From positions 4,818,001-4,882,000 of the forward strand of contig NZ_CP095550.1 of NCBI RefSeq assembly GCF_023078335.1: 64,000 nt of DNA, written 5' to 3'. The notes under the pieces were generated by a model. It was not told the origin of the DNA. It saw nothing but the letters and a program-made list of their open reading frames with translations, and made no database searches. The DNA is from Metabacillus endolithicus. GTDB lineage: Bacteria; Bacillota; Bacilli; Bacillales; Bacillaceae. Every line of letters starts with the position of its first letter. Within the stretch, counting starts at the first letter, position 1. Of this stretch, positions 1 through 64,000 are shown one piece after another. A program made the translations under genes and the position numbers.

Positions 1-1
1 A

Positions 2-64
2 GGAAAACAAATGCAAGATAAATCCGGAGAACATGCCCAAGTTATCCAAACGAAGGGTGAATAA
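2..64 (+). CDS. sspN: Small acid-soluble spore protein SspN, 3' end only
   Basis: This is the C-terminal 20 codons of a gene that begins before the window, ending in QVIQTKGE. B. subtilis SspN ends almost identically, and in that species sspN lies directly upstream of tlp, as here. SspN is a minor spore-core protein made in the forespore. Only the tail is visible, so the call rests on the terminal motif and on synteny. Confidence 0.75.
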   Translation, partial: GKQMQDKSGEHAQVIQTKGE

Positions 65-161
65 GAACAAAAACGTGTTTAAAAACTCCTTCAATAAAGC
101 AGACTAACATTGTTTCTTTGCTTCAAGCATTGAATAACAACGATGAAAGGAAGGATACACG

Positions 162-404
162 ATGACAAAACATAACAAACCTAATCCAGATGACCGTTCT
201 GATAACGTAGAGAAATTACAGAGCATGGTGCAAAACACGATTGAAAATATTGAGGAAGCACAGGATTCCATGCAATTTGCAAATCAAGAGGAACGTGAAC
301 GCATTGAAGCTAAGAATCATCGTCGTGAAGAGAGCATTAATGCAATGCGTAATGAAATTAAAGATGAAGCACAAGCACGTGAAAATGGATATCGCTACGA
401 TCAA
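162..404 (+). CDS. tlp: Small acid-soluble spore protein Tlp (thioredoxin-like)
   Basis: An 81-residue, highly charged protein with no cysteine or membrane segment, rich in Glu, Asn and Arg and probably helical. It matches the Tlp family of spore-core proteins in length and in blocks such as KPNPDDRSDNVEKLQ and the NMRNE-like C-terminal region. It starts at ATG after a GAAAGGAAGG ribosome binding site and follows sspN, the known forespore-specific pair. The name Tlp is historical and does not imply redox activity. Confidence 0.9.
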
Positions 405-406
405 TA

Positions 407-440
407 AATAAATCAGGCTTTATGCCTGGTTTATTTTTTA
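407..440 (+). terminator. Rho-independent terminator after tlp
   Basis: An interrupted inverted repeat (AATAAATCAGGC with GCCTGGTTTATT) directly follows the tlp stop codon and ends in a run of T, as expected for an intrinsic terminator of the sspN-tlp unit. Confidence 0.8.
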
Positions 441-554
441 CGTCTTTTTCTGTGTTTTGATAGTCTTTATTAGACATACATTGTTGTTAAAGATATGATA
501 ATAATGTAAAACACTAATAAAATGGGCAGTGGCATAGCAAGGAGAGCGGATTAG

Positions 555-971
555 ATGCATGTAACAAAAGCGGAAATAGAAGTTAGATATGCAGAAACAG
601 ATCAAATGGGTGTAGTTTACCATGCAAATTATCTTATTTGGATGGAAGTGGGGAGAACAAAGTTAATTCAGGATTTAGGGTTTTCATATGCAGGTATGGA
701 AGATCAAGGAATCATTTCACCAGTCATTGATCTAGACATTTCTTATAAAAAACCATTAAGATATGGTGAAACAGCTACTATACATACATGGATTGAAGAA
801 TATAATGGCATAAAAAGTGTATATGGATACGAAATATATACTCCATCAGGAGAGCTGGCAGTTCAAGCAAAATCAAGCCATGTGTGTGTACAGAAGGACA
901 CCTTTAGACCAGTAAAGTTTCGTAAATTATTCCCAGAATGGCATGAAGCATACGAAAAGGCGAAAAGATAA
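555..971 (+). CDS. yneP: Acyl-CoA thioesterase, 4HBT hotdog family (YneP)
   Basis: A 138-residue single-domain hotdog-fold protein. The N-terminal motif YAETDQMGVVYHANYLIW is the 4HBT signature, with the catalytic-type Asp in ETDQMG. It probably hydrolyses acyl-CoA thioesters in the cytoplasm; the substrate is unknown. Its place after tlp and before yneQ matches B. subtilis yneP. Its stop codon overlaps the yneQ start (ATAATGG), indicating translational coupling. Confidence 0.88.
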   Translation: MHVTKAEIEVRYAETDQMGVVYHANYLIWMEVGRTKLIQDLGFSYAGMEDQGIISPVIDLDISYKKPLRYGETATIHTWIEEYNGIKSVYGYEIYTPSGELAVQAKSSHVCVQKDTFRPVKFRKLFPEWHEAYEKAKR

Positions 972-1273
972 TGGCTTTTGGTATTTCCCGTTCTGAATTA
1001 ACGAGATGGAAAGAAGAGGTTGAAAAAGGGGAAATCTCATTTTTAACACATTTCTGGCTTGATGAACGATTTCCTACCATACATTGCGTAACCAAAGTTG
1101 GATGTTCCGACATTAACAAGCTGAAAAATTGGGGAGCTTCTTTTGGATTAAAAACGGAATGGATTCACTTTTATAAAGAATATCCTCATTTTGATATTAT
1201 GGGGGAAACCCAATTAAGAATTTTAAAACATTATGGACTAAACGATCATATAGTGCGTTTTAAATTATCGTAA
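971..1273 (+). CDS. yneQ: Conserved hypothetical protein YneQ
   Basis: A 100-residue soluble protein in the position of B. subtilis yneQ, overlapping the end of yneP by one base. No catalytic motif is recognisable. The sequence is rich in aromatic residues (Trp, Phe, His) and has no signal peptide or membrane segment. Function is unknown. The identification rests on length and conserved order. Confidence 0.75.
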   Translation: MAFGISRSELTRWKEEVEKGEISFLTHFWLDERFPTIHCVTKVGCSDINKLKNWGASFGLKTEWIHFYKEYPHFDIMGETQLRILKHYGLNDHIVRFKLS

Positions 1274-1274
1274 A

Positions 1275-1305
1275 ACAAAGGGTCAAAGTATTTTTGACCC
1301 TTTGT
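1275..1305. terminator. Bidirectional terminator between yneQ and yneR
   Basis: A perfect inverted repeat (ACAAAGGGTCAAA and its complement) lies between the convergent genes yneQ (+) and yneR (-). It has a T-rich tail on the plus strand and an A-rich flank, so it can serve both. Confidence 0.85.
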
Positions 1306-1312
1306 CATTTTT

Positions 1313-1603
1313 TTAGCTATAGTGAAAAACAGGTTCTTCAGCCTTTTCATCTAAAACAACATCTAAATCATGATCATCAAAATACCATAAATCTCTATTT
1401 TCAACATAAAACGTTATACCTTGACTCTCAACGCTTGAACCAATTTCTTCAGGGTCTTGTTTGACGACTCCTAGTGAGAAGCCTTTCTGAACATTGCTAC
1501 ACCCACCATATCGCACAAAAAAGTGAACTTTATCACCTTTTTGAAGTTGCAATTCATTTATATACCAGCTTACGGCTTTATCTTCTATTGTAATCTTCAT
1601 CAT
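1313..1603 (-). CDS. yneR: HesB/IscA-like protein YneR
   Basis: A 96-residue protein of the HesB-like family, recognised by FVRYGGCSNVQKGFSLGV. Canonical A-type Fe-S carriers have three conserved cysteines, but only the one in GGCS is present here, so Fe-S carrier activity is doubtful. It starts at an ATG-ATG pair after AAGGAG. Its position opposite yneP-yneQ and beside plsY is the B. subtilis order. Confidence 0.85.
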   Translation of the reverse strand: MMKITIEDKAVSWYINELQLQKGDKVHFFVRYGGCSNVQKGFSLGVVKQDPEEIGSSVESQGITFYVENRDLWYFDDHDLDVVLDEKAEEPVFHYS

Positions 1604-1718
1604 CTACACTCCTTTTTCACCTACAAAATGCACTTATTATTATAAACTAGAAAAGATAATAGAGCTAATAATCGTGTTTAAGTTTACAAATAATTATGAG
1701 TAAGGACGATTAAGTAAG

Positions 1719-1749
1719 AAAGACCAATCTAATAGTAGGATTGGTCTTT
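1719..1749 (-). terminator. Terminator downstream of plsY
   Basis: AAAGACCAATC pairs perfectly with GATTGGTCTTT just past the plsY stop codon, with a T-rich run when read on the minus strand. Confidence 0.7.
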
Positions 1750-1759
1750 ACGCTTACTT

Positions 1760-2344
1760 TCAAAGCCATTTTACTTTTGGCTCAGTCTTGTTTAAAATTC
1801 TTTTAATATTCGCACGGTGACGATATACGACAAAGATCGTTAAAAGTGTAATAACGATAATAAGTGGAATATCCTTCGTAAAAATACTGTATACGATTCC
1901 GTATACACCTGCAAGCATAGAGGAAAGCGACACATACTTAGAAATGTATAATACAATAAAGAAGAATGCTAGCATTGTGATGAACATAAGTGGTACATAG
2001 CATAATAAAACACCACCTGAAGTAGCAACAGCTTTTCCACCTTTAAATTTCGCAAAAATGGGATATGTATGACCGATTACAGCAACTACACCTACTAGAA
2101 GCGGATGTAACCCATGTATATTAAATAAGTCTGGTAAAGCTGTAGCAAGCGTTCCCTTAAGGATATCAGCACTTGTCACAATGATTCCTGCTTTTATACC
2201 AAGTGTTCGAAATGTATTTGTACCACCGAGGTTTCCACTACCATGTTCGCGAATATCAATACCATACCCTAGTTTTCCAACTATAAGGCCTGAAGGAATG
2301 GAACCAAGCAAATAAGCTAAAATTAATATTAGGACTTCAATCAT
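1760..2344 (-). CDS. plsY: Acyl-phosphate:glycerol-3-phosphate acyltransferase PlsY
   Basis: PlsY transfers an acyl group from acyl-phosphate to glycerol-3-phosphate, the first step of phospholipid synthesis, in the cytoplasmic membrane. The 194-residue protein has about five membrane segments and the family motifs [22 protein letters not shown], and [19 protein letters not shown]. The open frame extends further upstream, but the start at 2344 is chosen because it follows AAAGGAG and begins [15 protein letters not shown], like the family. B. subtilis calls it yneS, in the same position. Confidence 0.93.
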
Positions 2345-2562
2345 GTTTGTACTCCTTTGCATAATCTTCTTATATTCTATCATGAGAAAAGATAAAATCT
2401 CCATGAGAGAATAAAAAAACCTAAAAACTCTCATGTTAAAGTTATGTAAATGACCATTATAGTATAAGAAATATAAATTATTATCATTCAATATTTATTG
2501 TACATATCGTTTGTTAGAGGCGAATGAACTTGATATGATTAAGTAAAAAGGAGCTGGAAAAA

Positions 2563-2976
2563 ATGGCAATAGAATATCCAACTAGAGATGAGATTGGACA
2601 AATTTTAAAAAGTAGCAAAAAAATCGCAGTTGTTGGACTATCAGATAATCCAGAACGTACTTCATATATGGTTAGTAAGGCAATGCAGGATGCAGGTTAT
2701 GAAATAATTCCCGTCAATCCAACTGTAGATGAAGTTCTTGGACAAAAAGCAGTTGCAAACCTAACGGATATAAAAGAACATATCGATATTGTAAACGTTT
2801 TTAGGCGTTCAGAACATCTCCTTGATGTTGCAAAAGAATTTTTGAAAATCGATGCTGATGTTTTTTGGTCACAATTAGGGCTTGAAAATGAAGAAGCCTA
2901 TCATCTTCTAAAAGAAAACGATAAAACAGTTATCATGAATCGTTGTATTAAGGTTGAGCATGCTATGACAAAGTAA
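2563..2976 (+). CDS. yneT: CoA-binding domain protein YneT
   Basis: A 137-residue Rossmann-like protein of the CoA-binding family. The motif AVVGLSDNPERTSYMV near residues 23-38 is the nucleotide-binding loop, and VNPTVDEVLGQKAV follows. Substrate and function are unestablished. It starts at ATG after AAAAGGAG and sits between plsY and parE as in B. subtilis. Confidence 0.87.
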   Translation: MAIEYPTRDEIGQILKSSKKIAVVGLSDNPERTSYMVSKAMQDAGYEIIPVNPTVDEVLGQKAVANLTDIKEHIDIVNVFRRSEHLLDVAKEFLKIDADVFWSQLGLENEEAYHLLKENDKTVIMNRCIKVEHAMTK

Positions 2977-2993
2977 TATTAGAGTATTATTTG

Positions 2994-3022
2994 AAAAATC
3001 CTTGTAAAAACAAGGATTTTTT
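2994..3022 (+). terminator. Terminator after yneT
   Basis: AAAAATCCTTG and CAAGGATTTTTT form a hairpin with a short A-rich loop and a T run, separating yneT from parE. Confidence 0.85.
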
Positions 3023-3149
3023 CCTTTATTACACGAATAATGTTTCCTAAAACCAAATTACCATATACAATAAAGCATGGATATAAGCTAATTTACAGTA
3101 ATAATCAGCAGTAAAAACTTTTACTTGATTTTCTTTTGCTTAGTGGGGG

Positions 3150-3178
3150 TTGTCGATCTGCAAATTATTGTATAAAAT
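3150..3178 (+). promoter_or_regulatory. Possible sigma-A promoter for parE-parC
   Basis: TTGTCG, a 17-base spacer and TAAAAT lie about 65 bases before the TTG start of parE. The -35 is imperfect, so this is the best visible candidate rather than a firm assignment. Confidence 0.4.
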
Positions 3179-3242
3179 ACTAAAACATGCGTTCTAACTA
3201 AGAATAGGATTTATTGTGTGTCATTGAAAGGGGTTTAGTCGC

Positions 3243-5211
<1,969 letters not shown>

Positions 5212-5214
5212 AAT

Positions 5215-7653
5215 TTGGCAGATTCAGTAGAGATTTTTCGAGATTTACCTCTTGAAGATGTGCTTGGTGACCGTTTTGGGCGATATAGTAAGTACATTAT
5301 TCAAGATCGTGCGTTACCTGATGCACGTGACGGATTAAAACCTGTACAGCGAAGAATTTTATATGCTATGCATGTTGACGGGAACACAAATGATAAAAAC
5401 TATCGTAAATCAGCAAAAACAGTCGGAAACGTAATTGGTAACTATCATCCCCATGGTGATACATCAGTATATGATGCAATGGTTCGTATGAGTCAGGATT
5501 GGAAAGTTCGTAACCTTCTTATCCAGATGCATGGAAACAATGGAAGTATAGATGGTGACCCTCCGGCGGCAATGCGTTATACAGAAGCAAGATTATCTGC
5601 AATAGCTTCTGAACTTTTACGTGATATAGAAAAGGAAACTGTTGAGTTTGTCCCAAACTTTGATGACACAAGTAAGGAGCCTTTAGTGCTCCCAGCTATG
5701 TTTCCGAATCTACTCGTAAATGGGTCAACCGGTATTTCTGCAGGTTATGCAACAGAAATTCCTCCACATCACCTAGGTGAAGTGATTGATGCTGTTATAA
5801 AACGAATGGAAAAACCAAATTGTACGGTTGATGAATTAATGACCTTGATTAAAGGTCCGGATTTTCCTACAGGTGGAATCATTCAAGGTGTTGAAGGTAT
5901 AAAAAAGGCCTATGAAACAGGTAAAGGCAAGATTATTGTCCGTGGGAAAGCAGAAATTGAAGAAATTCGCGGTGGAAAACAGCAAATTTCCATTTCAGAA
6001 ATTCCTTTTGAGGTCAATAAGGCGAATCTTGTTAAACGGATGGATGAGTTTCGCATTGAGCGTAAAGTTGAAGGAATTGCAGAAGTACGTGATGAAACAG
6101 ATCGTACAGGACTGCGTATCGTAATCGAACTGAAAAAGGATGCTAATGCAGAAGGGGTACTAAACTATTTATACAAAAATAGTGACCTCCAAATAACGTA
6201 TAACTTTAATATGGTGGCGATTTATAATCGTCGTCCGACGTTGATGAGTTTGCCTTCCATCTTAGATGCTTATATTGGTCATCAAAAAGAAGTAGTAACA
6301 AACCGTTCGAAATACGAACTTCGTAAAGCTCGCGAACGTCAGCATATTGTTGAAGGTTTAATCAAAGCATTATCGATATTAGATGAAGTAATTGCAACAA
6401 TTCGTGCTTCGAAAGATAAGCGTGATGCAAAGGATAACTTGATTCAAAAGTATGAATTTACTGAAGCTCAAGCAGAAGCGATCGTTTCGTTACAACTTTA
6501 TCGTTTAACGAATACAGATATAACGGCGTTAAGAAATGAATCAGAAGAACTAGCTTTAAAGATAGAAGAATTATCAAGCATTCTAAATGATGAAAATGTT
6601 TTATTAAAAGTGATAAAGACAGATTTGAAAAAAGTGAAAAAAACATATGCAGATGACCGTCGTTCAGTCATTGAAGCTGAAATTGAAGAAATTAAGATAA
6701 ATCTTGAGGTGATGATTGCCTCTGAAGATGTAATTGTAACGGTTACAAAGGATGGCTATGTGAAGAGAACGAGTCAACGCTCATATGCAGCATCGAACGG
6801 TCAGGATTTTGGAATGAAAGAAACCGACCGATTGCTTACTAAACTTGACATTAATACAACAGAAGTTGTGCTGTTGTTTACGAATAAAGGAAATTATCTG
6901 TACTGTCCTGTACATGAACTTCCAGACATCCGTTGGAAAGATCTTGGTCAACATATAGCCAATATTATTCCGATAGAACGGGATGAAGAAATTTTAAAGG
7001 CAATACCAGTTAAAAACTTTGAGGAACCACTCTTTGTCACTTTCATTACAAAGCATGGTATGGTGAAAAAGTCAGAGCTTAGTCAATATAAAGCCCAACG
7101 ATATTCGAAGCCTTTAGTCGCTGTTAACTTAAAAGGTGATGACATTGTTGTAGATGTTCATATCACTAGTGGGAAAGATGATTTATTCCTTGTGACTCAT
7201 TTAGGTTATGGATTGTGGTTTGCTGAAGAAGAAGTGAATATTGTAGGTCCACGTGCTGCAGGAGTTAAGGGAATTAACTTAAAGCCGGAGGACTATGTTG
7301 TTAGCGGAAATGTATTAAAACCAGATCAAAAGGCATTTTTAGTCATTGCAACTCAAAGAGGAGCAGTTAAGAAGATGTCGATCAATGACTTTGAGAAGTC
7401 ATCTCGTGCAAAACGTGGCCTCATTATGCTTCGAGAACTTAAAAACAATCCTCATCGAATTATTGGGGGAGCAATTGTTTATAATCAAGAAGAGTTCTTC
7501 TTGGAATCACAACAGGGTGTAGTTGAAAGTATTAATGTGTCAACGCTACGGGCAAATGACCGTTATAGCAATGGCTCATTTATCTTAGATGAACAAGATG
7601 CAGGTTCTGTAACCGAGGTGTGGATAAAAGACGCTGAGGAAAAAGAGAGCTAA
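5215..7653 (+). CDS. parC: DNA topoisomerase IV subunit A ParC
   Basis: The breakage-reunion subunit of topoisomerase IV. The 812-residue frame is intact. The N-terminal half carries the GyrA/ParC quinolone-resistance region (HPHGDTSVYDAMVRM) and the active-site Tyr context AAMRYTEARL. The C-terminal half has the beta-pinwheel repeats. It starts at TTG only three bases after the parE stop, behind GAGGAGG, so the two subunits are co-translated. Confidence 0.95.
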   Translation: MADSVEIFRDLPLEDVLGDRFGRYSKYIIQDRALPDARDGLKPVQRRILYAMHVDGNTNDKNYRKSAKTVGNVIGNYHPHGDTSVYDAMVRMSQDWKVRNLLIQMHGNNGSIDGDPPAAMRYTEARLSAIASELLRDIEKETVEFVPNFDDTSKEPLVLPAMFPNLLVNGSTGISAGYATEIPPHHLGEVIDAVIKRMEKPNCTVDELMTLIKGPDFPTGGIIQGVEGIKKAYETGKGKIIVRGKAEIEEIRGGKQQISISEIPFEVNKANLVKRMDEFRIERKVEGIAEVRDETDRTGLRIVIELKKDANAEGVLNYLYKNSDLQITYNFNMVAIYNRRPTLMSLPSILDAYIGHQKEVVTNRSKYELRKARERQHIVEGLIKALSILDEVIATIRASKDKRDAKDNLIQKYEFTEAQAEAIVSLQLYRLTNTDITALRNESEELALKIEELSSILNDENVLLKVIKTDLKKVKKTYADDRRSVIEAEIEEIKINLEVMIASEDVIVTVTKDGYVKRTSQRSYAASNGQDFGMKETDRLLTKLDINTTEVVLLFTNKGNYLYCPVHELPDIRWKDLGQHIANIIPIERDEEILKAIPVKNFEEPLFVTFITKHGMVKKSELSQYKAQRYSKPLVAVNLKGDDIVVDVHITSGKDDLFLVTHLGYGLWFAEEEVNIVGPRAAGVKGINLKPEDYVVSGNVLKPDQKAFLVIATQRGAVKKMSINDFEKSSRAKRGLIMLRELKNNPHRIIGGAIVYNQEEFFLESQQGVVESINVSTLRANDRYSNGSFILDEQDAGSVTEVWIKDAEEKES

Positions 7654-7660
7654 TAAATAA

Positions 7661-7687
7661 AGAGGCTGACCAGATTGGTCGCCCTCT
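7661..7687. terminator. Terminator between parC and the small minus-strand gene
   Basis: A 12-base-pair stem with one mismatch (AGAGGCTGACCA with TGGTCGCCCTCT) and a three-base loop is followed by a T-rich stretch. It lies between convergent genes. Confidence 0.75.
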
Positions 7688-7693
7688 ATTGCA

Positions 7694-7813
7694 TTATTTT
7701 TTATTAAAATAATCTGTAAAAGCATGTAGGATTTCAATACCTTGATATGTGAACAAACTAAGAGCAGTAATTGAAAACATAACAACTGGAATCATTCTTA
7801 ACCAAAACATCAT
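7694..7813 (-). CDS. Small single-span membrane protein, 39 residues
   Basis: The frame encodes MMFWLRMIPVVMFSITALS and then a polar C-terminus ending FNKK. There is one clear hydrophobic segment (about residues 4-21) and a positively charged end. A strong TTGGAGG site precedes the ATG by a normal distance, which is the main reason to accept it. It resembles the many short membrane peptides of Bacillus. I cannot name a family or function. Confidence 0.6.
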   Translation of the reverse strand: MMFWLRMIPVVMFSITALSLFTYQGIEILHAFTDYFNKK

Positions 7814-7836
7814 TTATAAAACCTCCAATTTTTGTT

Positions 7837-8190
7837 TTATACTAATAAGGTGGGTTTAAATAAATGATTTTTTGAAAAGTATGAGGATTGGTAATAAACA
7901 GCGTATAAAAATGGTCTTAATTGCTGTCTATGTGTTAACAATTGACCAAATAAAAACATTGTAATAGCAATAACTAAAACAATGTAAGCTGTATCTACTG
8001 AGCGAAATTGGTCAAAGTGCTTCTGATCTTCCTCGACAATCAGTACTCCGGCAGTTGCTTCATTCTCAACAGCAATTAATTTTCCTTGATTTGTAGGATG
8101 ATGGTAGGTCGTAGACATTGAAACAAGTTGGAAGCCAGAAAGAAAGATTAATAGCACCATAAATGACTTTATTAGCAATAGATGTTTCAA
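7837..8190 (-). CDS. Hypothetical membrane protein, 117 residues
   Basis: An N-terminal hydrophobic segment (about residues 4-23, signal anchor or signal peptide) is followed by an extracytoplasmic polar region and a second membrane segment (about residues 67-85, TAYIVLVIAITMFLFGQLL), then a basic tail. The start follows AAGGGGGAG. No family is recognised. Two spans and short length suggest a membrane accessory protein, but this is only topology. Confidence 0.6.
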   Translation of the reverse strand: MKHLLLIKSFMVLLIFLSGFQLVSMSTTYHHPTNQGKLIAVENEATAGVLIVEEDQKHFDQFRSVDTAYIVLVIAITMFLFGQLLTHRQQLRPFLYAVYYQSSYFSKNHLFKPTLLV

Positions 8191-8406
8191 TTGTCTCCCC
8201 CTTTGCTGTTTGATAGATAATATCTTAAACCTTTTTTATTCATTTGAAAAGAGATTTGTTTATCTTAATTGATCAGATTTTGACGAAAATTAAATGTAAG
8301 TGTTACCAACTAGCTTTAGATAAGTCCAGGTATATTTTTAAGTCTGTTCATATTTATATTTGCTATTTCTATATAACGACAAGATGGAAATAAGAGGAGT
8401 GTAATC

Positions 8407-8733
8407 ATGAAAGTAAATATTTTTGTAGTGTCGGTCTGCTTATTAGCATGTTCTCTCTTAGTAAGTAGTTTCATCATTTCTAATGCAATAACAAATTCCT
8501 ATGGAGGGAAGAAAGGTAAAGAAGAAGTTTATTCAGATCATGCTCTTATGACAAAAAATGATCTTGAGGTTTATCTTGGATTAACAGACGAAGAGGTATC
8601 TAGATTACTTCCGAAAGCGGAAGATGACGTAACGGCAAGTGAGATCCCTTATTTACTTATAGGAGATACATATTATTTTCCTGCAAAAGCCATTGACAAG
8701 TGGTTACAAGAAACAGAAGCGAGGCACTTTTAA
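8407..8733 (+). CDS. Membrane-anchored excisionase-like helix-turn-helix protein
   Basis: A 108-residue protein with a hydrophobic N-terminal segment (about residues 4-27) followed by a soluble domain. LMTKNDLEVYLGLTDEEVSRLL, PYLLIGDTYYFPAKAIDKWL resembles the excisionase/MerR-type winged HTH (helix-turn, wing with F-P-x-x-A-I-D-x-W). A membrane anchor on such a domain is unusual. If the anchor is a signal peptide, the domain would lie outside the cell and could not bind DNA. It starts at ATG after AAGAGGAG. Confidence 0.55.
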   Translation: MKVNIFVVSVCLLACSLLVSSFIISNAITNSYGGKKGKEEVYSDHALMTKNDLEVYLGLTDEEVSRLLPKAEDDVTASEIPYLLIGDTYYFPAKAIDKWLQETEARHF

Positions 8734-8865
8734 AACATTCATTCTTTGTATAATATTTCCTGAAACTGAAAGGGTTTTTTCTTTTTCTGTTGAATTAAGC
8801 GTTGTGGGTATAAATGAATGAATGTTGTTTAATGCTTTTAACAACTAGAAAAAGAGGTTTATATA

Positions 8866-10481
8866 ATGAAAATAAGAAATAAGTGGGTTCGAATGTCAAA
8901 GGTCTTGTTATTATTTTTTTCTATATTTATAAGGATTTACTGGTTTAAACTGAGGCAAAGATCTGAACAAGAATGGGATTTGTTATGGGAGAAGATTGGC
9001 GGAGATTTTCGAAAAACACTTTTTGAATTAGAGGGTTTACTTATAAAAGTTGGTCAAATATTAAGTATTCGTACTGATTTACTTCCTCATTCCTTTATAA
9101 AGCAAATTCAGGATTTAACTGATAAAGTACCTCCCTCAGAATGGAAAGAGATTAAAGCTGTGATTGAAGGAGAATGGGGATGCGAACTTAATAAAAACCT
9201 ACATTCAATAGAGAAAGCCTCAATTGCATCTGCATCAATAGGGGAAGTGTACCAAGCAGTTTTAAATAATGGAGAAAAAGTCGCAATAAAAGTACAAAGA
9301 CCCCAGATTCAGTCTATTGTTTCAATTGATTTTCGCACATTAGGAATTATTATATGGTTTGCGGATCGTTTTGTTCCGGTTCCCAAGGGGTTTATTAATT
9401 TTCAAGTGTTATATAAGGAATTAAAACATGTGATTGAACAAGAGCTTGATTTTCAAAAAGAAATGAACTCATTACTATTCTTTAAAGAAAGATTTAAAGA
9501 ATATGATGATGTGAAAATTCCACATGTTTATTCTGATCTTTGTACATCAAAAATTATCGTTATGGAATGGGTTGAAGGGGTAAGGTTAACTAACGATAAA
9601 GCTCTTGAAACGTTAGAGTTAAGTCGTGAAAAGCTTGCACAACGACTTCTTAAGATTTTCCTTCCTCAATGGCTCGAGCCTGGAATATTTCACGCCGACC
9701 CACATCCGGGAAATATCCTCATTGCTAAGGATGGACAAGTAATTTTATTAGATTTTGGAATGGTGGGGGAAATAACTAAAAAAGATGCTTCATATTTTCA
9801 AAGTTTAATTGGAAGCTTACTTGCAAAGGATTACTCTAAAGCAGTAGAATGCTTATCACAATTAGGATTTCTACACCCTCAAGCTGACTTTAGAACAATG
9901 GAAAAACTACTTGCTGAATTAGTTTCCTTTGATACAGCTACTTTAAAAGAAACAGATTTAATTCAATTGAAAATGGAAATGAATGATATGATTCAAGCAC
10001 TACCTATTCAGGTTCCAACAAGGTTTATTTTTCTGGGTCGATCAGTTGTAACAATTGAAGGAATTCTTCGTCAAGTTGCACCTGAAGCAGAAATTTTAGA
10101 ATTAGGAAGACCTGTTTTTATGAGGTGGTTACAAAAGCAAGGTAATTCTAAATGGACGTTTCTCTGGCAATGGGCTAATCTCAGCCTGTTTTTAAGGTCG
10201 TCCATTCTGTAAATGAGTTTTTACGACTACCTCAAAAATTAGAGTCAATAAAGGAAAAGGAGCAGAGAAGACATTTCCAGTTTGTTATATTTGAAAATAA
10301 TAAAAAACAATTTTTTCTACTACTACTAATAGGCTTGATCGGATTCTGTTTGGGATTATATAGCGGACAATCTGTTATTTGGCAATTATCTACAGCTATT
10401 GGGTTCATATCGATTATTGGGTACTTCATTTGTAGTTTTAAACAGAAAAAATGGATGAAATATATGCAGGAACGAAAATGA
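8866..10481 (+). CDS. AarF/UbiB/ABC1 atypical kinase family protein (one apparent frameshift)
   Basis: UbiB-family atypical protein-kinase-like ATPases act at membranes, often linked to quinone metabolism. Visible motifs are KVGQ (the KxGQ motif in LIKVGQILSIRTDLLP), the Ala-rich nucleotide loop ASASIGEVY, VAIKVQRP with the ATP-site Lys, ADPHPGNIL and LLDFGMVGE. The frame closes at 10212, but the next frame continues without break to 10481 with a matching C-terminal domain of two membrane segments (FFLLLLIGLIGFCLGL and AIGFISIIGYFI). One missing A near 10195 explains this. Corrected length is 538 residues, normal for the family. Confidence 0.85.
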
Positions 10482-10506
10482 ATGAAATTGACATGTTTAA
10501 AAGTAA

Positions 10507-10538
10507 AAGTATACATTCTTCTAGAGTGTATACTCTTT
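10507..10538 (+). terminator. Terminator after the UbiB-family gene
   Basis: AGTATACA and TGTATACT form an exact eight-base-pair stem followed by CTTTTT, 26 bases after the frameshift-corrected stop. Confidence 0.8.
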
Positions 10539-10633
10539 TTAATTCAAGGATATTAAAAGGTGTATATAGGATTCCTCTTAATGGTTAAACTGTTATCTGG
10601 ATATATCGGTAGTTTTAATTGAGGAGGAAAAGG

Positions 10634-11119
10634 ATGTTTTCTGATTTCAATAAATATTTATCACGAAATCTATGGTCTGGTTTTTTATTTGGAATAGGTT
10701 TAGCAGCCTTTATTGATGAAACTGTGTTTCATCAACTTTTGCGTTGGCATCATTTTTATGATCGATCAACAACAGATGTTGGACTAATATCTGATGGACT
10801 TTTTCATGCATTTAGTTGGTTTGCTACAATTTGGGGTTTGTTTATGCTTGCCGATCTTCGAAGAAAACAAGGATTTTGGTTTAAAAGGTGGTGGGGAGGT
10901 ATGCTTGTAGGTTCCGGTGGATTTCAACTTTACGATGGGATTATTCAACACAAATTAATGAGAATTCATCAGATTCGCTATGTAGAAAATATTCTTCCTT
11001 ATGATTTGATTTGGAACATAATAGCCGCAATCATGATTTTAGTTGGCTGTATCCTTTTGTTTCAAACAAAAAAACATGAGATAAAAAGCAAGGAAATGGA
11101 TGCTATATATGAACAATAA
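10634..11119 (+). CDS. DUF2243 family membrane protein
   Basis: A 161-residue, four-span membrane protein with the family features GLAAFIDETVFHQLLRWHHFYDR, SDGLFHAF and a GGFQLYDGIIQHK segment rich in histidine. Function is unknown; members commonly sit beside a CtaG-type cytochrome oxidase assembly gene, as here. The frame opens at a TTG at 10619, but ATG 10634 is preferred because GAGGAGG lies just ahead. It overlaps the next gene by a few bases. Confidence 0.82.
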   Translation: MFSDFNKYLSRNLWSGFLFGIGLAAFIDETVFHQLLRWHHFYDRSTTDVGLISDGLFHAFSWFATIWGLFMLADLRRKQGFWFKRWWGGMLVGSGGFQLYDGIIQHKLMRIHQIRYVENILPYDLIWNIIAAIMILVGCILLFQTKKHEIKSKEMDAIYEQ

Positions 11120-11891
11120 TCACCATCACCATTTAACTGGTACCCTCGATCTATACTTTATAGTAGGATTTTGCTTGCTTCTTTTCATTTATGTGCTTGC
11201 AGCTGTATATGCAAATCATAAAAAAAGAAAGTGGCCTCTTTATCGAACATTATTTTGGATATTAGGTATTTTATGTGCTGCTATTTCATTGATCGGACCT
11301 ATTGCTAATCGGGCACATTTCGATTTTACATTTCATATGATTGGTCATTTATTACTGGGAATGCTTTCCCCGTTATTATTGGTCCTTGCAGCTCCAATAT
11401 CTTTAATGATGAGGGCATTGAGTGTGACAGCTTCCCGACGTTTGTCTCGTGTTTTAAGAAGCTGGCCAATTAGAATGATCAGTGATCCAATCGCTTCTTC
11501 TTTGCTTAATATAGGTGGGTTATGGATACTTTATTTAACTGACCTTTACTCACTCATGCATCAGAATGTGTTTTTGCATTTGATCATACATATTCATGTT
11601 TTTTTGGCAGGTTATCTGTTTACGTCATCAATGATCTCGTTTGATCCAAACCCTCATAAAGCAAGTTTTACTTACCGTACTTGTGTCTTGATTATTGCTT
11701 TAGCTGGTCATGGTATTTTATCAAAATTAATATATGCTAATCCACCAGCTTCTGTTTCAAAAGTTCAGGCAGAAAAAGGAGCAATGTTGATGTATTATGG
11801 TGGGGATATCATAGACCTTGTTCTCATTTATTTTCTTTGTTTAGAATGGTATAAAGCAACTAGACCAAGGGTAACTATAATACCTACGTAA
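11109..11891 (+). CDS. Cytochrome c oxidase assembly protein, CtaG (caa3) family
   Basis: A 260-residue protein with about seven membrane segments. The family-specific features are IANRAHFDFTFHMIGHLLLGMLSPLLLVLAAP (described in parts: HMIGHLLLGM, SPLLLVLAAP), the histidine-bearing HLIIHIHVFLAGYLF and the C-terminal YYGGDIIDLVL. CtaG proteins help deliver copper to cytochrome oxidase. The start is placed at ATG 11109, overlapping the DUF2243 gene, so the two are likely translated together. Confidence 0.85.
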   Translation: MNNNHHHHLTGTLDLYFIVGFCLLLFIYVLAAVYANHKKRKWPLYRTLFWILGILCAAISLIGPIANRAHFDFTFHMIGHLLLGMLSPLLLVLAAPISLMMRALSVTASRRLSRVLRSWPIRMISDPIASSLLNIGGLWILYLTDLYSLMHQNVFLHLIIHIHVFLAGYLFTSSMISFDPNPHKASFTYRTCVLIIALAGHGILSKLIYANPPASVSKVQAEKGAMLMYYGGDIIDLVLIYFLCLEWYKATRPRVTIIPT

Positions 11892-11918
11892 TGGAATTAG
11901 CCTTACGTAGGTTTTTTT
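11882..11918 (+). terminator. Terminator overlapping the ctaG-like stop codon
   Basis: ACCTACGTAA and TTACGTAGGT form a ten-base-pair stem that includes the TAA stop and is followed by seven T residues. Confidence 0.88.
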
Positions 11919-12040
11919 ATGATAATTTCTAATTTGGGACTAAAAAGGAAAAATATTTTACAAAGTTCTAAGTTTAGTAGATTACAGGTTTTATGGAGGT
12001 AGTGCAATGTTTTTTATTATTTATTATTTCAGGAATGTTA

Positions 12041-12070
12041 TTGACAAATTTTACCTAAGGCGGTAAATTA
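12041..12070 (+). promoter_or_regulatory. Promoter with palindromic operator before the flavoprotein gene
   Basis: TTGACA is followed by a palindrome, TTTACC-N6-GGTAAA, occupying the spacer, and then an AT-rich -10 region (TAAATT or ATTATA). A dyad inside a promoter spacer is typical of a repressor site. The regulator is not evident nearby. Confidence 0.4.
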
Positions 12071-12113
12071 TATATGAACATATGCACATGTATTGTAATG
12101 GGGTGTGGTTACG

Positions 12114-13168
12114 ATGATATATGATGTTTTAATTATTGGTGCAGGTCAAGCGGGAACTTTCAATGGGGTATTTTCTTAAGCAAAGTTATTTATCCTTTTT
12201 AATTATAGATAAGGAGCAAGAAATTGGAAGTGTATGGAGGAAACGCTATGATTCTTTGGTTTTATTTACACCTAAAAGATACAGTTCTTTACCAGGTTTG
12301 ATGATGGAAGGAAATGTAGATGAATTTCCAAAAAGAAACGAGATTGTTGCGTATCTTAAAAAATATGCTACTTCCTTTTCTTTACCAATAAAACATGGTA
12401 CAGAAGTGATTAGAGTAGAAAAAACTAAAAATATTTTTCATGTAGTAACAAATAGAGGAGAATTGTTAGCAAAACAAATAATAGTTGCTACAGGACCTTT
12501 TCAAACACCGAAAATACCTGAAATCTCTCAAAAACTAGATCACAGCATTAAACAACTTCACTCATCTCAATATAAAAATAGTACTCAACTACAGGATGGA
12601 AATTGTTTTAGTGATTGGGGGAGGAAACTCTGGAACACAAATAGCGGTTGAATTATCGAAATCAAAAGAAGTATATTTATCTATTAGTCAAAAGTTGAAA
12701 TTCTTACCGTTAACTTTTGCCTCTAAAAGTATATTTTGGTGGTTTGATAAATTAGGTATTTTACATGCGAACCGTGACTCTTTTATAGCTGAAAAGCTTC
12801 AACAACAAGGCGATCCTATTTTTGGATATGATTTAAAAGAATTAATTCAAAAAGGGAAAGTGATCTTAAAGACTAGAACAAAAAATGCTGAACATACGAC
12901 CATATACTTTGAAGATGGAGATACATTAAAAGTGAAAAACATCATATGGGCAACAGGATTTTACTCAAATTACCATTGGCTGAAAATAAAAGAAGCTTTT
13001 GATAAACAAGGAAATCCAAAGCATATAAGAGGTGTTACTAGTGTTAGTGGATTGTATTTTTTAGGACTTCCATGGCAGCATAGAAGAGGCTCAGCACTAT
13101 TGCTTGGGGTTGGAAATGATGCAAAATATCTATGTCAACAAATTATTAAAAATGTAAATAGTATGTAG
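12114..13168 (+). CDS. Flavin-containing NAD(P)H oxidoreductase, CzcO/YhcU-like monooxygenase type (two apparent frameshifts)
   Basis: A two-dinucleotide-binding-domain flavoprotein. The FAD motif LIIGAGQAG starts near residue 5, and the NAD(P) motif VIGGGNSGTQIAVEL is near residue 160. IIWATGFYSNYHWL and GLYFLGLPWQHRRGS are the C-terminal ATG-type motifs. It likely oxidises an unknown small substrate. Two single-base insertions (about 12153, an extra A; about 12604, an extra T) split it into three frames. Corrected length is 350 residues, usual for the family. Confidence 0.8.
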
Positions 13169-13182
13169 GGAGATGACGTGGA

Positions 13183-13638
13183 ATGTTGTTAGTTAGCTCT
13201 TGTTTGGCCGGTTTGGAAGTAAGATACAATGGAACACACAGTCTACTTAAAGAAATAAGGGATTTAGTAAACGAAAACAAAGCTGTAACCGTTTGTCCTG
13301 AATTACTCGGAGGCTTCACCACACCAAGAGAGCCAGCAGAAATTGTTGGAGGAAATGGAGAAGATGTTTTAGATGGACATGCTAGAGTGGTGGAAAAGTC
13401 AGGAAAAGATGTAACGGAGTTATACATAAGAGGTGCATATTCAACATTAGAAAAAGCCATAGAGATGAAAGCAAAAGTAGTGATTTTAAAAGATTATAGT
13501 CCTTCATGCGGAAGTTCAATGATTTACAATGGTAGGTTTAAGGGGAAAAAAGTAATTGGAAACGGGGTAACAACAGCTTTATTGAAAAGAAATGGGATAA
13601 TGGTGTTTTCTGAAAGCAATCTGCCTGATAAATTGTAA
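13183..13638 (+). CDS. DUF523 family protein
   Basis: A 151-residue protein of the DUF523 family. It has an N-terminal SSCLAGLEVRYNG, the central VCPELLGGFTTPREPAEI and the C-terminal ILKDYSPSCGSS. The conserved cysteines in these motifs suggest metal or cluster binding, but no activity is established for the family. It starts right after the flavoprotein gene, possibly in one transcript. Confidence 0.85.
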   Translation: MLLVSSCLAGLEVRYNGTHSLLKEIRDLVNENKAVTVCPELLGGFTTPREPAEIVGGNGEDVLDGHARVVEKSGKDVTELYIRGAYSTLEKAIEMKAKVVILKDYSPSCGSSMIYNGRFKGKKVIGNGVTTALLKRNGIMVFSESNLPDKL

Positions 13639-13812
13639 AGATTCTCTTAGATTGGAATATCTCCTAGCGTTAAAAAATAAACAATTAGATCCCTCATTAT
13701 TTGTTCATGAACTGTGATTAAAATTTATTATTGAGGGAGACTCAGATTATGGTACAATTACGTTATATGAAAGGATGAAAATAACAAAATATTTAAGAAA
13801 GTAGGAATAGAG

Positions 13813-14592
13813 ATGGTCACTAAAAGTGTGATTTTTTTTGATATAGATGGAACGTTACTTACACATGATAAAGAACTACCATTTTCAACTAAAGAAGCTA
13901 TTTTTAAACTTAAAGATGAAGGACATATTGTTGCGATTGCAACAGGTCGAGCTCCTTTTATGTTTGAAGATTTACGTGAAGAATTAAATATTAATACATA
14001 TGTAAGCTATAATGGTCAATATGTCGTATTAGATGGCGAAGTGCTTTTTACAAATCCCTTAAAGATTTCATCACTCGAAAAATTAACAGAAAACGCTCTT
14101 CTGAACGAGCATCCTGTTGTCTTTATGGATCATGAAGATATGAAAGCAAATGTTCCCGAACACCACTATATTAACGAAAGCATTCAATCATTAAAAATCA
14201 AACATTTTCCTACACATGATCCGTACTACTATAAAGGTCGTGATTTGTATCAAACGCTTTTATTTTGCCCAGAAGGAGAAGAAAAGCAATACGAACAGAA
14301 TTATCAGGATTTTGACTTTGTAAGGTGGCATCCTTTTTCAGTGGATGTTGTCCCAAGTGGCGGTTCAAAGGCAATTGGAATTAAGAAAATCGTTGAGAAG
14401 CTTGGGTTTTCGGAAGAACATCAATATGCTTTTGGCGATGGTTTAAATGACATTGAAATGCTTTCAACTATAAAGAATAGTGTAGCAATGGGAAATGCAG
14501 AAAATCGTGTGAAGGAAGTCGCAAAATACGTAACTAAATCAGTTGAGGAAAACGGTATACTTCATGGACTTCAACAGGTAGGCCTTTTATAA
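13813..14592 (+). CDS. HAD-superfamily hydrolase, Cof-type phosphatase
   Basis: A 259-residue Cof-family haloacid dehalogenase. Motif I is FFDIDGTLLT with the nucleophile Asp and the acid Asp, motif II is AIATGRAP, motif III is the Lys in SKAIGIKKI, and motif IV is FGDGLNDIEML. The C2-type cap lies between motifs II and III. It is probably a cytoplasmic phosphatase for sugar phosphates or nucleotides, resembling B. subtilis YkrA; the exact substrate is unknown. Confidence 0.88.
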   Translation: MVTKSVIFFDIDGTLLTHDKELPFSTKEAIFKLKDEGHIVAIATGRAPFMFEDLREELNINTYVSYNGQYVVLDGEVLFTNPLKISSLEKLTENALLNEHPVVFMDHEDMKANVPEHHYINESIQSLKIKHFPTHDPYYYKGRDLYQTLLFCPEGEEKQYEQNYQDFDFVRWHPFSVDVVPSGGSKAIGIKKIVEKLGFSEEHQYAFGDGLNDIEMLSTIKNSVAMGNAENRVKEVAKYVTKSVEENGILHGLQQVGLL

Positions 14593-14603
14593 TTTTTTTA
14601 TGG

Positions 14604-14647
14604 AATAGAAATCAGGCGCTTAATTTTCAGAGAGCCTGATTTCTATT
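14604..14647. terminator. Bidirectional terminator between the HAD gene and the minus-strand gene
   Basis: AATAGAAATCAGGC and GCCTGATTTCTATT pair perfectly over 14 bases between two convergent genes. Confidence 0.8.
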
Positions 14648-14649
14648 AT

Positions 14650-14904
14650 CTAAAATGATTGAGGGGCGCCTGTTGAAGTATGTTCATTCACCCACTGAAG
14701 AGAAACCTTAGAAACAGTTTCCCATCCCGGTATTTCAGATTGATGTTGTTCAACCCAGCTCATGCAAAACTGTGGATCAATATTATTTTGTTCACATTGA
14801 TCAAGGAAATCCTGAATTGTTGTATCGGTACAGTTTTGCCATGAACCGCATGTATTTTGAAAAATATTCTTCATTTTATCTACTATTTCGTTGCTTCTAT
14901 TCAT
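14650..14904 (-). CDS. Hypothetical protein, 84 residues
   Basis: A small acidic soluble protein with four cysteines, starting at ATG after a good AGGAG site. No signal peptide or membrane segment is visible, and I recognise no family. FLDQCEQNNIDPQFCMSWVEQH suggests a compact helical domain. Real gene status is supported by the ribosome binding site and the convergent terminator next to its stop. Confidence 0.6.
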   Translation of the reverse strand: MNRSNEIVDKMKNIFQNTCGSWQNCTDTTIQDFLDQCEQNNIDPQFCMSWVEQHQSEIPGWETVSKVSLQWVNEHTSTGAPQSF

Positions 14905-15098
14905 ATTTGAAAACTCCTATCATTTATTCATCACATTTCAAATACAGTATGTCCCCTGATTAATTATTTATGATATAGTAGTTTTCTTCAATTTCACCTA
15001 GTTACAAAATATTCTACATCTTCCTTAAAATAACTTATAATAATAGATGAATAGTTTTTGATAAAGCGTTGAGCCTCAATATATTAGAAATCGGGTGA

Positions 15099-15515
15099 TT
15101 GACAATCAAAAATATAAAAAATATCATGTTTGCTATTCTTGGATTCATTTCCCTTGGTGTTGGAGTTGCGGGAATTATTCTCCCTATTTTACCCGGAGGT
15201 CCATTTTTTCTCTTAGCATCATTCTGCTTTGCAAAAAGCTCCAAGAAATTTGAAAGATGGTTTAAAAGTACCTCATTCTATAATAAATACGTTGAAGGTT
15301 TCCGACAGAAAAAAGGCATGACACTTAAAGAAAAAATTCGTATCAACCTCATTGCAGATACGTTCATCCTTTTTTCGGTCTTTTACATAAACATCCTAGT
15401 GATAAAAGTTATTTTAGTGCTACTTGCAATTTACAAGCACTATTATTTCTTAAAGAAAATTAAAACGATTAAACCAAAGCAAAAAGAAGCAGATAAAATT
15501 TCTTATAGGAAGTGA
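15099..15515 (+). CDS. YbaN/DUF454 family inner-membrane protein
   Basis: A 138-residue protein with a typical DUF454 N-terminal region: FISLGVGVAGIILPILPGGPFFLLASFCFAKSS (in pieces GVAGIILPILPGGPF and ASFCFAKSS) and SFYNKYVEGF. Two or three membrane segments and a basic C-terminus are visible. Function is unknown. The start is uncertain: TTG 15099 fits the family N-terminus but lacks a strong ribosome binding site. Confidence 0.78.
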   Translation: MTIKNIKNIMFAILGFISLGVGVAGIILPILPGGPFFLLASFCFAKSSKKFERWFKSTSFYNKYVEGFRQKKGMTLKEKIRINLIADTFILFSVFYINILVIKVILVLLAIYKHYYFLKKIKTIKPKQKEADKISYRK

Positions 15516-15823
15516 TTATTTAGCGAATGATTAAGAGAAATGGATAAGATAATACTTTTTGGGGATGATTCAGGTACATCAAATTATGATGGATTTTTAT
15601 CACTTATTAATAATGTGTACATTTTAATTAAAAAATACCCAGCATGATTTTCTTATGAAGGACGAGACTACTTACAGTGAAAATACAAAACGTATTGAAG
15701 TTTCGATCTATTCAAAAAGTCTTTTAGCATTATTTCACTAGGATACCTGATGCAAGCTGGGAAAATCTATAGATATTGAAACATTTACATGAGAGGTTTA
15801 GTAATGGAAGGGAGAGAAAATTA
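15516..15823 (+). other. Intergenic region before the TerC-family gene, no clear gene
   Basis: These 308 bases hold a short open frame of 35 codons starting near 15540 (MDKIILFGDDSGTSNYDG) without a convincing ribosome binding site. I looked for the yybP-ykoY manganese riboswitch that often precedes TerC genes and saw no match to its GGGGAGUAGC-type core. No function can be assigned. Confidence 0.4.
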
Positions 15824-16582
15824 ATGGAATCATTATGGTTAGAGTATGCCTGGGCACTGTTGATTTTAATTGGGTTAGAAGGACTGTTATCTGCTGACAA
15901 TGCATTAGTGCTGGCAGTTATAGCTAAACATTTACCTGAGGATCAGAAAAAAAGAGCTATAAATTATGGAATTATCATGGCTTTTGTTTTCAGGTTTCTT
16001 GCACTTTTTGCTATATCATTTATTGCGAACGTCTGGCAAATTCAGGCGATAGGTGCAGCTTATCTTCTTTACTTAGGATTAAAGCATATTATTCAGGCAC
16101 GTTTCGGTAAAGAAAATGAAAATATTCGTGAGGAAGAAGAAAAGGAAGCAGCTGGCAAAGGTTTTTGGCCAACTGTAGGTAAGATAGCATTGGCAGACCT
16201 TGCTTTTGCGATTGATTCAATTCTTGCAGCAGTTGCACTTGCGCTCGGACTTCCGGATTCACCACTAGGCAATTTCGGTGGTATGGATGGAGGAAAGTTT
16301 ATAGTAGTTGTTTTAGGAGGTATTGCTGGCCTTATCTTAATCAAGTTTGCAGCAACATGGTTTGTTCAGCTACTTGCAAAACGTCCAGCTCTGGAAACAA
16401 CAGCATATGCAATTGTTGCTTGGGTAGGTGTTAAACTTGCAGTCATTACTTTGGCTCATGAAGATATCGGTGTCTTAGATCATCATTTTCCTCACAGCAC
16501 CGTTTGGACTTTGATCTTTTATGGAGTGTTAGTTGGAATAAATTTCTACTTGGTTGGTTTGCACCTGCTAACAAGTCTTTAG
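15824..16582 (+). CDS. TerC family membrane protein (YkoY/YceF-like, possible manganese exporter)
   Basis: A 252-residue protein with about seven membrane segments. The TerC motifs are LEGLLSADNALVLAVIAKHL and ALADLAFAIDSILAAVALAL, with conserved Asp residues in membrane segments. TerC proteins in Bacilli have been linked to Mn export and metalation of secreted proteins. ATG 15824 is chosen because GGAGAG precedes it and MESLWLEYAWALLILIGLEG matches the family start. Confidence 0.87.
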   Translation: MESLWLEYAWALLILIGLEGLLSADNALVLAVIAKHLPEDQKKRAINYGIIMAFVFRFLALFAISFIANVWQIQAIGAAYLLYLGLKHIIQARFGKENENIREEEEKEAAGKGFWPTVGKIALADLAFAIDSILAAVALALGLPDSPLGNFGGMDGGKFIVVVLGGIAGLILIKFAATWFVQLLAKRPALETTAYAIVAWVGVKLAVITLAHEDIGVLDHHFPHSTVWTLIFYGVLVGINFYLVGLHLLTSL

Positions 16583-16619
16583 AAAAAGATTTAACATAAA
16601 GTAAGTTTTTTGAATAATT

Positions 16620-16655
16620 CAAGTGTGAGTTAATGACAATATTGACTCACACTTG
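16620..16655 (+). terminator. Stem-loop after the TerC gene
   Basis: CAAGTGTGAGT pairs perfectly with ACTCACACTTG. There is no T run after it, so it may be a weak terminator or an mRNA-stabilising hairpin. Confidence 0.45.
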
Positions 16656-16696
16656 AAAGTAAATATAATGAAGGAAACAATTTCAAAAGAAAAATA

Positions 16697-16730
16697 AAAA
16701 GATGACCTGTATTCACTTAGGTCATCTTTT
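16697..16730. terminator. Bidirectional terminator
   Basis: AAAAGATGACCT and AGGTCATCTTTT form a 12-base-pair stem with a ten-base loop. It serves the DUF3231 gene on the minus strand and can back up the TerC transcript. Confidence 0.85.
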
Positions 16731-16759
16731 AGCTTTTTAAATACAGTTTTTCTCTTTTA

Positions 16760-17302
16760 TTATTCTTCTGTTTTATTTAAGTGAAGAGGAGGTGGAATTA
16801 GCCAACCTTTTTCTTTATTTAGTCTTAACACTTTGCCACCAAGTGCTGCTTTTTGTGTATGGAATTGACCAAACATCATAGCGATGTCTTCTCTGATTGC
16901 TTGACCAATCATTTGACTACATGCTACCAATCCAGCAGCAATGCTTGCGGATAAAGCTGCTGCAATTTCTTGGTCCATAAACTTTGCTCCTGCTGGAATA
17001 TCCTCTAAACGAGCGTTAGGACGTTCAGGTGGTGTAGGAGGAAGAGCGACTCCATTGTCTTTTAAAATTGTCTCAATTTGTTTCATTTCTTGTTGACATT
17101 GATCTATTGCTTCCATTAGCAATTTACGAAGGTCCTCATCTCCAGCATGATTAACCTTTGTCTGATATCCGGCAACTGCTGCTTTTGAAGTTAAAAGAAA
17201 AGACCAAGCACCAAAAACTTCTCCATAATGTAATGGCTCATTTTGAGGATTACCACTTAAAATACCCATTAAAACACTCCCTATTGTTTTTTTCATATCC
17301 AT
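16760..17302 (-). CDS. DUF3231 family protein
   Basis: A 180-residue protein of the DUF3231 family, common in spore-formers. Recognisable blocks are GILSGNPQNEPLHYGEVF, VALPPTPPERPNARLEDIPAG and AIREDIAMMFGQFH. It resembles a four-helix, ferritin-like bundle with conserved His and Glu positions. Function is unknown. The proposed ATG has only a weakly placed ribosome binding site, and a second Met follows two codons later. Confidence 0.8.
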   Translation of the reverse strand: MDMKKTIGSVLMGILSGNPQNEPLHYGEVFGAWSFLLTSKAAVAGYQTKVNHAGDEDLRKLLMEAIDQCQQEMKQIETILKDNGVALPPTPPERPNARLEDIPAGAKFMDQEIAAALSASIAAGLVACSQMIGQAIREDIAMMFGQFHTQKAALGGKVLRLNKEKGWLIPPPLHLNKTEE

Positions 17303-17445
17303 ATAAAATTCTCCTAATTACTTAATGTCTTTTAGACAAAAAATAGTATGTGTTAAAACTTTCTTATTTAATCTTAATAAGAAAAATGGGCTTCTTTTTA
17401 GGCTCCTAAATGAATCATTCTTAGGATTAGACGGGCTCCAAATTT

Positions 17446-17468
17446 CGATATACGTATATACTATATCG
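17446..17468. repeat. Palindrome upstream of the YjcZ-type gene
   Basis: CGATATA and TATATCG flank a nine-base centre, within 45 bases of the start of the next gene. It could be an operator or part of a sporulation promoter. No assignment is possible. Confidence 0.3.
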
Positions 17469-17510
17469 TCTAGGTAATTTAAAATCGACAATTGAAAGGA
17501 AGATGTTTAA

Positions 17511-17731
17511 ATGTACGGTTACGAAAACAAAGCCCTCATATGGCTGGTGCAAACATGCCTCATGTTGCTGCAGAAAATGTTCCTCATCAGCCTATGGTAA
17601 TGCCTTATTATGAAGCTCCTGCTTATGGATATTGTGCTCCTTCTTATAGACCGAATACGTTCGCGCTTATTGTTGTGCTATTCATTTTGTTAATTATTAT
17701 AGGTGCAACGATCTACGGTAATAAGTGTTAA
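17511..17731 (+). CDS. YjcZ-type small sporulation membrane protein (one apparent frameshift)
   Basis: The ATG at 17511 follows GAAAGGAAG and begins MYGYENK. One missing A near 17529 shifts the frame, which then continues SPHMAGANMPHV to a hydrophobic C-terminus (FALIVVLFILLIIIGATIY). Corrected length is 73 residues. A Gly/Tyr/Pro-rich start followed by a single C-terminal ALIVVLFILLIIIG span is the hallmark of the YjcZ family. These peptides are typically made in sporulating cells; function is unknown. Confidence 0.75.
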
Positions 17732-17745
17732 CCACAAACACCTTT

Positions 17746-17772
17746 AAAAAGACACTATTGTAGTGTCTTTTT
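17746..17772 (+). terminator. Terminator after the YjcZ-type gene
   Basis: AAAAAGACACTA and TAGTGTCTTTTT form a 12-base-pair stem with a three-base loop and a T run. Confidence 0.9.
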
Positions 17773-17947
17773 TATTTTCTACCTAACAGAATAGGATAAA
17801 GATGCCAAAATCACAGGTTATTACCACTACACAGAAGTATTTTTCCGTGATATATTATGGATACACGATACGTCATACAAATTATCGTGCTAACTCAGAT
17901 GTTTAACAATCGGTTAAAAACCGAATTGTTTTAAACTACTCTAATAT

Positions 17948-18310
17948 GGGATCGTTTTGGTATCGACAGGGATGGTTAAGCTTATATGGCGAGTCGAGTT
18001 GACGAGCTCGTAAAAACGTCAAAGCCTACAACTGGCAAACAACAAAACAACTTCGCTTTCGCTGCCTAACAACAGTCGATAGCGGTTCCGCCCTCCATCG
18101 TCCATGTGGTAGGGATATGGGACTCAAACGTAGTGGACTACACCTGATTCCACCGTCTGAGGAAGAAGGAAGAGAAGAAACAGACTAGCCACTTCAATGC
18201 CTGTCAGTGGTACTAAAGAAGAGGGCGAAACATATTTTTGCTGACTACACTCGTAGAAATATAAGTGGAAACATCTTTGCACACCGGTTCGAATCCGGTC
18301 GATTCCACCA
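17948..18310 (+). ncRNA. ssrA: tmRNA (SsrA)
   Basis: A 363-base tmRNA that rescues stalled ribosomes with SmpB. The 5' acceptor strand GGGATCG pairs with CGATTCC before the 3' ACCA. GACAGGGATGG near the 5' end and GGTTCGAATCC (T-arm) near the 3' end are canonical. The tag frame runs from GGC at 18034 to TAA at 18067 and encodes GKQQNNFAFAA, giving AGKQQNNFAFAA with the tRNA-borne Ala. smpB is not adjacent, unlike in B. subtilis. Confidence 0.95.
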
Positions 18311-18316
18311 AATTAT

Positions 18317-18380
18317 GCCGATCATGCTCAAATTGGTAGAGTGACTTTTAGTTGAGGTTCGACTCCTCAGGACGGCACCA
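18317..18380 (+). pseudogene. tRNA-like sequence with truncated anticodon arm (tRNA-Thr relic?)
   Basis: 64 bases with a near-complete acceptor stem (GCCGATC with GGACGGC, one A:A mismatch), a D-arm (GCTC with GAGT), a perfect T-arm (TGAGG-TTCGACT-CCTCA) and encoded CCA. The anticodon arm is reduced to ten bases, at most a three-pair hairpin (ACT-TTT-AGT). Flanks resemble Bacillus tRNA-Thr. It cannot decode normally. It is either a deletion pseudogene or badly affected by sequence error. Confidence 0.6.
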
Positions 18381-18399
18381 AGAGGTATATTATTATTTT

Positions 18400-18482
<83 letters not shown>

Positions 18483-18541
18483 TTATTCATCCTGCAATGT
18501 TCGTTGCCCCTTCATGTTTTAAACCTTACTATTTATTAGGG

Positions 18542-18663
18542 ATTCCTATATGATTAACCAATGTCACGCCTATCTTAGTAGGATTACAGCAGGTTAATAT
18601 GCGGAAACCCACCTGTTGAAAACAGGTTATCAAAACATTTGGGGAAACGGCATAGGTGGGAAT
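18542..18663 (+). ncRNA. Candidate structured RNA between tRNA-Leu and SRP RNA
   Basis: No coding frame is apparent. Nested complementarity is visible: an outer helix (ATTCC near 18542 with GGAAT near 18663), an inner one (CCAATGT at 18558 with ACATTTGG at 18635) and two hairpins (CCTA/TAGG at 18569 and ACCTGTT/AACAGGT at 18611-18627). CCCACCT at 18608 is also perfectly complementary to AGGTGGG at 18654, which would compete with the second hairpin. I match it to no known family. Confidence 0.4.
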
Positions 18664-18711
18664 GAAATTTTATTAAAAACAACATAACATTTATAATTTT
18701 CTTATACATAC

Positions 18712-18965
18712 CGTTGATAGTCGGGGAGGTAGCGGTGCCCTGTAACTCGCAACCCGCTCTAGCGAGGATGAATTCCTTTTTAGCGGTATGATAATGGAAG
18801 GTTTGCCTTATATAAGCGGTGTTGACTTTCGGAGTCCTCGCAATAGAAACCCATGAATCTGGTCAGGACGGGAACGTAGCAGCCATAAGTGGGACATTCT
18901 ATGTGTCGAAGGGTAGCTTTGAATGAGCTGGCTGTATAAGTAGCGCTTGTGTTGTCATATCAATA
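18712..18965 (+). ncRNA. ffs: SRP RNA (large, Bacillus type; scRNA)
   Basis: The RNA scaffold of the signal recognition particle. The Alu domain is recognised by GGTAGCGGTGCCCTGTAACT, and the M-domain hairpin by GGTCAGG...GGAA...AGCAGCCATAAG. The ends pair (TTGATA at 18714 with TATCAA at 18958), giving about 254 bases, close to the usual 270. In helix 8 the stem flanking the GGAA loop is ACG/CGT where I recall the common UCC/GGA. Boundaries are inferred from pairing. A possible -10 (TATACA) lies at 18703. Confidence 0.88.
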
Positions 18966-18986
18966 AAAGGTTCAACGGTGCTATAT

Positions 18987-19062
18987 GGGGCCTTAGCTCA
19001 GCTGGGAGAGCGCCTGCTTTGCACGCAGGAGGTCAGCGGTTCGATCCCGCTAGGCTCCACCA
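18987..19062 (+). tRNA. tRNA-Ala (anticodon TGC)
   Basis: A canonical 76-base tRNA with GGGGCCT/AGGCTCC acceptor stem, anticodon stem CCTGC/GCAGG around loop TTTGCAC, T-arm CAGCGGTTCGATCCCGCTA and encoded CCA. Confidence 0.96.
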
Positions 19063-19115
19063 TTAATACGGTAGTATATGTAATGTGACTGTACAAGTTT
19101 ATTCATACATAACAA

Positions 19116-19150
19116 AAAGCTTTTGTACAAGAGTACAAAAGCTTTCTTTA
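19116..19150. terminator. Terminator of the RNA cluster
   Basis: AAAGCTTTTGTAC and GTACAAAAGCTTT form a 13-base-pair stem with a four-base loop, followed by a pyrimidine-rich run. It can also end the convergent 48-residue gene. Confidence 0.85.
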
Positions 19151-19167
19151 GTGTTCATTTATAGTAT

Positions 19168-19314
19168 TTACATATAATCGTAAACTGAATCTTCAAAATA
19201 GAGCCAGTGAAAATATTCAATTTGTGGATCTGACATCTCCGCGATTTCCTTTTCATTGAATTTGCGTTTGTCTAATAAATCCTTCACTTTGATTTCTCTT
19301 GCTAATTGGCTCAT
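19168..19314 (-). CDS. Small charged hypothetical protein, 48 residues
   Basis: Begins MSQLAREIKVKDLLDKRK and ends in an aromatic, acidic tail (EYFHWLYFEDSVYDYM). It has a strong AAGGAGG site at the right distance. No membrane segment is present. It has the size and charge pattern of small Bacillus regulatory or anti-repressor peptides, but I cannot assign a family. A near-consensus cre site lies about 50 bases upstream. Confidence 0.6.
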   Translation of the reverse strand: MSQLAREIKVKDLLDKRKFNEKEIAEMSDPQIEYFHWLYFEDSVYDYM

Positions 19315-19360
19315 GGTATATCCTCCTTATTAATAAGAAGTAACGTTGCTGTTACATAAT

Positions 19361-19374
19361 TGTAAGCGTTTACT
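19361..19374 (-). promoter_or_regulatory. Candidate CcpA cre site
   Basis: TGTAAGCGTTTACT matches 13 of 14 positions of the cre consensus TGWAANCGNTNWCA. It is upstream of the minus-strand 48-residue gene, suggesting carbon control. Inference from motif only. Confidence 0.4.
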
Positions 19375-19681
19375 TTTTTATTTCTTGTTTTTATTATATA
19401 TCTCAAATCGATATGAAACAAATATCATTTTGAGATAAATATAAAAAAAACGATATTGAAATGTTATCTAATGATATTTAAGAGTATATAATCCACTTTG
19501 AATGTATTTTTTAGGAGGAAAATTATTGGAGCAGATTCCTTTGTGATAAATTAATTTTTAAAAATAGTGAAATCATAAAACTTTTTAAGTGATTTTTGTA
19601 TCTAATACACGAAGAACTAAATAATCATTTCGTTTAGTGTAATTGTATAAATTTCTACGCTAAGGTGTAAGGGGGATAAAA
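19375..19681 (+). other. AT-rich intergenic region before the ECF sigma operon
   Basis: 307 bases with no convincing gene. AGGAGG at 19514 precedes a TTG followed by only six codons, which I do not accept as a gene. The sigma-factor promoter should lie here, but no clear -35/-10 pair stands out. Confidence 0.4.
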
Positions 19682-20200
19682 GTGAAAGAAGAAAAGCTTG
19701 TAAAGCTTGCTACAAAGGGAGATCCTGAAGCGTTTGGAAAACTCATGATATTGTTAAAGGATCAGGCTTATAGAATGGCCTATTGTTATTTGCATCATGA
19801 ACACGATAGTATGGATGCTGTTTGTAACGCTATGGAAAAAGCATTTGCAAAACTTAATCAGCTTAGGGAACCAAAGTATTTTAAAACTTGGTTTTTAAAG
19901 ATTGTTATCAATGAAAGTATTCAATTACTAAGAGAAAAAAGTAAAATCGTAGAAGTAAATGAGAACGAGATAATGAATTTATCTGAAGAATCTAAGTCTG
20001 AGCACATAGAAGATCTTGAAGAATTGCTTAATCAAGTGGAACCAACAGAAAGGTCTATGATCTACATGAAATATTATTTAGGATACTCTCTTGATGAGAT
20101 TTCAAAAATAACAGACTTACCGTTATCAACAGTAAAAACAAAAATTTACCGGAATCTAAAACAACTCCGAGAAAAACTAGTTCAAAGGGAGGTCTTATAA
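19682..20200 (+). CDS. ECF-type RNA polymerase sigma factor
   Basis: A 172-residue ECF sigma factor. Region 2 covers about residues 15-85 (DQAYRMAYCYLHHEHDSMDAV, KTWFLKIVINESI), and region 4 about residues 110-165 (YYLGYSLDEISKITDLPLSTVKTKIYR, the HTH). It starts at GTG after AAGGGGG. The downstream gene is its likely membrane anti-sigma factor, the start codons being coupled (TTATAAATG). The pair probably responds to an envelope signal. Confidence 0.9.
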   Translation: MKEEKLVKLATKGDPEAFGKLMILLKDQAYRMAYCYLHHEHDSMDAVCNAMEKAFAKLNQLREPKYFKTWFLKIVINESIQLLREKSKIVEVNENEIMNLSEESKSEHIEDLEELLNQVEPTERSMIYMKYYLGYSLDEISKITDLPLSTVKTKIYRNLKQLREKLVQREVL

Positions 20201-21246
20201 ATGAGTTTAGAGGAAAAAGAATTAGATATAATTATAAATCGAATAAAGTCAGATTTGATTCCAGTCCCAGACGAGTTAGAGGATAAAATAAATAAGTGGG
20301 TTGTTGCTAAAAAACATAGCAAAAAGAAAAAAGATTTCGGAATTTTTCAATCGGAGCAGTAGCTGCAAGTATTCTTTTGGTCAGTTTTATTTTATCTCCA
20401 ACTGCAAGAACCTACGCAAAAGATATTCCGATAGTTAGTATGGCTGTTGACTGGTTTGAGGAATTACTAATCGAATATAAAGGAATCGAAACAGCGGAAA
20501 AAAACAATTACAAACCTTTTAAGCCACATTCTTTTTCAGCTGGAAACTACGAATTAGAAATGGATCATCTTTTCCTTGAAGATGAGCAACTTTTTTTTAC
20601 TCTCTTAGTTAAAGGAGGAGACATTGCAGATTCAGTATATAAAGAAGAATCAGGAATGTTAATGATGGATAACTACCCCGAAATTAATATAGAGTCAGAG
20701 AGTTTTGCAAGAAATCCCAACTCTGTTGAAGGTGCAGGAGCATCAATGGGTATTCAGCGAATTTCAGGTAAGTATTACATTATGGCTAAATATACACTTT
20801 ATATTGATCCTAACACTGTACATGAATTTATAAAAAATGATGGAAATACACTGTCCTTTAGTGTTGAAATTGACGGAAATAAAGCAAATGTTGACATTCC
20901 ATTATCAAACACAAAAATACAATTAGGGAAACATTTTGTACAGAATGAAAAGATAGAACTACAGAATTCAGAAGCCCCCTTTACAGTTCAAAAGTTAGTG
21001 GTATATCCGACAAGAATGGAACTTGAGTTAACAGGGGGATCACAAGATGCTTTCTTAAAAATGGTCTCTAATATTTACTTACAAGATGAAAAAGGAAATA
21101 AATATTCGTTAAGAGTCTTACAAGTTAATTCAGATTCGTATAAACTAGAATCACTTTCTACTATTTATTTTGATGAAAAAGTAAAAGAGTTAACATTGAA
21201 TGATGGGATAAACAAAGGAGTTCAACTGAATATAACCGAAGAATAA
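20201..21246 (+). CDS. Membrane anti-sigma factor with DUF4179-type extracellular domain (one apparent frameshift)
   Basis: The gene starts at ATG 20201 after GGGAGG, immediately behind the sigma gene. The cytoplasmic start (MSLEEKELDIIINRIKSDLI) is followed by a basic linker, one membrane segment (AVAASILLVSFILSPTART) and a large extracellular beta-rich domain of the DUF4179/DUF5643 kind. A missing A in the run near 20335 breaks the frame. Corrected length is 348 residues. It should sequester the sigma factor until a signal releases it; this follows from gene context. Confidence 0.75.
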
Positions 21247-21360
21247 TAAGAAGGTCAGCATTTTTAGCTTGACCCCACGCGATTTTATATCCGTTCGAAG
21301 CAAGAATGAGATAAGAGGTATTCATACTCATACATCATTTTTATATTTTGTTATGTAGAT

Positions 21361-21392
21361 AAGAGTCTCTAAATAAGTAATAGAGACTCTTT
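21361..21392. terminator. Bidirectional terminator between anti-sigma gene and lipoprotein gene
   Basis: AAGAGTCTCTA and TAGAGACTCTT form an 11-base-pair stem between convergent genes. Confidence 0.8.
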
Positions 21393-21400
21393 CTATTTTG

Positions 21401-22081
21401 TCAATTATCTTCAGAAACAATAAATACATCATCAACATTTTTGTTAGCGGCACGAATTTGATTTTCTATTTTTTGTTTAAGCTGACTTGATACTTGTTTT
21501 GTGTGACCTAAACGAGTATTTCGATTATTAGTATCAACATTCGTAGTGAAATTTGTGTTATTTCCTAAGCCAGGTCTAGTTGTTGAGGGATTATTTGTAC
21601 CAGGTGTTTCATTTATTCTTTCAGCCATCTCTGTGCTATTGTTTCGGTCAGCAGTATTTGCTGTTTTTGAATGACGGTTATTGAATCCCACATTATTATA
21701 TTCATTTGCCATTCCACGTAAATTCGTGTTAGTTCCTGTTGTTCCAGAATTAGTAGCACTGTTATTACCAACAGTAGTTCCATTGTTATTATTCGTGTTT
21801 CCATTTTTGTTTAAACGAACCGTAACATAAGCATCGTTGCCTCTCATGATCACTCTAGCTTGAGATACTTCATCTAGACGCTCAACATTTTTTGTTGCAC
21901 GTGTTTGGACAGTTGCATTTTGATTACTGTTAGTATCATTCCCGTTGTAGTTTACTCTTGTTATTGGAGCCTGATCATTTCTCAATCCAATATTTGTTGC
22001 GTTATCTGTTTGATTGCCTGCACAGCCTGTAACACTTAGAATGCAAGCTGCTGATAAGATCGTTACAAGTCCTTTTTTCAT
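21401..22081 (-). CDS. YhcN/YlaJ-family sporulation lipoprotein
   Basis: A lipoprotein with signal peptide and lipobox (ILSVTGCAGN, Cys near residue 19). The N-terminal domain (VERLDEVSQARVIMRGNDAYVTVRLN) and the C-terminal VSSQLKQKIENQIRAANKNVDDVFIVS are the split halves of the YhcN/YlaJ domain. A long Asn/Thr/Gly-rich low-complexity insert (about residues 90-180) separates them. Family members are found in the spore inner membrane and affect germination or outgrowth. The third ATG, 22081, is chosen for its spacing from AGGGG. Confidence 0.82.
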   Translation of the reverse strand: MKKGLVTILSAACILSVTGCAGNQTDNATNIGLRNDQAPITRVNYNGNDTNSNQNATVQTRATKNVERLDEVSQARVIMRGNDAYVTVRLNKNGNTNNNNGTTVGNNSATNSGTTGTNTNLRGMANEYNNVGFNNRHSKTANTADRNNSTEMAERINETPGTNNPSTTRPGLGNNTNFTTNVDTNNRNTRLGHTKQVSSQLKQKIENQIRAANKNVDDVFIVSEDN

Positions 22082-22257
22082 CACCATCATCCCCTAAATA
22101 GTAAAGTTCATTTTTAGAATATCTAAATAAGTACAAACTATCCGATGTGAACAAATCCATAATATGAAAAATAAGGCTATTGAAAAGATGGGAGAGGATG
22201 AAGCTAGTCAAATTTGGAACAATAAAGATATAACTCAAGTCAAGGGAGGTTTCAATT

Positions 22258-22404
22258 ATGAACAAACAGAATAAATCAAATCAACATAAGAATTTTAAGG
22301 AAAACTCATATGAGATTGAAAAAGAAACGAAAGGTACCATGCATTTAAAAAGTGCTCCTACACCACATATTGAGGGACATCAAATTACTGAAGATATGGA
22401 GTAG
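22258..22404 (+). CDS. Small polar hypothetical protein, 48 residues
   Basis: Begins MNKQNKSNQHKNFKENSYEIEK, a very hydrophilic sequence with no membrane segment, after AAGGGAGG. Followed directly by a good terminator. Short Asn/Lys/Glu-rich proteins like this are frequent in spore-formers. No family or function is recognised. Confidence 0.6.
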   Translation: MNKQNKSNQHKNFKENSYEIEKETKGTMHLKSAPTPHIEGHQITEDME

Positions 22405-22414
22405 GAAGATATAA

Positions 22415-22443
22415 AAAAGACAGAGGACTAGCCCCTGTCTTTT
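22415..22443. terminator. Terminator between the 48-residue ORF and the DsbA-family gene
   Basis: AAAAGACAG and CTGTCTTTT form a stem between convergent genes, with an inner AGG/CCC extension. Confidence 0.8.
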
Positions 22444-22446
22444 CGA

Positions 22447-23184
22447 TTAGTTTTTCTTACTATTGCTCGGTAATTCACAACCATCGTCGGTACAAATAGC
22501 ACCTTCACCACCGTCAAAGTGAAGCTCCTGAAACTTAGGTTTTGGGTTTTCTTCCTCCCAAATTTTTGTAAGTGCACGTGAAAATGTTTCTTGTGGTTGA
22601 GCACCTGATATGGAGTACTTTTGATTCACAACAAAGAAAGGTACACCTGTTACACCGATTTGTTGAGCTGTTCTTTCATCGCCTCTCACTTCATTTGCAA
22701 AGGCTTTTTCGTCATTTAACACTTCTAATGCTTTACTGCGATCTATTCCAGCAGCCTCTGCAAGGTCAGCTAAAGTATCTATGTCCCCGACATTTTTTGT
22801 ATCTGTAAAATAAGCATGCAATAGTTTTTCAGTTAACTCTGTTTCTTTTCCAATTGTTTTGGCGAATTTATTTAAACGGTGGGCATTAAAGGTGTTCGTT
22901 GGCTTCATATCTTCATAATTAAATTTTATACCAAGGTCAGAAGCTTGTTGAATAAGACCTTTATTCATTTCTCTAACTTGTTGTTCACTTGCTCCAAATT
23001 TAGCTGCTAATGCCTGATAAATTCCTTGCTCTGTGTACGTTGGAGCATTAGGGTCCAATTCAAAGCTTTTAAACTCAACTTCTACTTGATCTTTATGTGG
23101 AAACTGGTCAAGTGCCATTTCTAAACGGCGTTTACCAATATAACAAAACGGACAGACAAAGTCAGACCATACTTCTATTTTCAT
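22447..23184 (-). CDS. DsbA-family oxidoreductase, FrnE type
   Basis: A 245-residue thioredoxin-fold protein with inserted helical domain. The redox motif CPFC is in VWSDFVCPFCYIGKRRLE, the cis-Pro loop is GVTGVPFFVVNQKYSISGAQ. No signal peptide, so it is cytoplasmic. A C-terminal extension carries two further cysteines (GAICTDDGCELPS), a CX5C pair that may pass electrons to the active site, as in other FrnE proteins. Exact substrate unknown. Confidence 0.87.
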   Translation of the reverse strand: MKIEVWSDFVCPFCYIGKRRLEMALDQFPHKDQVEVEFKSFELDPNAPTYTEQGIYQALAAKFGASEQQVREMNKGLIQQASDLGIKFNYEDMKPTNTFNAHRLNKFAKTIGKETELTEKLLHAYFTDTKNVGDIDTLADLAEAAGIDRSKALEVLNDEKAFANEVRGDERTAQQIGVTGVPFFVVNQKYSISGAQPQETFSRALTKIWEEENPKPKFQELHFDGGEGAICTDDGCELPSNSKKN

Positions 23185-23309
23185 GTTATTACACCTCTCT
23201 AGTCTAAGATTATCCTATTTTAGCACAAGCCTGTGAAAATGATGAAAATGTTGCTTAAGATAACAGGTACTCTCATCTATTTTATAGTTAATAAGATTTC
23301 TTTAAATAA

Positions 23310-23345
23310 AAAAAGAGTGATCAAACAATACTGAACACTCTTTTT
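23310..23345. terminator. Hairpin terminator
   Basis: AAAAAGAGTG and CACTCTTTTT flank a 16-base loop, between the 48-residue minus-strand gene and the DsbA-family promoter region. Confidence 0.7.
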
Positions 23346-23385
23346 GCATATATAATCAAATTAATAGAGCATGCTACCTTGCTTT

Positions 23386-23532
23386 TTATTTAAAAACCGG
23401 ATCATTATAATAAATCACTTCAGAAAGAATTTTATTTCCCTCAATATTCTTCAACAATTCTCTTGCTTCTGTTTCTGTGTTACATTCATACATAAATATC
23501 TTTCCTTTTGCATAACGCGTGATCACCCACAT
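23386..23532 (-). CDS. Small hypothetical protein, 48 residues
   Basis: The sequence MWVITRYAKGKIFMYEC, then TETEARELLKNIEGNKILSE, is compact and amphipathic with one cysteine and no membrane span. A strong TTGGAGG lies ahead of the ATG. It looks like a small single beta-alpha-beta unit found in many Bacilli. Function unknown. Confidence 0.62.
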   Translation of the reverse strand: MWVITRYAKGKIFMYECNTETEARELLKNIEGNKILSEVIYYNDPVFK

Positions 23533-23660
23533 AAGCTATCCTCCAATTAAGGTATTTTTAGCTTTTACTGTATTGTTTATGCTTTTATCATCATCATTTG
23601 TAACGGTAGGAGCCTATACATCATTCAAACAAGATATTTTTGTCAAAAAAATTATTTTGT

Positions 23661-24593
23661 TTAGATTGACTGAACAGCCAATTCCTTTGGATATCTATTG
23701 AATGCATTTTCTATTACCTTTTCCATTTCAGCATAATGTTCCTTCTCAACAGGAAGGATTGGCAGCCTAACTGTTTGACCAACTGGGATACCCACAATCT
23801 CCATACCAGCTTTAATAAGAGATACAGCATAACCATTTCGTTGACGGCGAATATTATTGATTGGCAAAATGACGTGTTGATAAAGATCATCAATTAACAC
23901 CTGGTCATTGTTCAGCACCGCGTTATAGAATTTTCTGGAAATGTGTGGAATATAATTCGAGATTGCTGAAGAATAGGAGTCAAAGCCAAGTGGTACATAA
24001 GCAGGCATTGTCACTTCAGCTAAAGGCATTCCATTTAACCAGCTGAAACGCTGTTTAAACGTTTGGGTTAATAAAGTATTCAATTCCATGTTTCCTAGGC
24101 CGTCTTTAACGCCAACAACCTGAGGTACATCAGCGAGCGCTTCCAAAGAAGGAATTGATAGGGCAATCTGATCTCTTTGATAAACAATTGCGTTTAAAGA
24201 AGTACTTTCAGCTATTGTTTTAAAATAATTAGCTAAACCTACTTGTTCACCTGGGACAAGATAAGGAGGTAGGATTAAATAGCCATCGGCTCCTTTATCC
24301 TCAGAAATTTTTGCAAGCTCTAATGAAGTTTGGATATTTCCACCAACTCCTGTGTAAACAGGTACCTTTTTATTTGTCACACTCACAGCCACCTCAACCA
24401 TTGCCTCATATTCTTCTTTGCTTAAAGAGGGATATTCACCAGCCGCACAGGCAACAAAAATAGCTTCAAGTCCTTCATCTAATAAAAATTGAATATTGTG
24501 AGCGAGCTTTTTTTCATCAAGTTTGTTGTTTGCTGTAAACGGGGCAATGGGAAAACCAAGTATTCCTTTAGGTGCTGTTCGAATGGGTTGCAT
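23661..24593 (-). CDS. kdgD: 5-dehydro-4-deoxyglucarate dehydratase KdgD, copy 1
   Basis: KdgD converts 5-keto-4-deoxyglucarate to 2,5-dioxopentanoate with loss of water and CO2. This is a DHDPS-superfamily TIM barrel of 310 residues. Schiff-base Lys is in VGVKDGLGN, the catalytic Tyr in AIVYQRD, and [18 protein letters not shown] is family-specific. It closely resembles B. subtilis YcbC. ATG 24593 is used because GGAGG lies seven bases ahead. It is transcribed away from gudP and has its own operator-bearing promoter. A second copy lies at 33286. Confidence 0.92.
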   Translation of the reverse strand: MQPIRTAPKGILGFPIAPFTANNKLDEKKLAHNIQFLLDEGLEAIFVACAAGEYPSLSKEEYEAMVEVAVSVTNKKVPVYTGVGGNIQTSLELAKISEDKGADGYLILPPYLVPGEQVGLANYFKTIAESTSLNAIVYQRDQIALSIPSLEALADVPQVVGVKDGLGNMELNTLLTQTFKQRFSWLNGMPLAEVTMPAYVPLGFDSYSSAISNYIPHISRKFYNAVLNNDQVLIDDLYQHVILPINNIRRQRNGYAVSLIKAGMEIVGIPVGQTVRLPILPVEKEHYAEMEKVIENAFNRYPKELAVQSI

Positions 24594-24626
24594 TGTCATT
24601 CCTCCAATAGAATAGTATTTTGTATT

Positions 24627-24662
24627 ATTGTAAGACAATTAAACTTATAGGTCAATTATTGA
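24627..24662 (-). promoter_or_regulatory. kdgD copy 1 promoter with FadR-type operator
   Basis: On the minus strand TTGACC is followed by a 17-base spacer and TACAAT. The operator ATTGTCTTACAAT (24627-24639) covers the -10 and end of the spacer. It fits the GntR/FadR consensus TNGTNNNACNA and recurs throughout this locus. Confidence 0.75.
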
Positions 24663-24763
24663 TTAATAATTTTCAAAAAAATAAAAATTTATTTAAATAA
24701 AGTACCGATTTATTTCTGATTTATATATATATTTGGTCATAAATAAGATCATTTTTTAGGGCG

Positions 24764-24793
24764 TTGACAATTAAATTTATTTGTCTTACCATT
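24764..24793 (+). promoter_or_regulatory. gudP promoter with FadR-type operator
   Basis: TTGACA, 17 bases, TACCAT, with TTTGTCTTACCATT over the -10. The position of the operator relative to the promoter is identical to that at kdgD copy 1, the uxuA-like gene and kdgD copy 2. Confidence 0.7.
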
Positions 24794-24924
24794 AGACAAA
24801 AATGTATGAATTAACCAACTTTTCTTAAAAAGGTGTGATTATAAATGAAATAAGACAATAAAGGTGATGGAAATTCGTAAAATATGTAAGCGATGTCAAT
24901 ATCCGATTAAAGGGAAGTGAAGAT

Positions 24925-26291
24925 ATGGGAGCACCACAAAAAGTAATTAATCCTTCACCATTGATACCTACAACAGAGAAGAAAACACGTACACGTTGGT
25001 TTATTGTTTTTATGTTATTTTTAGTAACGGCGCTAAATTATGCAGATCGTGCGACATTATCAATTGCCGGTTCGGATATGTCAAATCAACTAGGACTAGA
25101 TTCTGTTATGATGGGGTATGTTTTCTCGGCATTTGCTTGGTCATATGTAGCAGGACAAATTCCTGGAGGATGGCTTCTTGATCGTTTTGGCTCTAAGAAA
25201 GTTTACTTTTGGAGTATTTTCCTCTGGTCAACTTTCACTCTATTACAAGGTGTAATCGGGTTTTTTGGGACAGCAGGAACGGCTGTTATGGTGTTATTTG
25301 GTCTTCGTTTCTTAGTTGGGCTATCTGAGGCGCCATCTTTTCCTGCAAACAGTCGTATTGTTGCTTCATGGTTTCCAAGCCATGAAAGGGGAACAGCAGC
25401 AGCGACATTTAATTCAGCACAATATTTTGCAACCGTTCTCTTTGCGCCAATTATGGGCTATATCACATACACATTTGGTTGGGAATATGTTTTTTACTTT
25501 ATGGGTGTAGTTGGGATTATCGTTGCTTTCATGTGGCTAAAAGCTATATACAGCCCTCTAAGGATCATCCTCGTATTAATAAAGCAGAACTCGATTATAT
25601 TGAGGCAGGCGGAGCATTAATTAATATGGATCAAAAAGTAGAAAACGAAAAGAAGGAAGACAAGGGAGCAAACTGGAATTACATAAAAAAACTATTATCC
25701 AATAGAATGCTGTTAGGAATATACCTTGGTCAGTATTGTATTACTACCCTAACTTATTTCTTTCTAACATGGTTTCCTGTTTATCTTGTTCAAGAAAGAG
25801 GCATGACGATTTTAGAAGTAGGATTTATCGCATCACTTCCAGCGATTTGTGGTTTTTTTGGTGGAATACTTGGAGGAATGTTCTCTGATTTCTTACTTAG
25901 AAAAGGTTTCTCATTAACGATTGCTCGCAAAACTCCGATTGTTATCGGAATGTTGTTGTCAATGAGCTTGGTTGCTGCTAACTATGTTGAAGCTCAATGG
26001 GTTGTTATATTTGTTATGGCACTAGCATTTTTCGGAAAAGGCTTTGGAGCTCTTGGCTGGGCAGTTGTTTCAGACACATCTCCAAAAGAAATGTCTGGAG
26101 TAAGCGGTGGTCTATTTAATACGTTTGGGAACATTGCTGGGATAACAACACCAATTATTATTGGTTATATTATCGGCACAACTGGTTCATTCAACGGAGC
26201 ACTTGTCTTCGTAGGTGCAAATGCACTTGTCGCAATTTTCAGTTACTTATTCCTAGTAGGTGAAATTAAGCGTGTCGATTTGAAAGCTTAA
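24925..26291 (+). CDS. gudP: Glucarate/hexarate MFS transporter GudP (one apparent frameshift)
   Basis: A 12-span major facilitator of the anion:cation symporter group. The N-terminal segment TALNYADRATLSIAGSDMS and the loop GWLLDRFGSKKVY are signatures, as is VGLSEAPSFPANSRI. A missing base near 25552 (in agccc) splits it. Corrected length is 455 residues, equal to B. subtilis GudP. It imports glucarate or galactarate and is followed by gudD, with no terminator between them, so they form one operon. Confidence 0.88.
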
Positions 26292-26325
26292 TAGATTAAT
26301 AAACTAAAAGATAGGGGAGAAGAAA

Positions 26326-27684
26326 ATGGAAAATCAATTAGTTCAAGATGCAATTAAAACGAGTGCACCTGTTATTAAAGAAATGACTGTTATTCCTGTC
26401 GCAGGGCATGATAGTATGCTATTAAATTTAAGTGGTGCTCATGCTCCATTTTTCACACGTAATATTGTTATTTTAAAAGATAACCATGGAAACACAGGTG
26501 TTGGTGAAGTACCTGGCGGGGAAAAAATTCGTCAAACATTAGAAGATGCAAAATCACTACTTATTGGGCAATCAATTGGAACATATAACAATATTTTAAA
26601 CAATGTTCGTAAACAATTTGCAGACCGCGATTCAGGCGGACGTGGCCAACAAACATTTGACCTACGAATTACAATTCATGCTGTAACCGCTTTAGAAGCT
26701 GCACTGCTTGATTTAGTTGGTCAATATTTAGGTGTTCCTGTTGCTGCACTTCTTGGTGAAGGCCAACAGAGAAAGAAAGTAGAAATGTTAGGTTACTTAT
26801 TCTATATTGGTGACCGTAACAAAACAGACCTTGCATATGTAAGTGATCGTGAATCTGAGGATGATTGGTTCCGGTTACGACATGAAGAAGCGCTAACACC
26901 TGAAGCAATTGTTCGATTAGCAGAAGCAGCTCATGCTCGTTATGGCTTTTATGATTTTAAATTAAAAGGCGGCGTTCTTCGTGGAGAAGAAGAAATTGAA
27001 GCTGTTACAGCATTAGCAGAACGTTTTCCAGATTCACGTATTACGTTAGATCCAAATGGCGGTTGGCTTTTAGAGGATGCGATAAGATTATGCCGAGATC
27101 AGCATCATGTTTTAGCGTATGCGGAAGATCCATGTGGAGCAGAAAATGGTTATTCCGCACGTGAAGTGATGGCAGAATTCAGACGTGCAACAGGACTACC
27201 AACTGCAACAAACATGATTGCTACAGATTGGCGACAAATGGGACACTCAATACAGCTTCAATCTGTTGATATTCCTTTAGCAGATCCACATTTCTGGACT
27301 ATGCAAGGCTCTGTTCGTGTTGCTCAAATGTGTCACGACTGGGGATTAACATGGGGATCACACTCTAATAATCATTTTGATATTTCATTAGCAATGTTTA
27401 CACATGTTGCGGCAGCAGCTCCTGGTAAAATCACAGCAATTGATACTCACTGGATTTGGCAAGATGGCCAGTGTCTAACAAAGGAGCCGTTTAAGATTGT
27501 CGGAGGCATGGTGGATGTGCCTTCAAAACCAGGCTTAGGTGTTGAAATTGATATGGAACAGATTGAAAAAGCTCATCAGCTTTATAAAAAAGAAGGCCTT
27601 GGTGGACGTAATGACGCAATCGCAATGCAATACTTAATTCGAGGTTGGAAGTTTGATCCGAAAAAGCCTTGTTTAGTAAGATAA
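26326..27684 (+). CDS. gudD: Glucarate dehydratase GudD
   Basis: An enolase-superfamily enzyme of 452 residues that dehydrates D-glucarate (and often L-idarate) to 5-keto-4-deoxyglucarate, the KdgD substrate. The KxK-type catalytic Lys lies in YDFKLKGGV, metal ligands in TLDPNGGW and YAEDPCG, and the catalytic His region is [14 protein letters not shown]. The start follows AGGGGAG, 34 bases past gudP. Intact frame. Confidence 0.93.
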
Positions 27685-27695
27685 ACTACTATTTG

Positions 27696-27726
27696 AAAGC
27701 GTTACTCAATGAGTGACGCTTTTTTA
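27696..27726 (+). terminator. Terminator of the gudP-gudD operon
   Basis: AAAGCGTTACTC and GAGTGACGCTTT flank a three-base loop and are followed by T residues, separating gudD from the regulator gene. Confidence 0.88.
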
Positions 27727-27803
27727 CTAGAGTCTGATGATTCTTTCCTGATATAATATATAAGGAAGATACTTATTAAAAATCAGTTAATAATTTCTAT
27801 TTC

Positions 27804-27853
27804 TTGACAACTTTTCTTTATTGAATTACGATTTAGTAAAATTGTCATACAAT
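27804..27853 (+). promoter_or_regulatory. Promoter and operator of the GntR regulator gene
   Basis: TTGACA, 17 bases, TACGAT is followed just downstream by the operator ATTGTCATACAAT (27841-27853). Unlike the catabolic promoters, the operator sits at the start-site region, suggesting weaker autorepression by blocking elongation or open complex. Confidence 0.6.
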
Positions 27854-27881
27854 AATATTCTGAAGAAAGGAGGAATGAAAG

Positions 27882-28580
27882 ATGGATAATAAAAGTGTGG
27901 ATATAAAGTCCCTTAGTCGTAAGACACTTTCTAATCAGGTGATTGATGAAATTATCTCTTTACTTACAACAGGTCAACTCAAACCAGGCGACCGTATTCC
28001 GTCTGAACTAGAATTAATGGAAATTTGTAATGTGAGTAGACCTGTTATAAGGGAAGCGATGACCTCATTAGAAGTGTTAGGTATTGTAAACCGAAAAACT
28101 AGAAATGGCACATTTTTCTCTGATAAAATCGGGAGTAAGCCTTTTTCAATGATGCTTGCTCTTTCTGCGACAAATCTTAGCTCCATTATTGATACTCGTG
28201 TAGCCCTAGAACTTGGGTTAATTACCTTAGCGGCAGAGAAAATAACAGATGAAGATTTGGAAAAATTAAGAAATCTGATCGAGGAAATGAAAGCACTCCC
28301 AACAGAGGACTCATCCGAAATCGATAAAGAATTTCACAAAGTGATTGCACTTTCAGCAAAAATTCCACTTTTTGAAGCAATTATTGATCCATTGCAAAGC
28401 TTTCACCATAAAGTACTAGAGCAAATTCCATTAGAAGACAGAAATCTAGAGCAAACGATTGAATATCATGTTGATATTTATAACGCTCTTAAAAAGCGAG
28501 ATCCAATCGAGGCTTATGCAAGTATGTATCGACACCTTGATTTTGTAAGGCAGAAAGCTTTGAAAAATTTAAAGAAATAA
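27882..28580 (+). CDS. GntR-family (FadR/FCD subfamily) repressor of the hexarate locus
   Basis: A 232-residue regulator. The N-terminal winged HTH (about residues 13-80) contains GQLKPGDRIPSELELMEICNVSRPVIREAMTSLE (in part SRPVIREAM). The C-terminal FCD domain has likely metal ligands in EFHKVI, EYHVDI and YRHLDF. The equivalent B. subtilis gene is ycbG. It starts after AAGGAGG. Five promoters in the locus bear TTGTCTTACAA-like operators matching this subfamily, so it is the likely hexarate-responsive repressor; ligand is inferred. Confidence 0.88.
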   Translation: MDNKSVDIKSLSRKTLSNQVIDEIISLLTTGQLKPGDRIPSELELMEICNVSRPVIREAMTSLEVLGIVNRKTRNGTFFSDKIGSKPFSMMLALSATNLSSIIDTRVALELGLITLAAEKITDEDLEKLRNLIEEMKALPTEDSSEIDKEFHKVIALSAKIPLFEAIIDPLQSFHHKVLEQIPLEDRNLEQTIEYHVDIYNALKKRDPIEAYASMYRHLDFVRQKALKNLKK

Positions 28581-28581
28581 C

Positions 28582-28627
28582 AAAATACCCCCGAAGAAGA
28601 AACAGTTCTTAATAGGGGGTATTTTTG
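28582..28627 (+). terminator. First terminator after the GntR gene
   Basis: AAAATACCCCC and GGGGGTATTTTT flank a long loop. Strong GC core and T run. Confidence 0.88.
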
Positions 28628-28634
28628 TAGAAGT

Positions 28635-28677
28635 AAAAATAGGCAGCTTAGGAGATTATTCTAAGCTGCCTATTTTT
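28635..28677. terminator. Second, tandem terminator
   Basis: AAAAATAGGCAGCTTAG pairs perfectly with its complement over 17 bases around a nine-base loop, with T residues after it. It makes a second barrier before the uxuA-like operon. Confidence 0.85.
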
Positions 28678-28910
28678 TATGTAAACAGAAAGAAGTTACC
28701 TTTTTACCTCAACCCCGTTTATTATCAGAGCAGAATGGAAAATTTCAAGGCTTAATGGAAGAATGTCTTTACTTTGCCAAGTATCAGAGTGAAAGAATCC
28801 AGTCTTTTATTACCGGGGCGATCTAGGATCACTAATTGATTCTTATTTAGAATCATGACTCAGGAATCTAATGAAAAAAATTTTCTAATAAATTAGTATT
28901 TTATGATTTT
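28678..28910 (+). other. Non-genic stretch with possible coding remnant
   Basis: No intact gene with a start and ribosome binding site is present. One frame, about 28715-28827, reads without stop through phrases such as QNGKFQGLMEECLYFAKYQ, which look protein-like but cannot be assigned. It may be a gene relic. Confidence 0.25.
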
Positions 28911-28914
28911 TTGA

Positions 28915-28943
28915 TTGACTCCATATTAATATTGTCTTACAAT
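28915..28943 (+). promoter_or_regulatory. uxuA-like/tct operon promoter with FadR-type operator
   Basis: TTGACT, 17 bases, TACAAT with ATTGTCTTACAAT (28931-28943) over the -10. Same geometry as the other hexarate promoters. Confidence 0.75.
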
Positions 28944-29037
28944 TAAAATGTAATATTATATAAATTTTCTTTTTTGAACGCATGAAAATGTAAGCGGATA
29001 CTTTCCGCTTCAATAAAAAATAGGGGGTAGGTAAGGA

Positions 29038-30056
29038 ATGATGAAAGTATCAGTAACGACGACTAAGTTTGATTTAACTGATGTCGAGCTTAGGCAAATG
29101 TGTCAATTAGGGGTGGATTGTATTGATTTTGGAACAGGATCTTCATTTCCAGGCGTAAAAGAGCAAGGATTTCCTGATTTAGATGAGTTGTTAAAAATGA
29201 AACGTAAAATCAGGTCATTTGGACTTGATATCAACCGTGTCACATTACCTGATTTATCTAGCAAATTCATGAACAATGAAAAAGGGTGCGAAGATGAGCT
29301 AGAAAACTCAGTAAATGCTATAAAGGTATTTGGAGAAGCTGGAATTAAAATTGTTAGACAGCGTTTTGCTGGAGATACCTTTAATTACATGACAAAAAGT
29401 TATCAAGCAAGACAAAGAGGAGGAGCAATTGCTCGTGGTGAAAGCTTAGGCTTTAACAAAGAACCTTATGAAACTCCTACTCTTGAAGAACATGAAAAAT
29501 GGTGGGGACGCTTCCGTGACGCTTATTCAAAACTTGTTCCTGTATGTGAAGATTATGATGTGAACTTAGGGATGCATCCATCCGATTCGCCAAATCACGA
29601 TACACCTTTTGGCGGGTCAACTATCGCAGGATTATGGATGAGTTCCCAAGTAAAAATGTAGGCTATATCTATTGTGTTGGAACTCGTGCAGAAGAAGGTG
29701 GAAGTCCGCTCGTTTTGAATGAAATTAATCATTACGGCAGGAAAGATCGGATTTTTCTTGTGCATTTTAGAAATGTAAGAGGAAGTTTACCAACAGCAGG
29801 AGCTTTTGAAGAGGCGTTACTAGATGATGGTGATATGAATATGTTTAAGATTTTACTAGAGCTGAGAAAGGTAGGATACAATGGCTGTTTAAATCCCGAC
29901 CATGTACCAATGATGGAAGGAGATCACCCTGATCTTGATGGAAACTGGGCTCATTCTAATATTGGCTGGAGTTATGGTAGTGTTGGTTTTGCCTATTCGA
30001 TTGGGTATATTAAGGCCTTGCTTACAGCTTTAGTTGAGTTTGAGGGTAGAAGATAA
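29038..30056 (+). CDS. Mannonate dehydratase (UxuA)-like TIM-barrel enzyme (one apparent frameshift)
   Basis: A xylose-isomerase-like TIM barrel of the UxuA superfamily. Matches to UxuA are NLGMHPSDSP, YCVGTRAEEG, IFLVHFRNVRGS and NPDHVPMMEGDHP, which carry the His/Cys/Asp metal ligands. A missing G near 29620 breaks it; corrected length is 339 residues. True UxuA acts on D-mannonate, but sequence outside these motifs is quite divergent and the operon encodes a separate TctBAC transporter. The substrate may be another aldonate or aldarate. Confidence 0.75.
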
Positions 30057-30071
30057 GGAGGGAAGGAGACT

Positions 30072-30578
30072 ATGACAAGAATCAATAAAGATATATATGC
30101 AAGCGTTTTCTTTATTGTTTTTTCAATTGTTATGTTTATTGCTTCGAACAGCATTATTAAGCTAACGGTTTCCAGACTTGGAGCAGACTTTGCACCAAAA
30201 TTAGTAGCAGTCGGAATCTTTATTTTAAGCATTTTCTATTTGATTACTTCGCTTAAAAAACAAAAACAAGATAACAACCAAGCAGTTTCAAAAAAGACAG
30301 AAGAAGAAAAAGGGAGTACAAATGAAAAGAAAAAAATTAGTCCTTTGTCTGTGCTCTTAACAGTTGGATTATTAGTACTTTATGTCGTTCTCATGCCAAC
30401 GATAGGGTTTCTTATTACAACTGTCGTTTATCTATTTTTTCAAATGTATTTTCTAGCTGCTAAATCGGAAAGAAGAATTCCTTTGTTTGTTGGAATTTCA
30501 ATTGTTACATCAGTATCTGTCTACTATTTATTCAAATCTGTATTCTACTTAATGCTTCCAGCCGGAATTTTAGGATAA
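30072..30578 (+). CDS. Tripartite tricarboxylate transporter, small membrane subunit TctB
   Basis: A 168-residue protein with four membrane segments and a charged cytoplasmic loop, as in TctB. LGADFAPKLVAVGIFILSI and GFLITTVVYLFFQMYFL are typical. It lies 15 bases after the UxuA-like gene and 12 bases before tctA, each with GGAGGG-type sites. TctB assists the large subunit in Na- or H-coupled uptake of carboxylates. Confidence 0.85.
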   Translation: MTRINKDIYASVFFIVFSIVMFIASNSIIKLTVSRLGADFAPKLVAVGIFILSIFYLITSLKKQKQDNNQAVSKKTEEEKGSTNEKKKISPLSVLLTVGLLVLYVVLMPTIGFLITTVVYLFFQMYFLAAKSERRIPLFVGISIVTSVSVYYLFKSVFYLMLPAGILG

Positions 30579-30590
30579 GGAGGGAACAAC

Positions 30591-32096
30591 ATGTTTGATT
30601 TATTTGTTAACGGATTTTCCTCCGTTTTTACACTCTCATCAATTGCTTATATTCTTGGAGGTGTTGCACTAGGGTTAGTTTTTGGTTCGATTCCAGGGTT
30701 AACGGCCACTATGGCGATTGCGATTACTTTACCAATTACGTTTGGGATGGAGCCAATTGTTGCAATGTCACTATTAATGGGATTATACATTGGAGGTGTA
30801 TCGGGTGGCTTAATTCCTGCAATTTTATTAAACCTTCCAGGAACACCATCATCTATCGCAACAACGTTTGACGGTTACCCAATGGCTCAAAAAGGTCAGG
30901 CTGGTCCTGCATTTGGATATGCCATTCTTTTTTCCTTCCTAGGAGGATTACTTAGTATCTTTGTACTGATGCTGCTTTCACCTCCACTCGCAAAGATGGC
31001 TCTTAAATTTGGACCATTTGAATATTTTGCAATTACCATCTTTGCTTTAACGATGATTTCAAGCCTGTCTGGCGATTCCTTAATTAAAGGATTATTAAGT
31101 GGATTGCTAGGAATTTCATTAGCAATGGTTGGTTCGGCTCCTATCGATGCATTTCCAAGATTTACGTTTGGGTTTAAAGAACTTGATGCAGGCTTTCAAC
31201 TTTTACCAGTACTTATTGGTCTGTTTGCTGTATCGGAGATTATTAAATCCTCTGAAACTAAGCTTGGAAAGGGTCAAAAAGTTCAATACAAGTTGAAAGG
31301 GTTTGGCTTTTCAATCCGTGATTTTTTTAAACAAGGATGGAATGGGTTACGTTCAGCACTTATTGGAATAGGAATTGGAATTCTTCCAGGAATTGGAGGC
31401 GGAACAGCCAATATTATCGCGTATGTTGCAGCGAAAAATCAATCAAAAAAACCAGAGGAATTTGGAAAAGGCATTCCTGATGGAATTGTTGCCTCTGAAA
31501 CTTCAAACAATGCAGCTGTAGGTGGTGCGCTTGTACCTTTAATTTCTTTAGGAATTCCTGGAGATACAGTTACAGCCTTACTATTAGGGGGATTAATTCT
31601 ACACGGACTTAGTCCTGGACCACTTCTTATCGAGAACAATGGGGATGTTGTTTACAGTATTTTTGCTGCGTTAATTATTGCTAACTTCTTTATGATTGCC
31701 TTGCTTTTCTGGGGAATGAGACTATTTACAAAGGTTTTAAGCATTCCGCAATATATTCTTTTACCAATTATCCTTGTTCTATGTGTTGTTGGGGCAATCG
31801 GTGTGAATAATCGTTTATTTGATGCAGGCGCACTATTATTTTTTGGGATTTTAGGTTATGCGATGTTGAAATTTAATTTTCCAATTACACCAGTTATTCT
31901 AGGGTTTATTTTAGGACCACTTGCTGAAACCAATTTACGAAGAGGACTTATGTATTCCAAAGGTGATTTCACTCCTTTTATAACAGAACCAATTGCTGCA
32001 ACATTCTTAGCACTAGCATTACTTTCAGTTCTTTTCAAAATTAGAAGTAATTTTAAGAAAAAGAAAAAGATAGATTCAAATTCTATTGGGGCTTAG
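30591..32096 (+). CDS. Tripartite tricarboxylate transporter, large membrane subunit TctA
   Basis: A 501-residue, roughly 12-span permease. Family motifs are GLVFGSIPGLTATMAIAITLP, GGVSGGLIPAILLNLPGTPSS and GILPGIGGGTANIIAYVAAK. The start follows AAGGAGG. The carboxylate channel is completed by the lipoprotein TctC downstream. Its co-operon with a dehydratase-like enzyme implies a sugar acid as substrate, distinct from or in addition to the GudP substrate. Confidence 0.93.
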   Translation: MFDLFVNGFSSVFTLSSIAYILGGVALGLVFGSIPGLTATMAIAITLPITFGMEPIVAMSLLMGLYIGGVSGGLIPAILLNLPGTPSSIATTFDGYPMAQKGQAGPAFGYAILFSFLGGLLSIFVLMLLSPPLAKMALKFGPFEYFAITIFALTMISSLSGDSLIKGLLSGLLGISLAMVGSAPIDAFPRFTFGFKELDAGFQLLPVLIGLFAVSEIIKSSETKLGKGQKVQYKLKGFGFSIRDFFKQGWNGLRSALIGIGIGILPGIGGGTANIIAYVAAKNQSKKPEEFGKGIPDGIVASETSNNAAVGGALVPLISLGIPGDTVTALLLGGLILHGLSPGPLLIENNGDVVYSIFAALIIANFFMIALLFWGMRLFTKVLSIPQYILLPIILVLCVVGAIGVNNRLFDAGALLFFGILGYAMLKFNFPITPVILGFILGPLAETNLRRGLMYSKGDFTPFITEPIAATFLALALLSVLFKIRSNFKKKKKIDSNSIGA

Positions 32097-32117
32097 GTAC
32101 CACTCTTAACTTTGTTT

Positions 32118-32134
32118 TATAGGAAATTCCTATA
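32118..32134 (+). repeat. Intercistronic hairpin before tctC
   Basis: TATAGGAAATTCCTATA is a near-perfect palindrome in the 60-base gap between tctA and tctC. It may set a higher level of the binding protein by mRNA processing or protection. Inference. Confidence 0.35.
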
Positions 32135-32161
32135 GATATAAAAATATTTAGGAGGTTGATT

Positions 32162-33157
32162 ATGAAGAAATCGTTTAAGGGTATGTTAATGTTCATGATG
32201 CTTATTTTGGTTGCAGGTATTTTTGCTGGATGTTCACAATCTACGACAAATGAAGGGGAAAACGGTCAAGAAAGTGGTGATTCTAATAATTATCCATCTA
32301 AACCAATTACAGTTGTTGTACCAGCAGGAGCAGGTGGAGATACAGATGCAAATGCGAGATTACTAGGAAAATATTTAGAAAAGGAATTAGGGCAACCGGT
32401 GGTTATTTCAAATGTAACTGGTGCCGGCGGTACAGTTGGAGCAAAAGAAGTGTTAGATGCTGATCCTGATGGCTATACAGCTATTTTTTTCCATAACTCA
32501 TTATTGTTAAACAGAATTATGGGACTCACACAAGATAGTTATGATTCTTTTAAACTAGCAGGAATTGCAGTTTTAGATCAAGGAAACACCTTTATGGTTA
32601 GTGGTAATTCTAAATTTGAAAATCTTCAAGATATGGTTGAATATGCACGTGAAAACCCTGGTGAAGTTTCGATAGCTACAGAGGTTGGGGGCTTTACACA
32701 CTTACAGCTACTAGCATTACAAAAAGACCAAGGCATTGAACTCAATATTGTAGATGTTGGGGGAGCAGCCGAAAAAGTAACAGCTTTACTAGGTGGCCAT
32801 GTTGATATTGTTCCAACATCACTAGGATTAGTTAAGGACTATGTTGAGTCTGGTGACATGAGAACACTTGGGATTATGGCAAGTGAACGAGTTGATCTTA
32901 TGCCTGATGTTCCAACATTTGTTGAACAAGGTGTAAACAGTGAGTTTGAAAAATTCTTCTTCTTTGGTTTTAATCCAGATACTCCCGATGAAATTGTTGA
33001 CGCATTCTCTAAAGCTGTTGAGAATGTAGTAAACGACGAGGAATATGTAAAAGAAGCTGAGAAATTCTTAGTAACACCAACTTATATGAATGCAAAAGAA
33101 GCTTTTGATTATATGAAGAAAGCAGAAGAAAAATATATTGAGATAAATAAAGAGTAA
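32162..33157 (+). CDS. Tripartite tricarboxylate transporter substrate-binding lipoprotein TctC
   Basis: A 331-residue exported binding protein. Lipobox VAGIFAGCSQS places Cys near residue 24. A Ser/Asn/Glu-rich linker follows, then the TctC core YPSKPITVVVPAGAGGDTDANAR and NVTGAGGTVGAKEV. The start is ATG 32162 behind TTAGGAGG. It captures the carboxylate outside the cell for TctAB. Intact. Confidence 0.92.
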   Translation: MKKSFKGMLMFMMLILVAGIFAGCSQSTTNEGENGQESGDSNNYPSKPITVVVPAGAGGDTDANARLLGKYLEKELGQPVVISNVTGAGGTVGAKEVLDADPDGYTAIFFHNSLLLNRIMGLTQDSYDSFKLAGIAVLDQGNTFMVSGNSKFENLQDMVEYARENPGEVSIATEVGGFTHLQLLALQKDQGIELNIVDVGGAAEKVTALLGGHVDIVPTSLGLVKDYVESGDMRTLGIMASERVDLMPDVPTFVEQGVNSEFEKFFFFGFNPDTPDEIVDAFSKAVENVVNDEEYVKEAEKFLVTPTYMNAKEAFDYMKKAEEKYIEINKE

Positions 33158-33199
33158 TTGAATCTATTCAATTTTTGGAAAGATTAAACATTTTGTAAG

Positions 33200-33250
33200 T
33201 TGACAACGCATGCTATTTGTCTTACAATTTTAATTAATTGTAAGACAAAT
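33200..33250 (+). promoter_or_regulatory. kdgD copy 2 promoter with two facing operators
   Basis: TTGACA, 17 bases, TACAAT. A first operator ATTTGTCTTACAAT (33215-33228) covers the -10, and an exact inverted copy ATTGTAAGACAAAT (33237-33250) follows eight bases later. Together they form one large dyad. Confidence 0.8.
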
Positions 33251-33285
33251 AGACAATATAAAGGATGATGAAAGGGATTGATGGT

Positions 33286-34224
33286 ATGACAGAGAAAAGA
33301 ATGGCACCAACTGGAATTTTAGGATTTCCTACTGCACCATATAACGAGAACGGTAACATCGATGAACAGGCTTTAGAAGCAAATATTCAGTTTTTAATTG
33401 ATTCAGGGCTCTCATCTATCTTTATTGCGTGTGGTTCTGGTGAATTCCATGCACTAAATAAAGCTGAGTACCAAACAATGATTGAGGTTGCAGTGGCTGT
33501 AGCAAATCATAAGGTTCCTGTTTATTCAGGGGTCGGGGGATCCATTTCGGAGGCTGTTGAGTTAGTTACGTTGTCAGAAGATTTAGGAGTAGATGGGTAT
33601 TTAATTCTTCCTCCATACCTAATTGAAGGGGAACAAGAGGGATTATACAACTATTACAAAACCATTATTCAAAGCACCGAATTAAATGCAATCCTATATC
33701 AGCGTGATAATGCGGTATTACAATTACCAACATTACAACGCTTACTGGATGAATTCCCTCAAATCGTTGGCGTAAAAGATGGTCAAGGAAATATGGAATT
33801 GAATCTAGAGTTTACACAAACAATTGGTAATCGAGTGGAATGGCTAAACGGTATGCCATTCGCAGAAATCACAATGCCAGCTTATAAAGGAATTGGATTT
33901 AAGTCGTATTCTTCTGCAATATCAAACTATCTTCCACATATCTCAAGGATGTATTTTGAAGCATTAATGGAAGGTAAAGACGATATAGCAAATGAAATTT
34001 ATAGAGATGTCCTTCTTCCAATTAACCACATTAGAAAACAACGAAAAGGTTATGCGGTTTCATTGATTAAGGCTGGAATGGAGATCATGGGCTTTCCAGT
34101 GCAAAACACCGTTCGCCCACCATGTGTTCCAGTTGAAAAGGAACATTACGAACAACTAAAGAAAATTATTGAAAATACTTTAGCGAAATATCCCATTCAA
34201 AACAAGGCAGTAAGTAACTCTTAA
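33286..34224 (+). CDS. kdgD: 5-dehydro-4-deoxyglucarate dehydratase KdgD, copy 2
   Basis: A second KdgD of 312 residues, similar along its whole length to the copy at 23661-24593 ([49 protein letters not shown]). The Schiff-base Lys and the YQRD Tyr are both present. ATG 33286 is chosen for its spacing from AAAGGG. It heads an operon with aldehyde dehydrogenase and galactarate dehydratase, and copy 1 is separately transcribed. Confidence 0.92.
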
Positions 34225-34256
34225 GATTATTTTTAGAAATTAAAGGAGGAATTAAC

Positions 34257-35719
34257 ATGGCTGTAGAAACAAAAAACAAAACATTCAAAAACTATATAAA
34301 CGGGTCTTGGTCTGAATCTTTAAGTGGTAATGTTCAAAAGAGTATTAATCCTGCAAACTATGATGATGTTGTTGGCTATGTGCAAATGTCTACCAAAGAA
34401 GAAGTAGATCAAGCAGTCGCTGCTGCAAAGGAAGCACAAAAAGCATGGCGTAAATTGGCTGGAAGTGAACGAGGTGCCTATCTATATAAAGCTGCTGATA
34501 TTTTAGAAAAACGTTTAGATGAAGTTGCTGAAGCGATGACTCGTGAAATGGGAAAAACTCTTCCAGAAGCAAAAGGTGAAACAGCTCGTGGTGTAGCAAT
34601 TCTTCGTTATTATGCTGGCGAAGGCATGCGTAAAGTCGGAGATGTGATCCCATCAACAGATAGCAAAGCATTAATGTTTACAAGCAGGGTTCCTTTAGGA
34701 GTTGTTGGAGTGATTACACCTTGGAACTTCCCAGTCGCAATTCCGATTTGGAAAATGGCTCCAGCTCTTATATATGGTAACTCTGTTGTATTAAAACCAG
34801 CTCAAGAAACAGCTGTTACAGCAGCAAAAGTGATTGAATGCTTTGAAGAAGCGGCTTTCCTGCAGGTGTTGTTAATTTCGTTACTGGATCTGGCTCTGTT
34901 ATCGGTCCTGCAATCACTGACAATCCAGATGTGAGTGGTATTACGTTCACTGGATCAAATGGTGTTGGAAAAGGAATCGGTCAAGCAGCATTAAGTCGTG
35001 GAGCAAAATATCAACTCGAAATGGGTGGGAAAAACCCTGTTATCGTTGCTGCTGATGCTGATTTAGATCTTGCCGTTGAAGCAACAATTAGTGGGGCATT
35101 CCGTTCAACAGGTCAAAAATGTACGGCAACTAGTAGAGTCATCATTGAGGCTTCTGTTTATGAAACATTCAAAGAAAAACTAGTTGAAAAAACAAAAGAA
35201 ATAACAGTTGGAAATGGCTTGCAAGATGGAATTTGGATGGGACCATCTGCTAGTGAAGGACAACTTAACACTGTGCTTTCTTACATTGAAAAAGGAAAAG
35301 AAGAAGGGGCTCGACTGCTTTTTGGTGGAAATCGCTTAACAGGAGCTGAGTATGATAAAGGTTTCTATGTTGAACCAACAATTTTTGATAACGTAACTTC
35401 AGATATGACAATTGCTCAAGAAGAAATATTCGGACCAGTTATTGCTCTAATACAAGTTAATTCAATGGAAGATGCACTAGCACTTGCAAATGATGTTCAA
35501 TACGGATTAAGTGCATCTATCTTCACAACAAATATTTCAAACATGCTTTCATTTATAGAAGATATGGAAGCCGGACTTGTTCGAATTAATGCTGAAAGTG
35601 CTGGAGTTGAGCTACAAGCACCATTTGGTGGAATGAAACAATCAAGCTCACATTCTCGTGAACAAGGTGAAGCTGCTAAAGAATTCTTCACTTCCATTAA
35701 AACAGTTTTTGTTAAGTAA
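34257..35719 (+). CDS. 2,5-dioxopentanoate (alpha-ketoglutarate semialdehyde) dehydrogenase (one apparent frameshift)
   Basis: Oxidises 2,5-dioxopentanoate, the KdgD product, to 2-oxoglutarate. It is a standard [24 protein letters not shown] (NAD site), [24 protein letters not shown] with the Glu, and [13 protein letters not shown] with the catalytic Cys. A missing base near 34850 splits it. Corrected length is 487 residues, like B. subtilis YcbD. It starts 32 bases after kdgD copy 2 behind AAAGGAGG. Confidence 0.88.
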
Positions 35720-35771
35720 AAAAGAGTAGATATGCAGGAGTATAGTAGTTTTAATAAAGGAGACGCTTCCA

Positions 35772-37305
35772 ATGTCTTTTAAAAAAACAAACGAAATTCC
35801 ACTATATATAAAAGTAAATTCAAAAGATAATGTAGCAATTATCGTTAATTCAAAAGGGCTTGCCGGAAGGAACTTCCTTTCCGTGCGGTCTAACCTTAGT
35901 TGAATATGTACCCCAAGGTCATAAAGTAGCATTATCTGATTTCGAGGCTGGCGAAGCTATTATTCGATATGGAGAAGTTATCGGATATGCCCAATCACCA
36001 ATGAAAAAAGGCTGCTGGGTAAAAGAATCTTTCATTAGGATGCCAACACCCCCAGAGTTAGATGCGTTACCGTTAGCAACGAAGATACCAGATTCAGAGC
36101 CACCTTTAGAAGGATACACGTTTTTAGGATATCGCAATCCTGATGGTACAGCAGGTATTAAAAATATACTAGGAATCACAACAAGTGTTCAATGTGTTGC
36201 AGGTGTGCTTGATTATGCAGTAAACAGAATTAAAAAAGAAATTCTTCCAAACTATCCTAATGTTCATGATGTTGTCGCAATTAATCATACATATGGATGT
36301 GGAGTTGCAATTAATGCTCCTGAAGCAGCCATACCGATTCGGACGATTCAAAATATTGCCACACACCCAAATCTTGGCGGTGAAGTGATGGTGGTCGGCT
36401 TAGGCTGTGAAAAATTAGCACCAGGTCGATTAGTGCATGATGGAGATCCAGAAAAAATTCTGTCTCTACAAGATCAAAATGGCTTTATCAATATGATTGA
36501 AATGATAACGGATATGGCAGAGGATCGCTTGAAAACATTAAATGAGCGAGAAAGAGAAATTTGTCCCGTTTCTGACCTAGTTGTAGGGTTACAATGTGGT
36601 GGTAGTGATGCGTTTTCTGGTGTAACAGCAAATCCAGCTGTAGGGTATGCTGCAGATTTATTAGTTAGAGCAGGGGCAACGGTTATGTTTTCGGAAGTTA
36701 CAGAAGTACGCGATGCTGTCCATTTGTTAACTCCAAGAGCCATAAATGAAGAAATTGGTCGTGAACTAATTCATGAAATGAAGTGGTATGATGACTATTT
36801 ACAGCGAGGAGAAGCGGACCGAAGCGCAAATCCTTCACCAGGCAATAAAAAGGGTGGATTATCCAATGTAGTTGAAAAATCATTAGGATCCATTGTGAAA
36901 TCCGGTACCTCTGCGATCAACGGTGTTGTTCCACCAGGTGAAAAAGCCAAGCAAAAAGGATTACTTTTCGCGGCTACTCCAGCAAGTGATTTTGTATGTG
37001 GGACACTGCAGTTGGCTTCTGGAATGCATCTTCAGATTTTCACAACAGGTCGTGGCACTCCGTACGGTTTAGCAATGGCTCCAGTTATTAAAGTATCAAC
37101 GCGGAATTCATTACAAGAACAGTGGAAAGATTTAATTGATGTCAATGCTGGTCAAATTGCAACAGGTGAAGCATCTATTGAAAAAGTTGGTTGGGAACTT
37201 TTTCGCTTCATTTTAGATGTTGCAAGCGGCCGAAAGCAAACATGGGCTGAAAAGTGGGGACTCCATAACGATTTAGCATTATTTAATCCTGCTCCAGTAA
37301 CATAA
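35772..37305 (+). CDS. garD: Galactarate dehydratase GarD (one apparent frameshift)
   Basis: Dehydrates galactarate to 5-keto-4-deoxyglucarate, giving a second feeder into KdgD. The N-terminal SAF-type domain ([18 protein letters not shown]) is separated from the rest by one extra base near 35859. The frame then continues [20 protein letters not shown] and the GarD core [19 protein letters not shown] and [13 protein letters not shown], with cysteine metal ligands. Corrected length is 510 residues, equal to B. subtilis GarD. ATG follows AAAGGAG. Confidence 0.9.
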
Positions 37306-37391
37306 ATATGTACGATTTTTAAGGCATACCATTATAGGGTGCCTTACTCTGTTTTGTCACAGATTTTAAATTAATAAGGGGATGAAAGCAC

Positions 37392-38727
37392 TTGCGGAGT
37401 TATCTTATATTAATCATGTGTTTTCTGTTTTTGATTCAATACTTTGTTCAACAAACATGGTTAGGGTATGTTGTTGTAACATTTGTGATAGCGTCTTTTT
37501 TTGCAAGTGTAATAGAGGCAAGGGGATTTCCGCGAATCATTGGGTTAATCATGATGGGAACAGGTATTATCTTAGAGTTTTATAAAGGGGAAATTTGGAA
37601 TTAACGGAATTAGTGAAGGTATGTTACTCATACTACCTTTACTTTGTTTAGTTACGCTTGCTCCATTGCTTTCAATTCCTCTTAAATTAGGGGGTTATTT
37701 TGAAGCCATTGATTTACTTTTACGTAATTTATTAAACCATCCTAAACGACTTTTCGCGGGTATAACAACTTCCTTGTTTATCTTAAGTCCTATCTTAAGC
37801 TTAGGCTCCGTTCGTTTAATCAGTGAATTTCTTTCAGATTTAAAACTTCCTTCAGCTATGTCTGCCAAAAGCTATCTTATCGGGTTCTCTTCGGCTATCC
37901 TATGGTCGCCCTATTTTGCATCTGTTTCCTTAGTTCTCTATTATTTGGATATGTCGGTCGGAAAATATATTTTATATGGTATTGGATTATCGGTTTTATC
38001 ACTACTTATCGGTAATATGTTATTTGCTTTATGGGAGAAAAAACACCCAATAGATAATCGAACAGATCCTGAAGTTCCATTGGCAAAAAAATCAAGAAAA
38101 CAGTTGGTTCAATTAGCTCTGTTTGTTTCATTGCTAATGTCATGTTCCTTAATTATTGAGTATGTGACAAAATGGTCAATGATTGTGATCGTTTGCATAA
38201 TCTCCTGTATACTACCATTAATATGGGGTTTGATCACAAAAAGCTGGTCAAAGTTACTTCCTTTATTAAAAAATTACAAAGACCAATCTGTGCCGATGAT
38301 GAATAATGAAATCATGTTGTTTAGCTCTGCAGGATTATTAGCGCATGCAGTACAAGGCACAAATTTAGCTAATTCTATAAGTAAAATGCTAACAATTGTC
38401 GCAGATCAATCATTTTTATTATTTGCCTTATGCGTGATTATACTTGTTGTTGTGATTACTTATATTGGTATTCACCAAATTGCTGTTATTGCCGCACTTG
38501 CGATGCAACTGAATGCAGAGCAACTTGGAATTAGTACTCTGTCATTAGCTATGCTGCTTTTACTTTGCTGGTCCATTTCAACTGCATTAAGTCCATTCTC
38601 AGGTTTAAACCTAATGGTAAGTAGAATTGTTGGTATTTCAGGATATGAAGCGGGAATTCGGGCGAATGGATTACATCTGACTGTTATGGCCATCCTTGGA
38701 CTGGGAATTATTATGTTTATTAGTTAA
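37392..38727 (+). CDS. DUF401 family multi-span membrane protein (one apparent frameshift)
   Basis: A protein of roughly 12 membrane segments; the later part (ILPLLCLVTLAPLLSIPLKLGG, FSSAILWSPYFASVSLVLY, GVQGTNLANS-like region) is typical of DUF401, distantly related to ion transporters. The first portion (TTG 37392, 70 codons) is joined to the second by removing one extra T near 37599. Corrected length is 444 residues. Start is uncertain, since an ATG in another frame lies ten bases upstream. It may export or import a carboxylate; no operator-type site precedes it. Confidence 0.65.
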
Positions 38728-38752
38728 ATAGGATGATATCTTCACAGATTAA

Positions 38753-38789
38753 CCCTCGATCTTGGTATAATAATTGACGAGGGTTTTTT
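38753..38789 (+). terminator. Terminator after the DUF401 gene
   Basis: CCCTCG and CGAGGG form the stem of a hairpin with a long loop followed by TTTTTT. Confidence 0.7.
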
Positions 38790-38829
38790 GTTTACAAAAA
38801 CAAATAGTTTATTGGATGGAGAAAAGAAA

Positions 38830-39795
38830 ATGAAAAAGAAACTAATCATTACAGGCTCAATTTGTGCATTTTTACTAGTAGCTGCTTATTTCTTTGTAGG
38901 AAACTATTTTTACAATTTTGCGTTAAATGTTGATCGAGAGAAAGAATTTTTAGAAGATAATCCAAATTTACAGCAAAGTGATGCTGTTGTTGCATCTGTT
39001 GCCGAGGAAGCCGAGCTCGCTGACGATGAGTTTAAGCAAAAGTATAGTCCTTCCAAACTAGGCATTGTTTCGTCGGATAAAGAACAATTAAAATTAAATG
39101 CCCTTGTTTATGAAAATGAACAAGCTGACCACAAGTGGGCAATCGTTGTTCATGGTTATAATGGTAAGGCAAAATCAATGACGAGATATGTTCGGAACTT
39201 TTATGAAAAAGGCTACAACGTGCTCGCACCAGATCTTCGTGGGCATGGAGAAAGTGAAGGAAATTATATAGGTATGGCTTGGCACGATCGCAAAGATATG
39301 TTACTGTGGATTGATCAAATCGTGAAAAAGGATCATGAAGCAGAAATTGTTTTATTCGGTGTATCAATGGGTGGAGCAACAGTCATGATGACATCGGGAG
39401 AAGAGTTACCATCAAACGTGAAAGTAATTGTAGAAGATTGTGGTTACTCGTCAGTAAGTGATGTGTTTGTGTATCAGCTTGACGATCTTTTCGGTTTACC
39501 TGAATTTCCTGTTATGAATGCAGCGAATACGGTAACGAACTTTCGCGCCGGATATGATTTATATGATGCATCTGCTATAGAGCAAGTTTCCAAAAGTGTA
39601 ACACCTATGCTATTTATCCATGGCGATGCTGACACGTTTGTCCCGTACAAAATGCTGGATAAAGTCTATAAGGCAGCAAATGTGGAGAAAGAAAAGCTGG
39701 TTATCTCAGGCGCTAATCATGGAGATGCAGAGAAGGTGGATCCTGAGGCTTATTGGGGTACTGTGTGGGGATTTGTTAATCGCTATATAAATTAA
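38830..39795 (+). CDS. Membrane-anchored alpha/beta hydrolase
   Basis: A 321-residue hydrolase with N-terminal signal anchor (IITGSICAFLLVAAYFFVG). The nucleophile elbow is GVSMGG, the oxyanion region HGYNGKAKSM, the acid HGDADTFVP, and the His is in SGANHGDA. DLRGHGESEG is typical of the family. ATG 38830 is chosen because it begins the basic-hydrophobic N-terminus and follows GGATGGAG. Substrate unknown. Confidence 0.87.
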   Translation: MKKKLIITGSICAFLLVAAYFFVGNYFYNFALNVDREKEFLEDNPNLQQSDAVVASVAEEAELADDEFKQKYSPSKLGIVSSDKEQLKLNALVYENEQADHKWAIVVHGYNGKAKSMTRYVRNFYEKGYNVLAPDLRGHGESEGNYIGMAWHDRKDMLLWIDQIVKKDHEAEIVLFGVSMGGATVMMTSGEELPSNVKVIVEDCGYSSVSDVFVYQLDDLFGLPEFPVMNAANTVTNFRAGYDLYDASAIEQVSKSVTPMLFIHGDADTFVPYKMLDKVYKAANVEKEKLVISGANHGDAEKVDPEAYWGTVWGFVNRYIN

Positions 39796-39800
39796 TTGCT

Positions 39801-39835
39801 AAAAAGGTGTAAGTTATAAAGACTTACACCTTTTT
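39801..39835. terminator. Bidirectional terminator
   Basis: AAAAAGGTGTAAGT and ACTTACACCTTTTT form a 14-base-pair stem between convergent genes. Confidence 0.9.
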
Positions 39836-39844
39836 AATCTTAAG

Positions 39845-40024
39845 TTATTTAATAATCGAATCATATACATCATCAACCACTTCATCATCTTGAATATCAA
39901 ATTCCATTCTTAGGTTATAACGAATGATTTCTTTGTTTACTGATCCTTCAATCACTTCTACTTTACTTGTTTTCAACCAATGGGCAATCAATTGAATTTG
40001 ATCTTTATAATTTAAAACTTTCAC
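39845..40024 (-). CDS. Small hypothetical protein, 59 residues
   Basis: Starts at GTG after GAAGGAG and reads MKVLNYKDQIQLIAHWLK, with an acidic C-terminus (EFDIQDDEVVDDVYDS). It is soluble. The clean ribosome binding site and the convergent terminator support it as a real gene. No family recognised. Confidence 0.6.
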   Translation of the reverse strand: MKVLNYKDQIQLIAHWLKTSKVEVIEGSVNKEIIRYNLRMEFDIQDDEVVDDVYDSIIK

Positions 40025-40246
40025 ACTAAACGCTCCTTCAGGTAATAATCGTATTTATAAAGTTTGCGTATTGTTCCATTTTTATACATTTGAACGTGAA
40101 ACCCGCAAGGATAAAGTTTTTATGGTAAAATTATGTAAAGTACAGGAAATTAAAAGTAAATTTCGTGAGTGTCCATTTGACTCATGAATATGATATAAAG
40201 ATAGATTATAATAATCAAAGAATGAAAGAACTAGGAGCAAATACAA

Positions 40247-41527
40247 ATGAACAAACATAACAGCAAGTACAGATGGGTCGTTTTTGCCTCCGTCCTATTC
40301 ACCTATTTTCTCATAGTTAGTCAAAGAACGGCACCGGGCTTAATTACAGCTCAATTAATGAAGGATTTTCATGTAACAGCTGCAACAATTGGCATGATTG
40401 CAAGTATTCAGTTTGTCGCATATGCAGGTTTACAGGTTCCGATTGGAATTTTATCAGATCGGTTTGGACCTAATTTTTTCCTCATTGTTGGAACGTTTTT
40501 AACTGGAATTGGAACTTTGATTTATAGTGTTGCACCTAATGAAATTGTGCTTCTTGTGGCAAGGTTAATTGTTGGAACCGGTGATTCAGCTATTTGGGTT
40601 AACTTAGTTTTAATTTTAAGTCAATGGTTCAAAGGAAATGAGTTTGTTAAATTAATTGGAATGGCTGGAATGGCTGGAAGTCTTGGTTTTTTTCTTGCAT
40701 CGGTACCATTTTCTATATTCATAGGATTAACAGGTTGGAGAACTTCCTTTTTATCAATGGGTATCCTTTTATGTTTAAGTGGACTACTTCTTTATATAGT
40801 TCTGGTTCATCGTCCAAAAAAATGATGAAAAATCATCATTCAACTCAACCTTCTGCAAAGAAAACCAGTTCCTCACCTGAAAAAACAATGATGATATTAA
40901 AGCGTATTTTTTCAACTCGTCAAGCATGGGCAGCTTTCTTCTGTCACTTTGGTGCTGTTGGTACATATGTGGGGTTCATTGGTTCATGGGATTGTACCAT
41001 ATGGAATGAATGTGTTTGATATGTCGCTTTCTAGTGCAAGTCAATTGATTATGTATGGTCTTGTTGGGGCGATCATTGGAGCACCTTTAACAACCTGGAT
41101 CTCAAGTAGAATTCATTCTATTAAAAAACCTTATATGATTGTTCATTCTATTATCTTTCTTAGCTGGTCGTCATTTCTCTTATTTAGTGGAAAGCCACCA
41201 TTTTTTATGATCGTTCTCTTGTTTTTCATGATTGGTTATGGAAACGGTGCAAGTACCTTAACCTTTGCCATTGTCCGCCAATCTTTTGATCCGAAAGAGG
41301 TAGGAGTTGCAACGGGTTTTGCTAATATGGGTGGTTTTTTAAGTGCTGTTTTATTACCAAGTATTTTTGGTAAAGTATTAGACTATTTTCAGGCATCTGA
41401 AAGCAATATCGGTTATTTCTATGGATTTATAATTCCTGTGGTTTTTTCGTTAATAGGTTTATTTGGTGGATATCTTATTAAAGAACAACGTCAGGAGGTT
41501 ATGCAATCTAAGGGGTTAACCTATTAA
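40247..41527 (+). CDS. MFS transporter (two apparent frameshifts)
   Basis: A 12-span major facilitator of the sugar phosphate/nitrate-type group. The segment QFVAYAGLQVPIGILSDRFGPN contains the typical loop 2-3 motif. A missing A in the run near 40820 and an extra G near 40991 offset the frame in the middle (LVHRPKKMMKNHH...FIGSW). Corrected length is 426 residues. Substrate is not predictable. ATG follows TAGGAGC. Confidence 0.82.
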
Positions 41528-41557
41528 TTAGCATAAAAAGTTGATTAAGCACGATTA

Positions 41558-41586
41558 AAAATCTCCCTAATTAGGAGATTTTTTTA
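41558..41586 (+). terminator. Terminator after the MFS gene
   Basis: AAATCTCC and GGAGATTT flank a seven-base loop followed by TTTTT. Confidence 0.88.
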
Positions 41587-41701
41587 TGGTCTTAAATTTA
41601 AAATTGGTCCTTTGGAAAATGCAAAATAAAACAAGGAGTATCAAAACTAGTGTAGAAGATACATAATGAACTATGAAAGGGCAAAATACTAGGAGGTACT
41701 T

Positions 41702-42095
41702 ATGAGCAGATTAGTCCATTTCGAAATTCATGTAGATAACATGGATCGAGCTAAAAAATTTTATGGTGAGGTTTTTGGTTGGTCATTCCAAGATTGGAGT
41801 GAATTTGCTGGGATGCCTTATTTCGGTGCGGTAACAGGTAGTGAGGATGGCCGGTATTAATGGCGCTTTAATGCAACGTCAAAGTTCTGCTCCAGAACAA
41901 AACCAGCCTCTAAACGGCTATGCATGTACAATGGGAGTAGAAGATTACGATTCCACGGAAGCTAAAATTTTGGAACAAGGTGGCAAGGTAGCGATGCCTA
42001 AATATGCCCTCCCTGGTATGGCTTGGCAAGGATATTATATAGATACGGAAGGAAATATTTTTGGTTTACACCAACGTGATGTAAATGCAAAATAG
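41702..42095 (+). CDS. VOC-family (glyoxalase-like) protein A (one apparent frameshift)
   Basis: A vicinal-oxygen-chelate protein of 130 corrected residues. The N-terminal half (LVHFEIHVDNMDRAKKFYGEVFGW) has the family beta-alpha start. An extra G near 41845 breaks it, and the other frame continues GINGALM and ends NIFGLHQ with a possible metal ligand. Function unknown. It is preceded by TAGGAGG. Confidence 0.78.
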
Positions 42096-42099
42096 AGAT

Positions 42100-42147
42100 A
42101 AAAGGTATTTGAACCTGCACCTCTGGTGTAAAGGACAAACACCTTTT
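42100..42147 (+). terminator. Terminator between the VOC genes
   Basis: AAAAGGTATTTG and CAAACACCTTTT flank a GC-containing loop and end in T-rich sequence. Confidence 0.6.
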
Positions 42148-42185
42148 CCTTGTCCTTATCAAGAAATAAAAAGGAGAAAGATGTA

Positions 42186-42563
42186 GTGATAAATAAAGTT
42201 GGAAAAGTAACGGTTTATGTACAAGATCAAGAACAGGCAAAAGAATTCTGGGTTAATAAACTCGGGTTTATCTTAAAGTTGGAACAACCAATGGGACCGA
42301 ACGCTACGTGGATTGAGGTTGGACCTAGTGATGATGAATTTACGACATTGGTTCTTTATTCAAAGTCAGCTATGGAGCAGCAACAACCTTCAAAAGTTGC
42401 TCATCCTTCGATTCTATTTAGCACAACAGATGTTGAATCAGCGTATGAAGAAATGAAACAAAATGGTGTAAAAGTAGGGGACATGTTAAAAATGCCGTTC
42501 GGCACAATGTTTAGTTTCTATGATCAAGATGACAATGAATATTTATTAAGAGAAGATAAATAA
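42186..42563 (+). CDS. VOC-family (glyoxalase-like) protein B
   Basis: A 125-residue VOC protein: VGKVTVYVQDQEQAKEFWVNKLGF at the N-terminus and FSFYDQDDNEYLLRE at the C-terminus. The GTG at 42186, nine bases after AAGGAG, is preferred over an upstream TTG. These proteins include bleomycin/fosfomycin-type resistance enzymes and dioxygenases, but nothing here identifies one. Confidence 0.8.
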   Translation: MINKVGKVTVYVQDQEQAKEFWVNKLGFILKLEQPMGPNATWIEVGPSDDEFTTLVLYSKSAMEQQQPSKVAHPSILFSTTDVESAYEEMKQNGVKVGDMLKMPFGTMFSFYDQDDNEYLLREDK

Positions 42564-42589
42564 AATACAGGAGTTAACACTCATGAAAG

Positions 42590-42626
42590 ATCCCATCCTA
42601 TAAATAGGCTCGAAGATGGGATTTCT
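42590..42626 (+). terminator. Terminator after VOC protein B
   Basis: ATCCCATC and GATGGGAT form an eight-base-pair stem followed by TTTCTTC. Confidence 0.6.
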
Positions 42627-42655
42627 TCATGAAAGAGTAGAAAGCAGGGGAAGTT

Positions 42656-43324
42656 ATGAATATTTTATATGTCGAAGACGAGGAAGAGCTAGGAGTATGG
42701 GTTTATCAGGATTTAACCAAGAGAGGTTATCAAGTAACTTGGTTAAAAAGTGGAGAATGTGCTCTAGAGCGAGCTGAGGACTTAGATCTTGCTATCCTTG
42801 ATGTTATGCTACCTGGATTAGACGGCTTTTCTATTGGAAAGAGATTAAAAAAGGCATCACCAAAGCTGCCAATCATCATGCTATCAGCGCGTTCACAAGT
42901 AGATGATAAGCTAGAAGGATTGCAATTTGCAGATGATTATATGACAAAACCGTTTCATCCAGATGAGCTTGCTGCAAGAATTAGTGTACTGTTACGTCGC
43001 TTTGATAAAATTATGCCAACTGTGGTAAAAATACAGCATTTGCGATATTATCCAAAGCAATATCAGCTGTTTGATGATGAACTTCAGGAAGAAATCATTT
43101 TAACCTCAAAGCAGCTGCAAATTTTTGATTATCTATTAAAACATACCGGTCAAATTATGACTAAAGAACAAATCTATGAATCAATTTGGGAAGCGGATTT
43201 TTTTGAAGGTGACAAAACGCTGATGGTCCATATTCGTTATTTAAGAGAAAAAATCGAAAAAGATCCTGCTAAACCAACTATTATTGAAACAATTCGAGGA
43301 ATTGGCTATAGGTTAAAGCAATGA
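42656..43324 (+). CDS. OmpR-family response regulator
   Basis: A 222-residue regulator with a receiver domain (phosphoacceptor in LAILDVMLPGLDGFS, EDEEE acidic pocket, conserved Lys in DDYMTKPF) and a winged-helix DNA-binding domain from about residue 125 (ILTSKQLQIFDYLL, TLMVHIRYLREKIE). One residue appears missing in the otherwise universal GADDY segment, which reads GLQFADDY. Its stop overlaps the kinase start by four bases (ATGA). Part of a two-component/ABC cluster. Confidence 0.92.
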   Translation: MNILYVEDEEELGVWVYQDLTKRGYQVTWLKSGECALERAEDLDLAILDVMLPGLDGFSIGKRLKKASPKLPIIMLSARSQVDDKLEGLQFADDYMTKPFHPDELAARISVLLRRFDKIMPTVVKIQHLRYYPKQYQLFDDELQEEIILTSKQLQIFDYLLKHTGQIMTKEQIYESIWEADFFEGDKTLMVHIRYLREKIEKDPAKPTIIETIRGIGYRLKQ

Positions 43325-44658
43325 AGAAATTGAGTCGTAGTTTGCAAACGAAATATTTAGTCTTAATTATTAGTGCTATGTTTATCTTGCCAATTGCCTT
43401 TCCTCTTGCATCATTTGTCGTTTACTTACCGGCATTATTAGTGAATTACAATAAAATGGAAGTTTATCAAAGTGACGAAATAGAATCAGAATGGCATGAA
43501 AAAGCTATGACTTTACAAAATCTAACTGATTCAGAAATTATTGATAGTTTAAAAGAAACAGTAAATGAACTTGAACACTCCTCTGTTTTTTGGGTGGATA
43601 ACACTGGAAAAACACGATTTACTTCGAATGAAAAGGTCACAGTTCCTGAAATTTGGAATGCAAGTGATATTGTATCGTTTATGAAAGAAAGCTATGGAGG
43701 CGATCCGTTTACTGTTGTTGCTTTTATTGGTGAAGAAAAGAATGGCTTTATTGTACTCCAAATTGATCGAAAGTATATGGATTACCCTATCCAGCAATTG
43801 GAGAATTACTTCGAAATCATCTATGCAGTAGTTGTAGGACTATTATTGTTACTATTTATCATTCTTTTTTGGTTGTTTTTTCGTACCATTCAAAAAAGAA
43901 TTGTGAAACTTCAGTCAACTATGGATGTAGAAAACCAGAATATTCCTAGTAAAGTAACAGTTGGAGAAATGGATGAGTTAGGTCAATTAGAAGATTCATT
44001 TAATAAAATGATTGAACGCTTAGAGGCTGGAAGATTGCGTGAACAAGAAGAAGAAAAGCTTCGAAAAGAGCTGATTGCGAATTTATCCCACGATCTTCGT
44101 ACGCCATTAGCAACAATTCGTGCCCATGCATATTCGCTAAAAAATGAGGATATCTCTCCAGAAGGCCAAGAGTCAATCACGATCATTGATAAAAAAATTG
44201 ATCATCTACATACTTTAATTGAAAATCTTCTTTCCTATACCTTATTAAGTTCAGGAAAATATTCGTATAAACCAAAGGATGTTGACGTAAATCGAGCAAT
44301 TCGCCTTTCACTTTCGGCCTGGTATCCAATTTTTGAAAAAGAAGGACTGGAAGTAGACGTTCAGTTGTTTGAAAAAACATTATCTTGGAAAATGGATCCA
44401 AATTGGTTTGAAAGAATATTGGATAATCTATTTCAAAACGTCGTAAGACATGCAAAGTCAGGCAAATATATTGGGATCCTTTGCGAGGAAAATAAGATCA
44501 TTATTAAAGATCGTGGTCCTGGGATGAAAAATAAATCGGACCAATCAGGAGTTGGAATCGGATTATCAATCATTGAACTTATGACAAAGGAAATGGGAAT
44601 GATTTGGAATATTAATTCTTCGAACGAAGGAACAACGATCACGGTAACGAAACCTTAG
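43321..44658 (+). CDS. Membrane sensor histidine kinase
   Basis: A 445-residue kinase with two membrane segments (about residues 15-37 and 163-185), an extracellular sensor loop of about 125 residues, a HAMP domain, the phosphoacceptor H-box (LIANLSHDLRTPLATIRAHAYSL), N-box (ILDNLFQNVVRHAKSGKY) and G-boxes (KDRGPGM, GVGIGLSI). Translationally coupled to the response regulator. Location next to an antimicrobial-peptide-type ABC transporter suggests it senses such a compound or envelope stress. Confidence 0.93.
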   Translation: MKKLSRSLQTKYLVLIISAMFILPIAFPLASFVVYLPALLVNYNKMEVYQSDEIESEWHEKAMTLQNLTDSEIIDSLKETVNELEHSSVFWVDNTGKTRFTSNEKVTVPEIWNASDIVSFMKESYGGDPFTVVAFIGEEKNGFIVLQIDRKYMDYPIQQLENYFEIIYAVVVGLLLLLFIILFWLFFRTIQKRIVKLQSTMDVENQNIPSKVTVGEMDELGQLEDSFNKMIERLEAGRLREQEEEKLRKELIANLSHDLRTPLATIRAHAYSLKNEDISPEGQESITIIDKKIDHLHTLIENLLSYTLLSSGKYSYKPKDVDVNRAIRLSLSAWYPIFEKEGLEVDVQLFEKTLSWKMDPNWFERILDNLFQNVVRHAKSGKYIGILCEENKIIIKDRGPGMKNKSDQSGVGIGLSIIELMTKEMGMIWNINSSNEGTTITVTKP

Positions 44659-44660
44659 TG

Positions 44661-44695
44661 AGTGCGTTTGATTTTATCAACGTACTCTTTTTTAT
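44661..44695 (+). terminator. Terminator after the histidine kinase gene
   Basis: GAGTGCGTTTGAT and ATCAACGTACTC pair with one bulge, followed by TTTTTT. Confidence 0.65.
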
Positions 44696-44771
44696 TTTTA
44701 AACAAAATTTAACCTTCCTTACAACTCGATTTTAAGATTCATTGTTTATTCTGTATTCAGAGGTGATAAAC

Positions 44772-45686
44772 ATGAGTCAATTAATAGTAGAAACGAACAA
44801 TTTAACAAAATCATTTAAAGGAGCACAAGCTGTTAATTCAGTAAATTTAAACATACCGAAAGGATCCATATATGGCTTTCTAGGACCAAATGGTGCAGGA
44901 AAAACAACCGCTATTAAGCTGCTTTTAGGATTGATGAAAGAAACTTCAGGATCAATACAAATATTTGGAAAAGACCTAAAAAAAGACAAACAAATGATTC
45001 TTAGAAGAATTGGATCTTTAGTAGAATCTCCTTCGTATTATGGTCATTTAACCGCCAGAGAAAATTTACAATTATTGCAAACAATATTACATGTTCCAAA
45101 AGAAAGAATCGATGAAGTGCTTGCTATTGTCCGCTTAGAAAAAGATGATAATCGCCCAGTTAAAGGCTTTTCATTAGGAATGAAACAAAGACTTGGAATT
45201 GCATCAGCTCTTCTAGGAAATCCTGAACTTCTTATTCTAGACGAACCAACAAATGGACTTGATCCCTCTGGTATTATCGAGATTCGAGAATTAATTAAAA
45301 GTTTACCAGAAAAATATGGTGTGACTGTCCTCGTTTCAAGTCATCTTTTATCAGAGATTGATCAAATGGCAACCGAAGTAGGTATTATTTCAAAAGGATC
45401 ACTCATTTTTCAAGATTCTATTGAAGTTCTAAGAAAGAAATCGGTTAGTAAAATACGTATTCAAACAAACAATTCCAAAGCTGCATGGAATATTTTAGTG
45501 AAAGAAGGCTTAAAAGGGGAAATTGAAGGAAATTACCTTTCGTTTAAGCAAAACAAGAACAAAGAAGTTGCTGAAATGATTCGTATTCTTGTCCAAAACA
45601 AGTTGGACGTTTATCGAGTGGAAGAAGTAAAGAGATCACTAGAAAGCATTTTCCTAGACATGACAAAAGAGGAGAAAAGCTTATGA
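44772..45686 (+). CDS. ABC transporter ATP-binding protein, bacitracin/lantibiotic-resistance type
   Basis: A 304-residue ATPase. Walker A is LGPNGAGKTTAIKLLLG, the signature is FSLGMKQRLGIASALL, Walker B is LLILDEPTNGLDP, and the H-loop is LVSSHLLSEID. The C-terminal extension is like BcrA/LanF proteins. ATG 44772 fits RBS AGAGGTG. It is coupled to the two downstream permeases (ATGA overlap at 45683). It likely protects against a peptide antibiotic. Confidence 0.92.
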   Translation: MSQLIVETNNLTKSFKGAQAVNSVNLNIPKGSIYGFLGPNGAGKTTAIKLLLGLMKETSGSIQIFGKDLKKDKQMILRRIGSLVESPSYYGHLTARENLQLLQTILHVPKERIDEVLAIVRLEKDDNRPVKGFSLGMKQRLGIASALLGNPELLILDEPTNGLDPSGIIEIRELIKSLPEKYGVTVLVSSHLLSEIDQMATEVGIISKGSLIFQDSIEVLRKKSVSKIRIQTNNSKAAWNILVKEGLKGEIEGNYLSFKQNKNKEVAEMIRILVQNKLDVYRVEEVKRSLESIFLDMTKEEKSL

Positions 45687-46390
45687 TTTTTAGGTTGTTA
45701 CGTGCTGATTTTAAAAAACTAAAAGTTGGAATGTGGATTCTTGTTTTCTTAGGACCGATTGGAATATTTGGATTAACGACTTTAAATTATATGCTTCGTT
45801 ATGAATATCTTCTTCGGCAGTCAGATGATCGCTGGATGCAGCTATTACAGCAAATCAATCTTTTTCTCGCACCAGCTTTACTTTTAGGAACTGTCCTACT
45901 TGCCTCATCATCTGCAACTATTGAGCATGAAACAAATGCTTGGAAGCAGGTACTAGCGCTCCCTATAAGCAGAGTAAAGGTGTATTGTTCTAAGTTTATT
46001 ATGATTAGTATTTTATTGCTTATTGCTACAGTTCTTATGTTTATTGGTACATGGTTTTTCGGTAGCCTTTATGGTTGGGAGCAAAATATACCGTTTAAAG
46101 AGATTGCAATTAACAGCTTTTACCCGTATTTCGCTGCAATGCCTATATTAGCCATACAGCTTTGGTTTTCAGTCACATCGTTTAATCAAGGAACACCGTT
46201 AGCAGTAGGAATCATTGGTGCTGTTGTGTCTATGTACTCATATGGAGGTCCTGAATGGCTCATTTGGAAATGGCCGTTGCTTCAAAATAAATGGGAAATA
46301 CCTGAAATTAGTGCGTTATTAGGAATTGTTGTTGGTGGACTCATTTTTCTTATCAGTGTTATTCATTTTGACCGAAAGGATGTGAAGTAA
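45683..46390 (+). CDS. ABC-2 permease subunit, lantibiotic-immunity type, first copy
   Basis: A 235-residue, six-span permease overlapping the ATPase by four bases. The loop EHETNAWKQVLALPISRVKVYCSKF is characteristic of LanE/LanG-type immunity permeases. It is similar to the following gene, indicating tandem duplication and a heterodimeric membrane unit. Confidence 0.87.
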   Translation: MIFRLLRADFKKLKVGMWILVFLGPIGIFGLTTLNYMLRYEYLLRQSDDRWMQLLQQINLFLAPALLLGTVLLASSSATIEHETNAWKQVLALPISRVKVYCSKFIMISILLLIATVLMFIGTWFFGSLYGWEQNIPFKEIAINSFYPYFAAMPILAIQLWFSVTSFNQGTPLAVGIIGAVVSMYSYGGPEWLIWKWPLLQNKWEIPEISALLGIVVGGLIFLISVIHFDRKDVK

Positions 46391-47113
46391 TTGCTAGGAA
46401 AATTATTATATACAGAATGGATCAAACTAAAAAAATCAAAGGTTTTACAAATCTTATATATTAGTCCCATTCTATCTACTGTCTCTGCTTATTTTACTTT
46501 TATTGATTTTCCTGGTAATCAATGGATGAACTCGTTTTATGCCATGATTATGGTTCAAGCGGTTTTGTTTTTACCATTACTTGCTGGTCTTTTTTCCGCT
46601 GCTGTCTGCAGGTACGAACACGCAGAAGGGGAAATTTGGAAACAGTTATTAGCACTACCTGTTAATCGAATTCAGGTGTATAGTTCTAAGTATATTATTG
46701 TTTGCTTATTTGTCGCCCTTACTCAAATATTATTATTAGTAGGCTTGTTTCTCGTAGGATTAGTACATGGTTACAATGATCCTTTTCCGTGGCAGGGTGT
46801 TCTTGTTCGATTGTTTATGGGCTGGTTAGGCTGTTTACCAATTATCGCTTTACAATTATGGGTATCTACAGCATGGTCCAGCTTTGCTGCACCAGTTGCT
46901 TTAAATGTCATTTTAACACTTCCTAACATATTAATCGCAAACTCAGAAAAATTTGGGCCGTGGTACCCTTGGGCACAACCATTTTTAGGAATGGTGTTAG
47001 AGCAGCAATCAGGTTTTACATTTTCGATTGAAACCCTTGTGTTTGTTATTGTTGGAGGGTGTGTGATTTTTACGTTAGGTGGTTTGGTTTATTTTCAGAG
47101 GAAAGCTGTTTAG
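46391..47113 (+). CDS. ABC-2 permease subunit, lantibiotic-immunity type, second copy
   Basis: A 240-residue, six-span permease whose TTG start follows the previous stop with no gap. The loop RYEHAEGEIWKQLLALPVNRIQVYSSKY parallels the previous gene's motif. With its ATPase it completes an export or sequestration complex for peptide antibiotics. Specificity is unknown. Confidence 0.86.
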   Translation: MLGKLLYTEWIKLKKSKVLQILYISPILSTVSAYFTFIDFPGNQWMNSFYAMIMVQAVLFLPLLAGLFSAAVCRYEHAEGEIWKQLLALPVNRIQVYSSKYIIVCLFVALTQILLLVGLFLVGLVHGYNDPFPWQGVLVRLFMGWLGCLPIIALQLWVSTAWSSFAAPVALNVILTLPNILIANSEKFGPWYPWAQPFLGMVLEQQSGFTFSIETLVFVIVGGCVIFTLGGLVYFQRKAV

Positions 47114-47115
47114 TT

Positions 47116-47156
47116 AAGAAGTGCCTGACTAATATTAATATTATCAGGCACTTCTT
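47116..47156. terminator. Bidirectional terminator
   Basis: AAGAAGTGCCTGA and TCAGGCACTTCTT form a 13-base-pair stem between the ABC operon and the convergent esterase gene. Confidence 0.9.
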
Positions 47157-47160
47157 ATGT

Positions 47161-48273
47161 TTATTGTTTAACTTGTCTATACATCCAATCAATCATATCC
47201 TTGTTATCGTAGGCTGGTACCCAAGAAGCATGATTATAGCCTAATTCTGCAGGATACTCTGTATATATAGGGTTTCCTCCAGCTTCTTTTATTGCCTCAA
47301 TAGCATTTCTTGTATGTGAAACAGGAATTACTGCATCATCTTCAGCATGAAAAGCCCATATTGGTTTATCTTTTAAAACATGTACTGTCTCAGGATTTCC
47401 ACCGCCTGCAATTGGGACCATAGCAGCAAAAAGATCAGGGTATGCAATATTCAAATTAAATGTTCCATATCCTCCTTGAGAAAGTCCTGTTGAATATAGT
47501 CGATTTTGATCAATATTGTAATCATGAATCACTTTTTGTAAGATATTGTAGGCTTTTCCTAGATCCTCTGAAAATTCGAATACACTGGACAAATCGATAA
47601 TATTATCCGAATTCCGAGTAATTCCAAATCCACCGTCATGTTGATTTCTTGCCTGTGGTGCAAGAACAAAGGCTGGATTCTTGGATTGATTTTCAGGTGC
47701 AGCCCATATAACAGCGCCATCATTTGCAAGCAATTGTTTCTGATTATCGTTTCCTCGTTCGCCACCCCCATGAAGAAAAAGAACAAGCGGGTAAGAAACA
47801 GAAGGATCATAGTTTTCTGGAATATAAAGACGATAAGGCATGTTATTATAGTCTAACTCTAGAAACTTATCAGCAATATCCTCTCTATTTACAAAATAGT
47901 AATTGAATGTGACCACCTCGCTACTAGTATTTCCTTTATTTCTTGTAAGTGCTTTTTCGTTAACATTACCACGAAAAGCAAAAGCCTTAATTGTTACATC
48001 TTTATTGATTGCAATGGGCTCAGAATACAAAATACTGTTTTTAGTAGGTATACTACCATCTGTTGTGTAATAGATTTTAGTCCCCGGAGTACTAGTTGAT
48101 AAGGTAACGAGCTGTTCCTTGTAATATTGACCAGAATTGTGCGAGGTAGACGGCGGTTGTACAACACCATTAGCTGGGTTGTTGTCTGCAAATACTGAAA
48201 GAGAGAAAAGGAAGAACATAGAGAGTGTGACTACAATAGTGCTAATGAAAAATTTTAGTTTTCTTTTTAACAA
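47161..48273 (-). CDS. Secreted esterase with N-terminal CHB_HEX_C-type domain and alpha/beta hydrolase domain
   Basis: A 370-residue exported protein. A signal peptide (about residues 1-29, cleavage after VFADN-like ADN) is followed by a beta-sandwich (residues about 40-125, TPGTKIYYTTDGSIPT, chitobiase C-terminal type) and a feruloyl/polyhydroxybutyrate-esterase-like hydrolase (PLVLFLHGGGERGND, GLSQGGYGTFNL with the Ser, AEDDAVIPVSHT with the Asp, NHASWVPAY with the His). Upstream is a near-consensus cre site, so it is probably glucose-repressed. The natural ester is unknown. Confidence 0.88.
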   Translation of the reverse strand: MLKRKLKFFISTIVVTLSMFFLFSLSVFADNNPANGVVQPPSTSHNSGQYYKEQLVTLSTSTPGTKIYYTTDGSIPTKNSILYSEPIAINKDVTIKAFAFRGNVNEKALTRNKGNTSSEVVTFNYYFVNREDIADKFLELDYNNMPYRLYIPENYDPSVSYPLVLFLHGGGERGNDNQKQLLANDGAVIWAAPENQSKNPAFVLAPQARNQHDGGFGITRNSDNIIDLSSVFEFSEDLGKAYNILQKVIHDYNIDQNRLYSTGLSQGGYGTFNLNIAYPDLFAAMVPIAGGGNPETVHVLKDKPIWAFHAEDDAVIPVSHTRNAIEAIKEAGGNPIYTEYPAELGYNHASWVPAYDNKDMIDWMYRQVKQ

Positions 48274-48315
48274 AAAATCTCCTCCTATTTTTCAAGATTA
48301 AGATTCAGAATTTTT

Positions 48316-48358
48316 TGGTAACGGTTACATCGTATAATGAAGAATTTTAAGCTGTCAA
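48316..48358 (-). promoter_or_regulatory. Promoter and cre site of the secreted esterase gene
   Basis: On the minus strand TTGACA is followed, after 16-18 bases, by TATACG or TACGAT, and then by TGTAACCGTTACCA (48316-48329), which matches cre at 13 of 14 positions. A cre just downstream of the -10 is a classic repression position. Confidence 0.65.
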
Positions 48359-48475
48359 TATAAATCTTTTTATCATGCTAGTGAAAAAAGTGGATTTTTC
48401 TTGTTAGAATAAGGATTATACATACTACAAAAAAATTTAATTGATAGAGATGAGATTTATTTGAGGAGGTTTGAC

Positions 48476-49879
48476 ATGCTATATGAAAACTTTAAGGAGT
48501 TTTCCTTGGAAGATCAATTAGACTGGTTTAAAGCTACGCTCCACTCCATTCATGATGGTGTTCTAGTGATAGATTCTAAAGAGATTGTTAAATTAATTAA
48601 TCCTGAATATTCGCGTATAACAGGAGTACAACCTAATGAAATTATTGGAAAACCTCTTCGGTTAGTTCGTCCAAAAGCACAATTAATTGAAACGTTAAAA
48701 GACGGAAAAGAACGAATTGGGGTTTATCGTAAAGAAGGATCTGTGGAATATGTTGTTGACATGGCACCAATTATATTAAACAACGAAATAATTGGAGCTG
48801 TTTCGATTTGTAAAGGCTTAACAGAAGTTCATAAGCTCTCAAAAGAACTTGAGAAAAACAAGCAAAAACTAACTCAATTGAAAGAAAGAATGGACATCTT
48901 ATATCAAGCTAAATATACATTCGACCAAATTATCGGTTCGGAAAGCGGACTGAAAGGAGTTGTTCACTTAGGAAGAAAAGCTGCTGAATCTAATTTACCT
49001 GTATTAATTATCGGTGAAAGTGGAACAGGTAAAGAACTATTTGCTCAAGCAATTCATAATGCAAGTTCTCGTGCAGAAAAGCCATTTATCCCAGTGAATT
49101 GTGCGTCTATCCCAGAATCGCTCATTGAAAGTGAGCTTTTTGGATATACCGAAGGTACTTTTACAAGTGCTAAAAAAGGTGGAAAGCTAGGTTTATTTGA
49201 AATAGCAAACTCGGGTACAATTTTTTTAGATGAAATAGGTGAGTTATCTTATGATCTTCAAGCCAAACTTTTACGAGTTTTACAGGAAAAAACACTTAGA
49301 CGTGTAGGTGAAGCAGGAGAAAGACAAATAGATGTTCGTGTAATTGCTGCAACAAATCGTGATCTAAAGCAGCTTATAGAAAAGAAACGATTTCGTGAAG
49401 ATTTGTATTTTCGGTTGAATGTATTGCACCTTGATATTCCGCCACTTCGTAAAAGGAAGCAGGATATTCCCGACATTATTGATTTAATTTTACACAAGCA
49501 CAACCTACATTCTGAAAGTGAACGGTATTATCGATTACACCAATCAACCCTTGCCATTCTAAAAGCTTACGATTGGATCGGAAATGTACGAGAATTGAAA
49601 AATACAATTGATTATGCCGTATGCATGGCAGACGAAAGAGATATTCTACCTGAACATTTACCTAGTAGCTTTCATGGAGAAAATATTAGTATCTCAAAAA
49701 AAAATTCTAACTATCTTTTAAAAGCCGCTGTTGAGGAGACAGAGAAAAATATCATTACAGATGTTTTGCAAAAACATGGTTCTGAACTGGAGGATAAGAA
49801 AAAAGCAGCTAAGGAACTTGGGGTGTCTTTAGCAACGCTTTATAACAAAATGAAAAAGTATCAACTATATGATTTCTAA
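48476..49879 (+). CDS. Sigma-54-dependent transcriptional activator with PAS domain
   Basis: A 467-residue bacterial enhancer-binding protein: PAS sensor (about residues 15-125, VIDSKEIVKLINPEYSRITG), AAA+ domain (about 155-380; Walker A GESGTGKE, Walker B GTIFLDEIGEL) and a C-terminal Fis-type HTH (KKAAKELGVSLATLYNKMKK). The sigma-54 contact loop reads GTFTSA instead of GAFTGA. TTG 48461 opens the frame, but ATG 48476 follows GAGGAGG. It should activate the operon downstream. Confidence 0.9.
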   Translation: MLYENFKEFSLEDQLDWFKATLHSIHDGVLVIDSKEIVKLINPEYSRITGVQPNEIIGKPLRLVRPKAQLIETLKDGKERIGVYRKEGSVEYVVDMAPIILNNEIIGAVSICKGLTEVHKLSKELEKNKQKLTQLKERMDILYQAKYTFDQIIGSESGLKGVVHLGRKAAESNLPVLIIGESGTGKELFAQAIHNASSRAEKPFIPVNCASIPESLIESELFGYTEGTFTSAKKGGKLGLFEIANSGTIFLDEIGELSYDLQAKLLRVLQEKTLRRVGEAGERQIDVRVIAATNRDLKQLIEKKRFREDLYFRLNVLHLDIPPLRKRKQDIPDIIDLILHKHNLHSESERYYRLHQSTLAILKAYDWIGNVRELKNTIDYAVCMADERDILPEHLPSSFHGENISISKKNSNYLLKAAVEETEKNIITDVLQKHGSELEDKKKAAKELGVSLATLYNKMKKYQLYDF

Positions 49880-49990
49880 ATAATTAGAAAAGAACTTGTG
49901 TTTATTCTAAGGATTTAGAATAACAGTGTTCACAACTGATTGACGATCAAATGAGGTTTATTGCTTATTTAGAATTCTAAAAATTTAGAA
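49874..49990 (+). promoter_or_regulatory. Three upstream activator sites TTCTAA-N4-TTAGAA
   Basis: Three copies lie at 49874-49889 (centre ATAA, overlapping the activator stop codon), 49905-49920 (centre GGAT) and 49975-49990 (centre AAAT). All six bases of each arm are identical. The third shares an extra head-to-head half (TTAGAATTCTAA). They lie about 40-170 bases before the -24 element, typical of enhancer sites for the activator encoded upstream. Confidence 0.8.
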
Positions 49991-50001
49991 ACTCACTTTT
50001 T

Positions 50002-50027
50002 AAAAACGCTTTCATTAAGCGTTTTTT
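50002..50027 (+). terminator. Terminator of the activator gene
   Basis: AAAACGCTT and AAGCGTTTT form a hairpin with a five-base loop and T-rich tail, sitting between the third activator site and the sigma-54 promoter. Part of it (TGAAAGCGTTTTTA on the minus strand) resembles a cre site. Confidence 0.75.
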
Positions 50028-50031
50028 ATTT

Positions 50032-50048
50032 TGGCATGGAAGTTGCAT
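50032..50048 (+). promoter_or_regulatory. Sigma-54 (SigL) promoter, -24/-12 type
   Basis: TGGCATGGAAGTTGCAT has the invariant GG and GC exactly ten bases apart and matches TGGCAYR-N4-TTGCW. It is placed 135 bases before the AtuA-family gene. Confidence 0.9.
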
Positions 50049-50182
50049 AAGTAATGATGTAACTGAATTTACAGGAAGGATCGGTCTAATATTTCAAGAT
50101 TAATAAATTGCGTCAAGAATAATTAATAAAAAACTAAAAAACAATTTTTTGTGTACTTTTAGTCTTTATTGGGGTGAAAAAA

Positions 50183-51514
50183 ATGTTAAAGATCGGAAGT
50201 GGAGCTGGATTTTCAGGAGATCGACTTGAACCCGCCGTTGAACTGGCTCAAAAAGTAAACCTGAATTATTTAGTACTAGAGTGTTTAGCTGAAAGAACAA
50301 TCGCCATTGCACAGAAAGAAAAGAGGAAAAATAAAAATAAGGGTTACGATCCTCTACTTGTTGATCGAATATCTGCCTTATTACCAGTATTGGATAAAAA
50401 ACGATTTCGAATCGTAACAAATATGGGAGCGGCCAATCCAATGGCTGGTGCTAAAAAGATTATTGAGATTGCAAATGAAATGAATATTTCTTGTAAGGTC
50501 GCAGTTGTATCAGGTGATGATGTGATACAAGAGCTAGATAGTGAAAATGAAGTCCTTGAAAACACAAATAAGGTTAGAGATTATCAAGTAATCTCAGCTA
50601 ATGCTTACTTAGGAGCCAAGGCACTTTTACCAGCTTTACAAACTAAAGCAGATATTATTATTACAGGACGTGTTGCTGATCCATCATTATTTCTTGCGCC
50701 GATGATCGATTACTATGGTTGGTCACTAAATGATTATGAAACATTAGGGCAAGGTACTGTGATTGGACATTTACTTGAATGCGCTGGTCAAATTACAGGT
50801 GGCTATTTTGCGGATATAGGAGAAAAAGAAGTTGATAAGTTAGCAGACATAGGTTTTCCATATGCAAGTATTGAGAGTGATGGAACAGCCATTATTTCAA
50901 AGACTCCTGACTCAGGTGGTGTAGTAAATTTACGAACAGTTAAAGAGCAACTACTATACGAGGTCCATGATCCAACTCAATACCTAACACCAGATGTAAC
51001 AGCAGATTTTTCTAAAGCTGACTCAACTAGCTGAAAATGAAGTAAGGGTAGAGGGGGGAAAGGTACGGAAAAGCCTAGTGCTTATAAAGTATCTATTGGG
51101 TATGATGCAGGTTATCTTGGTGAAGGAGAAATTTCTTATGCAGGTTCAACCGCTGTTCAAAGAGCCAAGATGGCGGAGTGTATATTAAATAAAAGACTTT
51201 GTCAAAAGATACAAGACTTAAGGATTGATCTGATTGGTCTTTCCTCCGTTCATCGTACAAACTTAGGAAATGATCAACCTTATGAAGTAAGATTACGAGC
51301 AGCTGCTCTTTGTAAAGATATAAAAGAAGCTCACAGTATTGGAAATGAAGTAGAAGCACTATACACTAATGGACCGTATGGAGGCGGTGGTGCAAGAAAA
51401 AGAGCGACAGAATGTTTAGGTGTTGTTTCAACTTTTATAGAAAGAAATTTAGTTGATAAAAAGATACAAGTGGAGGTTATAACGCATGAAAGGAAAGAAA
51501 ATCAAACTATATGA
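50183..51514 (+). CDS. AtuA-family (DUF1446) protein (two compensating frameshifts)
   Basis: An acyclic-terpene-utilisation AtuA-family protein of unknown enzymology. MLKIGSGAGFSGDRLEPAVELA is the N-terminal signature, with ITNMGAANPMAGAKK-like RIVTNMGAANPMAG and IITGRVADPSLFLAPM. One extra base near 51020 and one missing G near 51060 put about 40 bases out of frame; outside this the coding phase is the same. Corrected length is 443 residues. ATG 50183 is chosen over GTG 50174 by RBS spacing (TTGGGGTG). Confidence 0.85.
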
Positions 51515-51815
51515 GGTAGCACATAGCAGAGCAGGTGATAAGGGGAATACCTCTAATCTTTCACTTATCCCATTTAAGGAAAGTGACTTTGATTGGATAG
51601 GTCAGGTCGTAACTGTAGAAAGAGTAAAGGAGCATTTTAAAGACATTTTTTACGGTGATGTAATTCGTTATGACATACCATCTATTAAATCCTATAATTT
51701 TGTTTGTAAAAATAGTTTACTAGGAGGGGTAACGACCTCTCTTGCACTAGATACTCATGGGAAAAGTTTGAGTAGCGCTTTATTGGAAATGGAAATTCCT
51801 TTATTGAATGAATAG
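51486..51815 (+). CDS. Small AtuA-like (ferredoxin-fold) protein
   Basis: A 109-residue protein that resembles the C-terminal domain of large AtuA proteins: KLYEVAHSRAGDKGNTSNLSLIPF and the NFVCKNSLLGGVTTSLALDTHGKSL region. Here it is a separate gene overlapping the AtuA-family gene by 29 bases, behind GGAGG. The two are probably subunits of one enzyme. Function unknown. Confidence 0.82.
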   Translation: MKGKKIKLYEVAHSRAGDKGNTSNLSLIPFKESDFDWIGQVVTVERVKEHFKDIFYGDVIRYDIPSIKSYNFVCKNSLLGGVTTSLALDTHGKSLSSALLEMEIPLLNE

Positions 51816-51832
51816 GAATGTAATTAGCGGTT

Positions 51833-51846
51833 TGTAAGCGCTTAAA
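51833..51846 (+). promoter_or_regulatory. Candidate cre site before the CitMHS gene
   Basis: TGTAAGCGCTTAAA matches the cre consensus at 13 of 14 positions and is 19 bases before the transporter start. It could act as a roadblock within the operon. Confidence 0.45.
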
Positions 51847-51864
51847 TACGTTAGGAGGAATCAT

Positions 51865-53150
51865 ATGTTAGCGACCTTAGGATTTTTAACGATCGGCGTT
51901 TTCTTATTATTGATTTTAACGAAAAGAGTATCGGTTATTGTCGCGTTAATTGTTGTTCCACTTGTATTTGCTTTAATAGGAGGGTTTAGTTCCGATATTG
52001 GAACTCTTATGTTAGAAGGAATTCAAAGCGTAGCTCCAACAGGAATTATGTTAGGATTTGCCATTTTATTTTTTGGTGTAATGAATAATGCTGGATTATT
52101 TGATCCTATTATTTCAAGAGTATTAAAGTTGGTAAAAGGAGATCCATTAAAAATTGTTATTGGTACAGCGGTTATTGCTATGGTAACTCATCTTGATGGA
52201 TCTGGAACTTCCACATTTTTAATTACAATACCAGCTCTTTTGCCTTTATATGATAAATTAAAAATGAATCGACTTGTTCTAGCAGGTGTTGTTGCATTAG
52301 GTGCTGGAGTAATGAATATTATGCCATGGGGCGGGCCAACTGCAAGAGCTGGCAGTGCATTAGAATTAGATCCTGATTTATTTTTTCACCGCTTATACCA
52401 GCAATGATAGCAGGAATAATTTGGGTGCTTTTTGTTGCTTATATTCTTGGTAAAAAAGAGAGAAGACGATTAGGTGTTACCGATATGGAATATGATTATG
52501 ATCAAGAGCTTTCGGATGAAGAAAGAAAAATGAGAAGGCCGAAATTATTTTGGATTAACCTTGTTATTACCATCCTAACAATTGTTGCACTTGTAAAAGT
52601 TTGGCTTCCTCTACCAATAGTGTTTATGGTTGCATTTGCTATTGTGTTACTTATTAATTATCCTAAACCAAATGATCAACAAGAACAAGTCAAGAGTCAA
52701 GCACTTGGAATGGTAACTGTTGTATCAATTATATTTTCAGCTGGAATTTTTACTGGCATTCTAAGTGGAACAGGTATGATCGAAGCAATGGCATTAGCTA
52801 TGGTTAATATAATTCCTGAGGGGATTGGGGGATCAATGGCTATAGTTATTGCAGTGATTAGCATGCCAATCAGCCTTCTTTTTACACCTGATGCATATTA
52901 TTTTGGTGTATTGCCAGTATTAAGTCAGTCAGCTGAAATATATGGAGTTGCACCGATCGAAATGGCCAGAGCTTCCATCTTAGGACAAATGACTACTGGT
53001 TTCCCATTAAGTCCTTTAACGGCTTCAACCTTTTTATTAATTGGTTTAGCAGGGGTTGAATTAGGGGATCATCAGCGCTTTATTTTTAAATGGGCATTTG
53101 GCACAACAATTGTGATGGCCATTGTCGCCCTTATTATTGGTGCGATTTGA
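51865..53150 (+). CDS. CitMHS-family (citrate-Mg/Ca:H symporter) transporter (one apparent frameshift)
   Basis: A carboxylate transporter with about 12 membrane segments. MLATLGFLTIGVFLLLILTKR, the conserved VTHLDGSGTSTFLITIPALLPLYDKL and INIPEGIGGSM-like IIPEGIGGSMAIVI are CitMHS features. A deleted T in a T run near 52385 breaks the frame. Corrected length is 428 residues, as for CitM/CitH. It is the third gene of the sigma-54 operon and suggests that the operon handles a complexed or branched carboxylate. Confidence 0.87.
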
Positions 53151-53155
53151 GAACT

Positions 53156-53186
53156 AAAAAGCCAACTACTTCAGTTGGCTTTTTTA
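53156..53186. terminator. Terminator of the sigma-54 operon
   Basis: AAAAAGCCAACT and AGTTGGCTTTTT form a 12-base-pair stem with a five-base loop and T run, before the convergent ABC operon. Confidence 0.92.
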
Positions 53187-53206
53187 ACTAGGTTCATATT
53201 AAGTAC

Positions 53207-54319
53207 CTACCTCACAGCCACAATTGACTTCCGTTTATACAATAATGACCCAATCACAAACGTAACAATTCCCCAAATAACCATAATAGCAATTCCAGCC
53301 CATATTGAAGCAGTAAAGAGACTCGTTTCATAAACCATGCTCTCTCTTAAGCCTTCAACAAAGTAGGTGAGTGGCAAAATATTTGAAATTGGTCGAATCC
53401 ATTCTGGCATTGTTTCTATTGGGAAAAAAACGCCACTTAAAAACATCATAAGAAAGTTTGCAATATTGGCTACTCCCATATAGGCTTCTGTCGTTTTGCT
53501 GAAGGAGGAAATAAAATAGCCAACAGCTGTAAAAGAAAGAGTACCGAGTAAAAAGACAATTAGCAGAGTTGGAAAATTGATAAATAAGTTAGCACCAAAA
53601 ATAAAGACTCCAATTAGAGATAGTAAAATAATCTGAACAACACTAAATAATACCCGCATGACCATATCACTTAGACCAAAAAGATTCATATTAGCTGGAG
53701 TCATTTGTAGACGTTTAATTAAACCTTTACTGCGCATCTCCACTAATCCAACCATTCCAAACATTCCACCTTGAGCAATTGCCAATGCAATCATTCCGGT
53801 AAGTAGAAAATCTGTATAACTTAATTCAGCATTACCTGATGAAATGGCTTCTGTTTGTAATTCAAAAGAAGGTGTTACACCTGAAGCTACTAGGTTTGCT
53901 TGTTGAACAAATTGATTTAGCATACCTGTAAGAGCTTGTGATGTTGCTCCTTGTTCATCTTCTTTGTTAACAACAAGTCTTATGAAAGAGGCATCAATTG
54001 ATTCTGGTAGGACAATCGCTGCATCCACTTCTTTATTTTTTACCAATTTGTCAGCTTTTTCTCGTGTTACAGGGTCTTCTGTTTCAAGCTCAAGTACATC
54101 TAGCTTAAGTATTTGCTCAAGCATCATGTTTGAGGTAGGATTAGGATTTTCATTAACAATTGCAACACTTGCTGAAAACTCATCATCAGAGCTACCACTG
54201 AAAATAGACATAAAGATAACCATTAAAATAACAGGAAAAAAGATGCCCCAAAACCATGATTGTTTTTCTCGAAATGTTAATTTTAATTGTGCAATAAACA
54301 TTTGTTTAAATTGATTCAT
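53207..54319 (-). CDS. ABC-2 type transporter permease (YhaP/YfiM-like)
   Basis: A 370-residue ABC-2 permease: one N-terminal membrane segment, a large extracellular loop (about residues 40-165), then five segments with GMIALAIAQGGMFGMVGLVEMR and LMMFLSGVFFPIETMPEWIRPISN. ATG 54319 is used because GGAGGG precedes it. It lies one base after the ATPase gene, with which it forms an exporter of the linearmycin/multidrug type. Confidence 0.87.
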   Translation of the reverse strand: MNQFKQMFIAQLKLTFREKQSWFWGIFFPVILMVIFMSIFSGSSDDEFSASVAIVNENPNPTSNMMLEQILKLDVLELETEDPVTREKADKLVKNKEVDAAIVLPESIDASFIRLVVNKEDEQGATSQALTGMLNQFVQQANLVASGVTPSFELQTEAISSGNAELSYTDFLLTGMIALAIAQGGMFGMVGLVEMRSKGLIKRLQMTPANMNLFGLSDMVMRVLFSVVQIILLSLIGVFIFGANLFINFPTLLIVFLLGTLSFTAVGYFISSFSKTTEAYMGVANIANFLMMFLSGVFFPIETMPEWIRPISNILPLTYFVEGLRESMVYETSLFTASIWAGIAIMVIWGIVTFVIGSLLYKRKSIVAVR

Positions 54320-54320
54320 C

Positions 54321-55250
54321 CTAATCCCTCCATTCTTTTCCAGTGAATTCGATAAATACATCTTCTAAACTCATTTCTCTAATGGAAACCTGTTCAACAC
54401 GATAATTCTTTTCTTTTGTAAATGCGAATAAGTCATAAAGTGTATCTTCTGGATTGGCTGTCCATAGTTTTAAGGATGATTCTTCACGTTCAGTACGGGT
54501 AACTGATTGGAGAGTTTGCGAAAATGTATTAGCTTCTTGAGCTGCTTCTTCTCCATCAACAAACGATAACCTGACTTCTCTTTCTTTTGTTAATTTTTCA
54601 ATGAGGGCAGATGGTGTGTCTAATGTGATAACTTTTCCTTGATCTACTATGCAAACTCTGTCACTTAATTTTTCAGCTTCTTCCATATAATGCGTTGTTA
54701 AAATGGTTGTTTTGCCAAGTTGTTTTAACTGTAAAATAATATCCCAAATATTTCGTCGTGCTTGTGGATCTAGGCCTGTTGTTGGTTCATCCAGAAAGAT
54801 GATGTCAGGATCACTTATCATCGCAAGGCCAATCGCTAGACGTTGACGCTGTCCACCAGAAAGCTTTTTTACATGATTTTTGCGGTGATCAGTAAGATTA
54901 ACAAGATCTAAAATTTCTTTTGTAGAGCGGGCCTTATCATAAAAAGTAGCAAAAAGATTAAGATTTTCCTCAGGTGTTAACAAATCAAACATTGCACTTG
55001 ACTGCGGCTGTACACCAATTTTCTTTTTAATCTCTGTTCTGTTTTTTTCCCAGTTTAGTTCCCCATACATAATTTCACCTGAATCAGGAGTTACCAAGCC
55101 TTCAATCATTTCTAATGTTGTTGTTTTGCCCGCGCCGTTTGGACCAATAATGGTGAATACTTCACCAGCTTGAACCGAAAAGCTAATGTCTTGAACGGCA
55201 TGAACAGAACCAAATGATTTTTTCAACTGCTTTACCTCTAACACCGTCAT
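54321..55250 (-). CDS. ABC transporter ATP-binding protein (DrrA/LnrL-like)
   Basis: A 309-residue ATPase. Walker A is IGPNGAGKTTTLEMIEG, the signature LSGGQRQRLAIG, Walker B IIFLDEPTTGLDP, H-loop LTTHYMEEAEKL. The C-terminal domain resembles DrrA-type drug exporters. It starts at ATG after GAGGAG, with no partner TCS nearby. Export of a lipid-like or drug substrate is inferred from the family. Confidence 0.91.
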   Translation of the reverse strand: MTVLEVKQLKKSFGSVHAVQDISFSVQAGEVFTIIGPNGAGKTTTLEMIEGLVTPDSGEIMYGELNWEKNRTEIKKKIGVQPQSSAMFDLLTPEENLNLFATFYDKARSTKEILDLVNLTDHRKNHVKKLSGGQRQRLAIGLAMISDPDIIFLDEPTTGLDPQARRNIWDIILQLKQLGKTTILTTHYMEEAEKLSDRVCIVDQGKVITLDTPSALIEKLTKEREVRLSFVDGEEAAQEANTFSQTLQSVTRTEREESSLKLWTANPEDTLYDLFAFTKEKNYRVEQVSIREMSLEDVFIEFTGKEWRD

Positions 55251-55427
55251 TTTTTCTCCTCACTTCCTTGGAAACTATACCCATTTACTAGTACGCTATT
55301 CTCTTTAAATAGTTTCATCATTTTATAAATTTATTGATTACTGTTTTTTCTATAACAACTCAAAAACTCTTAGTTTATAATAATTTTAAGAAGAAATATA
55401 ATGGTTGACATAATGGAGGAGCAGAGA

Positions 55428-55922
55428 ATGGAAAAGGTAAAATCAGTGATATTGGACGGAGAGGAAATCCACGTTTTTAATAGTGCCATTTATCTTTTTG
55501 AAACTAATACAACGGTTACACTTGAATTAAACGTAATTGTTAGTGAAATAGTCACCAATAAATATAAACATGTTGACAATCTTATTGTTGAAATAGAATT
55601 AGAAGATGGAAGAATGATAAATTCGATTATGAGTGTGACCGTTATGCAAGGGAGGTTACCACAATTACATATTTTTTGTGACATCGATGATTTAGATGAG
55701 TATAAAGGTCTTTCAATTTTGAACGAAAACAATTCCTCGTTTCCGGATATTGAAGAGGGAATCACGTTAGAAGAGATAAGAAAAGTGGAAATGCCTCTTG
55801 AAGATATCACTTTAAAATTGAAGCTTCCAATTGAACAAGTTGAATGGTTAAGGAAACTAAAGAAGAAGGAAGTAACTGATATGATGGAGGAGTTTTTAAT
55901 CTATTATAGAAAAAATGAGTAG
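55428..55922 (+). CDS. Hypothetical protein, 164 residues
   Basis: A soluble acidic protein starting at ATG 55428 after GGAGGAG (the frame opens earlier at 55401). It appears beta-rich in the first two-thirds (VTLELNVIVSEIVTNKYKHVDNLIVEIE) and helical at the C-terminus (LKLPIEQVEWLRKLKKKEVTDMMEEFL). I recognise no family. It lies just before the CPBP protease gene. Confidence 0.6.
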   Translation: MEKVKSVILDGEEIHVFNSAIYLFETNTTVTLELNVIVSEIVTNKYKHVDNLIVEIELEDGRMINSIMSVTVMQGRLPQLHIFCDIDDLDEYKGLSILNENNSSFPDIEEGITLEEIRKVEMPLEDITLKLKLPIEQVEWLRKLKKKEVTDMMEEFLIYYRKNE

Positions 55923-55990
55923 AAGGGGACAAATCCAACTTAATAAGGTGTTTTCTACTGTTTTTCCAAATTTTAAGGAAGAGGTATAAA

Positions 55991-56602
55991 ATGGAACCCG
56001 ATGAATATTTAGAACCAAAAAACTCAAAAGTGGAATTTAACCTGAAAGAAATTACACCAATTATTGCATTATTTTCACTTTTTCTTGCAGTATTAATATT
56101 TGTTTTTATTAAATTAGAATTAATAACTATGGAACACTATTTTTCTTTCGAAAACCCTTCTAAACTAGTGTTAAGCACGATTATTACTTCTATAGGCTTA
56201 ATAATAGTTGGTATCGTGTTAACATTGATCATGCCTGCAAAATTTATTGATGAAACGAATAAAACATTTCAACATGAATCCTTATGGACGATAATGATTA
56301 GCATGTTGGTTGTAGTTTTGTTTGAGGAACTATTGTTTAGGGGAATTGTACAAAACTTTATTTTTCTAATTCTTAAAAATGAATGGTATGCAATAATTGC
56401 AACAGCGGTATTTTTTGTTATTTATCATAAACGATATTTTAAAAAGCCGCTCATGTTGTTAAATATCACTCTTCCTGGTTTGGTACTTTGCTGGATTTAT
56501 TTTTATCATGATAATATTATTGTTCCGTTTATCATTCACTACACGATGAATATAGCATTAACATTAATGTTTAAATATAATTTAATCAGGTTAAGGAATT
56601 GA
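55991..56602 (+). CDS. CPBP-family intramembrane metalloprotease homologue
   Basis: A 203-residue protein with about six membrane segments. The CPBP motif EELLFRG supplies the catalytic Glu-Glu and Arg, and HYTMN near the C-terminus gives a second His site; FFVIYHKRYF is at the middle motif. The domain is used in peptide-antibiotic immunity and in prenyl-protein processing. Substrate unknown. Starts after AAGGAAGAGG. Confidence 0.8.
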   Translation: MEPDEYLEPKNSKVEFNLKEITPIIALFSLFLAVLIFVFIKLELITMEHYFSFENPSKLVLSTIITSIGLIIVGIVLTLIMPAKFIDETNKTFQHESLWTIMISMLVVVLFEELLFRGIVQNFIFLILKNEWYAIIATAVFFVIYHKRYFKKPLMLLNITLPGLVLCWIYFYHDNIIVPFIIHYTMNIALTLMFKYNLIRLRN

Positions 56603-56782
56603 ATTAAGGCAAGATTTATGGTTAAAATAACTTTCACTAGAAATAGGATATCTTAAAATTAAAATTAAAACTAAAACGAGACAAATTTTTGGAAAATCAT
56701 GATAAATATATGACACATTTTCTAACCTCCGTCATATATTAACTTCTGTGTGAGAAATTTAACATAGGAAGGAAAGTTTAAC

Positions 56783-56920
56783 ATGAACAATCAACAAACA
56801 ACTATTTCTATTAAGAATGACTACAAAGACGGAGGAAATGGATACAAAGTTATTGAAGTAAATATTTCCAATACATCAGATAACTTATATGCTGTTGTAA
56901 CACCTGTTAACAAAATGTAA
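56783..56920 (+). CDS. Small hypothetical protein, 45 residues
   Basis: MNNQQTTISIKNDYKDGGNG followed by KVIEVNISNTSDNLYAVVTPVN. A beta-rich soluble peptide without membrane segment after GGAAGG, closed by a strong terminator. No family recognised; its Gly/Asn-rich start is like spore-coat or exported small proteins. Confidence 0.55.
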   Translation: MNNQQTTISIKNDYKDGGNGYKVIEVNISNTSDNLYAVVTPVNKM

Positions 56921-56930
56921 AAAAATAAAT

Positions 56931-56977
56931 AAGCAGTCTTTTTTGAAAGTATAGAGTATACATAGAAAAGACTGCTT
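56931..56977 (+). terminator. Terminator after the 45-residue ORF
   Basis: AAGCAGTCTTTT and AAAAGACTGCTT form a 12-base-pair stem with a long loop. Confidence 0.75.
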
Positions 56978-57090
56978 TGTTGTGCATGGAATGGTCCGAG
57001 GTTTGCTGTAAAATCGTTGTAATTGCATAAACAGATTAAATCTATAGTTAGCGAAACTTGATTTTAACCACAAACCTATAGATATAGAAA

Positions 57091-57137
57091 AGGATGGGAA
57101 AAGAGAACATGATGTTCTCATTTTTCCCATCTTTTTT
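57091..57137. terminator. Terminator of the cupin gene
   Basis: GATGGGAAAA and TTTTCCCATC form a stem (extended by AGAAC/GTTCT) with T residues on the plus strand and A residues on the other side. Confidence 0.8.
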
Positions 57138-57148
57138 ATTGAACGAAT

Positions 57149-58021
57149 TTAGAAATTTCTACTTTCTTCAGCAGCCATTGCTTCAGCTTTCGTTCTATGC
57201 ACTGTTCCAAACGGATGCTCTGGTGGTGCGTAAATCGAGTAAAGCTTAAGAGGTTTATTTCCCGTATTTGTGAGATTATGCCATTTTCCGGCGGGTACCA
57301 TTATCGCAAAATCATCAGAAACTTTTCTTACATAATCCAATCGATCTTTTCTGTCACCCATTTGTACAAGTCCTTGACCTTCTTCAATTCTCAAGAATTG
57401 ATCTGTATTCGGATGATTTTCTAATCCAATGCTATCTCCAACATCAATACTCATTAATGTGACTTGAAGTTTGTTACCTGTCCATATTGCTGTACGAAAT
57501 GTTTTGTTTTGTTTTGTGACCTTCTCAATATCTACAACAAAGGGGTTTCTGCCATAGTCTTTTCTCTGATTCGCACGGTCTTCAAGTAAATTCCGGAATA
57601 TTTGCGCATTAACTTGCTGAGCATTTGTCTTCAACCATAAAATATTCTGCATAATAGGATCTTGATTAAGTAAAGAGTGATTTCGATCTTCGAAATAACC
57701 TTCAGCTTCAAAAGCCTTTTCCAATCCTTCTTCGTAACTTAGAAAAGGAATTTCAACAATTTGATAAAGAGGCTTTGTTCCAGTAAGGTTTATATACAAA
57801 TTGGTGAGTTGATTGGTGGATGCTTTTTTTCCTTCTAACGCATAAAGAATGTCATTTCTGTGGTTTTCATCTGTAGCTGATTTTGCCAACCTCATATAAA
57901 GGTCAATTGTTGAAGCACCTTTTTTAATTTCATCTAGGAGAATCGACATTACCTGATAATTGTATTCTTGAACATTTCTTGTTAAAAATCCAGAGTGGTA
58001 ATAAGGATAAGGTTCATACAT
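57149..58021 (-). CDS. Cupin protein with N-terminal ferritin-like helical domain
   Basis: A 290-residue two-domain protein. The N-terminal half (about 1-150) is all-helical, with DLYMRLAKSATDENHRNDILYALEGKKAS carrying Glu/His positions of ferritin-like proteins. The C-terminal half (about 175-285) is a cupin with SIGLENHPNTDQFLRIEEGQGLVQMG and VPAGKWHNLTNTG. The His, Glu and later His could bind metal. The role is unknown. ATG 58021 is preferred over a TTG upstream because it follows GAAAGGA. Confidence 0.78.
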   Translation of the reverse strand: MYEPYPYYHSGFLTRNVQEYNYQVMSILLDEIKKGASTIDLYMRLAKSATDENHRNDILYALEGKKASTNQLTNLYINLTGTKPLYQIVEIPFLSYEEGLEKAFEAEGYFEDRNHSLLNQDPIMQNILWLKTNAQQVNAQIFRNLLEDRANQRKDYGRNPFVVDIEKVTKQNKTFRTAIWTGNKLQVTLMSIDVGDSIGLENHPNTDQFLRIEEGQGLVQMGDRKDRLDYVRKVSDDFAIMVPAGKWHNLTNTGNKPLKLYSIYAPPEHPFGTVHRTKAEAMAAEESRNF

Positions 58022-58166
58022 TTTTCTCAGTCCTTTCAATAAATTTACAACATTATCATATGCCTATGTGTTAAGAGTGTACTTCTTTTTATTGTCCTAA
58101 TTGATTTGTCTGGATGGATATTTTTAGTTCGTTACATACTAAAAATAAAAAGAAAGGAGAATTATT

Positions 58167-58307
58167 ATGAAAGAAACAAAACATACAAAAGAAGAGTATA
58201 GATCAACTAATGAACACGAATTTTCAGAAGAGCTTTCCGATGGAGGAGAGCGAAACGAAATTATCACAATACAACAAAATAATGAATCTTTAAAGGAGTC
58301 AAAATAG
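58167..58307 (+). CDS. Small acidic hypothetical protein, 46 residues
   Basis: MKETKHTKEEYRSTNEHEF, then a Glu/Asn-rich tail. It is fully hydrophilic and begins after AAAGGAG. Its stop codon is immediately followed by the next ATG, whose AAAGGAG lies in this gene. The pair is thus one transcript. No family recognised. Confidence 0.6.
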   Translation: MKETKHTKEEYRSTNEHEFSEELSDGGERNEIITIQQNNESLKESK

Positions 58308-58559
58308 ATGGATGAGTTAAAGCACTATGTTCAAATCATTAAACAAAATCTTGAAACATTGAGTGCTCCAGATTATGAAGGAAAAGATGAGGAATTGATG
58401 AGACAGCAAGAGGAATTAGAAAAAGTTGAACATCATTTTTTATCGGAAATCAATTCATCAGAAAGCTTTGATCAAATTGTAAACGCTGCAGTTAAGTGTG
58501 CTTCAAATGAAATCTCGTTAGATGAGTTAGAAGATGAATACAATCTATTAACAAAATAA
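58308..58559 (+). CDS. Hypothetical acidic helical protein, 83 residues
   Basis: Adjoins the previous gene with no gap, behind AAAGGAG. The protein is nearly all charged/helical (LKHYVQIIKQNLETLSAPDYEG, QEELEKVEHHFLSEINSSESFD) and could form a small coiled coil. No cysteine-rich or membrane region. Function unknown. Confidence 0.62.
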   Translation: MDELKHYVQIIKQNLETLSAPDYEGKDEELMRQQEELEKVEHHFLSEINSSESFDQIVNAAVKCASNEISLDELEDEYNLLTK

Positions 58560-58583
58560 CATCCTGAGGGGTGTTTTTTTGAC
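58558..58583 (+). terminator. Terminator after the 83-residue gene
   Basis: AACATCC and GGGGTGTT form a short stem with a three-base loop and are followed by TTTTTTT, directly at the stop codon. Confidence 0.75.
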
Positions 58584-58697
58584 TTTTTACTCAACTGAGT
58601 TTTGTAAATTTTATTGCAATAGGTCTTTTCTTTACTTTCTTCCATATTTATTACTGAGCAAATATTACCGCTGATATTCCAATGGGAGGAATACATT

Positions 58698-59666
58698 TTG
58701 AAAGCAATTGTTCAGTACAAATACGGTTTACCAGAGGTTTTAAACCTAGAAGAAGTTGAAAAACCAACCCCTAATGACCATCAAGTTCTGGTGAAAATAC
58801 ATGCAGCTTCCGTTAATTTTGGGAATCTTGTCCTTTTAAAAGGAAAACCGTACATCACTCGATTTTTTTATGGAGTATTAAAGCCAAAGCATCCAATTCC
58901 AGGTGGTGACATCGCAGGTTGTGTTGAAGCTGTGGGTTCAAAAGTAACTCAGTTTAAACCAGGAGATGAGGTATTTGGGGATTTATCCTCCTCTGGCTGG
59001 GGGGCATTTGCCGAATATGTTTCAGCTCCGGAAAGCTCATTAGAACAAAAGCCTGTAAATATGAGCTTTGAAGAAGCAGCTGCAGTTCCAATGGCAGCAG
59101 TAACTGCCCTGCAGGGATTGAGAGATAAAGGGAAAATTGAATCAGGGCAAAAGGTACTAATATATGGAGCCTCTGGTGGTGTAGGAACATTTGCTGTACA
59201 AATTGCTAAAGCATTTGGTGCTGAGGTAACAGGTGTGTGCAGTACGAGAAATAAAGAAATACTACGAACGATAGGTGCTGACAACATAATTGATTATAAA
59301 AATGAAGGTATTGATAAATACAGGGAGTATTTTGATCTGATCATCGGGGTAAACGGACATCAACCATTATCTGTTTATAAGCGAGCATTAAAACGTCATG
59401 GAATCTTTGTTCACGTTGGTGGGGCTGAATCTCAACTGTATCAAACAGCTTTACAGGGAGGTTGGATATCTTTTATAGAAAAAAAGAAAATGAATGTCTT
59501 TTTGCAAAGAGCTAATCAAAAAGATCTGATATTTATAAAAGATTTAATAGAATCTGGTAAGGTAAAAGCAGTGATTGATCAGCAATTTGAATTAAGTGAA
59601 GTACCACAGGCTTTAACCTATTTTGCCGAAGGACACGCTCAGGGAAAAGTCATTATAACCATTTGA
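58698..59666 (+). CDS. Zinc-independent MDR oxidoreductase (quinone oxidoreductase-like)
   Basis: A 322-residue medium-chain dehydrogenase/reductase. The NADP motif is ASGGVGTFAVQIAKAFGAEVTGV, and HPIPGGDIAGCVEAVGSKV and PGDEVFGDL are characteristic. The catalytic Zn ligands of true alcohol dehydrogenases are absent. TTG start after GGGAGG, begins MKAIVQYKYGLPEVLNLEE. It probably reduces quinones or enones with NADPH. Confidence 0.87.
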   Translation: MKAIVQYKYGLPEVLNLEEVEKPTPNDHQVLVKIHAASVNFGNLVLLKGKPYITRFFYGVLKPKHPIPGGDIAGCVEAVGSKVTQFKPGDEVFGDLSSSGWGAFAEYVSAPESSLEQKPVNMSFEEAAAVPMAAVTALQGLRDKGKIESGQKVLIYGASGGVGTFAVQIAKAFGAEVTGVCSTRNKEILRTIGADNIIDYKNEGIDKYREYFDLIIGVNGHQPLSVYKRALKRHGIFVHVGGAESQLYQTALQGGWISFIEKKKMNVFLQRANQKDLIFIKDLIESGKVKAVIDQQFELSEVPQALTYFAEGHAQGKVIITI

Positions 59667-59873
59667 GATAGTAATATTTATTTTTAAAATACAGAAATAA
59701 TATTTAATGAAATATACGGCTATAATTTACTATGAAAATCCTATTCTTTGTCTCTTTTAAATATGAATTAGTATAATAATTTTTCAAATAAGAAGAAATA
59801 TATTGATTATTTAGTCAATTAGAAGTAACCTAGTTATATCATTCTTTAATACGTCAAGAGAAAGGAGATTGGA

Positions 59874-61550
59874 ATGATGGAAATGCGTAGTAACATGATT
59901 AAAAAGGGATTTGACCGTGCACCGCATCGTAGCTTACTTCGTGCGGCAGGTGTAAAAGAAGAGGATTTTGATAAACCGTTTATCGCGGTTTGTAATTCAT
60001 ATATTGATATTGTACCTGGACACGTACATTTACAAGAATTCGGTAAAATTGTAAAAGAAGCAATACGTGAAGCGGGTGGAGTACCATTTGAGTTTAATAC
60101 AATCGGTGTAGATGATGGAATTGCAATGGGACATATTGGAATGCGCTATTCCTTACCAAGCCGTGAAATTATTGCAGATTCTATTGAAACTGTTGTTTCA
60201 GCACACTGGTTCGATGGAATGGTTTGTATTCCAAACTGTGACAAAATCACACCAGGGATGATGATGGCAGCATTACGTCTTAATATCCCTACAGTATTTG
60301 TAAGTGGTGGCCCGATGAAGGCTGGTGTGACAAGTGATGGGAAAAAAATCTCACTTTCTTCTGTATTTGAAGGAGTAGGTGCCTACCAATCTGGTAAACT
60401 AGATGAAAAAGGTTTAACAGAGCTTGAGCAATTTGGCTGCCCAACATGTGGTTCTTGTTCAGGTATGTTTACAGCGAACTCCATGAACTGTTTAGCTGAA
60501 GCACTTGGATTAGCTCTTCCTGGTAACGGAACGATTTTAGCCGTGGCGCCTGAGCGTAGAGAGTTTGTAAAACGTTCTGCAAAACAATTAATGAATCTTA
60601 TTAAGGACGATATTAAGCCTAGAGATATCGTAACAGAAAAAGCAATTGATAATGCTTTTGCACTTGATATGGCATTAGGTGGATCAACAAACACGGTTCT
60701 TCACACATTAGCTTTAGCACATGAAGCGGAAATTGAATACCCAATTCAACGTATTAATGAAGTGGCAGCACGTGTTCCACATTTATCTAAGCTTGCTCCT
60801 GCATCAGATCATCATATTGAGGATTTACATGAAGCTGGTGGTGTATCTGCTGCATTGTATGAGCTTTCTAAGAAAGAAGGAGCTCTTCATCTTGATACTT
60901 TAACTGTTACGGGCAAAACCCTTGGGGAAAACATCGCTGGCTGTGAAATAAAAGACCATGGGGTGATCCGTCCTATTGACAATCCACATACTGAAAAAGG
61001 TGGACTTGCTGTTTTATTCGGAAACCTTGCTCCAGACGGTGCCATCATTAAAACAGGTGGTGTACAAAACGGAATTACTAGCCATGAAGGACCTGCAATT
61101 GTGTTTGAATCACAAGAAGAGGCAATCAATGGAATTGTAAATGGTAAAGTAAAAGAAGGACATGTAGTGATTATTCGTTACGAGGGACCAAAAGGTGGAC
61201 CTGGTATGCCGGAAATGCTTTCTCCAACATCTATGATTGTTGGAATGGGACTTGGACCAAAAGTTGCACTTGTAACAGATGGTCGTTTCTCAGGAGCTTC
61301 TCGTGGATTATCGATCGGACATGCTTCACCTGAAGCGGCAGAAGGCGGTCCACTAGCATTCGTTGAAAATGGTGATCACATCGTAATTGATATTGAAAAC
61401 CGTACAATGGATGTTCAAGTAGATGATGAAGAATGGGAAAAACGTAAAGGTAACTGGAAAGGCTTTGAACCAAAAGTGAAAAAAGGCTATCTAGCTCGTT
61501 ATTCCAAACTTGTAACATCTGCTAGTACCGGCGGTATTATGAAAATCTAA
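59874..61550 (+). CDS. ilvD: Dihydroxy-acid dehydratase IlvD
   Basis: The third enzyme of valine/isoleucine synthesis, converting 2,3-dihydroxy-isovalerate and -methylvalerate to the 2-keto acids using an Fe-S cluster. The 558-residue frame is intact. Cluster cysteines are in [17 protein letters not shown] and [24 protein letters not shown]-like [12 protein letters not shown] follows. Other ilv genes are not adjacent. AAAGGAG precedes the ATG. No T-box leader was apparent in the 207 bases upstream. Confidence 0.95.
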
Positions 61551-61561
61551 TATGCATAAAG

Positions 61562-61597
61562 AAGGGGTCCAGAATGATTTCATTCTGAACCCCTTTT
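61562..61597 (+). terminator. Terminator of ilvD
   Basis: GGGGTCCAGAATGA and TCATTCTGAACCCC form a long stem (one mismatch) followed by TTTT. Confidence 0.9.
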
Positions 61598-61661
61598 CAT
61601 CTATGTAAATGTTAGTAATGACTAACAGTAAGATAATTGAATAATTAATATAAAATGAATA

Positions 61662-62333
61662 TTATTTTTTAAACACATGTTGTCCAATTTGTACTGTTGT
61701 TTCTCTTGAATCAAGCCATCTACTCTGGGCAATATCCGGATTATAAAAGAATAAGGCATCTTTTGCTATACCGCATATCAGATAGGGCAGCAAAAACAGC
61801 TTTTCTAGACTCTTCATCTGCTGGCTTATTAATCTGTCCATTTGCAACTGGCTGAAATTGATTACGCTGATAGATCACTTCTCTAACTGTATCAGGGAAT
61901 TTTTTGCATTGTCAACTCGATTTAACACAACACTTGCAACGGCAACTTTACCTTCAAACGATTCTGTTTGAGCTTCAGCTCGTACAATTCTTGCTAATAA
62001 ATCTATTTCAGCTTCTGAAAGGCTAATCTTTTCAGAGCGTTCATTTCCTCTGCTAACTTGAGTGGTATTATTTGTTTTATGTGAAAGTGTCTTTACACTT
62101 GGCTTATCCGAAGTATTAATAGTTTTATTAATAGTTGTATTAATTTGTTGGCCAACATAAATTAAATCAATGTTTTTAACATGCGGGTTTGCTTTTGCTA
62201 GTTGATTTAATGATAGTCCATTCTTACGTGCGATTTCCGACATCGTGTCACCTTTTTCAACCGTATGTGCAAAAGTAGGTGCAGCGACAAACAGAGTGGT
62301 CAGGAATGCTAGTAAAAAAAATAGTTTTTTCAC
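61662..62333 (-). CDS. LysM plus SleB-type (Hydrolase_2) cell wall hydrolase (two compensating frameshifts)
   Basis: An exported cell wall hydrolase. Signal peptide (residues 1-22, ending TFAH), one LysM domain ([20 protein letters not shown] to YVGQQI), Ser/Thr-rich linker and then the SleB/CwlJ-type catalytic domain with [29 protein letters not shown] (its Glu in RAEAQ). One missing A near 61905 and one extra base near 61780 shift the middle out of frame. Corrected length is 223 residues. Role in germination, cortex lysis or wall turnover is inferred. Confidence 0.82.
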
Positions 62334-62507
62334 AATTAGTCCTCCTAGTAAATATCATTTTTTGAACTCTTGTCTTACTCATACCTATGTCCAAAAAAAT
62401 TGAATAGTGTTACAATTTTATTACAGGAAGATTACAAGGAGCTGAAACACTGATATTTCATAGGATATACAGTCTTAAAATACATAAAAAAATAGAGGAA
62501 GAAATAA

Positions 62508-63626
62508 ATGGAGAGAGAAAATCTAGAATTAGTTATAGAGTTACGTCATGAATTACATAAACATCCAGAGCTTTCCAACCATGAAGTATGGACAAAACAA
62601 CATTTGATTTCATTTCTAAAAAGTTATACAAACCTTGAAATCGTTGACAAAGGAAAGTGGTTTTACGCTATATATCGAGCAGGACAAGATCGAGAAAACA
62701 TTGCATTTCGAGCAGACTTTGACGCACTTCCAATCGAAGAAACGATTGTAATTCCTCATGCCTCACAGACACCGGGTGTATCTCACAAATGTGGTCATGA
62801 CGGTCATTCAGCATCTTTAGCTGGATTAGCTCTTGAAATAGATCAAAAAGGAGCAGACAAAAATATTTTTTTCTTATTTCAACACGCTGAGGAAACTGGA
62901 GATGGAGCGTTAGAATGCGTTTCTTTTATAAAGGAAAACAACATCCAAGAGATCTTTGCTTATCACAATATGAGTGGAATGGCTCATAATACGGTGAATG
63001 TTATAAACGGAACGGCTCACTGTGCGTCTAAAGGTATGACAATTTTTATGGAAGGAACTCCGGCACATGCTAGTCAGCCTGAAGATGGAATTAATCCTGC
63101 CTTTGCTATTGCAAAAATCATTGATACAATCGATGTTTTGACATCTGCCGAGCATAATAAAGGTATGGTTCTCTGTACTGTGGTACATGTTAAGATCGGT
63201 GAAAAAGCATTCGGGGTATCAGCAAGCAAGGGTGAACTGCTTTTGACGATTCGTGCTCTATATGAAGAAGACTTGGATAAACTGCAGCATAATCTTGAAG
63301 AACTAACATTATCGCTTGCAAAGCAATATGGACTAAAGGCGAGTTTTTTCTATAACGATGTTTTTCCTGAGACGGTTAATTATAAGGAGAGCTCAGATAA
63401 AATACGAGTTGTTTGTAAAAACAAAGGAATTAACCTTATGGAGATGAAGCAGGCGTTTCGTGCTTCTGAGGATTTTGGTCATTATTTAAAGGAAACGAAA
63501 GGAGCTATTTTCTATATCGGAAATGGGGAAGAGTATCCACCTATTCATACTGTTGAATATGATTTCAGAGACGACGTGATAGAAACGGCTGTTGAGCTAT
63601 TTAAGGGATTAATCGAAATTTGTTAA
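62508..63626 (+). CDS. M20-family metallopeptidase/amidohydrolase
   Basis: A 372-residue dinuclear-metal hydrolase. LRHELHKHPELSNHE, AFRADFDALPIEE, SHKCGHDGHSASLAGL, FQHAEETGDGA and the His in GNGEEYPPIHTVEYDF are M20 motifs with metal-binding His, Asp and Glu. It hydrolyses an N-acyl amino acid or similar amide. Substrate is unknown. Starts at ATG after GAGGAAG. Tautomerase follows in the same orientation. Confidence 0.9.
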   Translation: MERENLELVIELRHELHKHPELSNHEVWTKQHLISFLKSYTNLEIVDKGKWFYAIYRAGQDRENIAFRADFDALPIEETIVIPHASQTPGVSHKCGHDGHSASLAGLALEIDQKGADKNIFFLFQHAEETGDGALECVSFIKENNIQEIFAYHNMSGMAHNTVNVINGTAHCASKGMTIFMEGTPAHASQPEDGINPAFAIAKIIDTIDVLTSAEHNKGMVLCTVVHVKIGEKAFGVSASKGELLLTIRALYEEDLDKLQHNLEELTLSLAKQYGLKASFFYNDVFPETVNYKESSDKIRVVCKNKGINLMEMKQAFRASEDFGHYLKETKGAIFYIGNGEEYPPIHTVEYDFRDDVIETAVELFKGLIEIC

Positions 63627-63642
63627 TTTAGGAGGGTAAACC

Positions 63643-63855
63643 TTGCCTATTATAACCATAAAGTTAGCAAAAGGAAGATCAGTAAAACAAAAACAACAAT
63701 TTGTTGAATCAGTAACAAAGGAAGCAGCAAAACATCTAAACGTAAAAGAAGAATGGGTAACTGTTTTATTCGATGAATATGAACGAGAAAACTGGGCATC
63801 AAATGGACAGTTACATTCAATTAAATTTGGTGAAGGATTTGGGAAAGGAGAATGA
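63643..63855 (+). CDS. 4-oxalocrotonate tautomerase family protein
   Basis: A 70-residue tautomerase. The processed Pro1 catalytic base is encoded directly after the TTG start (MPIITIKLAKGRSVKQK). An Arg near residue 12 and hydrophobic core fit the family. The ribosome binding site is GGAGGG. The isomerisation substrate is unknown. Lies 16 bases after the M20 gene, suggesting cotranscription. Confidence 0.82.
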   Translation: MPIITIKLAKGRSVKQKQQFVESVTKEAAKHLNVKEEWVTVLFDEYERENWASNGQLHSIKFGEGFGKGE

Positions 63856-63961
63856 AAAAAGAAGGGGAAGGATAACATTTTATTAAGAATCAATTTAAAA
63901 AATGAGTAAATTGTTTCAGTTAATGTTATAGTTAGAAAGACATTTTATAAGAGAGTGGGTG

Positions 63962-64000
63962 ATGAACATGATTGAAATAAAAACATCTTCTCTCAGTGAT
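63962..64000 (+). CDS. Start of a gene truncated by the window end (unidentified)
   Basis: An ATG pair (63962 or 63968) opens a frame reading MNMIEIKTSSLSD to the end of the window, preceded by GAGTGGGTG. Many GNAT acetyltransferases begin this way, but eleven or so residues do not allow identification. Confidence 0.35.
   Translation, partial: MNMIEIKTSSLSD

Follow-up and report, generated by a model that had tools for sequence, protein, structure and literature searches.

A sigma-54 operon of Metabacillus endolithicus and a possible CoA-independent route for a small tertiary hydroxy-carboxylate

In a 64,000-nucleotide stretch of the Metabacillus endolithicus genome (the window, in what follows), a sigma-54 promoter precedes genes for an AtuA-family protein, a small protein that is its likely partner, and a CitMHS-family transporter. 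The gene for an activator lies upstream, and an esterase gene is divergent from it. We think it probable that these genes form a self-contained inducible route in which an ester is hydrolyzed outside the cell, CitMHS takes up the acid, and a small tertiary hydroxy-carboxylate undergoes C-C cleavage that needs no CoA. The best candidates for the substrate are citramalate (giving pyruvate and acetate) and its near analogues, 3-hydroxy-3-methylglutarate among them. The locus has the following parts.

47161-48273, minus strand: esterase, apparently secreted, with a CHB_HEX_C/Fn3-like domain and an alpha/beta hydrolase of PHB-depolymerase/EstA type (Pfam); divergent from the activator
48316-48330, minus strand: ATGTAACCGTTACCA, a cre-like sequence (putative CcpA site) ahead of the esterase gene
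48476-49879, plus strand: sigma-54 activator with PAS, AAA+ with lid, and Fis-type HTH (Pfam)
49874-49889, no strand: putative upstream activating palindrome 1, TTCTAAATAATTAGAA
49905-49920, no strand: putative upstream activating palindrome 2, TTCTAAGGATTTAGAA
49975-49990, no strand: putative upstream activating palindrome 3, TTCTAAAAATTTAGAA
50032-50047, plus strand: sigma-54 -24/-12 promoter TGGCATGGAAGTTGCA, an exact pattern match
50183-51514, plus strand: AtuA-family large subunit (PF07287), interrupted in the assembly between about 51000 and 51170
51486-51815, plus strand: small subunit, PF23544 AtuA_ferredoxin (Pfam)
51865-53150, plus strand: CitMHS-family symporter of citrate/metal-citrate type (TIGR00784), interrupted at about 52380-52404
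53157-53185, plus strand: hairpin and T run resembling an intrinsic terminator, after CitMHS, spotted by direct reading of the sequence

Our context survey covers 53 AtuA loci, which include 29 Bacillales loci from the same AtuA clade as the window and 13 loci of a separate, CoA-type clade. The first-pass annotation of this DNA had proposed a sigma-54 operon under a PAS-containing activator, and both claims hold. The activator has what is expected of its class (a Sigma54_activat AAA+ domain, a Fis-type HTH and a -24/-12 target), and an activator of the same cluster is found near 29 out of 29 Bacillales loci of the clade. The promoter TGGCATGGAAGTTGC at 50032 is the only match to TGGCA[CT]N5TTGC on either strand of the window, and a sigma-54 promoter scoring at least 19 of 20.5 (using our own weights, with no shuffled control) occurs in 28 of the 29 clade loci. 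Upstream of it there are three TTCTAA-N4-TTAGAA palindromes; the whole genome has four such sites, three of them at this operon. The conserved palindrome and the sigma-54 promoter could be used together, as they stand, in a reporter assay to identify the inducer.

The large subunit belongs to PF07287: its two pieces score 371.2 and 44.5 bits (gathering cut-off 22.8), with an E-value of 8.9e-111 for the first. The small protein is a clear PF23544 member (E-value 3.6e-35; 121.1 bits, cut-off 27), and its gene shares 29 bases with that of AtuA (51486 to 51514). The motifs GR..D, LEC (as the pattern [IL]EC) and YE..(D)P are found in 69, 62 and 70 of 70 AtuA rows, and the motifs R-x-GDKG and D..GK of the small protein are kept in 26/26 aligned sequences. 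The small C-domain split from AtuA is not special to this operon: 51 of the 53 surveyed loci have a separate small gene near AtuA. The family is large. One search scored at least 7999 relatives, and many of the matches listed bear the source name "acyclic terpene utilization AtuA family protein".

Is the activity of AtuA-family proteins then not known, as had been stated? That is partly out of date, because the large subunit has the fold of citramalate lyase subunit A along the whole chain (seen on a 98% identical relative), and because a review reports a heterologously expressed AtuA-like lyase that it cites as unpublished (PMC12016498). Citramalate lyase CmlAB (PDB 9erq and 9evf, the latter released on 2025-10-08 and showing ADP and pyruvate contacts in the active site) consists of two subunits of 456 and 105 residues, and the operon likewise encodes what would be a large and a small subunit. 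The fold is common to CmlA and AtuA over 407 residues, and GR..D, LEC and YE..(D)P are also seen in the CmlAB large chain when the two are aligned. On the other hand, identity to the CmlA chain is 15% and the profile E-value is 6.8e-9, short of orthologue-level similarity; a protein from another Bacillales branch reaches 2.3e-135. CmlB is a DUF4387 protein and the window's small protein is not: the PF23544 small-protein profile has no match to the DUF4387 alignment (hhalign probability 0.6%), and the two are related by fold alone, through a fused homologue. The low identity and the different small-subunit family count against the C-C lyase reading. Citramalate lyase belongs to a different branch from the window's AtuA. 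Separate CmlAB-like pairs do exist in Bacillales, in other surroundings.

A further likeness, by description, is to ThnQ/ThnS of anaerobic naphthalene degradation, which the same review labels an AtuA-like lyase, lists as two adjacent genes, and describes as cleaving at a tertiary hydroxylated carbon beside a free carboxylate (PMC12016498). Its substrate is a cyclic CoA thioester, unlike the free acid that we propose.

The transporter is a TIGR00784 protein. Its two pieces cover profile positions 1-175 and 181-428 with 240.1 and 277.8 bits, the second alone exceeding the cut-off of 259.7, and CitMHS is kept in all 29 Bacillales loci of the clade. The operon's transporter is thus of the same family as the CitM/CitH-type citrate transporters. 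Those are regulated by a two-component system; here there is a sigma-54 activator instead.

The divergent esterase, a likely partner of the operon, was missing from the earlier parts list. Its N-terminus looks signal-like by eye, and its best PDB relative is 3doh, an "esterase" (E-value 4.5e-61). It adjoins the operon in 7/7 genus loci of the clade. Within the clade as a whole, an esterase of the window's type (cluster c6) occurs in 16/29 loci and one of cluster c6 or c54 in 19/29; in four loci the sigma-54 promoter is followed directly by the esterase gene. The 10/29 loci with neither type nearby count against an ester route, as does the weak likeness to PHB depolymerases and 3HB-oligomer hydrolases. 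That likeness consists of the serine-hydrolase type, weak profile matches and 3doh. The window's esterase is not placed among PHB depolymerases by NCBIfam (NF050058: E-value 2.7e-19, 69.7 bits, curated cut-off 150; TIGR01840: 2.4e-13, 50.1 bits, cut-off 107.85), and the operon esterases mostly fall below such cut-offs. All seven genus loci have a cre-like match between esterase and activator, and CcpA probably controls the esterase in Metabacillus. An intergenic match was seen in 0/5 clade loci scanned outside the genus, and the pattern occurs at nine places in the window, counting both strands.

Put together, the route would run as follows. The esterase would free the acid from an esterified tertiary hydroxy-carboxylate outside the cell, and the CitMHS symporter would import it as the free anion. 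Either the acid or a product would be sensed by the activator encoded at the locus, through its PAS domain; the activator would bind TTCTAA-N4-TTAGAA and open the sigma-54 promoter. The AtuA/small-protein pair would then act as a CoA-independent C-C lyase of retro-aldol type, breaking the bond that links the carbon bearing the hydroxyl to the one with the free carboxylate. The predicted products are acetate and an oxo-acid that could enter central metabolism directly.

The family name suggests instead a part in acyclic terpene or leucine catabolism, and AtuA does sit among CoA-type genes (defined as two or more of six enzyme clusters of this type lying within 4.5 kb; the proteins in them are read as carboxylase, acyl-CoA dehydrogenase, hydratase and ligase) in 13/13 loci of the other clade. 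Such neighbors occur in 0/29 Bacillales loci of the window's clade, a context that already contradicts the terpene or leucine reading, to which we give almost no credence. The AtuA encoded in the acyclic terpene cluster of Pseudomonas is of the same family by name and lies in a CoA-type operon, unlike the window's. Three fused AtuA rows of the tree (Achromobacter, Bradyrhizobium and one unclassified) fall outside the window's clade. The earlier expectation of a single regulated operon for carboxylate uptake and conversion, with no CoA ligase or carboxylase, is supported, and terpene-gene adjacency in relatives, which had been named as its refutation, is not what these counts show. Could the carboxylate be citrate, with CitMHS importing metal-citrate and the pair splitting citrate into acetate and oxaloacetate as a lyase that needs no CoA? 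Citrate is the best-known CitMHS substrate, the transporter matches the citrate:proton symporter model, and citrate differs from citramalate, whose lyase has this fold, in having one more carboxylate. But a TCA-cycle aerobe with aconitase needs no lyase for citrate, an esterase would not be expected, and TctC or TRAP systems stand in for CitMHS at some AtuA loci; we regard citrate use as quite unlikely. What is used might instead be a polyester (oligomers of 3-hydroxybutyrate or some other), with the esterases as true PHB/3HB-oligomer hydrolases and AtuA acting on a 3-hydroxy acid. That reading would fit a c6 esterase that is weakly PHB-depolymerase-like, a c54 esterase that is weakly 3HBOH/tannase-like, and the 3HBOH-family proteins at two proteobacterial AtuA loci (Pfam-tested for one). 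It is nevertheless improbable, given the weakness of the esterase matches, the best PDB relative being 3doh, an "esterase", the secondary rather than tertiary hydroxyl of 3-hydroxybutyrate, and the dehydrogenase that normally handles this acid.

A different kind of alternative is that the operon has decayed in this strain. The first-pass annotation was right about AtuA, the separate small protein and CitMHS as genes, and had not noticed that two of them are broken. AtuA has two TGA stops inside (genome search), being listed as one frame that ends at 51034 and another at 51170-51514, and the CitMHS frame breaks at about 52380-52404. With both interrupted, the strain may have no working copy of either. 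Partners are also damaged in a few other loci: the c6 esterase is split or truncated in three of its 16 (L016, L035 and L050), and CitMHS in L022 and L040. Assembly error seems to us likelier than decay, because there are homopolymer runs near the breaks (with no control for their background frequency) and because the window has four further, unrelated genes that are likewise split. Moreover, the small gene, the promoter and the palindromes are intact, and an intact 445-residue protein is 98% identical to AtuA over the first piece. AtuA has no internal stops in any of the seven other AtuA-bearing genomes of the genus. Metabacillus halosaccharovorans (locus L009) is one relative with an intact AtuA and small-protein pair, and Priestia megaterium has an AtuA that is 64% identical to the first piece of the window's. 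AtuA and CitMHS as pseudogenes are an unlikely reading.

Returning to the CoA-independent route, a broader proposal falls a little short of an even chance in our estimation: a complete catabolic module, not described before and found across Bacillales, whose single two-subunit lyase, a member of the AtuA superfamily that is perhaps nucleotide-linked, would let the cell use a free tertiary hydroxy-acid with no CoA chemistry, the supply coming from several families of extracellular esterases. We found no paper on the operon in a search limited to open-licence papers. Should the branch linked to CitMHS prove to be a lyase that splits hydroxy-acids without CoA, the terpene name would mislead annotation, the family so named would gain a function, and many bacteria may have a carbon source that has been overlooked. 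The 2025 citramalate lyase structure makes the proposed reaction directly testable. Individual records from Bacteroidota, Proteobacteria and haloarchaea also show the set of CitMHS, AtuA and small protein.

The operon lies in a genome of 5.3 Mb (window position G000:C1:4818001-4882000) and is arranged as follows.

Features of the operon region (window coordinates)
47161-48273, minus strand: esterase
48476-49879: activator
49874-49990: three palindromes, presumed activator sites
50032: sigma-54 promoter
50183-51514: AtuA
51486-51815: small protein (PF23544)
51865-53150: CitMHS transporter
53157-53185: terminator-like hairpin

The AtuA frame is broken between about 51000 and 51170, with two internal TGA stops, and the CitMHS frame at about 52380-52404. 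AtuA is intact in P0001, a protein of a relative that is 98% identical over the window's first AtuA piece and stands in for it here, and in seven further genus matches. We judge assembly indels to be a likelier cause of both breaks than decay. Four more window genes appear as two open frames apiece: a flavin monooxygenase (12136-13168), one MFS transporter at 24925-26291 and another at 40247-41527, and an aldehyde dehydrogenase (34257-35719). Such splits suggest that indels are frequent in this assembly. The second MFS region aligns with a single 430-residue frame of another locus (L018), and homopolymer runs occur in all five stretches checked, the aldehyde dehydrogenase left out, in AT-rich DNA and without a control.

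The structure model of P0001 (445 residues, pLDDT 92.3, 96 aligned sequences) has a single outstanding PDB match, 9evf_A, from the 'Citramalate lyase - ADP - pyruvate complex', and a profile from the P0001 alignment matches that chain at E 6.8e-9. The record itself is named 'Acyclic terpene utilization AtuA family protein | Citramalate lyase, subunit A (cmlA)'. AtuA also exists in a fused form, and the model of a fused Achromobacter protein (pLDDT 89.3) matches 9evf_A and then the small subunit, 9evf_B, at E 4.6e-3. The small subunit CmlB is a DUF4387 protein, whereas the window's small protein is PF23544, and comparing their profiles found no sequence match; the large-subunit profiles of the two branches, on the other hand, do match (98.5%, E 3.2e-15). 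Thus the window pair and CmlAB are only distant sisters, and we reject orthology between them.

CmlAB-like pairs themselves are found in six other Bacillales loci, chosen from weak AtuA matches in the order and family surveys; the one pair compared with the PDB, L102, gives E 2.3e-135 and 2.4e-23. In L102, L104 and L105 the pairs are PF07287 plus a small gene (DUF4387 tested in L102) and by eye adjoin ABC-permease-like genes (about 5900-8700), with a ribokinase-like gene in between in L102 and L104. In L103 and L107 (about 4100-9100) they adjoin, again by eye, a GntR-like regulator and an FAD oxidoreductase resembling 2-hydroxyglutarate oxidase.

Independently, passages of a 2025 review describe ThnQ and ThnS as an 'AtuA-like lyase' cleaving at a tertiary hydroxylated carbon (PMC12016498). 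For Pseudomonas AtuA, an acetate-releasing lyase role has been speculated, and an excerpt of a 2014 review gives the acetate-releasing step to LiuE, not AtuA. In enterobacteria, part of one paper has the methylaspartate ammonia-lyase gene followed by one for a DUF1446 protein and calls the fate of citramalate 'still unclear' (PMC4682846); going by that excerpt, the DUF1446 gene would fit a citramalate-lyase-type reaction, and we infer that it is cmlA.

The lyase cases would share a fully substituted, hydroxyl-bearing carbon in the beta position to a free carboxylate, the part with the free carboxylate departing as acetate or alkanoate. The module has no CoA enzymes and one predicted transporter of di/tricarboxylates. 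Candidate reactions are citramalate to pyruvate and acetate, 3-hydroxy-3-methylglutarate to acetoacetate and acetate, and citrate to oxaloacetate and acetate. We rank citramalate-like acids first as putative substrate because of the modelled fold. Citrate can be used without a lyase and for that reason ranks lower. The ADP in the 9evf title may suggest a nucleotide role. Two related loci (L021 and L022) carry extra HMG-CoA-lyase-like, CitE-like and CoA-transferase-like genes (the first two profile-tested in L021), and Salipiger has MaoC, CoA-transferase and CoA-ester-lyase genes followed by a TRAP transporter, AtuA and the small gene. These gene sets show that some AtuA branches use CoA, and their content hints at branched C5/C6 dicarboxylates.

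In surveys with one genome per species, AtuA-family matches occur in 8/21 genus, 22/80 family and 79/397 order genomes. We analyzed 53 loci, 52 retrieved plus the window, by simple open-frame calling and BLAST clusters, and built a maximum-likelihood tree of 70 rows, in which P0001 represents the window beside the 52 retrieved loci, 14 plasmid loci and 3 fused proteins. P0001 sits in a 30-row clade (support 100/99) of 29 Bacillales and Spirosoma. CitMHS is close to AtuA in all 30 clade loci, and an activator in 29/29 Bacillales ones. The first-pass annotation saw no CoA ligase or carboxylase of the terpene-degradation kind, and this holds among the relatives, with CoA-type neighbours at 0/29 Bacillales clade loci; a distinct 13-row AtuA clade has them in 13/13. 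The separate small gene it singled out is indeed present but not special: the split state is common, since a small gene is called near 51/53 loci (not L026, L041).

Upstream of the first structural gene, 28/29 Bacillales clade loci (not L033) have a -24/-12 site scoring at least 19 of 20.5, and 23/29 have an exact TTCTAA-N(3-5)-TTAGAA palindrome, both counts without a shuffled control; the exact palindrome is absent at L031, L038, L040, L041, L042 and L044 among the 29 scanned. Where the esterase comes first (L040, L043, L045, L050), the promoter lies upstream of it in 4/4 and the palindrome in 3/4. Ten genomes hold 36 TTCTAA-N4-TTAGAA sites, 24 ahead of the AtuA operon and 12 elsewhere, against 12 sites for a reversed control pattern; one genome (G416) has none ahead of its operon. 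The activator looks restricted to the AtuA operon. In 7/7 genus loci the esterase is preceded by a cre-like site, which is absent between genes in 5/5 clade loci scanned outside the genus; the 64-kb window has 9 such matches, both strands counted.

That esterase was overlooked in the first-pass annotation. It belongs to cluster c6, which (16 loci) or the separate cluster c54 (3 loci) is near AtuA in 19/29 clade loci; neither was found near AtuA in the other 10. It stands divergently upstream, as the operon's first gene, or last, and is split or truncated in 3/16 c6 loci (L016, L050, L035). Across the order, 11/397 genomes have an esterase match with an E-value of 1e-60 or lower; 7 adjoin the operon, and the rest (G042, G062, G159, G442) lie away from it. 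With the clade operon counted by us in 21/397 genomes, the association has a hypergeometric p = 1.2e-7, kinship ignored. In the genus, 9/21 genomes have the esterase, and 7/9 adjoin the operon, the other two matching in the hydrolase part alone. Its family is loosely fixed: PHB-depolymerase models match c6 weakly, the best PDB relative is 3doh, and c54 weakly resembles 3HB-oligomer hydrolases and tannases. Microvirga has a full 3HBOH-family protein (PF10605, E 3.7e-231) after AtuA, the small gene and TctC, and in Pseudomonas luteola one is annotated downstream of CitMHS.

The host's near kin are Metabacillus: the closest named protein match, among those listed, is M. schmidteae (83%), and three named contigs were recovered, from M. 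halosaccharovorans, M. niabensis and Bacillus sp. J37. A different AtuA locus in a genus member (L014, G001) has AtuA, a small gene, two S15-type hydrolases and, by eye, an oligopeptide-type ABC transporter. In the window, 17948-19059 clusters tmRNA, large SRP RNA and two tRNAs. At 30591-37305, genes for TctA and TctC lie with those for a DHDPS-type aldolase, a galactarate/altronate dehydratase and the split aldehyde dehydrogenase; together they resemble an ordinary gene cluster for hexarate catabolism that includes a tripartite tricarboxylate transporter.
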